Source: Antitrichia curtipendula (taxonomy: Eukaryota > Streptophyta > Bryopsida > Hypnales > Leucodontaceae). Taken from it: DNA of 64,000 nt. The stretch covers positions 29,264,001 through 29,328,000 of the forward strand of contig OX579635.1 of NCBI GenBank assembly GCA_951230915.1, given 5' to 3'. The stretch's first letter is position 1; each line of letters opens with the position of its first letter. The notes below the pieces were generated by a model, which saw only the letters and a list, made by a program, of their open reading frames with translations, was not told the origin of the DNA and did not search any database. The translations under genes and the position numbers were made by a program. This document shows, piece after piece, positions 1 through 64,000 of the stretch.

Positions 1-180
1 CTTTTTTTCTTTTTCAGTGGGCAGATTCCTAACAAGCTAGTTCTAACGGCTTATTGCTAATGGCTTATTCCTAACGAGCTGGTTCTAATGATTGATTGCT
101 AATGGGCTAATTCTAATGGCTAATGGCTAATTCCTAATGGGTTGGTTCTAAGGGACTGGTCCTAAACTTGGTAAACGGAC
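1..180. repeat. Degenerate short tandem repeat
   Basis: The first 180 bases repeat variants of GGCTAATTCCTAATGG and GGTTCTAATGG with no fixed period. It may be the tail of a longer array to the left of the window. No coding frame is supported. Confidence 0.5.
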
Positions 181-269
181 TTCCTAATGACCTACATATC
201 TTGGAAGCTAAACTCTGGAGGTTTCCACAAAGGTCTTGGAAACTAAACTTTGGAATGGAACACCGAAGA

Positions 270-490
270 GGGCCAAAGCTTCGCCGCTAAGTTGGGTTAA
301 ACACCAACTTTAGGACTTGGTGGTGCCCCGGGGTTCAAAGCTCTGCCGTCTAAACTTTTAACACAAACTTTAAGACTCTAACTTTGTCATAAGTTCAAAG
401 CTTCGCCGTCTATAGGGGTCCCATACACAATCTAGGACTTCTGACACTCACAGGTTCAAAGCTTCGCCGTCTATGGGGGTCCCACACACA
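270..490. repeat. Four dispersed copies of a ~20 bp motif
   Basis: Four copies of the motif TTCAAAGCTTCGCCGTCTA, one of them shortened, lie near 275, 338, 394 and 454. The last two extend into a shared GGGGTCCCA-type tail followed by a CACACA run. They look like a decayed tandem repeat inside a larger mobile or structural repeat. No function can be assigned. Confidence 0.5.
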
Positions 491-3466
491 GTGACCATGA
501 CTTTTAATAAAGGTTAGTTCCCAAATCGGGTCACTCTAATGCAAGAATGCTTCCAAGGGTTAGTGCCGCTTAACATGCATGGGTTAGTACAATACAAATT
601 AGTTTAAGCACTCAAAGATCCCCACTAAAGGCCCCCCAAAGCAGCATCGCCAAGGTACAATGGGAGGTATCTTTAGGATTAGTACAATTAAACCAAGGAT
701 ACTTGACAAAAAGAACCCGTTAGTCCAAACGAACAAGAAGAGAAAGAGCCAAATGACAAATACAATAAGGTAGAAGGACTCCACAAAGAACTTCAAAGCT
801 TGAATTTTAACAACAATGGAGCCCAAAAAGAGCTCAAAAAACACCGTAGAGTTTTTTTGGCTAAAACGCCAAAATCTCCCAATATAAGTTGGACCCACGG
901 ACCCAAAATAAGAATTGGGGGTGTTCTAGAGAAAAAAATGGGGACCTTAAATAGGTTTTCAAGGCCCCACCCCTCCCTCTAGAGTTCTAAGGTAACCTTA
1001 TCAACTTGGATTTTCATCCTCATCTTCAAAGGTTTTCATCCTAATCCTAAAAAACTACTTTTACCTATCTACGCTGGACCAACCTCCTAACTTTTGGAGA
1101 TTAACTCCAATTGTCAAACGGATTGCGCCATTGGCTCCAAATTGTTGTGTTTAGTCCAAGATCCCTCTACCCCTTGTACCGAGGCCAAAAACCCATTGTA
1201 GGCTAATTTAGTTTAAAAAATAAATCGTGGTAAAATCCTAGTTCTTGGGGGTCTCTTATTTTGAAAAATGTAAATAGCCTAGGGTCTCCGGTAGGTGTAA
1301 GAGAGTCGGAAAGGACTCTTGGTTGACTTTGCTTTGCCATCATATGGTCCCGGGATGCCGGTCAACGCGGTGGGGCCCTCGCTACGTGGTTAATTCCCGA
1401 GGAATCTCGCCGGTTCAGGTACTTGCCGCTATCGGAATGTCATGAAACTTCACGGAGCGCATTATTAACATAAAACAAGCTAGTATAATTTTTAGTGAGA
1501 TTTTCTTGCAACTTGGATAATTTCCATGAAATTCCTGTTGGAGGTTACAAGGGTTGACCACCTGGAAAAGGTTCTTCTGCAAGTTGGAAGATGACGGGAA
1601 TTTTCATGTGACCTCTCAGGGAGTCGCATGAAAGACGTGCAGGTGCGTTTCTATACCTGGCACAATTAGTCAGTGGAGATGAAACTGGCCATCTCCTCGA
1701 ATTAGCGACGGTGCGGGTATCTTTTGCAGATAGAGGAATCTTGGCAAATCGATTTCGTCGTTGGACTCCTGGCATGGGATTTACTCGAGGACACCATCCT
1801 TGGGCTGTAGATTCCTCCATGGGCCCGGTCTTGTGTCAGTGGCTCCTGCATGCTAACAATCGGGGTTTGGAGAATTCTAAACCTAATTCTAGGACCCAAC
1901 CTAGTGGCCTCGCTATGGATCCCTCGGACCGACTTAGCCATGGATTGCCACATTCATGGTGGGATTTAGCCCTTTTGGGCATATGTGACTCAAATCCTCC
2001 AAATCTAACCGTTTCGTTCTTTCTACCTATTCAGTTTAGTCCAAGTTTGGTGGGATTCTTAGTCTAAACACAAATCTAGACCAAATACTATAATGGGTAT
2101 GTCACAACCCTACTTTGGTTCTACACTCTTTTTATGGCTTTTTGTATACTTTTCTTAACTTTAAATTGCAAAATTTCAAAAAAATAATTCTACGAGTCCC
2201 AAGTGACAAATTGGGAGCTCACAACACACTCTACCATAACTCTTGTTATTGTGGGTCCAAAGGCTATGTATGTTAGGCTATAGTATTTACAATTTCTAAT
2301 TGAGTTAGGAAAGATAGTATTTGTTTTGGTATAGAGCTCCATGAAGAAGTCTATTATTGAACAAGTCTGCAAGAATCTTTTCAAGGGTCTAAAAAATGCT
2401 CTTTCTCAAACTTGGTTAGAACTCTTACATGATGTTGAAGTGCGAAGATGATTTTGGAAAGATTATGACTTTCAAAGAGTCCGGCACAAACAAGGAGTTT
2501 TTTTGAGTACTTTATTCAATGGCTTAAGAGGGAATTTCACACCCAACAAAACCATTATAGTGGCCAACAACCCTATTAAGCACATTATGAACTTGATAAA
2601 AAATGTGATTCTCTTATATACTTAGACTAATAGAGGGAATCGTCCGAACTCTGAAGGACATGTTTTTCCTCAAGGTCATGCTTCCCTAGTTTTGGCACCT
2701 ACACATTGCTCAAGACCAAAAGTTGAAGTTGTTTAAGAAAAATAGTTTAGAAAAAATGGGGCAACAAATGTTTTACAAGTTCATCAAGAGTACAACATGT
2801 TTATGGAAGCGGTTTAAGTGTCTTCTACTTTTAAATAGGACACCGCTTCTAGATGTGTAGTTTAGGTCTAATTAAGCTTTTAAGCACTTAAATTAGTACT
2901 TCTTTTATTTTTAAATCCTTTAACTTACATTGACCTGATATATACATCTCTAGAGGTTGCAAAGGTTATGGGAGTACAAGGAAAATGATAATGAATATAG
3001 CTAGGGATTGGAGATTTAAAAAGCAATGGACATGTTGAAGGGTAAATCACACACATAATATTTGTTCATATTGTAGATCCAGGGTCTATAGATACATGAG
3101 AGCATTGTGAAGATATTACATAGAACTCATTGTTGGAGTGAATCACATTCACAACTGTTACATATATTATAATGATCCTTTTGTGAATCAAATTTGAAAT
3201 ACTTCAAAGAATTGTATGAACAGGTCAAAGTTTACTATAAATACAAGAGTTTTTGAACTTTGTATCAACTTGTTCTATGCTTTCAAAGTAATCTTTTGCT
3301 TCTATAATCTATTCTTATATTTTTTTATATGAGATCCTACTAGTTTTTGCTACAATTTTAAATACAAGGTTGGTCTCATCATTTCTCATTTTTGGAGAAA
3401 TCTCTCATTTTAATGAATATAGTGTTCAAAAGGTCTCATTGTAACAACAAAACAAAACAACCTCAT
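491..3466. other. Unassigned intergenic DNA, probably decayed transposon
   Basis: No reading frame longer than about 120 codons is present and none shows a recognisable domain. Around 1300-2050 the GC content rises and overlapping short frames occur on both strands. The stretch 2390-2800 reads like broken retroelement coding sequence but has stops throughout and cannot be assigned to a family. I see no RNA gene. Confidence 0.4.
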
Positions 3467-3470
3467 TTAA

Positions 3471-3709
3471 TCCCTCAACGCCCTAGGGACGAGATCTTGT
3501 CTCTTGAAATTAAAAGATTTATTTGTTTGACTATTACGATCTTTCAATGGTAGGGTCAAAGGACGTGTCCCTTTTCCTCAAGCTTCGGACTTCTCTCCAC
3601 TACCAATCGGTATGGTTAGTTTACGTGGATCTCTTGTTAGGTGATAGTTTAATTGAAATGAGTTCACAAAGGTCTAAATTTTTGTAGACACGCATTGGAC
3701 GCTCGGGGG
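3471..3709. mobile_element. MITE, TTAA-flanked (piggyBac-like), copy 1
   Basis: The element is flanked by TTAA on both sides (3467-3470 and 3710-3713). Its ends are inverted, TCCCTCAACG on the left and the complement of CGCTCGGGGG on the right. Its interior matches the element at 22900-23141 over most of its length (for example GATAGTTTAATTG and ATTTTTGT). It has no coding capacity. TTAA duplication and CCC-type termini are known for piggyBac elements; assigning it there is inference. Confidence 0.6.
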
Positions 3710-4980
3710 TTAAGGTATACTTAGAAAACTAGTTTGTCCTATATGGTGCCAAAATATAACTAAATAAAAGAAAAGTAATCTTTTAATTTTTTAATTAATA
3801 AAAACTTTAACCCCTAAAGGACCGAGGGTTTTTTTCAGGGTGACATTGTCTAAAAGTTGGGATTTTGGTATGTTATTCAAAAATGGAAATTAGAACTTTT
3901 TTTTAAAACTTTAACCGTACTAACATGAAGTTAAATATTATACAAGGGTGTGGAAAAAATTTCAGCCCATTTGACCATGCAGATTGAAAGATTATAACAT
4001 TTGAAGTGAGAAAAAAAACAATTTTTCATTGCTGCAAAACAGGGTCAGCAGACTTCGGGCCCTCTTGGAGTAAAATTTTTGCACTACACAAAAATGAAAA
4101 TTTTGACCATTGATAAGTATATGATGTTGATTACACTCATGAAAATTTTTATAAGCAATGGAGATGTCTAGCTTATAATAAGTCACCCTGCAATGCAAAG
4201 AGGTCAAGTGAATTGGCATTACACTAATCATTTTTTGATGATTTCTTGTGCAATGAAGAAAACTTTTATTTGAAATCCGAACAGTGAAAATTTAGAGATG
4301 AACATTTGGAATATGTGGAAAAAATTTCAAGAGTTTTGACTTCACTTATTGCAAGATAATACGGCTTGAAGTTAGAAGACAATGTTTTTTCTTGAAACTG
4401 CCCCAATATAGGTAATAAAATTTACCACTTCTTAGAATTTGATTTGAAGACTAAAATTTGTTTTTGTTTTGAAAATTGTTTGCCATATTTTATTAATTTC
4501 ATACATGTCAAATTTCAAAAGTTGATGAGCTTTTTTGCAAAAGATTCCCCAAAGATTCTCAAATTGCCCAAGTTGCAGACGTTTGTGAAGCCCCCAAAGG
4601 AAAACTGAACCACGGTTTTCTTTAATATTAAATCCATCAACTTGAAAACATAAAACAAAAAAACCTTCCCAATAAATAAGGAAGAATACTAATATCACAA
4701 CAACACAACTATGAAACATCTCTCTCTTCCTTGCATATAAAAGTCAAAAAATTATATATTACCCCTTCCAGTTGTAAAACTATTTTTGAATGAAACAAAC
4801 TCTTTCATTTCTGGATATTTGAAAACTAGTGACTGGGATTGAATTCTTTAAGTTAGAGCTTAGTGATTTTTCTCTGTAAGGCACAAAAGTCCAGATGATG
4901 TTTTCTGTGCACTCAATTTTCTGTGCACTCAACGAACAACAGTTCACTCTACTTCAACCTCAACAGTATTATCATAACCA
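3710..4980. other. AT-rich intergenic DNA with a possible one-sided TTAA element
   Basis: A TTAACCCCTAAAG terminus starts near 3808, like that of the element at 30702-31625, but I could not find its partner end. The rest is AT-rich sequence without a credible gene. Short frames around 4432-4719 lack any known domain. Confidence 0.35.
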
Positions 4981-7900
4981 ATGCCCCCGGCGAACAAGTC
5001 CTGGATTCATCATGCTTTGAATTTTTTAATAATCCATAGCATCAATCTCACTTGTACGTACCGAATGCCTTCTGTCAAGTTCTGGAACCAACATTCTGGT
5101 CAATTACTTATTCTGTGCTGGAATTGCCGTAGTTACTTCCTCCAGCCAGGAGTTCTTCAATCACCGCAGGCCAGGCCTGCGTAACCAAGGCTAACCAAGC
5201 TTATCAACTAAATCGGGAAGCTGAAGAGTCTTCAATTGGCACACCTGCTGCAAGACTGCGAAACCAACTCACACGCAAATCCTGCTTCCTCTTTTCAATT
5301 GATCCCAGAAATGAAAAAGAAAAAAGAATCTCGATCGAGTATATTGTCACGTACCTTAAATAAATTAATGTCAGTGAGAATGGGCACTGATCCCCAACTG
5401 CGCAGGCCGGGGGAACATCATGCCCGCTTCAGCCTCCCAGAGTCCCAGAAGAGGAAGATAGGAATCAAGCCAAGCCAACTAGCCAAGCCAAGCCAGCCAG
5501 CAAGCAGGCAGTGGTAAGGCATATGACAATTTGTGGGATGATAATGAACTTACTGTCCCCCAACTATCTAAACGATCAGTCTGCAATATTTGACCGAGCT
5601 TAATTAACTCATTTACCGCGAGAGCAACCATACTGTCTGCACACAGAGTTGTAAGAAGCTGATGGCAGCCCAAGCATTGATGAGGCCGCAGGAGCGGGAC
5701 TTCGGGGTAGTTCTGCCCTCTGAGCTTTGGATTTTGGAAAGCGTGAAAGAAAGATACGCCAGACTGCTGGATACAGTAGTTTGTTTTTATTGGGGCGCAC
5801 ATGAAACGGACATTTCAGACAGCTTCGCTGCTGCCTGCCAAGTCCAGGCACCGTATTTTTCATTCAAGGTAGGAATATACTATACGAAATTCTAAGAGCC
5901 AGTTCTGGATGACTTAAACGTAAGTCATTTGGATTAGACTAAAGCTTCTTTCCTGCTGCAGTTGCCACTGTTTGGAACCAGGAGAACCGGCGGTTGCAAC
6001 ATAGAATGTCTTTCGGCACCTGCAGGCAGGCACTGCATCGATCACTGACTCTGGAAGGCTGGAGGCATCAAATGACGAGAACACCAACTTCGAGACCAAT
6101 ATCGACTAATGGGCCAAGCAAGAGTACTACTGACTAAATTGTGTTGTGCACCTCTCGGCCTGCGTGCCACTTACGGCCCGTCTGTACGATGCAATAGAAT
6201 AACGAGGAAAAAAGGGCTGCCATGGCCACCGACAACAGCTTGCCACAAATTAGTAGGCACAGTCAGAAGCTAATATACATATATATATGTAGATCTTATC
6301 AAAGCATGACGCATACATCACAGAGGAACTGGAGTTAACCGCGTGACTGCGAGCACCAAGGCGCCAGCATCTTTCTGGTACATGGTGTCCAACGGACCGA
6401 TCATCGGCTACTGGAGATTCCACCGCAGTGCTGGTGACGACTCCGTAAAGACCGTATACTGTACAACAAAGCACTACTCAGTACCTTCAGAAGGTAAGTA
6501 TACCAATGAGGCTCTCATTGGAGTAAGGATTCCAGATTTAATGAGACAAGTTTTGGACCACATTTGAGTACCATGCGTGAGCTAGAACCCAACAACGCAT
6601 CATTTCATAACTTGGAAGCAAAATATAGTCGCTGATCTGGCTCCAGAAAACACTCGCTGAGGTAATTCAAAATTACTGCGGGTGGTCAAGGTTAACCCAA
6701 GTCTTCCTGAGGCACCTGCCAGTTACATGCAACATCATTTCAGATATTCAATGCTTGCTCATAATGGGACCTCCTGATCACATGCCAAAGGTATCCACCA
6801 CTAGCCAGAAGGTACGACACACAAGCCTGGAATCACAGCAGGTGATTATGCAGCAGGACAATGCTGGAAACTGCTGCTGATTAGAGACTTACTACTGGGT
6901 GCAGCTATTTGCGGAAAGCGGGTTCAGATGTGCACAAGAATGGGTGGGGTTGAATCACCTTGTAAGTGGGCCTTAAAGCTGCGCGCCGGACACTGGTGCA
7001 CCTCGTCCTATTCCCAGTCTCAACCACCTCCGCGAAATGAGTGTCTGCAAGAGAGTCCATGCTCTTAACTGTTCTCACAAGTACAAAGTGGTACCAACCA
7101 CGAGTTCCCAGGTGCGTGCCAAGTGCCAACTGACTCTCAAGTAACTTGATGCATTACACCATGACTGACCACAGTCACTTCACTTAGAGCTAAAGGAGTT
7201 CCAGAGGCGGAGTACTTACCTGAGGTATTGAGAACTTGATTTCGCTTAGATTTTTCTTCCATTTTTTAATCCTCTCTGCTTTTTCTAGTACCCCGCCCGT
7301 CAGCCTCCAGTGGCTGGCTACGGAAAGCAAGCATCAAAGACAACCTGGTGTTTGCAGTCTCATGCATAGCTCACAAATCACCACAACCTTCTAATCTGTT
7401 CTGTTACGACGCTTTGCAGTCTGCTGCGAAACCGACTAAGCTGACACCAATCAAGGTGGCGTCAGAGTGGACACAGACCAGGTCAACCAGCCATACTTCA
7501 GCAGCAGAGCAGAGCTAATTAGCTAGGCTACTGTTCCACAACAGCCCTCGACTCGCTGTTCTAGGCAAAAGGGTGCTCCTCTGTGGGAACACAAAAGGTG
7601 CCACAGTGACTTAAAAGCCAGGAGCACAAGTAGACAAAACTTGCGGCTCCAAGTGGAATCTAAACTGCAACCAACTGATCACCACAAATTCTTGAGGGTT
7701 ATTCCAGGATCCCACAGATGCCAGGATATAATTCAGGTTCTACAATCATCTGCTCACCCACCCTTCTGGCATTGGTGAGTCACTTGAAGTTTCTGAAAAG
7801 CAGCTGCCAATGTCAAACAATGTTCATGCAATTTTCGGAGTCGATGTGGAGAAACTCGAATGTATTCTCACCAAGGGGTACCGTCATGCATAGGCCATCG

Positions 7901-8642
7901 GGGGTACTTGAAATTTCTATGGAACTTGAATTGTCTGCAAAGAAGTCTCTTTACAGACAATTCCAGTACCACATAGTTTTAAATGTATTCTGAAAGAGAA
8001 TACTTGTCGCAGATTCTCTCAAATGCTCAAAACATTCTTCTTCTCTCCGGGTGTAAACCATAAAAACAAGAAGTGCAATCTCACTGAAATTATGTAACAT
8101 TCTCTTCTCTCCGAGTGTAGCATTCGATGATATACAATTGGGATACAGTCTATATATAATGAGTTGTGCCACCAAGGAGTCATGACGTACAAGTAATACT
8201 CAAGTGACATGGCACAAATTGATTCGCTCAAATCTGCCATTGCCTTCAAAAAAATACCTTCAATAGGAATCCTTCGCAGTAGTAGGCCCCAGCTGCCGTG
8301 AACACAGAGGCAGTGTACGATAGCTTCAGTTCTGCGTAGGTATGCGAGAACAGCATATAGTTTCACAAAATTCTATTACCACGACAGCGTTGGCTAATCG
8401 AATTACAAAAGGAATTTATTACGTGCTCCCTGTTCCAGCCTAATTCCCCACTTTCCAAGTCACAGTCAGTAGCCCATCACAAATTTAGGCGAAGGCAATG
8501 TCTGTCGTAGTTCAGCTCTAAAAACTAGCGATCAAAGGAACCATTTCAGTTGAGCCTTACGATTCCTTTACTTCAACAAATAATGGTACGCAAATGTAAA
8601 CTACTTTACACTAAAGACTGGATGCGATCACTCAACACTAGA
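4981..8642. other. GC-richer unassigned stretch downstream of the reductase gene
   Basis: This stretch is clearly richer in GC than its left flank and has several good splice-like signals on the plus strand: a donor AAG|GTAGGA at 5868, an acceptor CTGCTGCAG ending at 5961 and a donor AAG|GTAAGT at about 6492. Joining 5662-5868 to 5962 keeps the frame for about 97 residues, but the predicted protein resembles nothing I know. It could be a spliced non-coding transcript, a lineage-specific gene or chance. On the minus strand it lies just 3' of the reductase stop and may hold its 3' untranslated region. Frames at 7718-8366 show no domain. Confidence 0.25.
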
Positions 8643-11600
8643 TCAGGGTGTTGGATTTGGGTATCTTTCATGCACAGCATCTATTTCTGACAAAACCTCT
8701 TCGCTCAGATCCACGTGGGCTGCATCAAGGACTTCGCGCAACTGCCACAACCTTGTGGCACCAATCACTACGCTTATCACCAGTGGACGCCTCAGCACAA
8801 AACCTGCAACCCAACAGTAGTGAAAATGATATTTTCAGACGAACAATTCACTCATCTACTGAAACCCTTCAGAACCCTGAAGCAACCGCAACTGACAACG
8901 TAAAGCCCTAAACATCACGTAGAATGCGATAGTTCGGAGAACCAGCTCATGCCAAAACCAAGCTATTAGTCTAAGCTTACCAATAGCTAATGCAACAGGG
9001 CTCAAATTGTGACGTTGTGCAATCTCCACGTAGGCCTGAGAAAAATAAACAAGCAGTAATATTAGAAAGTGACTACCTTATGGGAAAACTCGGACATGTC
9101 CTACAAAACCCGAACAGGACCAACGGAGTGAGACTAGCATTGAAGGATCCAAAGGCGTCCCCACCAGTGATGCTTTCCACTCCAAATCAAACAGATAACA
9201 AAAACTATAAAAAAACAAAAACAAAATTAAGACTACTCATTAGAGGTTGCAAGGAACTGACCAAGAGAAAACATCTAACATGGACCAAGTGTCGATCCTA
9301 AAACAATGCTAACGAAAAAAAGTAGCATATCCAAATCTCACCCGGATGGCAGGCAGGACATTTGGCTTTGACATGCTATACCTGCACTCAGCTTCTGCAT
9401 AACGTCCTGCCAAACAAATGGACAAGGCCATCACTTGTAATCTAATTAAGAGGAAATAAAAGAGAAAAAAACAATGCTTTTAATCAATACTTTTTTCCAT
9501 GGAGGTCTTAATGAACACGAGAAGGAATCGAACCACCTACGTTGATAGCTCGCACTTGCACGACAAAGTTAAAACGAAAGGATGCACAGCGGCATAACAA
9601 GACTTCGCATTCAACAAAGTGAGCTTTATTTCAGAGACATGCTCGCACAGATGAAAAACGAAATCTATGAAGAGCTTCACATACGCCTGCTCGAGTAATC
9701 ACGAAGTATGTGAACCTCTTTGAATCCTATCCTAGATGAACATATCCTGAAAAAGAAGATCATTCAGGAAAAATACCTCGGTATTTATTGAGTCGATACA
9801 GAGAGGATTCACCGTTACGAGATAAGTACTTTCCTGTAAGCAGCCCCATTGCGAGTGGACTATACGCAAGTAAACCTACCCTGGATCCACAATTCGGACA
9901 CCACTATTTAAGACATGACACGTCTCTCGCATTCCCTGAAATCGATACTATGATCATATTTACTAACACACAGAATCCATCAGATACAACAACCTGGCAG
10001 GGGAAGTAGGATAGCCAACAACAAACCAAACAGCGACGTGCAGGAAAAGACCTCTGATAATGGCAGCATTCAGCAAGGGTCATGTCGAAGGTACGACACA
10101 ATAGATTGTATGCATTCTGTTCCAACATCCACAGCAGGGCTGTACCCGGTAAGGTAGATGATACTAGAACCGTTAGGGACGTGATCCCGTCCCCTATACT
10201 GACGCCTTTAAATGCAGTGACTCATCTACTCAGGTGGTGTAAGCATGATTGACTTGCTTACACGTCAATCAACACTGATCTGTCAATGGAAATTGGCTTG
10301 TCTACTGTCACTGATAGGGGTCTATAAAATTAAGAAATTTATACGTAGCAATAAAAACTTGACCTCAGCAGACTTGGCTCTCGCACCCAAACATCACTCC
10401 ACAGCTCTATTCAAATCACGCTTGTACAAAATTAATGTTAAAATGCGTAAAAAGAAGCAAAGAGTATCCTCGACCTGAAGTGCGACTGTCTCCAGCCGAG
10501 CAAGAGAAGAACTTGGGTAGCATTTCGAAATCACACCGGAAGGCATTCAGATAGATAAGCTACAAAAATCAGCATGAAGAAGATTTCACCTGAATGGTGC
10601 ATATGCGAGGAAGTGAGCTATTTTGTTCAGCCAGACGACAGAATTCCATCAACCCAAACGCCGTTTCGTTACTCACGCCAACACTCCTAATCTGCAACAC
10701 AATACATTCTTCATGCTTGGGGTTCTTGACTGTACTTCGAGCTTGCGGCATTTCGACTCGAAGTGCACTAAGGTACGAGGTTGATAATACCAGATTACAG
10801 GAGCGATGCAAATGCATTTCCCAAAAAAGGGTGAAAAAAGGGTGAAAATAACCTTGCCTTCTTTGACAGCAACACTAAGAGCCTGCAATTGCTCTTCCAT
10901 AGACACTGCCGAGTAGCTACACGCAGAGTCGTAATCTGTATCACCAAACATTGGCACATACCTGCACCAAAAAAACACCCTTCGAAAGTTAAATCCAGTT
11001 GATTTTTGAGAAGATGGTCAGCAAATAAAAGCAACACAATGAGGAACATCTCACGTCACCTGTCTGGCCAATGTAGCTGGTACAGATCGATGTAGTCAGT
11101 ACCCAACCTCTTCAAACTGTGATTCAGAGCAAAGAAAACAAGTAAGCTTTTTACTCGATTGTAGACAGAATGAATCTGCTCGGACTGGAAGATTTCTATA
11201 ATGGATAACTAAAAGACCAAGGATTCCTGGTTTCGAAATGACCAATTTGATCAATCATGTCATGAAAAATAAAATTCAGATGGGCCAAATTCATATCACC
11301 AGAATCAATGAAGAACACAGCAAGAGTTGATCGAAAAGTAGATAAAATTGGACAAAAGAAAGTCTCTTCAAAAACCATGCGGCCCAATTACGAATTAAAG
11401 AGAAAAATGGGATAACTTGGAATCTAAATCAACAAGTTCTCTCTCGAGTCTAGACGCCTGGAAAAGAATTTACAAGCACAAAATGGATTCTCCAGTAGTC
11501 CTTCACAGTCGTACCTGCCATCAATGGCTGCTCTAATGTTGCGCGCATCAAGAGACGAGGGCCCTCCGCGTATCCAAGTCATTTGCCCTGATGGTCCAGT

Positions 11601-12598
11601 GGCCTGTCAAAATTGAAAATCTTAATCCCCTTCCCTTCTCTGTTAAAATCATACAACTCGCAATGAAACAGCACATTACAAACGAACTGTCGCTCACCTT
11701 CGTTGCCACCACCACGCGGTCTCGTGGCACTCGGGCCTGCCTGAGCCATCGTCCTATATACTCCTCAGTCCTTCCTTGCGTTTCTGCTCTCTGAGGAACT
11801 GGATACCTGGAAACTGTGGTCAACTGCGGAGAACGTGCAGAGACAAACGACAAGTGAAGTGGAGGGCTATTCTAAAGCCTGAAGGATCAAGAAGCTCAAG
11901 CTAGGGCTCCTGAAAAATTTAGAAGATTTCAGTTGGTCATATGACGATTTTTTCAAACCAGATTTCTCTTTGTTTTCTAGTCAAATCATGTGATGCTCTT
12001 CACTGATTCTAGTGATACAAAATATTGACCTCGTTTGACTTACAGTTTTTTACAATATAATCAATCAAATTTTCCATTTCAAAACTCTGAATCTTTGATC
12101 CTTTAGGGGTTACAAGACATAAATTGCAGGAGTCACACGGCTAAGTACAAATGTGAAGTAGACGTTCAGGGGACACATCAAGGTTAGGTCTCTCTGTATC
12201 CAGCAGCCTTTCGAAAATGTATGTGAACTTACGCACATTTCCAAACCTCAGGCTTTCCACCTCTGTGTTCGACATACACAATTCAAAGAACTACAAGTGC
12301 ATGTCCACTGAAATTGCAGGAATCGCCGACATACTTACATTTCTGCTGCATCAAAGAAGTTGACGCCCTCCTCCCGGGCCATGCTGAGCTGCTGGCAGGC
12401 ATCCACAAAAGTATTCTGCTCCCCATACGTCATTGTTCCTGAAAGGGACCGTCTCATATCACCGTTACAACAAGTCCCGCATCCTTAAGAACCCAAAGAA
12501 TCAAACCCCAAAGAAACGCACAGTGGTTTCGCCAACCCACCAAGACAGAGTTTGGAAACTTGAGGTCCTGAAGCTAAAGTTGTACAGGGCATCGCCAT
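8643..12598 (-). CDS. Aldo/keto reductase, plant Tas-like, 12 exons
   Basis: Twelve exons with GT-AG borders and consistent phases give 357 residues, close to the usual length of Tas-type aldo/keto reductases: 12541-12598, 12339-12438, 11698-11806, 11515-11603, 11060-11116, 10853-10961, 10590-10691, 10052-10116, 9777-9880, 9342-9406, 8981-9035 and 8643-8803. Visible family motifs are LCLGTMTYGEQ, ETQGRTEEYIGRWL, LKRLGTDYIDLYQLHWPDR, GVSNETAFG, LLAYSPLAMGLLTGKYL and VVIGATRLWQL. The family's catalytic Asp-Tyr-Lys-His tetrad is present at about D49, Y54, K89 and H134. Members reduce carbonyl compounds with NADPH; the substrate cannot be read from sequence. I chose the start at 12598 because MAMP fits the family's N-terminus. 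An in-frame ATG at 12670 would add 24 residues. No transit peptide is evident with the short start. The gene is divergent from the thioredoxin-like gene, so the short gap between them probably holds both promoters. Confidence 0.9.
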
Positions 12599-12941
12599 TG
12601 CTTCGAGAGAAACCAGTACTGTAGTGCTCAAGAACAGTTCACATACTGGTGCTAGTGGGTTCCTGATCACTCAGCAGAGGGAAAGCCCGTGGCGACGCTT
12701 AAACCCTGGATGAGGCGACGAGAGCAACAATGGATGAATTAGGGCTTATGACCACTCAGGCAGTCACGAACACTTCATTCCTGGAAGCGCTGGAGGAGGT
12801 TGGACTTGTGATTGCCAAGGTTTTCTTCGTCGATTTGCGCAGGAATTGCTACAGTGATGGTTTTTCAGAGACCGGAAAATTAAGGGTCCTCGGAGGTTCA
12901 GAACAAAGATTTTGAATTTCTCGTGCATTCGTTGAGGGACG

Positions 12942-13868
12942 ATGGATGAACCTGCTGCCAAATTTGACACTCTGCTCAACCATCTGAAAGAGTTCTCCAG
13001 GTATTTCCGTGGTGAACTCGCTGCTCTGTTTCAGGCCAGAGGTTTAGTGTTTCAAGGAAATTAGGGTTTTGCGTCCAAGTTGGATTCTGTTGTGTAAGTA
13101 CTGGGGCTGTTGACGATCTTCTTCTCGGTGCTTTTGGATTTCCTGTTTGCAATCGCAGGTACCACACTGGGTATCCGCGCCAAGAGCAGGTTTCTCGTGT
13201 TCTTGAGTTCAAATCGGAGCGTCAGTTTGTTGAGCTTCTGCATCAGGGCGAGCCGGTAGCTGTTGCCTTCACACTCAAGTACTTGCTATGCGCTTGCAAT
13301 CCATTGCTCTTGATTACTTCTACCTATGTTGTTAGCTATTTATGTCGGATGATTGTGAAATGCATTTTCTTTGGCCCAAATATTCAACAGTCTCTGTTTT
13401 GCGATCGTCAACGTGCAATTTGTTATTCAGTTCTTTTCAGTTATGAGCTTTCCTTCATCTTTTCTCTTTCCCTTTTCAGGATTCAGGTTTTAGGGTTTCA
13501 ACTTTACGTAAGCAATTCGATTGTTTGCTTTCAAATTCTCTACTTTCAATGAAAAGAGTTTTCGCGTTTATGAGTGCAGATGTCCATGGACACGGAGATT
13601 TGATCGTGTTCTTGAGGATGCTGCAGCTGAATGCTACCCACACATCAAGTTTGTTCGAGTAAGTGGAGACTGTCGCACAGTGTGGCTTGAACTGCTCAGG
13701 GTTTGTTTCTTTATGCAACAACTGAATAATGTAATCACGATTTCACTTTCACGAAAGCTTCACGACAATGGTTTGGATAAAGCTCTACTGGACCAAGAAG
13801 GCCAAATTGGACTCCCTGTGTTCTGCAGCACTTCTGAGGAGGTCATGGGGAGCAAATTTGTCATCTAA
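12942..13868 (+). CDS. Thioredoxin-like fold protein, short form
   Basis: Exons 12942-13000, 13159-13278 and 13580-13868 join in phase to 155 residues. The segment with EFKSERQFVELLHQGEP and VAVAFT, followed after the second intron by DRVLEDAAAECYPHIKFVRV, matches my memory of a plant thioredoxin-superfamily protein of unknown role that lacks the usual CxxC centre. In those relatives the fold continues past this point; here the frame runs to a stop at 13868 through sequence I do not recognise. A good donor (CGA|GTAAGT at 13659) suggests the original gene spliced onward to exons now missing. It is divergent from the aldo/keto reductase and convergent with the kinase gene. A damaged copy lies at 36183-37063. 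It may be a truncated gene or an incompletely resolved one. Confidence 0.55.
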
Positions 13869-14119
13869 ATTTCGGAAGTTTTGCAAGCATATTAGAGTTT
13901 TGCAGAATTTGGAGTAAAAAAAGTATAATATAAATCAATTTATTTTGGAGGTGGATCTTTTTGAGCTAGACTATACTGAAGTAACTTTCAACAAATCCAA
14001 AAATATGGAATTTTGAGAGTGGGTAGCTGTATCAATAGTCAGCTCACCTGTTCGCAATATGATCAAATTGAGTAGCTGTCTGAATTTGTGGCGATCACTG
14101 GGTAATCCGCTCATATGAG
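13869..14119. other. Short spacer between convergent genes
   Basis: About 250 AT-rich bases lie between the stop codons of the thioredoxin-like gene and the kinase-jacalin gene. The spacer presumably contains both 3' untranslated regions. No repeat or RNA gene is seen. Confidence 0.4.
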
Positions 14120-17100
14120 TCAACTTGTATCACCAAGAATGATCACAACACCGAGGCGGTCAAGAAGAACACCACTTCCTCCATGAAACCCAATTACTCT
14201 ACCAGTAGCACTGGTGAATGGCTTACCCTTTTCATCGCCAAAAGGACCATAACTTTTGATATTGGTATGGATAGTCAAGGAAACTATAACCTGAAAGGAA
14301 GCTATTTTATCTGTACCAGATATTCGCAGGTCTCTCTGGGACACGAATCCGCTGATATGTGTGATGAACTCAAAGGGCTCAAACAATATCTTGAGTCACA
14401 AAAATGATATCTTAGATCCTAATTAGAGATTCAAAATGAAGGAGCAACTACAATAGTATTGTTTAATAAGGATGCATATGGAAAAGAGGACTTTTTTTTT
14501 TTTTAAATGATTCTAACTGAGGATACGGTACATGGAACTCATGAGAAACAGTGCGTAACTTACCTCTTCAGATCGGTCTCCAAAGAGCCCAGAACCGTAT
14601 GTCCTCACCAACTTACAACCAGCAAAGTTATAATCCACCTCCATTGAACCAAACATTCCCGGAGATGAGTATCTTAGCTTCATCCGACCGATAGACGTGC
14701 CCACATCAAAAAATTTATTGCCACCAGCACCTCCCCAAGGTCCTTCCATCTGCTCGTAAGAAAAATGCACCACATTCCCAACCTATTGTTAGATATCTCT
14801 CTCAAATACCTCCGAGCTGATACGTACCCACAAATTCATGCATTCTTTCACAAGCTCGCACATCATAACCCAGATACTTGAATCCAACCTAATGCAAGGC
14901 AATATCCAGTCAGCTTGCTTTCATTCATAATAATGAAAGCTAAAAATTCCTTGAGATAAAGCAACTCTTTCGCTTTTGTTCCATCAGTCATTCAAATGAT
15001 CAAGTTCGTACTCAAAACCAGCACATGTTCAGAGCAGTACACAACATGGCTTACCTGTGCCCCTTCCAGTGGTCGAAGTGGACGATCATCTTGCAATTTC
15101 AACGTTTTCTGATCACCTACGAAACATATACATGCCCAAACAATTAAAACTAGTCCTCAAAAAAAGAAATCATGCTAGTACTTTTGAAGTTGTTGCCACA
15201 CTCTGCTATATTAGTTACATATCAAATTTGTAATTACTAAGTGCCATTCATCGACAGAAGCTCACCTCTAAGAAGTAGCCCTTTGATGTACCTCAGTTCT
15301 TGGCAAATTTCAGGAAATAGTGGTCGCTCGTGAGAAATTGGATGCCAACATCTTCTGATCAGAGCTGCCAACTTCGGAGGACAGTCCTTTGGAAGGTTTG
15401 GTCTCAACGTACCCGCCTTCACTTTCTTCTTCATTAGTTTGGGGGATGGATCATCATCGTAAGGATCTTCCCCAGTCAGAATCTCAAAGCAGATGATGGC
15501 AAAACTGTAGACATCAGCTTTTCTGGGGTTAAACTTGGAGTATATCTCCGGGTCACCTTCTCCTCGTATGACCTCCGGCGCCATATACTTGGAGGTACCT
15601 TGGTTAAGAGTCTGATTTGAATACGTCTGAGTGGCGTTTTTGGTTTTAGTCAGACCAAAATCAGCAATCTTCACTGAACTAATTCTGCTTGAAGGATGTG
15701 CAAGGTTGACAAGGACGTTCCCAGACTTCAAATCACGATGCGCCATACCCTTACTGTGAATATACTTCACACCTTCCCCAATTTGGAGCATCAAGGCAAC
15801 AGCTTGTACATCTGAAAGAGGACGCAGAGGTGTGAGTTTCTTTCTTTCTCTGTCGCGCGAAATTTCGGACAAAACAGTATGCAGGTCCTTGTCCATTTCT
15901 TCCATGATAAGGTAGCATACTCTACGTTCTTTGGAGTAGCCCAGGAGGCGGACTATGTGAGGATGGTGCCCCAATCTCTGTAAAGCATCCATTTCTTGAT
16001 CGAATTCTTTCGTGTTGAGCGTTTTGAAAATCTTAATTGCACACTTTCCGCCCATAAGATTCATCTTTCTCACCTCCGCAGACGCACCTCTACCTAACAG
16101 GGTGCCGGTGAGATCGAGATCTTCAGGATTTAGATATAACAAATCAGGGGATGATGTAACCAAGCTGAAGCCAGTCGAGTCGTCGGCGACTGATGATGAC
16201 TCCGAGTCTTTCAAAGCTCCACTATTTTCAGGCAATTCGTATGATGGATTCAGATGATCTTCCTCCTCGGATCGCATTTTCAGCTTAAGCAACTCATTTG
16301 CAAGCCATTTCTCTGCTGGATCGTCCAGCTTCACAGATCTGAGGCGGTCCTTGAGACTCTCCTCATCTTCCTTCATCGCTGTCAGCAACAAAAACTCGTC
16401 CCCCATACTCAGCTGACCCTCGCACAACGCTGGTTCAAATGTAATGGAAGACTCTTGAGAGTTGTCCACAAGAATGCTCAGAAGAACTGACACATGCCAT
16501 TGAACTCCGCAAAGTAGCCGTGCAAATGTCTCCTTCATGTCGCTTTGTTCAATGGCTGTTCTTGGCCATTGTGAAGAAGTGATGCGATTGGAATTGATGA
16601 CCATCTCCACGTCCAGGAGCACCTGATGAAGCTCTTCAAGCACTGGAATCGTTTTCTCATCAAGAAGGGGTGAGAGTTGAATCTTTTGTAAACTACCTCG
16701 AGTCTCCGTTAGCCTTCCAACGAGAAATTTACATTGGTGCCTGTTCATCAGATAATCTTCGGTCCTGTCGTCTTCAGTACTCCAACTCGAGTATTGAGCA
16801 GACAGTCTTTCTATTGTTTCCATGCAGAGGTTGAGTAGCTCATCCGCCTTGGGTGCATCTTTTACGGCGAATCGCCTAAAAATAGGTACGGACACGCTCC
16901 ATGAAGCGGAAGTGCACGAGCTCCTGCAATTATAGGGTCTTCAGGATATATGTCAAGGGTACTACAAATGCTTAGCTCACCTGCACATATACACATCCAA
17001 ACGATTGAGCAACGGAAACAAGAGAACACGATGGTACTCAGAACTCACTTACTTAACTACGACAGATTCTTCTTGCACGGACAGCTCTTCCACGAGCAAG

Positions 17101-17342
17101 GGCGTCACTTCAATTGCCCTGGCTAACGCAATGCTCCTCTTACCTTCGATCAGCAAGCCTAAACTCAATTCAAAAGAGCCTACGGGACGAGTGAAGAATA
17201 GGGGACCCTCTTGAGCCTCTATTGTTGAAACTACCAGAAATTCATGTTCTAAAACCCAAAAGATGAGATGAATCAGCTCAGTAGGATACCCTTGATGCAG
17301 AGCTCCATCGGCACAAGCTCCTAAGCATGACTCCACAAACAT
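14120..17342 (-). CDS. Protein kinase with C-terminal jacalin lectin domain
   Basis: Six exons (17053-17342, 15266-16923, 15055-15116, 14832-14888, 14564-14782, 14120-14389) join in phase to 851 residues. About residues 107-330 are a helical regulatory region (APKADELLNLCMETIERL). The kinase follows: glycine loop GRGASAEV near 374, Lys in CAIKIF near 395, HRDLKSGN near 492, DFGLT near 518 and MAPE near 545. All catalytic residues are present, so it is probably an active Ser/Thr kinase. Residues ~690-851 form a jacalin-related lectin domain (GPWGGAGGNKFFDVG ... GFHGGSGVLLDRLGV), which in this family binds sugars. Sensing a carbohydrate ligand is inference. No signal peptide or membrane segment is seen, so it is probably intracellular. 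The large exon opens upstream of a GTG; its true N-terminus comes from the first exon, whose ATG at 17342 is the least certain point. Confidence 0.85.
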
Positions 17343-18105
17343 ATCCGTGAAAACAATTCTAATAAGTTGCCACTGTAGGTCTAAGCACCTGTGCAAAGAA
17401 ACTAACCAACGTGTTACGCGATGACTGATGCTGAATTAATTGAACCTTGTCAATTTAAGGGGCGTTTGAACGATCTAATCTACTGTATCTACTACACATG
17501 AAGCACCGTAGAAAGCACTGTAGAAAGCACTCCAAAGATTGGTAGAACGAAACTTGGATGATCTGCGATGACAGACTCCGACTGTTGCTGCTTGCGCGCC
17601 TGGACTCCTCTTGCTCACCAGGTGTTGAGGAAAGAGCTACTGGAGCGTCTCAGGCTTGTTACATTTCATGGTACATGCTACTAATGTCTAGAATGTCAAG
17701 GTTTTTTGTTAGCTGTGGTTTTTGCCGATTGCGGGCAGCTGTATGCTGAGAGCTCTTTGCGTGGAAATGAATCGGCGGTGCTGTTGCTTTCAGAACTCTA
17801 GCCTCGTAGCGCCTAAATTGCTCCACGAAGGTTCACTTGGCATGGTTTTGCTCATATCTTTATGAATATATATACATTATTTACCTCAATTTCATCACAT
17901 TCAGCATACAAGAATTGTGGTTTTTTGAAAGTCAAGCATTGGTTTGGATGAATGTGAAGTTCTATGGTCAAAAAAGCCCTTAGAACCTTTCTATTCATTG
18001 TTAAGATTTTGATCGTTGGAACACTATGGAGCTAGACTATCAATGATATCTGACAACCATCCTCTTGGGATTAGACCCACGTGACTGTGGTCAAGGCAAT
18101 GCATC
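17343..18105. other. Upstream region of the kinase gene and intergenic DNA
   Basis: This likely holds the promoter and 5' leader of the kinase-jacalin gene. A plausible acceptor (TTTGCACAG) just upstream of 17390 suggests a leader intron. A small local duplication, GTAGAAAGCACT, occurs at about 17508-17530. No gene is supported. Confidence 0.3.
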
Positions 18106-18109
18106 TTAA

Positions 18110-18195
18110 CCCCTAAATGATGTTAAAAGTTAGAATTGGTCTATAGTTTACAATGTGAAAAAATCTATATACTTAGCTACTTGGGTGCTAAAGGG
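18110..18195. mobile_element. Tiny TTAA-flanked inverted-repeat element
   Basis: This 86 bp element lies between TTAA at 18106-18109 and 18196-18199, with ends CCCCTAAATG and CTAAAGGG. It is nearly the reverse complement of the element at 18494-18572; together they form a larger inverted pair about 300 bp apart. Confidence 0.6.
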
Positions 18196-18493
18196 TTAAG
18201 GATTACCTTAAAATGTTGGCACATTTAGGGGGCCACCAATTTCTCTATTTGGTGATTGTGCAGCAAGTAGCAAACAAGAAATCAAAAAAAATTCTAAAGT
18301 CTAAGTTTTTGACCAACAAGAAGAGTCCCATTTACTGCAAGATGCAATCATTCACAATGATGTAGTAGCTCAAAAAGCTACCGCATCATGATCAACTTAG
18401 TGATAATTCTTTGTTTCTAAATAAAAACTTATTACAATATAGTTTGCTTTTTCATGTGAACTTTGTCAAAACAGTACAAAGGTTTTAGCTTAA

Positions 18494-18572
18494 CTCTTTA
18501 GTACCCAAGCAATTCAGTATATATATTTTTTTGTATTCTAAATTGTATGCTGATTCTAACATCATTTAAGGG
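18494..18572. mobile_element. Tiny TTAA-flanked inverted-repeat element, inverted copy
   Basis: This 79 bp element is flanked by TTAA (18490-18493 and 18573-18576). It starts CTCTTTAGTACCCAAG and ends ATCATTTAAGGG, the complement of the copy at 18110-18195. It has no coding capacity. Confidence 0.6.
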
Positions 18573-18576
18573 TTAA

Positions 18577-19318
18577 ACTATCATTTCTAAAATGTGAAGA
18601 TCACAATGAATTTCTTGAAGTTCATCAAAGTTCGAAAAAAAAATTTAAACTAATTCTAATTTCACTTTAGAAGTTTGTGAATATTTAGTGCATGAAATGG
18701 ACAATTTTTTTGAAATTAACTCCTCATGGACCAAGGAAGTCCACAAAAAATCAACCCCTTATATGTATCTACAAATGAACTTGCAAGCTTTTTTAAATCA
18801 TTTGAAGTAGGTTTTTAGAAAAAATAGACATTGAATTAATGGTAGCCATCTAAAAGATATTAGTATTTTATTTTTTTTAAACTAAATATTTTGTTAATAC
18901 AATTAAAGTAAATATTTATTTTAAGAATGTACATTAGTTGAACAATGAAATATAGAGTAAATTTTCAAAGTTTTACTATGGTTGTATACAAAACTTACTA
19001 TAAATGTATTTTAGAATTGAAAAAATGTGTATAAAAATGTGTTATAATCTTTAGGTTTTTTAAAAATCCAATGAACTGTCTAGAAGTTATAAAATAATAG
19101 CAAAAAAAATTCTAAATTGTATTTTTAGGTTGAATTATCATAAGAAAATACATTCCTTCAACCACAATATTCACAATGGTTTATAGTGATAGAAATGAGA
19201 TTTCCACTTAGCTTCCTAGCAATAATCATCTTAGAATAGATGGAGGCAAAAACATTCTTCCCTCATAGACAATAGTTGTTTTTTGTAAATATAATCTTTC
19301 TATATTCTTTATTAAAGA
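18577..19318. other. AT-rich intergenic DNA
   Basis: Poly-A/T-rich sequence in which I see neither genes nor repeats with defined ends. Confidence 0.4.
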
Positions 19319-19842
<524 letters not shown>

Positions 19843-21447
19843 TTTTGAAAACGTGCAATTGTGTGAATTTTTGAGAATGTTTTATTGGAAATTTAACGAA
19901 CATATTGAAAATCTCTCTCTATATATATGGGAATATTATGGAAACATCCTAAAAATATAAAAACATCATGAGAATGTGATGAAAATATGGGAGCATCATG
20001 GGATTCATTATGGAAATACGGGAGCTTTTAGGAACATAGAAAAGTATATAAACATGATGAAAACTTAAGGGATGTATTGGGCATGGAGAGAACGTTTGAA
20101 AACTTGATGAAAATGTAAATGTAACATTCAACAATGTGAACAAGGATATATAAGTAGTGCCAATTTTTTTATCACAATGCAATATGCCGACATTGAAAAG
20201 GCCGGGGCCAACAAACATTTCATGCCACTAATTAAGATTACCACATCATAGATTCCTAGAAAATTCATTTGGAGATGGTTATATCTTCATCTATCCTACA
20301 TTGAATCTTCTCACCTAACAAGTGTGTTGCACACAAATTGGCTATTTAATCTGCATGTGACACATTACCACAATACCTAACGAATGTATTGGATTTAGAT
20401 TGCAGTCACAATATTTTCTAACATGGCTACGACATTTATTAACATGACCACAATATGAAGGATTAAAAAAATCACTTCTTGTTATGAATTTCTATTGAAA
20501 AGGTAGAAGTTTGCAAAGCAATCACTATTATAATAACTCTAGCACCATTACCCAAGGCATTGATTTTGACCACTAACCAACCTAATGCAATTCTAATCTC
20601 ATTTATTAAAAAAAAACTTGCATGGATTGATGTAAGATTCTAATGGATCATTCCCTAAATGCATGTCATGAATGGTTTGCTTGTCAAACATTGGTTAATC
20701 TTGATGTATTGCACTCAAATTGAATATCCAATTTAGATGGTAAGATGACCATTATGGATACACTTGTTGTCAGTTTGGGAATGGTCTAGAGACTCTTTGG
20801 AGTCAAGTGGGTAGCACACTTCAAAAATTCATAACAAATTCATGCTTTGTCAAAAAAATAAAACTTTAATTTCTCTCTTCATTTCTCACATTTGTCTTTG
20901 TATGAAAAAAAAATGAATTTTTTTTGCTAATATAATGACAATAGGACAAACCACTAGTTTTGCCTATTATAAAGGTATATTCCCACTTGGTCTTTGTTAA
21001 GGCATTAATTGAGTTGTAAATCGTAGAGCATTCCCACCTAAGTGCTTAGCTATTTACCAAACCTACATGGCAGCCAAGGTGGCATGAACTTGACAGCGCT
21101 ATTACAATCATTAATCACTTTTGTTTTGTTGGCCCACCACTGCGAAAGTAGTACATAACAAAAACCTAACAATCTTCTGAAAATGAAGATTTCAACATTT
21201 GACAGCCATTGTTATCAAATGGAGCTCTAGGGAGCCCATTACATAAGAACAGTTGGTGCCCAAGGCATAAATTAGTGGGATCCAATTTGAAAAACAAAAA
21301 TATTGAAATTTTTCAATAACCACCTCACATATATTTGAAAGTCACTTTCAATGTGAGGGTACAGAAATGTATAGTCAATTTATTTATACAAGTGGGGTGA
21401 TGGGAGGTAAAACAATTCATACGGGATATGTAAATTAGGATTAGTAG
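19843..21447. other. AT-rich intergenic DNA with repeat fragments
   Basis: No gene is visible. Just after the GATA array, 19960-20110 repeats phrases like CATGATGAAAA and ATGGGAGCATCATG. The phrase ATCTGCATGTGACACATTACCACAA near 20350 recurs at about 23215, so pieces of the repeat family found there are also present here. Confidence 0.4.
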
Positions 21448-21880
21448 AAGCTCAACTACTCATACCTAGTAAAGTCAAAATTTGGAATTGTGATCAATGT
21501 AGAATTTTAGACCTCCTTTAGGCATAATAAAATAAAAATTTCAAGGAAATTTGAACTAATAGAAGTTATTAAATCAAGATAATTTTCATCTCCAAAAATC
21601 CGTTTGAGATTTAGAGCCTCCAATCAAAAGTTAGGGACAAAATTGAGAGACAGGTTGGGAGGGACATTTTTTTTGACATTTTCAAACATCCTCTTTGAAA
21701 TTTGTTCATAACTTTTGATTAGAGACTCTAAATCTCAAACGAATTTTCTTGATTTACTAACTTCTCTTGGTTCAAAGTTTATTGAAAAAAATTATCCTAC
21801 TATGCCTCAATGAGGTTTGAAGTTCTACATTGAACACAAATTCTTGCATTTTGACAATGAGTGGTCAAGCTCTCATCTTC
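21448..21880. mobile_element. Foldback element, family F, copy 1
   Basis: The two halves are reverse complements: CGTTTGAGATTTAGAG on the left pairs with CTCTAAATCTCAAACG on the right, and TCAATGTAGAA with TTCTACATTGA at the outer part. The spacer is only about 60 bases, so the whole element could form a long hairpin. A second copy lies at 33020-33420. The outer limits are approximate. No coding capacity. Confidence 0.7.
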
Positions 21881-22899
21881 AAATTGTCCCATACCCTTTG
21901 AGAATTCATGATGAATAATGGATTTCATTATAAAAACGATTTTTTCCCATGGTGTTGTGGACATGTGATGGCATTGAAATGTGTAGAGATCTTGTCCAGT
22001 ATTTGGATTGTTTTACAGTTCATTTCCTTTGGATTTGACAAGGTGACTTGTTAAATTTCAAAAATCATTTAGATTTTGAAACTTTGATTATTTTTGACCG
22101 AGGGTGACCTTTGGTTATAGGGGTGTGGGCTGAAGAAGTATGAGCCATGTGTGAATTCCACCAAGTTCAGAAACTTGTACAGCAGTACTGAACCTGAACT
22201 TCCGTAAAAAAGATTATTTTCTCCTAATGCGGAAGTTTTATCTTCTAACACATGCTCTTTGCAAACGCCAGGTGAGAATGGACCTTAAGTTAGACTGGTT
22301 TACCTTACCAGTTACCACAATGCTGCTGCAATTTGAATGCAACTTGTTCAAGGACAACATGTGCGCTGCACTGTACGTTGAGGGCCTTGGCAAAGACATT
22401 GTTCGTACTGCTGATGTCAACCTAGAAGATTCATTACCATACCGTACTGTACAGCAACATAGAAGGAAGTGGTTCAAACCTTTAAGGTAGAGCCACCCAT
22501 TCCTGATCAGTGACCCATTCCCAACCTATAGGTGCAATTATTTCCAATCACATTTTCTGAAGTTTGAAATGTTTTTTGTTTTTTAACTAGTCAAAGTTGG
22601 AACTAATAGGTTCATGACACATGTCCCAAAATAGTGAGAAAGAAAGTAGGAAATAATGAGTAAAAAATTTGTTCTTGAAGGATCGGAATTGAAAGAGTCT
22701 AGACATTGGCTATGGATTCGGCGCACTTTTTACCTCCCAAAATTCATAGTAATTTCAGTTCAAGCGATAAAATTTTCATTTTTTTGCAATCCCCGTCATT
22801 TCTATTGATGAACCTCTGAAAATATTTGTTTTGCCTTGCACTACTCTAGATCATATCTGTAGTTGCTTATTTGATTGATTATGGGTGGTTCTACCTTAA
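21881..22899. other. Intergenic DNA with a fragment shared with the palindrome cluster
   Basis: The segment 22290-22450 (GGCCTTGGCAAAGACATTGTTC and following) reappears at 26222-26300 at the edge of the third long palindrome and partly at 23240-23270. A frame of 87 codons here is not protein-like. It is probably the end of another member of that repeat family. Confidence 0.4.
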
Positions 22900-23141
22900 C
22901 CCTTACGCGCCCCAAGGGCCAAAATATGGCTTCTCTATTTTTGAAAGATGTCCATGTTTGACTCTTATAATCTTTTCAATGGTACGATCAAAGGACACGT
23001 CCTTTTTCCTCTATCTCCGTACATGTCTCTACCACCAATTAGTACGGTCAAATATTGTGAATCTTTTCTTAGGTGATAGTTTAATTGGAATGAGTATAAA
23101 AGGGTTTGGATTTTTGTGAACATGGGCTGGGCGCTCAGGGG
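22900..23141. mobile_element. MITE, TTAA-flanked (piggyBac-like), copy 2
   Basis: A 242 bp element flanked by TTAA (22896-22899 and 23142-23145), with terminal inverted repeats CCCTTACGCGCC and GGGCGCTCAGGGG. Its interior matches the element at 3471-3709. It has no coding capacity and would depend on a transposase elsewhere. Confidence 0.65.
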
Positions 23142-23271
23142 TTAATAAACATCTTCTCAGACTCCCATTACAATGAGTACTATGGTATAAGCTTACCACC
23201 AGATTGGCTATCCAATCTGCATGTGACACATTACCACAATGCTCCTGCGAATTGAATGCAACTTGTTCAAG

Positions 23272-24486
23272 TAAGCTTACAACACGTGCACTCATGATAT
23301 TTTGTCAAGTGAACTCGTAAGATGTTACTTTTCCAAGCTGTGTACTATACAGTACCCGGCAAGCACAAATCATCCACTCCATTTTGCCAGTCAAAAGAAA
23401 ATTGTAGAATGTATCATATGGTTAACATTTTTCATCTTGCATAATTAACATTCACTTCTTATGCAATTCCGATCAAGCATACCAAATTTGAATTTCAGAA
23501 AATCAAAATTCTATTTTTGGTGAATTCTTTCATTAAATTTTAATGATTTTATACAATAATTCATTGAAAAATATAGATGATGAATTTTTTTAATTCAATT
23601 GCAGCAATATGTAGGAAATACCTACACGCAAATCTATGCCATATTTAACTACTTTTGGACTTTGCAAAGTCCAAAATTGGTAAAGGGACATCTAAGACAA
23701 TTGTAGATTTTGACTTCTATAGATTTTATGAATCTAGAAATGATATAGATTTTGGACTAAGTGGTTTGAAAAATTTACAACAGGTTTAGATTTTAGATAT
23801 CTATGACATCGGGAGATCTCACGATCGACAAAGTCCGAAATTCCCTTAAAAGTCCAAAAGTAGTTAAATATGGCATATCTTTCCTTCAATAGGCATTTCC
23901 AAAAACTTTTAGAATTTCCTCACAAAGGTTTCAAAGGTTGTCGTGACAATGTCTAATTTTTGAAAAATAGATATTTCTTTATTGTAATTAGATTTTGGCA
24001 AAACAACTATACATTCATGTTCGAATGTACAAAATTAGTAACAATATGAAGGTCAAATAGAAAAATCTAATTACAATAAAGAAATATCTATTTTTCAAAA
24101 ATTGGACATTGTCACGACAACCTTTGAAACCTTTGTGAGGAAATTCTAAATGTTTTTGGAAATGCCTATTGAAGGAAAGATGTGCGTGTAAATGTTTCCT
24201 ATATATTGTCGCAATTGAATTAAAAAAATTAATCACCAACGATTTTCAATCAATTATCATATAAAACTATGAATTTTAAGTGAAATAATTCATTAAAAAC
24301 GCAATTTTACTTTTTTGAAACCCAAATTTGGTATGCTTGATTGGAAGTGCGTAAGAATTGAATGTTGATCATGCAAGACAAAAAATGTCAATCATAATAT
24401 ATATTGTTCAAAGTTCTTTTGAATGGCAGAATGGGGTGGACGATTCAGAATTGCCGGGTACTGTACAATCAGGTACAGTAAGCTTA
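23272..24486. mobile_element. Long palindromic element A
   Basis: The two arms are reverse complements over several hundred bases: ACAGTACCCGGCAA near 23350 answers TTGCCGGGTACTGT near 24452, and TTTCCTTCAATAGGCATTTCC near 23880 answers GGAAATGCCTATTGAAGGAAA near 24158. Both ends carry GTAAGCTTAC. The left arm is split by the 241 bp insertion at 23636-23876. No coding capacity is seen. It is one of three similar palindromes in a row. Confidence 0.7.
23636..23876. mobile_element. Small foldback element nested in palindrome A
   Basis: A 241 bp insertion whose ends are inverted repeats of about 25 bp, ATGCCATATTTAACTACTTT on the left and its complement on the right. It is flanked by a direct ATCT (23632-23635 and 23877-23880). 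Comparison with the intact right arm of element A shows an empty site reading GCAAATCT followed by TTCC, so the insertion came after the palindrome formed. The 4 bp duplication is not decisive for a superfamily. Confidence 0.7.
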
Positions 24487-25339
24487 CAGACTCTGTTTTG
24501 GAGCCATTCAAATTTTCTTTTACAATGTGCATTATAATTGATATTTTATTCTTAAGTATAATTATCATTGCATTCTTACGCAACCCCAATCAACCATACC
24601 CAAATTTCAGTTTCAAAAAACCCAAACTCCATTTTTGGTGAATTGCTTCATTTAAAATTCATGATTTTACATTATCAATTTATCATTGATTGAAAATCAT
24701 TGGTGATGAATTTTTAAATTTTGATTGCATAAATTTGTAAGAAACATCTATATGCACATCTTTCCTTCAACAAGCATCTCCAAAAAAGCTTTAAAATTTC
24801 ATCTAAAGAGATTTGAATATTTGGATGATTGTATCCAAATTTTGTAAGATAGATATCTCTATATTGTAATTAGCTTTTTCTATTTGCACCTCACGTGGTA
24901 ACTAATGTTGTACATTTGAACACTATGGTACAATTACTTTGCCAAAATCAAGTTAATATATAGAGATATTCATTTCTTCCTCGGTTTGGTCATACAACAC
25001 TTTTCATTGAATTTTTCATTGATCATCTTTTTGTTATTTAAGGGAGTGTTTTCTAATATGAAAGATGTGCATATGGATGTTCCCTACATATCCATGCAAT
25101 CAAATTACAAAAACTCATCACCATTTGTGTTCAACAAAATATTATGTAAACTCAAAAATATTGAATTAAAAAATTCATCAAAAACAGAATTTTGCTTTGT
25201 TGAAATTGATATTTGATATGCTTGATTGGGATTGGGTAAGAATTGAATGATAATTATGCATGACAAAAAAAAGACAATTTTATTCTATATTTTGTATAAA
25301 TCTTTGAATGGCTCCAAAACTCAGTTTGTAAGCTTGTAA
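24478..25339. mobile_element. Long palindromic element B
   Basis: Left arm AAGCTTACAGACTCTG and TTTTGGAGCCATTCAAA is mirrored by TTTGAATGGCTCCAAAACTC and TTTGTAAGCTT on the right. The middle carries the AAAGATGTGCATATGGATGTT type motif also present in elements A and C. The left end overlaps the right end of A at the GTAAGCTT junction. No coding capacity. Confidence 0.65.
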
Positions 25340-26235
25340 GTACCCGACTATATAATACTCAAAAGTATTGTTATGGAATTCCCTATTTTGTCATTCAAAG
25401 GATTTCTTGTAATATAGAATATAACTGGATTTTTTCATCTTGTATATTTAACATTCAATTCTTGTTTAATTTGAAGCAAGCATACCAAATTTGGATTTCA
25501 AAAAAGAATTTTTTTATTTCTAGTGAATTTTTAAAGTCCAATTTTCATGGGTTTACATGATAATTTGTTAAAAGCAAGTGGTGATGAATTTTTTTAATTT
25601 GATAGCATAGATATGTAGGAAACATCTATGTGCACATCTTTCATATAAAAAACCAAACCATTAAGTAATAAAAATGGGCTCTATGGAGAGTTCATTGTGA
25701 AAAGTCGCATGTCCAAATTCTTTAAAATAGATTTCTATTTATTATAACTAATTTTCACTACTTGACCCTCACATAGTAATTTTTTTGGTATATTTAAGCA
25801 TGATTGTACAATTACTTTGCCAAATTCTAGTTGAAATCTAGAGATATCTATTTTACAAAATTTGGACATGCAACTTTTCACATTGAACTCTTCATAGAGC
25901 ATATTTTTGTTACTTAATTGGGTGTTCTTGAAATGAAAGATGTGCGCATAGATGTTTCTTACATATCTATGCAATCAAATTAAAAAAATCATCACCAATT
26001 ACTTTTAATAAATTATCATATAAAATCATGAAAATTGGACTTAAAAAGTTTATCAAAAATGAAATTGTGCTTTTTTGAAACCCAAATTTGGTATGTTTGC
26101 TTCAAATTGAACAAGAATTGAATGTTAAATATACAAGATGAAAAAATCCAATTATATTCTATATTACAAGAAATCCTTCGCATGGCAAAATAAGAAATTC
26201 TGTAACAACACTTCCGGATATTGTACATTGAAGGC
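25328..26235. mobile_element. Long palindromic element C
   Basis: Left arm TTTCTTGTAATATAGAATAT and TTTTTTCATCTTG is mirrored on the right by CAAGATGAAAAAA and ATATTCTATATTACAAGAAA. It shares the interior GCACATCTTTC motif with A and B. The left end overlaps B at GTAAGCTTGTAAG. The right limit is approximate because the fragment shared with 22290-22450 begins there. Confidence 0.65.
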
Positions 26236-26539
26236 CTTGGCAAAAGACATTGTTCATATTACTAATGTCAACCAAAGAGACTCATTACCATATTGTAAGG
26301 TAGGATGCTCTAAAAGTGACTCCACTAGCATAGAAATTACATTTTGCTTTCTTCAATATACCCAAAGTGTACATTTCAGGGGTTACATGCCAGCCTCTAA
26401 CCACCTCTCTCTTTATTGACTTGAATTTGATGGCAAATGAAAGTTTGCTTGGCCATTTTTATCTTTTCCTAGTCAGTGGTAATGGGCTGGCATACTTTAC
26501 AATAATTGATTTGGAACTGAATGAGTTCAAAGCAACCTA

Positions 26540-26956
26540 AGGTAGACAAGCCTATTACCACCCTGATTTGCGATCTGACTATGTTGGAGTCAATTTCAAT
26601 GGGGTCACCTATTTTTCAAAGGTGTATGCATGTTTCACAAATCAAACCCAAGTGGAATTATAATTTTCTGATGAAAATTGAAATTTCTATGAATTGTTGA
26701 AGTTGACTGCCCTGAAATTACAGATCCGCCCATGGATTAATTTATAAAAGTCAGATCAACAACCCATTACCGCCATAGATTGTATCTATGAGTACTTGGA
26801 TATCCACCAATCAATGGTAGACACGTTACCCAAGCTGAAATTAATGAGCTGATTTTGTCAGAAAAATAGATGGACTTAGATGAATTTCAAGGTGGTAATG
26901 GGACCAAAAGTAAGATGTCGGAAATAGGAAGCCGGCGGGAATAGGCTGGTTTACCT
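26540..26956. mobile_element. MITE, TA-flanked with AGGT termini, copy 1
   Basis: Flanked by TA on both sides. Ends AGGTAGACAAGCCTATTACC and its near-complement (GGAATAGGCTGGTTTACCT). It is 417 bp and non-coding. TA duplication is characteristic of the Tc1/mariner group, including Stowaway MITEs; the AGGT terminus differs from the classical Stowaway end. Confidence 0.6.
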
Positions 26957-27434
26957 TATGAGTACATGGGCTCAACCAAAATAAAAATTGATTTGCCAAC
27001 CAGTGCCCCATTATTGAGCATCATGGGAACTTCGAACAAGAGCTCACTCAGAGGAGAATTTCAAATTCATCCTTATCAATTCCGCACCGGGAACTTCAGA
27101 AATTGCTTGATCAAATGATGGTGCCCTTTCTGAAGAGTAAGATGACCAATCTGATGTCAAAGCAGGCCATTGCTTGAGTACAAACTCAGGACTTACATCA
27201 ATTAATCAAACTAGCTACCATCTACAATTTTGGACTGGATTATGTTCGTAAATGAGAACATCCACACTAAATTACAGTAATCACAAATGACCATTTCAAA
27301 TGGAATTCAAAGCTCCAAATTAGAAATTAAAGTAGCCTGCTTGATGAGCTGCTGCAGTCTTCCAAAGGGGTAAATTCCACCGAGCTGGAAATGTGGCTTT
27401 CGAATGTTTGAAATGAGAATTGAGGGAAACCTTA

Positions 27435-28035
27435 AGGTAAGTGGCTCATAAAGCGACCCTTTAAGGGCTGTTGGGTCTTTTTGATGTGTTTCAGATGCTC
27501 AAAAATATTTTTCCTTATTTTTCACCTGAAGAAAAATCGATGCAGAATCTAACACAAGTGGTTTCATATTTTTTGGAGTATTTATGAATTACTGATGAAT
27601 TTTCAAAGAATTCTGTCATAGGCAACTATTTGTGATCCTAGGTCCTACAAAACCCACACACATGCAGTCTGAAAAAAGATATGTCTTGACCCAAAACAAG
27701 CACTGTCGCATGCAAAAAGTAATACACAAGGTTTCTAAATGCGACCCTTACTAAAATTAAACAGACACTACATTCTTTTAACATTTGTAAGAAGGCAATT
27801 GGACAATCAATTCTCATTTAGAAAAATTAAGTGAACACACACTGGCTTTAAAATGGACCCTCTCTAGCTCGTAATCCATCCATTGGCAAAGTTTAAAGCA
27901 GTAAATGACAAGTCTTAATTATGCTCACATTGTTGACAGTCCACTTAATGTCCGTTTTAGAACCACCACTTAATTTGTTTTGGAACCACCTACATGACTG
28001 TCTCAAGAAGCGGATCGCTTTATGAACCACTTACA
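27435..28035. mobile_element. MITE, AGGT family, probable copy with damaged right end
   Basis: The left end reads TA|AGGTAAGTGGCTCATAAAGCG. Near 28010-28030 GATCGCTTTATGAACCACTTAC gives the inverted partner but the final CCT|TA is lost. The interior motif ACACAAGTGGTTTCATATTT is shared with the elements at 31858 and 34216. Confidence 0.45.
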
Positions 28036-29048
28036 ATAGTGCAATATAAGATGGGGTTCACTATTCAACCAAAGGCAAGCATCGTGTGCCTGGGCCTTTA
28101 GTAAAGTACAGTCAAAATATGCTGATCCAAACTAAACATTGAGTTTCTGCAAACTAAATGGAGATGCTGATCCTAGAGGTCTTCAAATCCTGATTCCGCT
28201 TTATAATCACTAAAATCATTCTCGTCTACAAAGGTGCAGAAAACCCGGCCTGCTTGGCAAGCTTCTTCTTGTTTGCAATTGCCTATGCCCTTGCCTCCTG
28301 TTGCTGTCTTCTTTTTGCAAAATGCAAAACAACATTCAAGATAAGTTCCAATACTTTCAGATAATTTTTCTTAGTCTTGTCTCCAAATATTTTTGGGACT
28401 CAAGTAATACATATGAATACCAATATGCTACCTCTAAATTAAAAATCATCTATACAATAAACCTGCCATTTACCGCACACATCTAGAAACCAAACAACAA
28501 CCGTTGCCATTACCAAACAATAACCACATGATTCAGCTACCAATTCAATTGTGATGGGAACAAAATTTTGTATCACTACCCAATGGTTGCACACTGTGTG
28601 GTGAAGGGTTGCAAGGAATTTTTAACAAGATTTTAGCTTCATTGTCTTTAAATTGCAACCAAATTTGTAGGAAGAAATCTTTTTGCATTCTTGTTTTTTG
28701 AAGTGAATCTTAACATGACATTTAATAATCACGCCAAATTTCAAAATATGCAAGTCTCTACATTTATGAGTCAAAGGATTTGAATTTTGTCTTTGCCGTG
28801 ATTGTTAAGTTTACTCTAGTTAGTGCACCCAATGTGAGTGATGGATCTTCAAGAAGTCTCAAACCTCAAGATGTAACATCCTCCTTAGATTCTTAAGAAA
28901 CATCAATCTTAAACGGTAAAAAGTCATTGAAAGACATGAGGATAGGAAATTCTCCTAAGAATTTCCAACTTGTAGCGTAATCCAAGAACAGGGTCATTGT
29001 TACTTTGCTCCAAATTAATGATAGCTAGACAAAAACCCAACTGCACTA
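28036..29048. other. Intergenic DNA without recognised content
   Basis: I see no gene, RNA or element with defined ends in this kilobase. Short frames such as 28301-28486 lack any domain. Confidence 0.35.
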
Positions 29049-29560
29049 AGGTAAACCAGCCTATGACAGGCCAACTGTCTAATGCAGACATCTACATAAC
29101 CCCCCATTACAGTCCATTTCAGATTTTTGCTTCTACAATTTAATTAGGTTGGTTAGTGGCCCACATTAGTGCATTAGGTGATTGTGATAGAATTAGTAAT
29201 GACTGTCATAGGACACTTACACATTGTGAGTGTAAACTCATCATAAAGAGTTTTTTTTTTATTCCTTTGTGTGATGGCCACATTAAAAATTCTTGTGGTT
29301 GTGTTAGGAAATCTGAAGACTGCATTAGGTGGTAAGATGACCATCGTGAAGACATATTTTATTGATTTCAGATAGTCTACAGACTGTTTTGAAAAAATAC
29401 TTAAAAAATTCATAACAAATTCCTACTTTGTCCAAAAACTAAAATTTTAACTGCTTCTTTCATTTCTCAAAGTTGTCTCTGCTAGAAAAGAATCTGATTT
29501 TATTTTGCTAATGGCAACATACCAAATCAGTCATTCTGCCTGTCATAGGCTGGTTTACCT
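29049..29560. mobile_element. MITE, TA-flanked with AGGT termini, copy 2
   Basis: A 512 bp element with TA on each side and nearly perfect terminal inverted repeats AGGTAAACCAGCCTATGACA and its complement. The tips resemble the element at 26540-26956. It has no coding capacity. Confidence 0.7.
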
Positions 29561-29705
29561 TAGATTAAGTTGATCTTTTACCTTTAGTCAGACTAATTTT
29601 TGAAAGAGTTTTGAGTATGATTCATGTGAGACATGATGAGGAACTGGCATGCATAAGTTGAAATGATATATGATGTGGATGTTGCCACAACCCACAAGTC
29701 ATCTA

Positions 29706-29978
29706 AGGTGGGTACACCCAAAACTGCCACTTTTTGCTACTGAGCCTAGTTACTAATATTAGATTGGTCAAATTTCCATATATTCTTGTTGGCAAGTGAA
29801 GGGAGGTTCCAACGCACCAGAGAACGTGGCATTTGGACACTGTATGCAAAAGTTATTAAGGATCAAAGTTTGTTTCTGAAAGTGCTCCATCCAAAATAGG
29901 TACATAACTGATTTTGGAAATGTACACAACCTGTAGATGGCACTTTAAGGTCAGGTGCCATTTTTTGGGTGCCTACCT
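29706..29978. mobile_element. MITE, TA-flanked with AGGT termini, copy 3
   Basis: A 273 bp element, TA on both sides, ends AGGTGGGTACACCCAAAA and TTTTTTGGGTGCCTACCT. It is a close relative of 32239-32508 along its whole length (shared CACTTTTTGCTA, CCATGCAAAAGTTATTA-like and TAAGGTCA segments). Confidence 0.7.
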
Positions 29979-30701
29979 TAAATACTTGAAACAAAGTGTG
30001 AGAAAGCATGCATGAGGCAACCGAATTCAGGACAATGTTTGATTCCTGCTCTACTTCACTCTTGCAGGATGAGAAAGTTTGTAGAGCCCCAAACTAATGT
30101 TAGCCCACAAGTGTGCCATCTTCACCCCCAGAATTGCACTCACCATGGTCATTTTCTTCCCTGAGTTAGCACCTGACTTCAACAGTGAGACAGAGGCCAT
30201 CTTAGGAAGATAAGTTGTACCTGAGACCAACAATCTGCTCCACAGAGGTTGCCCCTTATGCCAATGTTTGGTAATCCCAACAAACATAGCTTTCGATCTC
30301 TCAGAAGTCTCTAGTAGTACCTTCAAAACGAACATTGTGCAGTTACTTGGGGAGAACAATTTAGGAGTTTGATCTAAATTGCCTTCAAACTCCTAGGGAA
30401 AAATAAACATGCTCTAGTAAAGTCGTTACTACAATGAAGGCTCTTCACCAATAGCAAGCAAGAACAACAATACTGTGCAAGTCAGACCAAACAAACATGC
30501 GTTGTAAAACACACAGCTAAATCCACATGTAGTTTATGAATGACTCTAATCTTGAAAGTTTGACAACTCCTATTGACTATCATGGTGGTAGGTTTGTATC
30601 ACTATGTTGTTCTCAATCATCACTATGGACCTATAGTAATTCAAAATTCCCACACTAATTGGAAATTACATGCATTCTTCATGTGACACACAACTGCTTA
30701 A
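29979..30701. other. Intergenic DNA without recognised content
   Basis: A 102-codon minus-strand frame at 30051-30359 has mixed composition but no recognisable domain and no splice context. I do not call it a gene. Confidence 0.35.
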
Positions 30702-31625
30702 CCCCTAAAAGACTAGCATGTGGTTTTGGGTAGTATAGAAATTTTAGGCAGGTACCTGTGACTGGAGCTTTTCATATTTCTGGCTGAAATTTTAATACAA
30801 GTTGTGTGCAAGGAATATCTTCCATATGCACTAAATTTCATGACATTTGGAAATATGAGTCAAAATTTATGGCCTAATGTATTACTTTTTTTCCCGGATG
30901 GGTAGTATAGGCAGATAAAAAAAAAAACTTTTTTCAAAAACAAAAATTTGAAATTGGTTTTCTAGAGTTATATATTTGCGGAAAGCTTTGAATCATTACA
31001 TTTATACCAATGAGTCAAAAGTTATGAGGAATCTTAGCTTGTGGGTAATTATGGATTATCTACTCTAAAATAAACTTTGAAGTCCTTTATCTTACTCAGT
31101 TTTCAATATTTTTTTGAAAAAAATAAAATTACAGGATGAATATTGTTTATTACAACATTTCAACTATTGGGATTGGCATTTTTCAATTCCATAACCAAAT
31201 TCTTAACAATTTTGTATTTTGAATCATCGTCTACTTCTTTCTACTTACTATTTTTTTCCTGTATGTTGTGCAATTCCAAATGATGTGAAATTTTTTAAAC
31301 ATGTAGCCAACTTGTCTAGGAAAAAGAATCCAAAGAAGCACCACCATTTTGGACATTTTTTCATAGAAAAGTGAGCTTGTGAAGTGCAGCTGCCCTGTTT
31401 TTTGCAGGGTCAAAAAAATGATTTTAGTGGATTTGAATGCTTATATCTTGCAATCCACACGGTGGAAATTTCTGAAATTTTGACTGCATGTTCTCAAGTC
31501 AACATACTACAAGATCCTATGGTTACAAGTGTCAAAATAAGTTCTTTTCAAAAAAATTATACTTGTACTAGAAATGGCAGTTTTGGAGCGGTTTTGATAA
31601 AAACATGGTGAAGGAACTTAAGGGG
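30702..31625. mobile_element. TTAA-flanked element, 924 bp
   Basis: Flanked by TTAA (30698-30701 and 31626-31629), ends CCCCTAAAAG and CTTAAGGGG. The interior is AT-rich, with a repeated theme of GGGTCAAAAA and TTGAATGCTTATATCTTG. Related interior phrases occur near 4000-4400 and 44050-44340, so it may be one of a dispersed family. No transposase frame is visible. Confidence 0.5.
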
Positions 31626-31857
31626 TTAACAATCAACCACCACTTTAAATCCACATCCAGCACTTCACTCCAAACATGACAAAAATTAGAGTGGACTAAT
31701 CAGACTTATAGTGAATAATGTAGTGCAACATTATTGTGTGGTGACCATTCTGAGCTGCACAATCTGAAATTTAGCCCTTCCTCACAAGGTTAATCATAAA
31801 ATTTGCAACAGAATCATGTCCCTCAATTCCCATCGACAATAAACATAAGGTAAAGGG

Positions 31858-32139
31858 ATGTAAAAGCGACCCTTTACCAGCTGATTTGCATTTTGGGGAA
31901 GCTAAACTCCTTAAAATAATTTTCAGTAAATTTTCATGGTAAGAAAAATAAAATTGACATCTAACCCAAGTGGTTTCATATTTTTTGGACCTTCATGGAA
32001 TTAGTTATGAATTTTTGAAGTTGAAAAACAGTGGTTTCTAAAAGCGACCCCCTCCTGAAATGTACACTTCTGGTACATGTTAGAGGCAAAATCTACCAGA
32101 TCGCTTTTAGAGACAAGTTGCTTTTACAGCCCCTTACCT
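31858..32139. mobile_element. MITE, TA-flanked with AGGT termini, copy 4
   Basis: A 282 bp element, TA on both sides, ends AGGTAAAGGGATGTAAAAGC and GCTTTTACAGCCCCTTACCT. The interior shares AGCGACCCTTTA and CCCAAGTGGTTTCATATTTT with 27435 and 34216. Confidence 0.65.
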
Positions 32140-32238
32140 TACTGCCCTTTTCAAATGATGCTTGAAGATTTTATCCCTAAAAATTGATTTGCAAATTTAA
32201 GCTGGTACTCTGGAAGCTGGAATAGAATTTCAGTGCTA

Positions 32239-32508
32239 AGGTGGGTACACTCAAAAACGTCACTTTTTGCTATTGAGCCTAATTACTATTATTAGATTGG
32301 TCAAATTTTCATATTTTCTTGTTGGCAAGTAAAAGGAGTTTCCAAAGCACCAAAGAATGTGGCATTTGGATACCCATGCAAAAGTTATTAAAAGACAAAG
32401 TTTAGTTCTAAAATGGTTTCTTCCACATAGGTACAAAATTGATTTGGAGATGTACACAGAGTAAAGATGGCGGTTTAAGGTCAATGGCACATTTGGGTGT
32501 ACCTACCT
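32239..32508. mobile_element. MITE, TA-flanked with AGGT termini, copy 5
   Basis: A 270 bp element with TA on each side, ends AGGTGGGTACACTCAAAA and TTTGGGTGTACCTACCT. A near copy of 29706-29978, about 2.5 kb away in the same orientation. Confidence 0.7.
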
Positions 32509-33019
32509 TACTACTAGTTATTGGTTACTAATATGTAATAAGAGCAAGCTTAGACTGTTACACACTGAGCAATATTGGATGAAGCATTAGGCTTCAGCAA
32601 CGTCTAGGATTCAAGTACCCAAGTTATTGTCTACATGACAAAGTTCCTTTGTCATAAATTGTCAATAATAATCGTATGATTATTATTAGGCACTATTTTC
32701 ATGTTACAGTCATTCATTTGGAAATGTTGTTACAACACGATATTGACATTCATTAATACTATGCAGTTTAGACATATCATTGATATTTGAGTTTGAAGTG
32801 CTAAAGTTGCACGATAACTATGCATGACTAAAATGTACGACTTTAGTGCTTTTGTGATGAGAGACTAACTTCATGTAGCATTAGTGCTTATTTAAGACAT
32901 ATGAAATTAGTGCAATAATCACACATCATCATATCCGTGCATAGCTATTGCACTAACATTGCATTTTTTTAATCTTTCACAATTTCAATACTAAGTCAAT
33001 TGAAAAGTAACATTTGTAT
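32509..33019. other. AT-rich intergenic DNA
   Basis: Repeated short phrases such as GCATTAG and TGCACGATAACTATGCATGAC occur but no element ends or genes are seen. Confidence 0.35.
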
Positions 33020-33420
33020 TCAAAGCAACAATTCAGACCTCATTTAGGCATAGTAAAATAACTGTTTTTGAAAAACTTTGAACTAAAAAAAGTTGCCAAG
33101 CTAAGCTAACTTTCACCTCCCAAAATCCATTTGTGATTTTGAGCGTCCAATCAAAAGAAAATCAAAGAAAGGTGAAAAGGAACATTTTTTTTTGACATTT
33201 TCAAACATCTGCTCTGATTTTTGTTCATAACTTTTTATCGGAGGCTCAAAATTACAAAAAGATTTTTGAAGGTGAAACTTAGTTTGATTTGAAAACTTTT
33301 TGTAGTTCAATGTTTTTCAAAAAAATTATTTTACTATGTCTAAATGAGGTCTGAATTTCTACTTTGAACACAATTTCTACAAGTGAGTTGACAATGAGCT
33401 TGAACTTCTCATCTTCAAGT
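33020..33420. mobile_element. Foldback element, family F, copy 2
   Basis: The inverted halves include CAGACCTCATTTAGGCATAG on the left and its complement near 33340, and TTTTGAGCGTCCAATCAAAAG against the complement near 33225. It matches 21448-21880 across both arms and the central TTTGACATTTTCAAACATC. Limits are approximate. Confidence 0.7.
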
Positions 33421-34215
33421 TATCCCATATCCATTGCCATGGCGGACAATGAATTTCCATATAGAAAGGACCTCCCCACCCACCACTCACATCAAATGCC
33501 ATTAAATAGATTGATTCATTAGGTCATCAAGTTTCTTGGTAGCTATTGATGGATTCAATTCTTTCACTACGTCATTGAGTTTTTTGGTGGCCTACTGATT
33601 GAATTAGTTCAAGTTTGATGGCCTGCAAGTGTTAAAAAATTAGAATATGAAGTAATCAAGTGTTGATGAACAAAATGCAAAAACTTTGTTAAGAAAAAAA
33701 TTATTGTTAATTGGAATGGTAATCAACAATTTAACATTGACAATATTTTTTAAAACATTGATACCATATAATAAGTGTTATTGCAGTACAAATAGCAATG
33801 ACATCATTGTCATGAATTTTTGGTGTCCTTAAACGCAAATAAAGTGCACAACAATGATAATTAATTTACATGCATAAATTGTGTCTTTTACATACTTGTA
33901 ATTAACGTATAAAAGTCACATAGTTAATACCGATTACATAGTAGTGTCAATTCTTTGTAGTAATCATGTGCATCATAAAAATGCGATAACTTGCAATTAA
34001 CGTACGCACCCATGAAACAATAATAACTACATGATAATTGTTAACAAATCGTTAGTCATGAACTTTAAGATGTATTTTTGACATCATCTCACTTATGAAA
34101 CCAGACCATAATAATAATTTGAGGCAATTGTCAACTGTATGCTTCAATTTGTTATGCTAACTCCAATGCCCCAATGAATATGATATGAAGTGGATGGGAA
34201 ATATGTTGGGAGGTA
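33421..34215. other. AT-rich intergenic DNA
   Basis: Two similar phrases (TTGATTCATTAGGTCATCAAGTTT and its variant near 33560) suggest a local duplication. No gene is visible. Confidence 0.35.
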
Positions 34216-34625
34216 AGGTAATATGCTTTTAAAGCGACCATTTAAGGGCTGGTCTGCCTTTTTCACAGGCTTTCGTTGACAAAAATATTTTTGGATCATT
34301 TTTTAGAGGAAGAAAAATGGATGTGTTCCATAACACAAGTGGTTTTGTATTTTTTCAAGCATTTTTGAATTACTTATAAATTTTCAAAGATTCAGGGCAT
34401 AGGCATCTATTTGTGAACATATGTCTTCCAAAATCTGTCCACTTGCAACTTGTAAAGAGATGTGTGGAAATCAAAGACAATGATTGGCTCTTGCAATAGA
34501 AAAATAATTTTTCCTCAATGCATTCAATTGCTAAACTAGTCCATTTAAGGATCATCCCATCTCCATTCTCCACCTAAAAATAGGGGTGGTATTAAGAAGA
34601 TGGGCCCTTTTAGAGCACACTACCT
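34216..34625. mobile_element. MITE, TA-flanked with AGGT termini, copy 6
   Basis: A 410 bp element with TA on each side, ends AGGTAATATGCTTTTAAAGC and CCTTTTAGAGCACACTACCT. It shares the ACACAAGTGGTTTTGTATTT interior with 27435 and 31858. Confidence 0.65.
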
Positions 34626-36182
34626 TACTAAGCACCAAACTTTTCTAGATTCTTACTGACTTCATATAGGTGGCACCAAAATAGTTGAAGAAGGAAAAGA
34701 TTGGTGTTAGGCTACTTCTCCTAGTATTTGTAGATAGTGGACTTGAGCAGGACATTGTAGGCTTGGTTGGTGGCGTTGTAATTGATCAAGCAGCCCAACT
34801 TGTCATAAGGACCCCTATATGTGTAGAGGGCAAGGAGTTGAGAAGTACAATCTTCCGGTGGAATGGTGAAGATGGCAAGGGTGATTACACACTGCGGTTG
34901 TTCCCCTACCGAATATACAATCTAGTAAAAACTAGTACAAAATGTACACATTTGGGTACAAAATGTATGAAAGTTGGTACTAAATGGAGCCAAAACGCCA
35001 TTTATATCAAAATTCGGTGTTAGGCCAGCTCAATCAAAAGGCTTTTTCATAGATTTTCAAATTTCAAATTAATAAAAAAAAAACTTAAGTCAAAATTTGG
35101 CTCTCATACTAAAATCACACATTTGTGAGGATATTTTCTTATATAGGTCCTAAAACACTAATTAAGTGCCTAGCCTAAGTACCTAAATATTAAAGCATTG
35201 GATTTAGCTCTTTAAATTGTAAGAATGAAACCCCAAACTAGGCAAAAGAAAATACAACAATGCTAAACATGAATTTGTAACAATACGAATATTTAATATT
35301 TATACTCCATACATTCAATTAATAGATGAAATTCACTTTTTATTATGCAATTATCAATGTAGGCAAAATATAAGACTTTGATCCATTTATTTATTTATTT
35401 ATTTTTGAAGTCACAACAACTATAGGAAATTTGACTCCAAACTTTCATCTTATGCAAAAAAAATTCCCGTGACTATGATTTTGGACAACCATAGTGTACT
35501 TTTACCTACAGTGTTCCTGGCATTGTTGGCATATCATTGCTATGATCATATACACTACCAGAGCAAGAGAGGTGAGCAAAAGGTACAAATTTCAAAAGCG
35601 AACATAAGTATGAAAGTTTTTCAACATTCCAGGTGAAAGGATAAGGCTGATAATTATTTGTGTAAGGTGAGAAAGCAGGTGACAAAGTGGCACCTTGAAA
35701 TTAGCTTTCACTATTTCCAAAAGTATTTAAAGCAACCATAGTTGTACCTGCCATTTCGCGTGTCTAACCAACAAAGGGGTAAGGAAAGATGAAGTCGTTT
35801 CCACCCAACTTTGGTATAATGTACAAAGCCAAAGGTGCATCATACAACGGATGTGCACACACACCGACACCAAAATATTTTGGAACTTAGATCTTCAACA
35901 ATTCTTGAAGATGATAATTTAGAACAAGTAAAGTTTTGGCCATTCTATGTTCAATTGATACACAAATTGAATTGATTAGCAGGTGGTTGGATCGTGACAA
36001 GAAGCAATTAAAAGCAAATTCTTTTTCCTATATGATAAGCTCTAAACTCAAAGTTATCTTTTGTCTCTTGTTTTAGAAAAAATGTTGTTCCGGGTATAAA
36101 ATTGGTAACGGCTGCAATGCCGGTGGAAATTGCAAAGTCAACACCTGTTTCGTATGCCTCGTTGCCAAAATGCCTTAAATAA
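34626..36182. other. Intergenic DNA without a supported gene
   Basis: A 112-codon plus-strand frame at 34685-35023 shows no known domain and ends in low-complexity repeats of ACAAAATGTA type; I leave it unassigned. A short ATTT run lies at about 35386-35406. Confidence 0.35.
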
Positions 36183-37063
36183 GGCGTTAGTTTTTTGAGC
36201 TTCTATATCAAGGCAAGCCGTTAGTTGTTGCCTTTACACTCAAATACTTGCTATGCGCTTGCAATCCATGGCCTCTGATTAGCTCTATCTATGTTGATAG
36301 CTATATTGGATGCATTTCCCTTAGCCCAAATATTCAACAGTCTCTATTTTGCAAACATCAACATGCAATTTGTTATTCGGTTCTTTTCAATTTTGAGCTT
36401 TCCTCTATTTTTTCTCTTTCTCCAATAGATGATTTTTGGAGGGTCTGGAGGGCCATTTCGGGCCTGTTCCCGGCGCTGTTCCCCCGGCAGCAAAAGAATG
36501 GCCGCTGTCAGAATTTTGTTTTTTGAAAAAAAAAATCTTAAAATCTTAAAATCTTAAAATGGAAAAACAAGATGAACAAATTTTTTTGTTTTTTTGAATT
36601 TATTTTTATTTTTATATGACGTGGCAGTCGCTCGGCCACATCACGCAGCTGCTGCGGCGCAGTTCCGAACAGTTTCAGAGTCTGGGAACCTTGGAAAACT
36701 TGCAACCCTCTACAGGGGCTGAATAACATGTAATGTTTTCAGGATTCAGATTTTAGGGTTTCAATTTTACGTAAGCAATTCGATTTGTATGCTTTCAAAT
36801 TCTCTACTTTCAATGAAAACAATTTTTGTGTCTATGAGTGCAGATGTCTATAGACACAGAGATTTGATCATGTTCTTGAGGATGCTATAGCTAAATGCTA
36901 CCCACATCAAGTTTGTTCGAGTAAGTGGAGACAATCGCACAGTGTGGGTTGAACTGCTCACGATTTCACTTTCACCAATGCTGTCATGAGAATGGTTTGC
37001 ATAAAATTCTATTAGACCAAGAAAGCCAAATTGGACTCCTTATGCTCTGCAGCACTGAGTAGG
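36183..37063 (+). pseudogene. Decayed duplicate of the thioredoxin-like gene
   Basis: This segment follows 13202-13840 base for base over long stretches (for example TACTTGCTATGCGCTTGCAAT, CCCAAATATTCAACAGTCTC and TTTTACGTAAGCAATTCGAT). It has lost the first exon and carries changes that break the frame, including stops near its 3' end (TGAGTAG at about 37056). About 38 bases present in the functional copy (13699-13736) are missing. An insertion of about 300 bp splits the intron region at 36432-36740. Both copies include intron sequence, so it arose from DNA, not from a spliced RNA. Confidence 0.8.
36432..36740. mobile_element. ~300 bp insertion within the duplicated intron
   Basis: Alignment by eye with 13470-13480 shows the original TCTCTTTC and TTTTCAGGATTC separated here by about 300 bases. 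The insert contains a triplicated AAAATCTT motif and a GC-rich section (GCAGCTGCTGCGGCGCAG). Clear terminal repeats or a target duplication were not found, so the class is unknown. Confidence 0.5.
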
Positions 37064-37876
37064 GCAAGGGGACCTTCCATTTAGTTACTTTGCTACAAAC
37101 ACATGCTCCTCAATTATTTTGGTGATATAGAATTTGACCCCATCTGAGGTGTTTCACCATATTATGAGTCAATTTGGTCATTTTAAAACCACAAATTCTT
37201 GGTGCTCAACATGTGTACAATGTTCCCAACATATGCACAACGTTTTCTAGTAGTATACAAATAGTCTTGAAGGTTTCATTATATCTAGAGGCCAAAAGCG
37301 AAAGGCCATGAATTTTGGGATTCTTAAAAATGTGATTGACTAAAATTGAAAGGCCTCTCAAAATCAACGACGCTAGCATGCGAGCCTAGAGCGGTGAGCT
37401 TGTGAGCTGCGAACGTGGAACTTGTGAGCTTGTGAGCCTCTAAAACTTAAAAAGAATTAAAAAATCCCCCTAAAAACTTTTCAAATGAAAAAAACTTAAT
37501 TTAACCAAAAAAATGCTATATTTAGTAAGTTATAGGTACCTATGACCGCTAATCCTATAACCGTGGATTTCAATTAATTTTTTAATTGTATTCCAATTTT
37601 CATTTTCCAATGTCAATGGTCCAAAAATGGTCAAAATTTGAAATAGAAATAAAAAAAAGAAGGAAAAATATAGTATAAGAAAATTAAATAAACAACAAAA
37701 AAGATGGAAACAAAATTGGGCTTACCCAAAAAATGAAAAAAAATGACAAAGATAAAATCAAAATTGGAAAATAAATTAAAAAAAAAAGACAAAAATGTTC
37801 TTCAATTTCATTCCAATTGTAAATAAATGTAAATTAATACATTATAAATAAAATATCCAACAAAATGTTCATTCCT
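37064..37876. other. AT-rich spacer before the transposase gene
   Basis: A short tandem GTGAGCTTGTGAGC repeat lies at 37394-37437. From 37600 on, A-rich sequence runs up to the stop codon of the transposase gene. If the two-gene unit is one element, its left end should lie here, but I could not find a terminal repeat. Confidence 0.35.
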
Positions 37877-40800
37877 CTATTCCAAGACTGTAATGATCCC
37901 TGCTCGAACTAGGAGTAACTTCAATTCATTGAAGCTGTAACTTGGTGCATGAATGAATACATCATCATGGACATCCATCTTGCAGAAGTATCTAAACAAA
38001 TAATACAAGTGCTTGCAATTTACGTATTGCTGGCGACCTCCGATTGCAGAAACAACCATGTTAACGAAGTCCGGACATGTGCATGTGGGATACATACCCA
38101 CTGTAATTCGATACACATTTTTGTTAGTGTTTGCCCTTGTCTCCAGCGACACTATTGCACCTAGGCCTGGAAAGGGAAGCAATGTCACTCCTACAATTTG
38201 TCCTCTAACATTGCTTGCGCTCTCCCACTTGTTCCTCTGTTCTGGTGTTGGTGCATTTGCAATTCGACGTATGTTTCGATTGTTCCGAACCGTTGGATAT
38301 TGAGTCGGATTTGGTGGCGGCGGTTGATCATAGAGAACGCTTTTGAATATTTTTGACATGCTGAAAAGTCGACATGGTGATAATATAGGGCTCTCTTGAA
38401 GACGGAAGCCCGCATGTTGCAGTAACAAAGTTTCATCCCTATTAAGATGAGTCCCAGTCAAAATAGGCCAAATTTCAGGCACCTCTGGCCAATCAATGAC
38501 CCACTTCCGCTTTGTGCCTTTCACACATCGTTCAATATCATCCGAACAGAACCAAAAATCAACTACAACCTCACGCTTACTTCCGTAATTTTCTTTTCTT
38601 CCGCGATAGGTGGGAGCTGGAGTTCCCTTTTGTCCCTTTGAAATTTTTGCCGTACACTTCATGTTTGAACCTCGCTGCTGAGCTTGACATTTTGCGTTTG
38701 ATTTGTGGCTAATTTGTGCAATGTGCCATTTTGATGTGTTGCAATCACTTTCAAATGCAATGGGGACATGCTGAAAATTGTTTGTTGCAAGTTTTCTATT
38801 TTTCCCCTCAGAAGACTTTAGAGAAGTCGACGTTGACCTTGTTCGAATACGTGGTTGCAAAAAATTCACCTTATCAGGTCGATGTGAGTCTCCTGCATTG
38901 CCAATGGGCACGTCCAATTTCCTCTTAGTGCTTCCAAAAATCTCCTCTCCTTCCAAATGCGGTACTCGAGTTCCAATACCTTCTGATCCAGGAAGTGTAT
39001 TCAACGCTTCTGCAATTTTCTTAGGATCTCCGCTTCGTCTGGCTGCTCTCAATCTCAATTCCCCTTTTGATGGACCGGATCCACATGCATGACCCCTCAA
39101 ATATGCACAATAATTAGTCATTTGCATCCATGCCCGTATGCTATCATCACAAGTGGCGTCAAACAAATTATTTCCTCAATTCCCGGACATTTGAAGCCAC
39201 TTGTTGTGAATAGTTTCGGACAAATTGCACGAAGGCATGTCAGTCATCTCCTCCAAACTCAATCCCTGCAAAATCCAACAAAATGATACATCAGTTATCA
39301 TGTGAAATATGTTCCTTCAAACCCAAAACTATTTTTTGACATTCATAAATGTTAGAGTTTAAGCCAACTTCAAAAAATATGAAAGACATTCCCCAAAACA
39401 AAATTTAAAATTACAACGCCTCCAAATAAACACTCACTGCTAAAAATTCCTTTTTTTCTATTATATATAACTAAACAATTTCATTCCCATTTTTTTTTTC
39501 ATTCGCTCCAACCTATCAAAAATAGGAGGTCAATCTGGTACCAAAAAACACTAGTCGGATCCGACTATTGCCTAAGTGGTTCCAGCTTCACCTCCTCTTT
39601 TGGGTACCTTCTACTGATTCCTTGCAATTTAAAAAAAAATTGATAAAAGTTCTGATTTCTAATAACTCTACATGTGATTTATAAAATGTATACATGGAAC
39701 CCTAGATTCAATTCTTTAATTTCACTCAACACATTTATCAATGTTTAAAAACAATATACATGTCCAAATTTAAAGGCCACTTACCATTTGCATGAAACCG
39801 CCCCATTGGCGGTAGCGAAAATGCCAAAATGCCAACCAGTGGTCCAAGTGATGAAGTGCTTCTTCACTTGCAGCCCCTGATGATAACCACCACGACCGAA
39901 TTGCAAGGTAACGGGTCTCGGCCTGCTCCATAGTCTCAGAATCTTTGTATTGTTTGCACATTTTGTTGTGTTGATGCTGAAATACATCTTTGATGTGCTT
40001 TTGTGTGTGCTTATGAAGAGAAGTAGTCCAATGCAACAAACATGTCCTTTCACGATTCTCCATCTTTTCATTGGGTGAGCCGTTGCCGTAGACAATTCGC
40101 ACTGCATTCCAATTGGCCATAGCGCTATCTGCCATGAATCCCTTAAAATTTGGGTGATCTACACCGTTCCGTGACATCACATCATCCAAGCACCTCCAAA
40201 ACAACACCTGGATCTCCGTATCTTCAGATTGCATATCGCATGTTGAAATAGTCATGACCTTCTTGTATTCCGGATCATACACGTGGCAAGCCATCGTGGT
40301 CCACTCCTTCACACGCTTGACATGGTCAAACATCATCCACGCGTTCTGAAGATCACCTCCGGGTTGCATGCGTCGCACGAGGTCCACTCCACTACCAGGT
40401 CCTTCCGTGAGCATCTTGAAAACGTACACCTTCTCCTTGCCTTGGCCTGGAAAGACGCTCTCGTGTATAAATTCAAACTTCGACTCCTTCTTCATAGTCA
40501 TTATGTTGTCGATAACCCCCCCTCGGTTGCTTGAGCGAAATGAAGAGATTACATTCCGGATGTTTGGACTACTTAGATACTGGAAACGATCCATTACCTC
40601 CTCTACTTCTTCACCCCTCAACATTTGTTTTTCTCCCTCTCCGTTATGAAACAAATAATCAGTTAGAAAGTCCTTGCTAGCAAATAGAGCAATGGCAGAA
40701 TTAGTAGCCGTTGGTGTTTTTGCCACTTGCTCTGCAATGAGACCACAAATTTTTTCTGTTGAATCTCTATACATGCCCTTTGCCACTGGGTGATTGTGAT

Positions 40801-42136
40801 CTCCAAAGTGAATAGCTGCTCTACTCATTTTTGAATTCTCGCTGTAGCAGTAGTAAATTCTAGCGTCACATGTACTGAGACACGTAGGTGTGACTTTGCA
40901 AACTTTGCAAACTAGAGTAGAATCTTTGGGGGGACTATTTCCTACGGCGAAAGGGAACATTGTATATCCCGTCCATTCTGTGTCGTTCTTCCTACTAGCT
41001 CTCTTCAAGTAATCACAGTGCGGATTTTCACAAGTGAGGTGACTAGCGCAGTATGACTTACGGAACCTCAAGTTGTCAGTATTGTGTATGTTAGTGGTCA
41101 CTACCTTGCACCACGGGTGTCCGTCGTATCGCTTGTCCATTCCCTCCAAGTTGCGCGCGGCTGATGAAGATGAAGAAGATCGACATGGAGGCAGCTCAAA
41201 GACAACATCTCCATTGAAAACAGCAGGCAAGTACTGCACATGATGGTGCTTGATGATATACAAATCCATTGTTGACAAATCATTCCGAGAACGTTGAACA
41301 GTAGCTAGTCTCTTCAAACACTCCATAATGCTTATACGGTCGCCTGGAGTAGGATGCAAAGGTGGACGTAGAAGTGACGACTGCGCAAGACTATTACATG
41401 GAGTTTCCAAAAATAATGGATTACCCATTGAGATCTCATTTGACTTGGATGCAACTGCGCACTGTTGTTTCACAAGTGTCAAATCAGGGGACTCTCCTTC
41501 TGATTCACTAGACAACTCTATGATTGGATCTAGCTTCTTGACTTTCACTTTCCGGAGAATGCCAGTACTTGGTAGTACCGTAAACACTTTGCGAGGTGGG
41601 CTAGATGAAACTATGTGAACTATGTATGGCATATCCACTGTGGAATTATCTGACTCACGACTAATAATCTCGGTGGAGGCACCCAGCATAGATAAGGAAA
41701 GTCCATAGGCTTTGTAATGTCCTACAGGAAAGTACCAGCAATGACCTTCTTCTTCAATGGACTTGACAATGGGAATGGATTGTTGCAACTCACCGGATTC
41801 GGACTTCCTCTCTTCTCCTACGTAGATAGATGACTCTACAAATTTGAAGCGAACATGAAGGAGGTGATTCAAGACTCTAGCCCTACCTCCTTCATCTATT
41901 GGAAAAACAAGTGGAACCTCGTGACCATCAACTCTAATACAAGCCATGGTTGTAATGCACGTATGAAGTACTGCAAGGGAAAATCCAATGTATGAGATGA
42001 GGGAAAACACACCTTCTTTGAGCATATGAAGGGATGTCAATACCAATAATGCAAGACATGAACATGATGAAAAGTTGGTATTGATCATTGATGGTGTAGA
42101 TGGAGACAATTCTGCAACCGCCATCGAAGCCGCCAT
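37877..42136 (-). pseudogene. Transposase with zinc cluster, DDE-like core and SWIM finger
   Basis: Two exons, 39785-42136 and 37877-39265, join in phase across an intron with a perfect donor (ATG|GTAAGT) and acceptor (TTTTGCAG). The first exon holds a Cys/His cluster at residues 360-450 ending in HFGDHNHPV, as in the WRKY-GCM1 fingers of MULE/FAR1-type proteins, then a region resembling a DDE core, with acidic residues in MMFDHVKR (near 604) and FMADSAMANW (near 669). The second exon ends in a SWIM finger (CTCPDF ... NCKHLYYLF). MULE-like transposases have this order. Translation may begin at 42136 or, more protein-like, at MACIRVDGHEV (41947). One in-frame TGA at 39176-39178 in the second exon breaks it. 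The intron carries one of the seven hairpins. The third acidic residue was not located, and the superfamily remains open. Confidence 0.7.
39520..39600. repeat. Intronic hairpin H1
   Basis: Ends AGGAGGT and TTCACCTCCT; centre TAGTCGGATCCGACTA at 39552-39567. It lies in the single intron of the transposase gene. Flanked by GGTACC-type sequence. Confidence 0.75.
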
Positions 42137-42703
42137 ACATGTCTTCTCAGTAACCGGATTTGAGAAAGGAAATGAATGCCAGTAGGCGGTGTTGTGACTG
42201 TTGTCAGAGGTCGTTCACATTTATGAACCTGAGATGCCGGCACATGAAAGGCTTTTCAAATAGATTCATATATGATTTTGCAGGAGTCAGTAAAAGCAAA
42301 GTGTCAGAGCCATTTAGCGATTTTCACGATTCATACTTTTAATACTGACAGCTCTATCATAATGCCCAAAGGCGGCGTTGTCTGGATTCGCTCATGCGAA
42401 AACAAATGAATGCCCAAAGGCAGCGTTCGTTTGGGTTCACTCATGTTCATGAACCAAAAAATGCCAATGCATAAATTAAAATTAAAATAGATTACTGTCT
42501 TATTCTGTAGAAGTCAGTAACAACAAAGTGTCAGAGTCATTTAGGGATTCACACGATTTAATTCTGAAATACTGACGGCGTATTCAACAACCTCTTTTTG
42601 AAAACAACTTTCAAAGTTACTTTAGGCTTCTGACATCACCTTACTCCTTGATGTGGCATCCAAAGCTTGAAGGTTCAAGCTTTGACAGCTTAAGTACAAG
42701 GCG
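42137..42703. promoter_or_regulatory. Divergent intergenic region with paired direct repeats
   Basis: This 570 bp gap separates the divergent transposase and ParB-like genes and so should contain both promoters. It holds two direct repeats of about 68 bp (42284-42351 and 42511-42578) sharing GTCAGTAA, CAAAGTGTCAGAG and AATACTGAC. Each is preceded by a block with AATGCC, GGCGGTGTT or GGCAGCGTT, and ATTCGCTCAT-like phrases. The repeats may bind a shared regulator or the transposase; this is inference. Confidence 0.45.
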
Positions 42704-45006
42704 GTGCGTAAGGTAGAGCCATTTCTGTTTGTTTTTGTGCGAAGGCTGTGTGTAGTTGAAAGCAAACCCTTTGATGTAGTAGACTCTCACCTCATACTAG
42801 TAGAGACTTGGGACGCTCCAACTTCTAGTTTACAGTATAGAAAGAGAAGGAAGAGGCTTAGTTCGTTGTACTATTCATCCCGAAAGGCACTTACGAGATC
42901 TAGGATGAGTCGAGGAAGGAAAATCATGTCAAAGACAAATGGGGTGACTGCTAGAGAGCTGCGCAAAGTTCTACAATTCAAAACTGTTGGGAGTGGTGGT
43001 GAGGACGAAGGTAGACAGTAAGTCCGTCATGCAGTGCAATAAATGTTGGAAGACACGACCGGAGAACAACATGAAGTAGTACTCGAAGTTCCTGCAACTG
43101 TAAGAATGTTTTGAACCTTTCTCTATGTTTTAACGTAGTTAATCTTCATCATAGTCTATGCAGTGTAAGTTCAATGGATATTACAAGTCCAACTTCCTAT
43201 GTAGTCAGACTTTGAATTCCAAGGATCACTTTTCCAAGGATCTTCATCATAGTCTTCATCAAGACTAATTCCACTAAAATCTGTAGAGACTGGAATTCTT
43301 TATTATAGTCCACATATAAGACATGAATCCTCAATGTTTTGAGGGATACTGAGTTTGTGAATGCAAAAATATATTCTAAGCTATAATATGCTTGGAATTG
43401 TTGAATAGCATGCATTTCAAGAATTTCTAGGGCCACTATGAGCATCACAAATTCACAATACATTATTACATGATTTCTTCTCCACTTTTAGAATTTCAAG
43501 AAAAAAGTGTATCTAACAAAGCATATATAGTCTGGAACCCTTGCATAAAAAATATGTAGGTTGGTTTAGGGTCTTCAGATTTCTTTAATTTAATATGATT
43601 TGCTTGTATTAAAACCTCAGTTGGCTTACTGAAATATTTACTAGATGAAATACTAAACAAACTATTTCACAGACAAAAAAACATTAATTATATATTGAAT
43701 TTCCAATTTCTGTTGGATCTATTTATATTTATATGACATTAATCACTATAAAATATAGCCATGGTGAACTTTTTTCTTATGCCAATGTAAATATTACGGC
43801 TAAATGTTCTTCATGTTTCTTGTAAGATGATTGTCTTCTATAATTTCTTTAAAATTTAATTATAATAAAATAAGACAAATATAAAGGTATTGGGGCTAGG
43901 TCTTCCTTCATTTTATTACTACTACATTAAGGTTTTGCTCATTTCTTTATTTTTGTAGAATGTCATTAATTATAAGAAATTTAGATCTTCTAGAGATGTA
44001 TATGTGTTACTAAAAACAAGTTCAAAAATTTAATTCAAAGTCCGTATTGCAAAAAAAATCACAAATGGCGGTCAAAGTCATCTGAAATTTCAGGCTAGAG
44101 TTCAAAATAACTTTTTCCAGCTTCAAATGCTAATATCTTTAAATCTGTAGGGTCAAATTTCATGAAATTTTTTCCACATGACCTTAGATAAATAAATTAC
44201 AAAATTGTACGGTTAGATTCTTAAAAAAATATTATTCTTGTCTTTGTTAATGAACAGAGAACAAGTGGCAGTTTTGAGTGGTTCTTGACAGAATAATGGT
44301 CTTGGTTATTTTGAGGTTAGGAGGGGGTTCTTAAATTTTGTAACAAAAGGCACTATTTTCTTGCATTAAAAAACCTAATCAAGAACACTCCAGACAATAC
44401 CTTGTCACTGTCAACAACAATCGGGATGATCAGGATGATCAAGAACGATCGGGAATGATTTGATAACCATGGATCAGGAACAGTCGAGAATGAGCGGATG
44501 ATCGGGAATGATCGAGAACGTTCCAACTTCCGATACCTCACTGCAGTTGTAGCGTATTGGAGCTAATTTAGGATTTTCTATTTAATAGATGCCGCTTACA
44601 TGTTGATAAGGTAGACTCTTACCTTAACCAACTGAAAATCTAAAGAATCCACACAAACCTGTAGCTAAGCAGCACAACAGCGTTTAGAGGAATCAATAAG
44701 AAGTTCCGCCACTACGGGCTGCTCCACGTCCGGCTAGAAGTTCACTGGGCTGAAGATCACCGGGCTGCTCGAAGTCGAGTTAGAAGAGGCCCCAACAGTT
44801 CATCTTCGACATTGTGCGAGGCTTTGTTTTCTTCCGAAATTCTGACGTGCAGACTGTCATCATGCAGACCACCACGACAAGGCGCAGCGCTAGGCATCGT
44901 CTTCTTCAAGAGGACAACTCGCAAGATTCGGGACACCATGAAGCGCGTCCAATAAAAAAGGTGACAGTTCTTGTGTGAAAGTACTAGTAGGCGGCACCAA
45001 ACCCCA

Positions 45007-45091
45007 GTTTCTGGAGGTGAGGCAAGGCTTCACCAAACCCTAGTCGGATCAGACTAGGGCTGGGTGAGGGTTTGCATCACCCCCCGAAACC
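45007..45091. repeat. Intronic hairpin H2
   Basis: Ends TTTCTGGAGGTGA and TCACCCCCCGAAAC, centre CTAGTCGGATCAGACTAG. First intron of the ParB-like gene, tandem unit 1. Confidence 0.75.
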
Positions 45092-45440
45092 GGTTCTTTG
45101 ACGAGGATTTAAAAATCTCCTTCCGTCCAGCCAGCTGCCGAGATGCTTACTCGCAGCTGCTCAATCCTCCCTGTAGGACTCCGTTCGGCTCACGCAGTTG
45201 TTTGACGCCTGCTTTCTGTGAATTATGCTTGGACGGAATCTGTGATTTTTGCTTTGACGGGTTGGCCTGCTTTCTTGAATTACTGCTTGGACGGGTTGGC
45301 GCCATGTCGATGTCGGTAAATGGGTCGATCAGGATTTCCGAAGCTCAACTCTAGCCATGTCCAAATTTTTTTTAAGATTACCGGATTCCACAGGTAACAA
45401 TTTTTGTCTCAAGTACTAGTAGCCGGCACATCCAGTACCA

Positions 45441-45523
45441 TTTTTTGGAGGTGAGACAAGGCTTCACCGAACCCCAGTCGGATCCGACTAGGGCTGGGTG
45501 AGGCTTTGCATCACCCCTCGAAA
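45441..45523. repeat. Intronic hairpin H3
   Basis: Ends TTTTTTGGAGGTGA and TCACCCCTCGAAA, centre CAGTCGGATCCGACTA. Tandem unit 2 of the same intron. Confidence 0.75.
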
Positions 45524-45901
45524 CCGGTTCTTCGATGAGAATTTCAAAATTTCGACAATTCGGTGAGCCAGCTGCTCAGATGCTTGCTCGCAATTGTTCA
45601 ATCCTCCTTGTAGGATTCCGTTCAGCTCACGCAAAACCCTGACGCCTACTTTCTGTGAATTATGCTTGGACTGGGTCTGTGATTTCTGCTTGGACGCGGT
45701 CTGTGCTTTCTGCTTAGACGGGTTGGCCTGCTTTGTAGAATTACGGCTTGGACGGGTTGGCACCATATCGATGTCGGTAATGGGTGGATCAGGATTTCAG
45801 AAGCTCAAACGTAGTCATAACCAAATTTTTTTTAGAAGTACCAGTTTTCACAGGTACTATTTTTTTCACAAGTACCAGTAGCTGGCTTTCTCGAGAACCA
45901 G

Positions 45902-45983
45902 TTTTTGGAGGTGAAGCAAGGCTTCACAAAACCACAGTCGGATCCGACTAGGGCTGGGTGAGGCTCTGCATCACCCCACAAAA
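45902..45983. repeat. Intronic hairpin H4
   Basis: Ends TTTTTGGAGGTGAA and TCACCCCACAAAA, centre CAGTCGGATCCGACTA. Tandem unit 3 of the same intron. Confidence 0.75.
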
Positions 45984-46532
45984 TCGGTACTTTGACGAGG
46001 ATTTAGAAATTTTGCTCCGTCCAGCCAACTACTCAGATGCTTACTCGCAGTTGCTCAATCCTCAGCGTAGAGAATGCATAGTAATTTTCTGATCTAGCCA
46101 TCCAGTATTCTTAAGTTCAAATCCTAAGAGAGTTGTCGTCTGCATTCTTGAGAGACACTTAGGGTTACATAATGCCCAGTGCATGGACTGCATGGGCTGC
46201 TTGGGCTTAAGTTATAGCATTCTTTAACTCTTGATTCCTGAAATTGTGAAGATTACGTTATTTATGGGTGGGTTTAGGGTTTATTTTTTTTTAAAATTTG
46301 AACAAATGATTTAAAATTCATGGCGGTCTGATTCCAGTTTCATGGCGGTCTGATTCCATTGGTGCTCAAAAGTGTGATGGTGCTCAGATGTCAAATTTTA
46401 GTCATATTAATTGATCCTCTAGTTGGTTATAAATAAGGTTGAAAAAGGGTTGGATTTGATGAGAGATTGACAATTAAATTACCAAATGATATACATACAT
46501 ATCTAAAGCCCATGTCTTTATGTTAGGCCCAA

Positions 46533-46616
46533 TTTAGGGGGGGTGAAGGAGATCCTCATTAAGCCCTAGTCGGATCCAACTAGAGGTTGGTAAGGATTTT
46601 CTTCACCCCCCCTAAA
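46533..46616. repeat. Intronic hairpin H5
   Basis: Ends TTTAGGGGGGGTGAAG and CTTCACCCCCCCTAAA, centre CTAGTCGGATCCAACTAG. Its stem sequence differs from H2-H4 but still pairs. Confidence 0.75.
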
Positions 46617-47000
46617 CAGGTACTAGCATGACGATCTCCTTTATAATTTTAAATGAATTTGTATATTTTAATTTGAAAGACTAATATTTTTAAAGTAACC
46701 AAAAAAACATGTATTTTCATCTTTCCTTTAAAAAATTGAATATAACATATAATGAAAAATGGTATGAGCTGTAATTATGCAAGGATAATCTGACTTGAAT
46801 CTTCCGTAATTTTGGTTATAGGGTCATGTTTTATATAAATATGTAGTATCTGAATTTTGAAGATGAAATGTGAAAATGATAATTATTAAAACAAATGTGC
46901 ATTTTTAATAAACACTTTTAAAATGTTGTGATCTGTGGTTTGAATAATAATGACATGTTTTAAATTAATTCATATGAATATTTTTTACAAGTGGATGAAA

Positions 47001-47090
47001 CCATTTTTGGGGGGTGCACCTAGTGCTCTATAGACCGTAGTTGGATCCGATTCTGGTCTTGAGAGCACTAGCTTCACCCCCAAAAAATGG
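47001..47090. repeat. Intronic hairpin H6
   Basis: Ends CCATTTTTGGGGGGTG and CACCCCCAAAAAATGG; inner stem CTAGTGCTCT pairs with AGAGCACTAG; centre TAGTTGGATCCGATTC. Last hairpin of the first intron. Confidence 0.75.
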
Positions 47091-50000
47091 TTATGTCCTA
47101 AAGCACATCAATACTTTAAGTTCTTTTGTCAGGGCTTTTACTTGTATATGAACTATCTTTGTGTAGGTGTGTGTAAGCTTAAGGTAATTAGCTTTAAAAG
47201 CATTCATTAAAACACTTGGGCCCCTTTCCATCTAAACTACTTCTTCTAGCATTTGTAGTTGATTTCTTGAGATTAGTGTTTCTATATATAGATTCCAAAT
47301 TTTTTTTTTATATTAACATATGTCGCATGTGAGCACTTCTTTACTTTAGATCAATTGTATACATACTTAAATATTATTGTTTTCTCATGTAGGTCCAAGT
47401 AAAACGAGGAAGAAAAGGACCAACCTCAGCCTCCATTGTGCAGCAGGACATTGTCATGGTAGCAAATATTGGTGGCCCATCGCAGACAATGGAAATGCTC
47501 CCTTCTCCTTCCAACATCGACATTTCAGATGATGATGGTGACGAAGAAGACTTGGTAAGCTTTAATGATATTATGGATGCTGCCGATCATGCAACAGATG
47601 AGTTTGAGAAAGAGCCAGTAGTTAGTCGTTTCTCAGACCACCTGCGTTTCCGGAAAGGAAGGCAATCGGTGTTCTCTGAAGAGAGCTCAGAGACTGAGTA
47701 TAGCTTAGAGGATGAATCTTTTGCTACTATTACTAGTCCTTATTTTGAAGAAACTGGGGACAATGCAACTAGTACTCTTGTAAATGGTCCTAGAGTGGTC
47801 TTACTCCATTATAGCTCAGATGAGGACGTGGATGTTGATAGCCCTTTGATCCGGTTTACATCCTACGAGAGTTGGTAGATCATTATGTCTTTATATAAAG
47901 CCCAATGAGGGTGGTTACTTTATTAACAATTTATTTTAATCCATCCATTGTAGTACAACATGTCATTGGCATTAAAGTTTTATGTTTATATTCATCATCA
48001 ATTCAGAAGTTCATGATCTCTTATGAGTTCCATTCAATTAGAACTTTGAGTTTATTTGGTTGGTCATTGCAGATGGAGGAGTCTTCAATAAAAGAGACAC
48101 AATTGGAACGGATTATTAAGACTCCAGGGACGGATGACACCACTCAGCCTGAAATTGAGGAGGAAGACGAAGGAAGTCATATGGAAGAGGATGGCATTGA
48201 TAATGAAGAGAAGGAGCTTCTTGAAGATGAGCTCCGCCGATTGCAGAAGGTCGATTCAGTTGCCACAATTGCTTCGTTAAGAGTGAAACCAGAAAAACTT
48301 TTTCGTTTTTTTATCCCCTTGTGCAGATTGGTGTCCATGCCCATGGTACGACCTACCTTGTCTTCTGATGTGAAGAAGCTGGAGCAAGAATTTTCTCACG
48401 GGTATCGACCAGGGTCTGCCGCATTCTACGTTTCCACTACAAACGAGGCAGGTGAAAACATAGAATTTACAGAGGAAGAAATGCGCAATTGGGGGTCAGT
48501 TTGGCAAAAAGCGAACAATGAGTTCATGGATCATGTTAATTTGCATGAGGCATTGCATTCTTTGAGGAGGGCAAAGTTTTTTGTCTGTGATGGAAATCAC
48601 CGTCTGCTAGCATGGATGAATCACATTTCTAGACTCTATCCAGCAGACGAGGCATGGCACATTGCAGTAGATTGCATCGTTCTTGATACAAAAGAGAAAA
48701 CTGAATTGGCCATGGAAGTCATGCATGACATAAACAAGTAAGTGATTGTTATCCTACATATTTTGTTAGTACATGTTTTAATGTTTTAATTGGGTTTAGC
48801 CTTTTTTTTAGTGAAAAAAGTAGAAAAATGGAATTCTAATTCTAATTTTTGAAATTCAGATCAACGGAAGACTCTCACGTGAAGACCAACTTGGTCCACA
48901 CACTGCATCGTGTGCAGAAGTATGGTCTTTTACTTTTGCCAAAGTTTTTGGAGATGTTAAGGCCGTCAGAGGTAAAGAAATGTATGGCCTCCAGTACTAG
49001 GAAAACCTGGTACTCAATGCCAGCTGATGTATTCACAGCATTCATGTTTCGGGTATGTTTTTGATTTTGAAATTTAATTTACATTGCTATGTTGGTCACT
49101 TGTGTTGATTTATTATACAACACTGTTATTAAGAAGGTTTTGGTTTCTTTCAGCAAGAGATTTCACTAGCAGCGGATGCGACGGGACGAAAGTACAGTAA
49201 GACAACTGCGGAGGCCGACAAAAGTGAGGCTGGCATTGCAAATGCTATGAGAATGGGAGCTAAAGAGAAAGCAAACAAATTATACATGAAGATAATGAAG
49301 TTAGTCGCAGTGGCTAATCCGGCAAATGGTCCTGAATTCCTGGAAGAGGTATTTGTATATTCTCCAAAACAATTTATTGACATACTTTTACTTTCAGAGT
49401 TTATTTTCCATGTGAAATGATGTCGTTTTAATTATGCAGGTTGAGAGGCACTATTGCAATAACGAAGTTCCAGAGATGACACTTGAGAAGCTGCTATTGA
49501 TTGCTACATGCAACACGACTCCTCATCACAAGATAAAGTTTTTGAAGTGGTGGAATTCTTCTATGCCATCCCGCGATGCATAGAAGTTTCCTGCTAAACC
49601 AGTATCTGAGACCCACCTTAGGCCATTCTTGAACAAATGTGTTTGGTATGCTGGGGTAAGTGATTTTGTATTAACTTTTCTAATGTTTTTTGTAGTTGTT
49701 ATTTTTCATTCAATAAAGTTCCTTTGTATTTATGAATATGCATGTGACTAATTTTTCATTTTTTTTGGACATGTATGTCACATTGTCACTTTCTTGAATA
49801 AATAATCTTGTTGTTGCTTTTCTTTTAGATTGAAGATGCAGCTATTGAATACTTTGATGGTGTGATCAAAGGTGATAACATCACTATCAATATGGAAGTC
49901 CCACAGAGGCCAAAGTTCTTGGTGGATTACATAGAAGGTTGGAGGAGGAGGATGTGGGAGCACGGTTTCACGCCCAGTTGAAGGGAGCAAATTATTTTAA

Positions 50001-50192
50001 GAAAAGTGACTCCTTCATGAATTATGAAGGTTCAAACCAAGCGGTTCGAAGAGTTCTATTTCAGTTTGTTCATAGAACCTTCTATTTATTGTTTGAATAA
50101 GCGATGAAGAGTACATATTTCAATTTTATACTTTTACAAGAATGTGTGCGTATAATTAAAAAATTGTTTGAAATAGTGAGGGGTAACAGAAG

Positions 50193-50268
50193 TTGGAGGT
50201 GAATCTGGTACCTCAAAGAGCTTAGTTGGATCCGACTAAGCTCTAGGAGTTACTAGATTCACCTCCAA
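50193..50268. repeat. Intronic hairpin H7
   Basis: Ends TTGGAGGTGAATCT and AGATTCACCTCCAA up to one base, inner stem AGAGCTTAG with CTAAGCTCT, centre TAGTTGGATCCGACTA. It lies between the exon ending near 49977 and the exon starting at 50597. Confidence 0.8.
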
Positions 50269-52075
50269 TTAGTGGTACCATTGTCTTTTAAATTGATTTT
50301 TGTGTATGATAGTTTCTAATGTAAATACAATAATCTGACTATGGTTTTGTAGATCTATACCATGTGAAGCCCCAACTTTTCGCATGAAATGAATTGTTAA
50401 TTTGGTTTTCTTCACTTTCTTGAATATTTGGCTTATTTGCTTTAACATAGCAACCATAAAATGCACTAGTAAATTCTTCTTTATGTGGATAATACTCATT
50501 GTTTTCTTGGTGCTGCATAAAAGAATGTGTTGATTTGTTTTTAGTTCTTTGTACTTTGAAACTTGTATGCAATGACACATTTGAATTACACCGCAGGTAT
50601 TTCAAATTGGAACTTCTTCCAAAGGGTGCAATTGCAGAGAAGGATCTTCCTCCGTTCTTGTCTACTTGGCTTGATCGAAGTTCAGCAGATTGCATGTACA
50701 TCCTAAATCAGCTCCGTATGTTCACGACAGCTCATCTGAGTGGAGGAGGGTGGTATTTAGAGTGTCACATCACATTCACGCCTCCGTCTGAGATGCAATA
50801 CCGGAAGTCTTTTGAGGGTTTAGGTGCCATTGATTTGGACGTCGATGAGTTTGTAGGATTGAGTGATAAACAAAAGAAGAGGGCCATTGCAAGGAGGGAA
50901 CACAATGATAGGAAAAAGGAAGCTAGGGAGAAACTTACCATCATCGCAAAAGAGAAAAAAGAAGCGGAGCGCATTGCGAAGTTAGCAGAGAAGGAGCAAG
51001 AGAAAGAGAAGGAGAAGGAAGAGAAGGCTAAGGCCAAAGGCAAGAAGAAGGTAGATGACAAAAATCCAATTCCGGCATCTTCTACCGTCGACCAAGGCTC
51101 ACAGATGCAAGGTGGGTCTCAAGGTGGATTGAAGAGGAAGGCATTGTCGCAATTGACCGAGGATGTGCTAGCGCATGGCACTCAAGCTCTTATGATTCAA
51201 GATGATGAGGGAGACAACACGAAAGATTTGGTCCTCAATATCTCTATTGTAGACCTTGTGGATGACATGTGCTCGAAGGAACCGTCGTGGTATCCTGAGA
51301 TTATGGAATTTTTGACGAAGGTAATATATTTGATTTGTTATTGCCAAACCATTTTTTAGTTGAATGACATGATGATTTTGTGAGTTCATAATTTATTTTG
51401 TGGAATACAATATGTTTGCAGGTATCGACAGGGAAGCCTCAATTTTTGGATGGTGTCCTAAACCGAAGGCCAGGAGTGGATCTCATCTTCTTTGACTGTC
51501 CAGAGAATTTGCCCGTGCCTGGAATGTTGGTGCCAACAGATGAGATTCCACAGTGGAACGAAGATACAGAGTACGAGGCAATGCATGCGGTATTTGTCTT
51601 TGAATAAAGACATCTCCAGGACCATGGATGTTTGATTATTATTCATTCATTCTCCGTGGACTCAAAGAGCTCTATTCTATGGCTGTGCGAGATTTATCCG
51701 ATGTTGAAGAAGAAGGAGTGGTTGGGCATGAATCGATTGCACTTGACTTCGGCATTGGACAACAAAACCACGGTAAATATAATTGAGTTTCTTTTTAAAA
51801 TGATGTCATGTTATCATTCATTTTGTCATTAAATTCTTACATATGTTTGGTTTAATTTCTTGCAGACGCAGAAGTTTTCAATCACCCTACTTGTGAAGGA
51901 TTTTGGCTCAAAAGGGAAATCCAATTTCTCTTTCAAATTCACCCAAACTATGAAGAATGCAGGCTTGGACATCGGACGTGATGACATTTTGATGAACTTC
52001 ACGAAGGAGAGTGACTTGGCAATGGACGGTCCTAAACCATGGCGTGGGGCTCGTGAAAAGGACCCCCGTTTTTTT

Positions 52076-52228
52076 CAGGGTTGTCATAACGGGCGAGTTA
52101 GGGTCATCGGACGTCCCGGACGGACGGGCAAACCGGACCGGACGGACGGACGGTCCGGACCAACTGGACGGCCTCAATTTCTCAAAGTTGTGGAATTTTT
52201 TTCAATGACACGTCAGCTTGGATAGCTG
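52076..52228. mobile_element. Putative hAT left terminus with CGGACGG-rich subterminal region
   Basis: From 52076 the sequence changes abruptly to CAGGGTTGTCATAACGGGCG, which resembles hAT terminal inverted repeats (CAGGG type). It is followed by GC-rich repeats of CGGACGGACGG at 52115-52175. The matching right terminus (ending CAACCCTG) was not found in the window, so the element may have lost that end. Confidence 0.4.
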
Positions 52229-52690
52229 GATCCAGGGGCGGGGACTTCTTCAGTCAGGGCGCGGACGTTAGGGCGGGGACTTCTTCAGTCAGGGCGTGGA
52301 CTTCGGCGCGTGAGGGCGCGGACTCCTTCAAGCAAGGCGGGGACATCAGTGTGAGCGTCAGGGCGCGGACTCCTTCATTCAGGGCGCGAACTTCAGCGCT
52401 TCAGGGCGCGGACTCATCGAATCAGGGCGGGGACTTCAGTGTGAGCGTCAGGGCGCGGACTCCTTCAAGCAGGGCGCGGACTTCGGCTAGCAGGGCGCGG
52501 ACTCCTCGAAGCAGGGCGGGGACTTCTGTGTGATAGTCAGGGCGCGGACTCCTTCAGTCAGGGCGCGGACTTCAGCGCGTCAGGGCGCGGACTCCTTCAA
52601 GAAGGGCGGGGACTTCAGTATGACAGGCAGGGCGCGGACTCCTTCAGGTACGGCACGGACCTAAACATGAGTGGGAGGGCGCGGACGGGC
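52229..52690. repeat. GC-rich minisatellite array 1
   Basis: About 20 copies of AGGGCGCGGACTCC or AGGGCGGGGACTTC with spacers of 5-15 bases, plus a weak higher-order period of about 110-120 bases (GACTTCAGTGTGAGCGTCAG recurs). It lies 3' of the hAT transposase gene. Confidence 0.85.
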
Positions 52691-52716
52691 AATGGTGGAT
52701 TAAATTTATGTGTTCT

Positions 52717-52720
<4 letters not shown>

Positions 52721-52762
<42 letters not shown>
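52721..52762. repeat. (TA)21 microsatellite
   Basis: 42 bases of perfect TA repeat between the minisatellite and the hAT gene. Confidence 0.95.
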
Positions 52763-52767
<5 letters not shown>

Positions 52768-53146
52768 GTATAAAAAAAATTCGGAACAAATAGGAGACCC
52801 CACTGCATTAAAAAGAACCAGTAACTGGAATGTATTTTACATGATTTCCCCACCAAGGTTTCCAGGAGGCCCATCAAATACAAAATACACAAAAAAAATA
52901 CAGGTAGGCTGCAATGTTTGTGATAACCAAAATAGTTTATAAAATTCATGCATTGCAAAGTACAATATCAATACAATGAATCTATACTTCCAAAATACGC
53001 TCACTTTCTCTGTTTCTCATAGGTTATCCAAAACATTTTTTTGGCTTCTCATCTATATTTCTTCCAATTGCTACAATTGTCTTCAACTCTTAAAGATCCG
53101 AGATCTACCATCGATGCAACTCAATAACCTCAATTATTCAAACGAC

Positions 53147-55549
53147 TCAACCATCATCAACGTTATCGTCATTTGGATTGTCGGTCTCCAAAGAAGACGA
53201 CAAAGCTGGTACTTCTACAACCCCTTCATTTTGAGGAAGTGGAGGTGAAAGACTACGACGAGGATTTGGTGGTGGTGGTCCCCTACGACCACGAAGGAGT
53301 TCCTCCTCTCCATCATCAGCATCTCTATAGTAGTTCCGCACTTCTTCGAGGTGATCGGCTCCTTGCCTCCAAAGATCTGGGTTTGCCGGATACTCTTGAG
53401 CTCCTCAGTTGGCTTCCCCATCAACCTCTTCTTCTTCCTCTGATTGCAGTGCGTCAAATTCCTGATTGCGTTCATTCACCGGGATCGGTCCAAGGGCATC
53501 TGGATCAGAATCCTCTGAGTACATATTCGCATCATACCAACGAACTGGATCGGCTCCTGGTCGTTGGCGAAGTACACGGCTATTGGTATAAATATATACC
53601 AGGGACTCTGCCTTTTCAGGGGCCAATCGATTTCGGATCTTATTGTGAACAAAGGAATACATACTCCAATTCCTTTCACAGGAGCTGGCGGAACACGTGA
53701 GGGATAAAATACGCACGGCAATTTTCGAAAGAGCCCGATCTCCAACCCTGTGCCACCATTGGTGGGGAAGCATTTGTGTCGCACGGATGTTGGGTGTCTC
53801 AGCTGGACTGTAGGGTCCAATACCCTCCTCGAATTCTGTTAATTCCGCCATCACATCATCAAAATTGACACCCAGGTTCCCCATCATGTTGCGGATGACT
53901 CTGTACAATGCACGTAGGGCAGTTCGATCTTCCCTGAGCGCCACGTTATCCAAGAGGTATGGATTCAAAAGGGCCGCTGCGTAGTGTGTATCTTCAAAAA
54001 CCATGTGCCATCTTGCACTGAAAGATTCTTCCAAAATGACTACTATGTCATCACGTAAGCTGAAAGATGGTTCTCTTAAAGAAAACACATGCCCTCGCAA
54101 ATTGTGCATTACGAGCCACGCCCGACCCATGGCTGGTTCTCGTCCATCAAACACACGCAAAGCCTTCAATACGTCTTCAGTCATGTACACGTAATTCACA
54201 CACCGTTGCCAGAAAGCCACATCTTCAATGGTTCTTTTGACATTACGTGAAGCGGTAGCTGCTTGCGGTCTATTTTGTTCATTCCTTAGGGTATCAAAGA
54301 AATTTAGAACACGTGGGTGGTTATTCAACCGCTCCAAGACTCCTCTGAGTTTCACCAATCGCTGCAACATGAGGAAATTACAAGCAAAGCGGGTTTCGCT
54401 AGGCACTACGAGTTGTAGATTCGGACTCAACTCGCGGAAAACCGACATAGTCGCATGATGGTTTCGAATGTATTGGCACAATCTTTTTGCCTTGGCAATT
54501 AAATTGGAAAATTCTTGGACTTTGGCCCAGTCTTCCAACATGAGATCTAGTGCATGTGCCATGCAGCCTTGCGCAAAAATATGCGGGTATGTGTTAGTGA
54601 TGTCCTTCAATGCGCCAAGCATGTTTGTTGCATTATCTGTGCACACTTGTGTTACATATTTGGGACCCACCTTCTCAATGTACATGTTCATTTGGTCCGA
54701 TATGTAGCGCATGGTTTTCTTTTGCGAGGTAGTATCAATTGACCCCAAAAATACATCACCTGTGGGGCATGACATCATCACATTCATGAGGGGTCTCCGA
54801 TTGACATCATCCCAACCATCGGTGCATATCGACACCCTGTAGTGCTTGACAGCAAATCCAACCTTCTCTTGAATCTGCTTCTCAATTTGCAACCTCCTCG
54901 GTTCAATCAAATTAGTCCTAAATTGATGGTAAGAAGGTGGACTGTATTCAAACTTCGCCACTGAGGTTGCCCTCACCGCTTCAATGAAGGCTGGATGCCT
55001 TGCCACATTAAATGGCACATTCGCTTCATAGAAAAAATTTGCCCACTTCTCATCCAACTCCTTCCTCTTTGCAATGTTGAATGCGTCCGCCATGCGTTGT
55101 TGACGTAATGATCCAGATCTCGTAGAATTGGATCCAGCAAGACTATTTGACGTTTATAGAATATCAATTCTTTCTGAAACGTTTGCCCCTTCTTCCGCTC
55201 TTCCACCATTGATCCCACCTGTCACCTCATTTTCAGTGGCTTCACTTGAACTTGCAAGAGGAGTTGCTCTAGATGGCGCACTTTGAATTGGTTCTCCTTC
55301 ATACATGTCCCCGACATCGATTCGTAGCGGGACAAATCCTGCACAATTGGCAAATCTATGTCGCACTGGACGAGGCATACTTCGACAAATTGACCTCTCC
55401 GATTTGGAGCCATATCCAAAGTGTGCAAAAGCACGCTCACGTTTGTAACTGAAGGTCCCAGCACAGAAAACACAAGTCACTTTAACCCCATTCTCCGTAA
55501 ACTGAAGCCACGGCTCCCATTCCTTGGTCTGCTTCCTTTGACTTGCCAT
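53147..55549 (-). pseudogene. hAT transposase (BED finger, DUF659-like and hAT C-terminal region)
   Basis: One reading frame of about 800 codons is interrupted by two stops, TAA at 55154-55156 and TGA at 53405-53407. It starts at MASQRKQTKEW (55549). The N-terminus has a BED-type finger (CVFCAGTF ... HFGY). The central part carries SICTDGWDDVNRRPLMN, VCTDNATNMLGA and GCMAHALDLMLEDW, the acidic catalytic residues and CxxH-type motif of hAT enzymes. The C-terminal dimerisation region is CSASSCERNWSMYSFVHNKI. After the TGA, an acidic and proline-rich tail stays open to 53147. An intron removing the first stop cannot be excluded, but no clear GT-AG pair is seen there. It is flanked on both sides by GC-rich arrays that may be subterminal transposase-binding repeats (inference). 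Confidence 0.85.
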
Positions 55550-55825
55550 TGCGTTCAACGATCCAAGGATATTTTCTTCCGTCTTCCTCCTCCTTTATAT
55601 TGAAGTTAAAAGGATCCAAGATATACCAAACACAATATCAGTAACAGCAGTTAGCGCTACTCCACTGTTTGAACTGATTTTGACATCACCTCAGCAGCAA
55701 ACTAGGGCCATCTGCCACCCAAGTAGACTCACAAGGAGCTCAAAATGAATTGAAGTCCAAGAAATAGAGGCCAGGTGACAAATGTGGGGAATGCTGGGTC
55801 TTCCTTTTTTTTATATACTTAGCGG
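55550..55825. other. Upstream region of the hAT gene
   Basis: About 275 bases between the transposase start and array 2; presumably the promoter and 5' leader of the hAT gene. No other content seen. Confidence 0.4.
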
Positions 55826-56336
55826 TTTAGGGGGCGTGGACGTCTTCGTCACCAAAGTATAGGGCGCGGACTTGAAGTCAGGGCGGGGACTCTAAGTCAG
55901 GGCGGGGACTCTAGGGCGGGGACTCGAAGGCAGGGCGGGGACTCCAGGGCGGGGACTCGAACGCGCGGACTCCAGGGCGTGACTCCAGTACAGAAATGCA
56001 GGTGTGCTCACGGGGATGCATCGAAAAATACGTTGACCTTCGCCATCCTTAATGGTCTGGGAAGATTGTGTCCCTCCTTTTCATGGAAAAAGGGGAACAT
56101 TAAATGTCGTCACGCCCCCAAATTTGTGGGCAAAGAAAATGGCTTTCACTCCCCAATGTTTTTGCTCAATGGATTGTGCTAGGGCGCGGACACAGGGCGC
56201 GGACTCCGGGGCGGACAATTCACACAAATGGAGGAATTTAAGAGAGCGCAGCTCAATCTCAGACTCCATGGAATGGACTCAAAGTCAGGGCGCGGACTCT
56301 AAGTCAGGGCGGGGACTCCAGGGCGGGGACTAACTC
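55826..56336. repeat. GC-rich minisatellite array 2 (two blocks)
   Basis: Copies of AGGGCGGGGACTC in the same orientation as array 1 occupy 55826-55990 and 56180-56336, with unrelated sequence between them. It lies 5' of the hAT transposase gene. The core GGGCGSGGACTC is identical to that of arrays 1 and 3. Confidence 0.8.
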
Positions 56337-56764
56337 GTCCAGCACAGGAAGCAAGACTTTGAAATGCGACATCTTTGAACCGCCCTTTTCCTTGGAGAGT
56401 GGGAAGCATTAATTTAGCCTCAACAATTTATTTTGGATTCTGACAAGACAATGAAAGCAAGATGCCGAATAAAGAGGTCCATGGCCTAAGATTTGGAAGA
56501 AAATCCATGGAAGAGGATGTCTCCTTTGTTGTGGTGAGAAATGTTTTTTCTTACTTCTTCTAACACTTCAAACTACTTTGAACAAGCATATCATTTAGGT
56601 TGTAAAAAACAATGTAAATTCTTTGATTTAGGAAATGTTTAGGACACTTTGAGGAAATATTTAGTAAATGTTTAATCAATATTTTTGAAATGTAGTGTAC
56701 TAGATAAAAGGATAAAACTGCATTGTATTTGAAATGAAAGAAATAGTAGGGGAGTTATTTAAAA
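56337..56764. other. Spacer without recognised content
   Basis: AT-rich DNA between array 2 and the T-rich satellite. No continuation of the methyltransferase-like frame (a motif I such as DxxxGxG) was found here. Confidence 0.35.
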
Positions 56765-58330
56765 TTCTAGGCCTTCAATATGCAACTGCAATTTTTAATT
56801 CCATCATTTTCTTTCCTAATTTTTCGGGCTTCATTCCTAAAAGTCTTCCATTCTAAGTCACTGTCCTTTTTTGGGGGGCATCATTCCCTTTCCTATTTTT
56901 TTCCAGGAATTAGCACAGGTCTCCCATCCCAACTTGTCAATTATATGGCATTCTTTTTGGGTTGGATCATTTTGTCTTCTTTTTCTGTAGATGCTTCATT
57001 TGTAAGACTCTCCCATCCCAAATTATATTTAATTTTTTTGGTTTAGTTGAATCATTCCTTTTTCTATTTTGTTCCTAACAATCTTCCATCCCAATTTTCA
57101 ATTCATCTTTTTTTGTTGAATCATTTCCATCTCTATTTTGTTTTCGCTTATTTCCTGAAGTTCTCCCACCCCAAGTCTCCAACTCAAAGACACCATTTTT
57201 TTCTTCATTAATTCATAGAACTCTTTTATGTGAACTCCATGCCAATATTTATTCATCCAACTCACTTCCTTTCCTATTTTTTTTCTTCATTAATTCCTAA
57301 AATTGTTTAATCCAACGGTAAGCATTTTTTTTTTGCTTATTTCCTTTCCTATTTGTTTTATTTATTAGCAAAATTATTCCATCCTAAGGGATTCCCTAAA
57401 TTTTTTTCTTTATGGTACGAAATTGAAGTCTATCCATTCACTTCCCATTTTTCATATGACATAAGAGGTAATGTGAAACAATATTTGTTTCATATTTCTT
57501 TCACATTTGTTTGTTTTTATTAGCAACATTTAAAATGCACTTACATTTCTTTCCCTTCCTAATCTTTGTAAAATTCATTAGCAAAATGCCAAAATGGCTC
57601 CATTCCATCATGAGCCCGAAGGCCATTTAAATAATTTAATTTTTGTATTACCTAAGCCCTTCTTATTTTTTGTTAGTGATTTGCAAGATTATTGTATCCC
57701 AAATAGATGCCTTCTTTTTGGGTATATCATTTACTTCCTAATTTTATTTGAACTTCATTTGCAACATTATCCCATGCCATCCCAATGGCCAATGCCCTTT
57801 ATTTTTTGTATATCATTCCCTTTCCTATTTCTTTGGGATTCATTCCCTTATCAAATGTTTCTTGGGATTCATTCCCTTTCCTTTTTGGGGGGGATTCTTT
57901 CCCTTTCCTAATTTTTTGGATTCATTTCTTTTCCAATTTTTTTAGATTGATTAGCAAAATTGTTACATCCCAAGTTATATAAAAACTAAATGGCATTATT
58001 ATTCTCTTCCTAATTTTTCTCCAACTCAATGCCAATTTTTGGCATTCAGTTTACCTTCCTATTTTTTTTGTGCTTCATTAGCAAAATTGCTCCATCTAAA
58101 ATTCTCAATCAAAGGCCATTTAAATTTTGTATTCTCTAAACCCATTCTAATTTTTTTGGGCTTCATTTGTCACGTTATTCTATCCCAACTAAATGCCATT
58201 CATTTTTAAGTAGGTAATTACTTCCCTATTTTTTGCTTTTCTCTATCATTCCTTTGCCTATTTTGCAAGTGAATTTTTACCTATTTCAATCCCTTTTGGG
58301 GGGGAGTTCCATCATTCCTTTGCATATATA
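56765..58330. repeat. Degenerate T-rich tandem repeat, block 1
   Basis: A strongly diverged repeat with a period of about 75-90 bases. Recurring phrases are CATTCCCTTTCCTATTTTTT, CTTCATTAGCAAAATT and CCATCCCAACT followed by ATGCCATT. Short frames in it are rich in Phe and Pro and are artefacts. A related block in the same orientation is at 62150-63380. Confidence 0.75.
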
Positions 58331-58745
58331 TATTTCCATCAAGGCATTAATGACATTTGAAAAGCGTTTTTTCCCCTAATTTCAAGTTCGGGCCACTTCG
58401 TGCCTTCGTGGTCCGTCCAACCTTCCCTACTTCTATTCATTGAGTGGAAACTGGGAATGAATTGTACTCCAATTCAATGACATTTCATTTCATGGTATAA
58501 ATAATTTTAATATGTATGAAGTCCACAAGTCCATTCAAATTTCAAATGAATACGTGCAAAAAATAAATGAAGTCACTTTGGACAAAATCATTCAAAACAA
58601 AATCAAATATATTTCATATGCATAGTGTAATACAAAGTAGGAAAGTATATAAGCCTATATAATATTATAGTGCTAGGAAAATAAGTCTTCTAAGAAAACC
58701 TAAGCTCACTATCTAAAACACTCAAAACTATACTCAAAACTATAC
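58331..58745. other. 3' flank of the RING gene
   Basis: AT-rich sequence after the repeat block, with a doubled AAAACTATACT just before the stop codon at 58746. Probably the 3' untranslated region of the RING gene. Confidence 0.35.
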
Positions 58746-61042
58746 TTAGTCCATGTTCATTGGACTACTTGCACTGCCACTTGGTCCAGCCTCATTGTCA
58801 TGTGTCCCGGCGCGAATTGGAAGGTCTTCATCTGTTCCCAAACGAAGTCTACGAACTGCGGATCGAGTTCTCCTCGCTGGTCCGTCTTCCTCTAAAAGAG
58901 CCTTCAATATTTGTGATTGCTTGAGGCTTTGAAGACATTGGAGAGTTCCCGGGCTATGTTGTTCCAACAAGAAGTCCATCCCATCATTTCGAAAGGTTTC
59001 TCGCCACTCTGACTCCGATAGTTGTGCAAGTTCAGCAGGGTCTGGCATATCAATGTCTTCCCCCCTCCGCATCCCCTGGTCGTCAGTAATGCGAACTCCA
59101 TCAACGCCCCACAACCATCCAAGAGGATGAGGTCCAAATTGGAAGTATTCTTGTGCCTCATTCCAATGCCCATTGAAGCATTGGAAGAAGAAATTCCGTC
59201 GTCCTTGGCTAAAGTTGTCCTTCAATGGAACCAAGTGGTGGCACACCTCCACAATTTGAGCCGGATCTTTTTCCCAACCCCATTCGGTACAAAGTTGTTG
59301 TTTGCCCAACAAATGGATGTTCAATTTCCAACTCCACACCAAGTTTGTTCCCCACTTCTGAGAATGATCAGGGGCATTTTCAGCATTGAATTCCCAATGC
59401 GGTGGCATGTAGGGAACTAATCCAAACAACTCATACAAGCGCTTATGGAAAGGAGCCTTGCATAGTGAACAACGTCGGCGGACAATCATCAAGCTAATTA
59501 GGCAGAATGGGTGGTACAAATGTTCACACGTGCCTAAGTGCATTCCACCTTCCGGGCCAAATGGATTAAGGCAAATGGGACATGTAGTTCCATCGTGTAC
59601 GAAGGTTGAAGGGTTTGGCCACAGTAGTAATGGATTGCCTTCATGGTCCACGGCAGAGCCAACTTCATTCTTGAAATCCCAATCATGTTTGGACCAGTCG
59701 ATGGTTGTTTGTCCACCAGCAATGTCAATGGTTGCCATTTCATCCATGTTGAAATGATCATCCACTAGGGCCCACGATGTCAAACCAAAAACCCTCTCTT
59801 GATTGTGTGTGCCGTAATTGTGGTCAATTTTTTTGAATTCCTCCACCATTTGCCTAGTCCTGTCAACACTGAAGACACATGCCAGCTTCCATTGGTAATA
59901 CTGCTCCATCAATGCATGCAATTGATTTTTCAATGTCAAATTCATTGCAAGCGCGTCCGTCAGTTGGATGCTTTGGTCCACTGGCCCTGCTGCACCTACA
60001 TTTGCGGGTAATTCTCCAAAGGACAAAGAATCATCCTGAGTATCCATTGTTGCACCAACTTCTGTAGGTTCCAATAGAATTTGAGAATTATTTGAAGGCC
60101 CTTGCGCTTCCCCACGTGGATCTTGACCACGATTGGCCAATGTTGCTGCCTCAAGAGCGTGTCGAAGTACCTCCATCTCACGTTGTTGTTGATTGATAAT
60201 GTTGTCCTTCTCTTGCATGTCTTCTCTCATTTTGTTAACATCATTATACAAAGAATGCAATTCCTCATTCTTCTCATTCACTTCAATCAACAAACCCTGG
60301 ATTCGGTTTGTAGCAGCTGTAACATCCACAATTCCTACCACTGGTTCGTCAATAGGTGGCAACTGTTCCTCCACAACATTTTCGTGTAAAACCTCAGCAG
60401 TTTGACGCGAAGCCCTCCTCTTTTTAGCTCGTAGTAGTTGAGTTCTATGGCTGACTACAACTGGTACACGAGATCCATCTGAGTCGTCGTCCGTAGATGA
60501 GTCTTCAGTGTCATATCTTTGTGGTGCTTGAACCTGCGTATTTGTTTTCCCTAGACCACCTTCCGGGTATCTTTTTACCCCCCTTGGAATGAATCCATTT
60601 GCTGGAGTAGGAATATTGACATTTTCTCCCATTTGCTTCAAAGTTGACCAATCCACTCTCTTGTTCAACTTCAGCTCCGCATAGACCCCTCGTGCAAGGA
60701 AAAGTTGCACTTCATTGTGTATGACGTTTGAGAGAGCATACAACACTTGGTACACCTCAATGCATTGATTTGTAAACTCTTCGTCCAGACAGTATTTTAA
60801 ATTTGCCTTGTGGAAGCGTCTGTGACAGTTGTGTCGCTCTTCCGGGAACAACTTGTCTATGGGCACCACTCAATGTAATTGGCGCAGTCATCATATGTCC
60901 GTGGTTCAAGCACGCCCTCCCACCCCCTGAATGCAAGCTTGTCAGGGTTTCGTAGAACATGTAGTCGCTTACGATGTTTGTTTCCGGCTCGTGGTCGGGT
61001 CCTATCTCGTTCTTCCTTGGTCATTCTTGGTGGTGTATCCAT
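58746..61042 (-). CDS. RING-H2 finger protein with coiled coil, probable one-base frameshift
   Basis: The main frame is open from 60869 to 58746 (707 codons) but has no ATG until 60632. A second frame starting at MDTPPRMTKEERDR (61042) reads to DDCANYIEW and runs into a stop at 60857, exactly where the main frame begins with VPIDKLFPEERHNC. One missing base in TGGTGCCC near 60868 would explain the break. Residues 185-245 of the main frame are coiled-coil-like (NEKNEELHSLYNDVN), and a RING-H2 is at 430-470 (CPIC ... CEHLYHPFC ... CSLC). RING-H2 proteins usually act as ubiquitin ligases. No intron is seen. It sits between two T-rich repeat blocks and just below GC-rich array 3, so it is probably carried by a mobile element rather than a host gene (inference). 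Confidence 0.65.
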
Positions 61043-61143
61043 TTTTGTAGAAAAAAGCGAAATTCTCCACGTGGCAATCAAGTAGACCCCGCACAACGCT
61101 CACAACCAGCTCAATGAAGAGATGGAAGGCTGAGAGTATGCAG

Positions 61144-61634
61144 GGCGGGGACAATGAGGCGGGGACGGCCTTATATAGTTGCAGCTGGGGGACGCCAGGG
61201 CGGGGACTCCATCGAGTTGGGGCGGGGACTCCTCCGAGTGGGGGTGGGGACTCCTCCGAGTGGGGGCGGGGACTCCTCCGAGTGGAGGCGGGGACTCCAC
61301 CGAGAGGGGGCGGGGACTCCAGACAGTGGGGCGGGAACTCCAGACAGTGGGGCGGGAACTCCAGACAGTGGGGGCGGGAACTCCAGACAGTGGAGGCGGG
61401 GACTCCAAAGAGTGGGACTGGGACTCCAGAGAGTGGGGCGGGGACTCCAGAGAGTGGGGCGGGGACTCCAGAGAGTGGGGCGGGAACTCCAGACAGTGGG
61501 GCGGGGACTCCAGACAGTGGGGGCGGGGACTCCAGAGAGTGGGACTGGGACTCCAGAGAGTGGGGCGGGGACTCCAGAGAGTGGGGCGGGGACTCCAGAG
61601 AGTGGGGCGGGGACTCCAGAGAGTGGGCGCGGAC
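61144..61634. repeat. GC-rich minisatellite array 3
   Basis: About 20 units of 21-22 bases, consensus GGGCGGGGACTCCAGAGAGTG, with little divergence and variants such as GACAGTG or CCGAGTG. It lies 5' of the RING gene and shares the GGGCGSGGACTC core with arrays 1 and 2. It produces open frames of 150-250 codons on both strands that are artefacts of the repeat. Confidence 0.9.
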
Positions 61635-62149
61635 ATGATTTAAATATACGAAGTTAATGTGCTTAGACATATTTCCATTTCCTAAGGTAGAAGGCTCGAA
61701 AAGAGTTTTGGCATTAAGAACTGCCCCTATAAGTGGTTGTAGAATGGACATGATGCAGTTTTCAAATTGACCTCAAAAGACAAAAAGGAAGGAAGGAAAA
61801 AAACATTCTTTATCACAAGAGCCAATCATTGTCTTTGCTATCCCCATTTTCTTTAGAATTGCAATATGAAGGACGTAAGAATATAAATAGGGACCTAGGA
61901 CACATCTCCTTTGAAAATTTATAATTAATTCAATAATGTTTAAAAAAATATGAAACCGATTGGGCTACATTCCTCATCAATTTTTCTTGGTTTCAAGGAT
62001 GAGCTTAAAAATATACCCATGTAAAGAAATACTGTAGAAATGCGAACCAGCCCTTAGATGAGTGATTTCTGAGCCTTCTACATTACTCCATGTTCTAAGT
62101 GACTCTAGCAGTCCATATTGAGATTTAATGTTAGATCATATCACTCTAA
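61635..62149. other. Spacer without recognised content
   Basis: AT-rich DNA between array 3 and the T-rich repeat; I see no gene or element end. Confidence 0.35.
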
Positions 62150-63380
62150 CACCCCAATAATTTCCATATCCTAATCAATCCACCATTCCATATTTTTTTT
62201 GGGTGTTAAATTGCTTCATTATAAGTTTGTAACCCCCAAACCACTTCCATGTCCAAATCACTCCACTATTCCATAGATTTTTTGGATGTTACATTATTTT
62301 ATAGTGACACCCAAATCATTTCCATATGAGAAAGCACTCCACCATTCTTATTTCTTTTAATGTTAGATTGTTTAAGTCCGTAAAAATAATTCCCCCCGCT
62401 AAAAATCCTAAAATAAATTGGTATGCTTTTCTAAAGCTTTGGTCACTCCATCTCCCCTTTTAGACATTGATTTTTAAAGCACACTTCCATTTCAAGTGAT
62501 TGCCATAATTTTTCTGGTGTTTTCATTCTCTTCCCTATTTTGTGGGCATCATTATCAAAAAAATTATTTGAATTCAATGCCACTTGTGTAAGGTGGAATG
62601 ATTTTTTTTTCCCGCTATTAGCAAAATTGTTCCATCCCAACTCGAGGCCATTTATTTTTGAATGATCATTCCTATTAATTTCATTTTTTGCTTTTATTAG
62701 CCAAGCTCTTTCATCTAAAGGAAATTCCATTTACTTTTTGTAGTAACGCAAATCTATCCGAACTAAATGGTAAATTTTTTGGGGTGTTAGTTGAAATCAC
62801 TTTGACACACAATTTTTTGTGGGTCTATGTCTCTCACAAAATTATTCCATACCAACCCCAAGCCATTTCGGATTTGTTCCATGATTTCTTTTCCTATTTT
62901 TTTTTTCATTAATGAACAAAGGAGTTCCCATGCCAACTCTATGCCATTCCTTTTGGCTTGGATGATTATCTTTTTTTGTTCGCTTCATTCCTAAAACTCT
63001 CCCATCCCAACTCATAGTTATTTTTTTTTTTTTTGTTCAAACATTCCATTTTCTATTTTGTTTTCGTTCATTAAGTGAGAACACTATTTTATTCGAATTC
63101 ATAGTTTAGCTTTATTCGTTCAATCTTTCCTTTCCCTACTTTATTTTTTTCTAATTTACTAAAGTTCTTCCACCTCAACTCAAAGCCATTAATCTTATTT
63201 TTGGGTTCCATCATTCCCTTTCCTTTTCTTTTTTTCGTTTTATAATTTTTAATTTTTTTGAACCTTTTTTTGTGTTCATGATTAAAATTATCCCAATGTA
63301 CTTCAATGTTATTATTTTTTTTGTTGGATCATTTATTTTATTTTGGGGGGGCTTCATTAACTTCTAAAACTGTAAAACAT
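62150..63380. repeat. Degenerate T-rich tandem repeat, block 2
   Basis: Same family and orientation as 56765-58330 (TTAGCAAAATTGTTCCATCCC, ATGCCATTCCTTTTGG, CATTCCCTTTCCT). The left part (62150-62360) has a clearer variant with CCATTCCATATTTTTTTTGG and TTACATT. Confidence 0.7.
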
Positions 63381-63673
63381 AGACATAGTGAAAAGATAAA
63401 GTGTATGTATTTTTATACCAAACTATTGCATTCACTATTTTTATAAAAGTTTTATCATCAATTCATAGAACTCATAAACATGCAATGAGAAAGAACAATG
63501 ACATAGCAGGTTAATATATTCACATGAAATTTTGAGTGTACAATGCATCCGACTTCATATATATTTGAGGTGTTCGGCAATTGCGAAGTACATACACATG
63601 GTCCTCTATGAGGATGATTTACCTTCTATGCCTGAACTATATGCTAAGCTACAAAAAGTAAAAAAACTAAATA
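63381..63673. other. 3' flank of the edge kinase gene
   Basis: About 290 AT-rich bases after the kinase-like stop codon at 63674, probably its 3' untranslated region. Confidence 0.4.
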
Positions 63674-64000
63674 CTATATACGATAACAACATTCTGGCAT
63701 AGTCCAACAGTGGGGGGCCTTCTTCAATGCGTCGAGAACATCTGGCACTGACGCCCTTTCATTGACATCCTCTTTTACGAGGCTTTCCAATTTGATCCTG
63801 AGGTTCTGATACTGCTCTGGATTCTTCGTTGTAAAGTATTTGGAGTCCCACTCTTCCTTCCAAATTTGTGCTGCTATCCATCCGGCCGCATATGCATCAG
63901 CTGCCATGGAATACAAATGCATTTTTTGCATGGCCTCAATTGAATTTGCCGAACCTTGCTCTCCGTATATATAAAACAATTCAGGGGCTGCAAACCTTCG
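63674..64000 (-). CDS. Kinase-like protein, C-terminal end (partial at the window edge)
   Basis: The frame is open to the window's right edge and gives 108 residues before the stop. It begins with RRFAAPELF, which fits the APE motif of the kinase activation segment. ADAYAAGWIAAQIW fits the conserved D-x-Y-x-x-G helix (subdomain IX), and ERASVPDVLDALKKAP fits the final Arg-containing helix (subdomain XI). These motifs are poor matches to an active kinase consensus, so it may be a pseudokinase. The catalytic part lies outside the window. No introns are seen in this part. Confidence 0.6.
   Translation of the reverse strand, partial: RRFAAPELFYIYGEQGSANSIEAMQKMHLYSMAADAYAAGWIAAQIWKEEWDSKYFTTKNPEQYQNLRIKLESLVKEDVNERASVPDVLDALKKAPHCWTMPECCYRI

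Follow-up and report, generated by a model that had tools for sequence, protein, structure and literature searches.

Fungal KDZ transposons carry TET/JBP genes. The moss element described here resembles them in having a gene of a DNA-base-modifying type on a transposon, but differs in the class of enzyme and in the host group. Retrotransposons with captured C5 methyltransferases (PMC5890265) or a captured m6A demethylase domain (PMC9289625) are similar in having acquired nucleic-acid-modifying domains, but they are retroelements and the enzymes are different ones. In Ectocarpus, a 21.5 kb transposon, Sola1-1_Ec32, has a ParB-methyltransferase gene, and transposon proteins of green and red algae are cited alongside it (PMC12477816). 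In the Arabidopsis VANDAL MULEs, the accessory protein VANC has been shown by experiment to bind DNA and to counteract silencing (PMC5735166, PMC10398659).

The window analyzed here, 64,000 nucleotides of the moss Antitrichia curtipendula, contains most of an element with features of both of the latter systems. Compared by description only, it is like Sola1-1_Ec32 in being large, in carrying a single accessory gene that is read in the other direction from the transposase, and in what that gene encodes, some 1,100 residues with a ParB-like domain and a methyltransferase domain of the 4mC/6mA type; the transposase, however, is Sola1 in the alga and MULE-like in the moss. Two further features, a degenerate methyltransferase motif IV and element-specific palindromes, are described for the moss element. 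With VANC and VANDAL it shares the MULE type and the possession of an accessory gene, and in both cases introns and intergenic parts of the element are rich in a short motif of its own, partly in repeats. The motif of the moss element is a palindrome inside a hairpin, and its protein has ParB-like and methyltransferase-like domains, which VANC is not known to have. In the literature searched, no transposon with a ParB-methyltransferase gene was described from mosses or other land plants. Thus, the original prediction that the combination would be new in a plant element may hold for the element type and the host, but the combination is not new in kind, since algal transposons with such genes have already been described (PMC12477816).

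The two genes were located on opposite strands as predicted, with the transposase on the minus strand and the ParB-methyltransferase gene divergent from it on the plus strand, and the pair was present in the window copy and in all six of the other close copies. Alignment of the outer flanks revealed both terminal repeats and target-site duplications. In window numbering the element runs from 37365 to 67249, its right end lying 3.2 kb outside the window. The 10-bp target-site duplication CTCTCAAAAT lies at 37355-37364, with its right copy at 67250-67259 outside the window. The left terminal repeat is found on the plus strand at 37365-37424, where the close copies start and beyond which their flanks differ; the reverse complement of the right end begins CAGGGTTGCTAGCGTGCGAGCC. 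Terminal repeats and perfect target duplications of 10 bp were present in 6/6 copies having both ends. The inverted repeats are short and imperfect: three of the six copies (c2, c3 and c7) have GCTAGCGTGCGAGCCT without a mismatch at either end, and the remaining three show one or two mismatches to it at one end or at both. In copy c4 the right end was not recognized within the stretch compared. All six other close copies are homologous to window positions 37365-52077, with breaks only at insertions and intergenic gaps. The span first proposed, 37877-52075, therefore had to be corrected at both sides, for 52075 is the insertion point of a nested hAT element and the ParB element continues beyond it. 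The hAT element is 13,851 bp long, lies inside exon 9 of the ParB-methyltransferase gene (52076-64000 and on to 65926), is flanked by the 8-bp duplication GTTTTTTT at 52068-52075 and 65927-65934, and is not part of the ParB element proper. Measured without the hAT, five copies were 15-18 kb long.

Dynein heavy chain was found at 8 places in the genome, which argues against a flowering plant as host. The association of the two genes extends through this genome. Each gene is present in many copies, with at least 150 scored places, which would be in keeping with two unrelated genes or two nested elements lying side by side. However, the partner gene was adjacent at 51 of the 55 listed transposase exons (random mean 0.29), in one orientation. 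Among shorter transposase pieces it was adjacent at 109 of 150 listed and among ParB exons at 111 of 150; 41 and 39, respectively, were without a listed partner among the matches listed. On these counts, neither gene occurs mostly alone. Two distant copies had been picked from the transposase list before the ParB positions were known, and both had the ParB gene, with 11/11 exon stretches each. The pairing is not due to chance, given its presence in the window and 6/6 close copies, at 51/55 exons and at 109/150 pieces. The adjacency counts, the homology of the close copies, the shared ends and the perfect target duplications together lead us to reject chance neighbors or nested elements, which we consider vanishingly improbable. 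As judged from these sequence comparisons, the transposase and ParB-methyltransferase genes are parts of one multi-copy DNA transposon with short terminal inverted repeats and 10-bp target-site duplications. For the close copy that diverges most, six comparisons gave similar dN/dS for the two genes (0.23-0.29 and 0.24-0.28), the values for the ParB-methyltransferase gene being computed without exons 6, 10 and 11. These ratios indicate that both genes are under similar constraint and that the ParB-methyltransferase gene is under purifying selection.

The main exon of the transposase (39785-41947, minus strand) reads from the start MACIRVDGHE. Its ends are approximate: the start was judged from relatives, the frame is open upstream to 42214, and the long exon falls within 39770-42214. 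The 3' exon or exons (37877-39175, minus strand) have an open frame of 432 aa. A SWIM finger has the pattern CxCx(n)CxH, and CxC-x19-CxH is present at 38009-38083, seen by pattern only, as the 3' exon had no profile match in Pfam. Comparison of family members showed a cysteine/histidine cluster and conserved aspartates, which we take to be MULE-type motifs. Pfam searches with the window transposase exons, and with the first exon in 13 family members, found no MULE-type or other relevant family, and there was no transposase relative in viral_contigs. Some MULEs have no terminal inverted repeats. MULE target-site duplications are 8-11 bp and terminal repeats are typically long (PMC6446971). The 10-bp duplication of the moss element falls in this range, and terminal inverted repeats are present. 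A transposase of another superfamily, KDZ-type or undescribed, that merely resembles MULE transposases would be consistent with the silence of Pfam and with terminal repeats that are short by the MULE standard of that source, but we think it improbable in view of the duplication length, the SWIM-type pattern, the cysteine/histidine cluster and the aspartates. Of the predicted MULE identity, then, the residue patterns and duplication were recovered and the family match was not; because of the former, together with the terminal repeats, we call the transposase MULE-like.

The second gene has about 11 exons, which we infer encode a single protein joined through splice sites and, by summed exon lengths, about 1,100 residues long or more. 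All exons in the window are on the plus strand. A predicted acidic 5' exon (exon 1, 47393-47872), tentatively joined to the next exon, is followed by exon 2 (48073-48737), which encodes the ParB/sulfiredoxin-like domain, exon 3 (48860-49052), exon 4 (49154-49348), exon 5 (49440-49655, with an in-frame stop at 49581 in the window copy) and exon 6 (49829-50044, 3' end approximate). The frame of exon 6 is broken in the window copy, since the compared stretch is 272 nt there and 273 nt in 5/6 other close copies. Exon 7 (50597-51320) encodes a linker rich in charged residues and exon 8 (51422-51772) the methyltransferase-like motif IV position, with DCPE at 51494-51505 and an in-frame stop at 51605. 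Exon 9 (51866-52075) is truncated by the hAT and elsewhere extends to motif I (VVLDCTAATG). This gene may extend 5' to an open stretch that has its ATG near 42905; inspection by hand found no splice phase joining the two.

The nucleotide-site motif of ParB and sulfiredoxin has the form DGxHR. The corresponding DGNHR of the moss protein is at 48589-48603, and D, G, N, H and R are each conserved in at least 90% of 121 sequences. A structure predicted from the 121-row alignment matched the fold of the ParB N-terminal domain in bacterial ParB/Noc (PDB 7bm8, 7ol9), so that the ParB/sulfiredoxin-like domain originally predicted is borne out. This model superseded one from a 30-row alignment (pLDDT 63, weak matches); a profile of that smaller alignment, searched against PDB sequences, gave one weak, irrelevant match. 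Assignment of the N-terminal part to the ParB/sulfiredoxin superfamily is thus supported by the model. Unlike ParB/Noc, the moss protein has no recognized DNA-binding (HTH) domain, Pfam being empty on exons 3-6.

For the methyltransferase-like motifs, profile searches did find a beta-class fold, although weakly. Pfam N6_N4_Mtase gave E 0.0026, below the curated cut-off, and matched in 3/12 family members; NCBIfam CcrM gave E 7.7e-6, far below its cut-off, and PHROG methyltransferases gave E 5.6e-5. In PDB, CcrM (6pbd) matched with E 0.0021 and was collinear over residues 50-265, spanning motifs IV and I; a profile of 12 sequences gave a poorer value against CcrM than the single sequence (E 0.012). 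PDB matches ranked below CcrM were mostly unrelated T-cell-receptor chains. These similarities support a beta-class methyltransferase fold, weak by profile and collinear with CcrM. As in CcrM, motif IV precedes motif I, but DCPE replaces DPPY and the gene is divided into ~11 exons. The second gene could encode an active 6mA or 4mC methyltransferase marking the DNA of the element itself, a role that has been proposed for the proteins of the algae; the beta-class order, the conserved motif I with its following acidic residue, and an adenine methyltransferase, CcrM, as nearest PDB sequence agree with this, and the Ectocarpus protein is predicted to make 4mC or 6mA (PMC12477816). However, the catalytic [DNS]PP[YFW] was found at motif IV in none of 14 outside homologues and in neither distant copy. 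Motif IV reads DCPE in the window copy and the six close ones, and the two distant copies have DYHE and DCQE; a conserved glutamate holds the aromatic position, and in motif I another residue replaces the first glycine of FxGxG (TAATG). An active enzyme therefore appears rather doubtful. The element had been predicted to carry its own DNA-modifying enzyme; the fold is found, but we withhold that label because the 14 homologues and nine copies compared have a degenerate catalytic motif. A phage origin was also considered and rejected: tblastn against 50,697 phage records gave weak methyltransferase matches only (421 records, E up to 10; best E 0.05 among the 10 best rows), and a ParB relative gave one non-significant match.

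The palindromic core GTCGGATCCGAC, contained in longer hairpins, is common to the intergenic gap and to introns of both genes, and it links the two genes as anticipated. In the transposase intron the hairpin occupies 39510-39610, with core AGTCGGATCCGACT at 39553-39566, and the same offset (-233 to -235) is found at four other minus-strand transposase copies. The paired repeats expected in the gap were found at 45004-46070, with a spacing of about 434-460 bp; every repeat contains a single hairpin, and the cores are at 45042, 45476 and 45936. Two further gap hairpins are at 46515-46634 (core at 46568) and 46995-47095 (core at 47039, a weaker match), and the exon 6-7 intron has one at 50182-50279 (core at 50224). 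Exact cores numbered 30 in the 127 kb of element sequence compared, and the 166 kb from outside elements had none; the genome gave 244 matches to the palindrome and 0 to a reversed control; and 43 of the 50 listed exact matches lay no more than 15 kb from a listed element gene (random mean 0.84). In sequence terms, the palindrome is strongly concentrated in this element family. Among the copies compared, the core is kept while the hairpin arms vary; for the exon 6-7 intron hairpin of d1, swapping the arms beyond the core does not worsen their pairing.

The hairpins may be unrelated to the second protein, whether as transposase sites, as transcribed hairpin RNAs supplying or blocking small-RNA silencing, or as small foldback elements inserted early. 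Since both genes have them in introns, both transcripts would carry them; six exon 6-7 intron hairpins have predicted energies of -31 to -71 kcal/mol over 96 nt. The exon 6-7 intron hairpin is also missing from two of eight orthologous introns (d2 and i38; i40, one of six stretches taken for this test, was left out of the count because it ends short of the intron). On the other hand, a pure RNA hairpin needs no fixed core, yet the core is constant while the arms change, and the listed genome matches cluster in these elements, unlike those of a free foldback family. We regard an unrelated role as quite plausible, though somewhat short of an even chance.

In this single transposon the divergent MULE-like transposase is accompanied by a ParB-methyltransferase-like gene, whose product we hold, with about even confidence, to be an accessory factor recognizing the element's palindromes. 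The ParB-like part is predicted to recognize these palindromes, and the methyltransferase-like part would then bind S-adenosylmethionine. That part might use a non-canonical site to modify DNA close by; the loss of the DPPY motif makes a binding or scaffold module the likelier alternative. Copies of the element would thereby be set apart from the DNA of the host and remain able to be expressed or to move, by analogy with VANC and the Arabidopsis VANDAL elements. Equally well, the palindromes might be there for the transposase or function as hairpin RNAs. A more elaborate proposal is a eukaryotic parS-like system, in which a nucleotide-dependent ParB-like clamp would load on the palindromic hairpins and spread, a methyltransferase-like domain with a rebuilt catalytic site would mark or read copies, and protein and palindromes would have co-evolved for self-recognition; we consider this unlikely.

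The accessory-factor idea is directly testable through the palindromes, with one protein and short probes. A brown alga is reported to have a like accessory gene beside a transposase of a different superfamily (PMC12477816), which points to a portable module. Few element-encoded counter-measures in the arms race between transposons and host silencing are known in plants; the present family, which is large and abundant and has recent copies, retains a prokaryote-type ParB-methyltransferase gene together with palindromes concentrated in the family.

The genome that holds the window, at C3:29264001-29328000, comprises 400 Mb in 303 contigs. In the window, the long open exon of the MULE-like transposase lies on the minus strand at 39770-42214 (814 codons), and its 3' exon, at 37877-39175 on the same strand, carries a CxC-x19-CxH pattern. 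The second gene, encoding the ParB-methyltransferase protein, lies on the plus strand and has at least nine exons inside the window, most of their junctions having GT and AG. This copy of the gene is broken: there are stops at 49581 and 51605, exon 6 differs in length by one base (272 nt here; five of the other six copies have 273), and exon 9 is split by an insertion. The original prediction of a transposase divergent from a ParB-like gene was borne out by the same two-gene layout in all six further close copies compared (c2 to c7), in which the transposase exon is 87-96% identical. Elsewhere in the window are a 567-codon open frame, protein kinase-like by eye (15237-16940, minus strand), and a perfect (ATAG)131 microsatellite (19319-19842; 524 bp, 100% matches).

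In each of the six close copies, homology with the window runs from the copy's own left end through 52077 with both genes in place, broken in some by insertions (c3, 2.4 kb; c5, 0.9 kb) and by gaps between the genes. The left flanks diverge at one exact point. Both ends were present in six of the seven close copies, window copy counted; the right end of c5 was placed by string match, and that of c4 was not found within the fetched stretch. Alignment of the outer flanks for terminal repeats and target duplications, proposed with the prediction, found the 10 bp on either side to be identical in all six copies having both ends. Element lengths are 15.2-17.9 kb, and 29,885 bp for the window copy, hAT insertion included. 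Thus, the two genes and the ends almost certainly constitute one element. Copies c2 and c6 are 98.3% identical over their full length, a similarity indicating that the family has been mobile fairly recently. The left flank of c7 (contig C8) contains, in inverted orientation, the right part of another, more distant family member (77-80% identity), meaning that elements nest or cluster. Transposase pairs of near-equal or equal score on one chromosome (C9:25073974 and C9:25148556; C5:6221308 and C5:6345142) are possibly segmental duplications carrying elements.

The insertion in exon 9 is a hAT element of 13.85 kb (52076-65926), which begins CAGGGTTGTCATA and has the matching inverted end at 65926. 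Its target duplication, GTTTTTTT, is found on both sides, and the ParB-methyltransferase exon resumes beyond it. The hAT transposase lies at 53405-55153 on the minus strand (Pfam DUF659 and Dimer_Tnp_hAT). The hAT also holds G-rich GGGCGGGGACTC-type repeats and, at 58746-60869 on the minus strand, an open frame of 707 codons that includes a RING finger (sub-threshold Pfam zf-RING match, E 6.6e-5), possibly another accessory gene, flanked by T-rich degenerate repeats around TTCATTCCCTTTCCTATTTTT (56420-58700 and 62100-63600, by eye).

The genome search for adjacent divergent pairs agreed with the prediction. The whole transposase exon as query gave 1,891 candidates; 55 were scored, and 51 of these 55 had a ParB exon within 25 kb, pointing away. 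In 200 runs of random placement, for which some contig sizes were estimated, the mean was 0.29 and the highest count 3. Searches with a shorter, 251-residue stretch of the transposase (150 scored among 1,470 candidates) and with the ParB exon (150 of 1,309) gave partners, among the matches listed, for 109/150 transposase pieces and 111/150 ParB exons. The unpaired transposase pieces showed one other arrangement within 25 kb, again among the matches listed. Because the counts cover only those matches, the unpaired remainder does not argue for genes standing alone. Among the public proteins, five of 38 transposase matches have a longest contig of exactly the same size as a ParB match (120 of 385 listed), at 15,646, 38,454, 96,476, 170,958 and 185,737 bases, which suggests that the gene pair is also present on other contigs in public data.

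Two distant copies, d1 and d2, whose transposase frames are open and 79% and 76% identical, were taken from the 55 scored places at a stage when no ParB position had been determined. Each has the complete set of 11 second-gene exon stretches, with identities of 49% and 36% in exon 1 and 54-78% in the remaining exons, and CTAGCAACCCTG is kept at both right ends. Stops occur in four of the matched stretches in d1 and in none in d2. In nucleotide comparisons with the window copy, the second gene aligns; the intergenic gap does not, except for a 70-bp match outside d2's element. In the six pairs that involve the close copy most diverged from the rest, the second gene has a dN/dS of 0.23-0.29 (over eight exons, omitting 6, 10 and 11) and the transposase one of 0.24-0.28. 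For the remaining 15 pairs, which are closer, the values were 0.38-0.85 and 0.33-0.77, respectively; higher values are expected there if recent copies decay.

The methyltransferase-like part has DLIFFDCPENLPVPG first and EGDVVLDCTAATG-ASITACRGTGRHIVALEED later, i.e., motif IV ahead of motif I. Matches were weak: Pfam N6_N4_Mtase (second half, E 0.0026; whole part, E 0.0063; also matched by three of the 12 members of a 12-sequence profile), a CcrM model (7.7e-6) and PHROG methyltransferases (from 5.6e-5). The CcrM structure sequence was matched at E 0.0021 with both motifs covered, unrelated T-cell-receptor chains and then DpnA ranking below it, and at E 0.012 by the 12-sequence profile. The DPPY position of CcrM is DCPE in the window element; among 14 relatives the letters are DCPE (6), DCQE (4), DCSE, DYSE, DCHE and HCPE (1 each). 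The weak but consistent matches therefore support the methyltransferase fold that had been predicted, and the DCPE-type letters mean that the protein lacks the standard catalytic motif.

The palindromic hairpins of the transposase intron, the intergenic gap and the second-gene intron, the intronic ones of which had been assigned to one family from the outset, share a common core; five to seven cores (at most two mismatches) occur in each of the seven close copies. The 127 kb of element sequence contains 30 occurrences of GTCGGNNCCGAC and the 166 kb of neighbouring sequence none, although the copies are related and the 30 are not independent events; with one mismatch allowed, the counts are 46 versus 1. 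The d1 and d2 hairpins keep the core with different arm sequences. In a forward test on five other exon 6-7 introns, a core-centred foldback was found in four (that of i35, a close relative of d1, with two core mismatches) and was absent in one, giving six of eight when the window, d1 and d2 are included. Outside the core, three of the six foldbacks have strongly paired arms (scores 46-56) and two moderately paired ones (24 and 29), and d1 scores 18; the controls gave 18.9 on average and 40 at most for swapped arms, and 24 at the 99th percentile for shuffled arms. TAGTCGGATCCGACTA, with at most one mismatch, has 244 places in the genome versus 0 for the reversed pattern. Of the exact places, 50 on contigs C1-C3 were listed: 43 are no more than 15 kb from a transposase piece or ParB exon among the matches listed (random mean 0.84), another five are within 25 kb of a transposase and two are far. 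Fixed offsets recur among palindrome places, e.g., 233-235 bases from each of five transposase copies on the minus strand, including that of the window.

The combination had been thought new for a plant element. Transposons with ParB-methyltransferase genes have been described from algae (PMC12477816) and are thus of a kind already known, but the literature searched gave no report of such a gene from MULE-like elements or land plants, of a lost catalytic motif in these transposon proteins, or of palindromes linked to the gene. For the Arabidopsis VANDAL elements, the account in PMC5735166 describes an accessory protein, VANC, that binds a short motif concentrated in the element's introns, intergenic and terminal parts, with silencing removed. 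The anatomy of the window element is similar to that in this account, but the protein is different. By analogy, the ParB-methyltransferase protein may recognise the palindromes and would then mark or shield the element; we give even chances to this mechanism and the single-element reading holding together.
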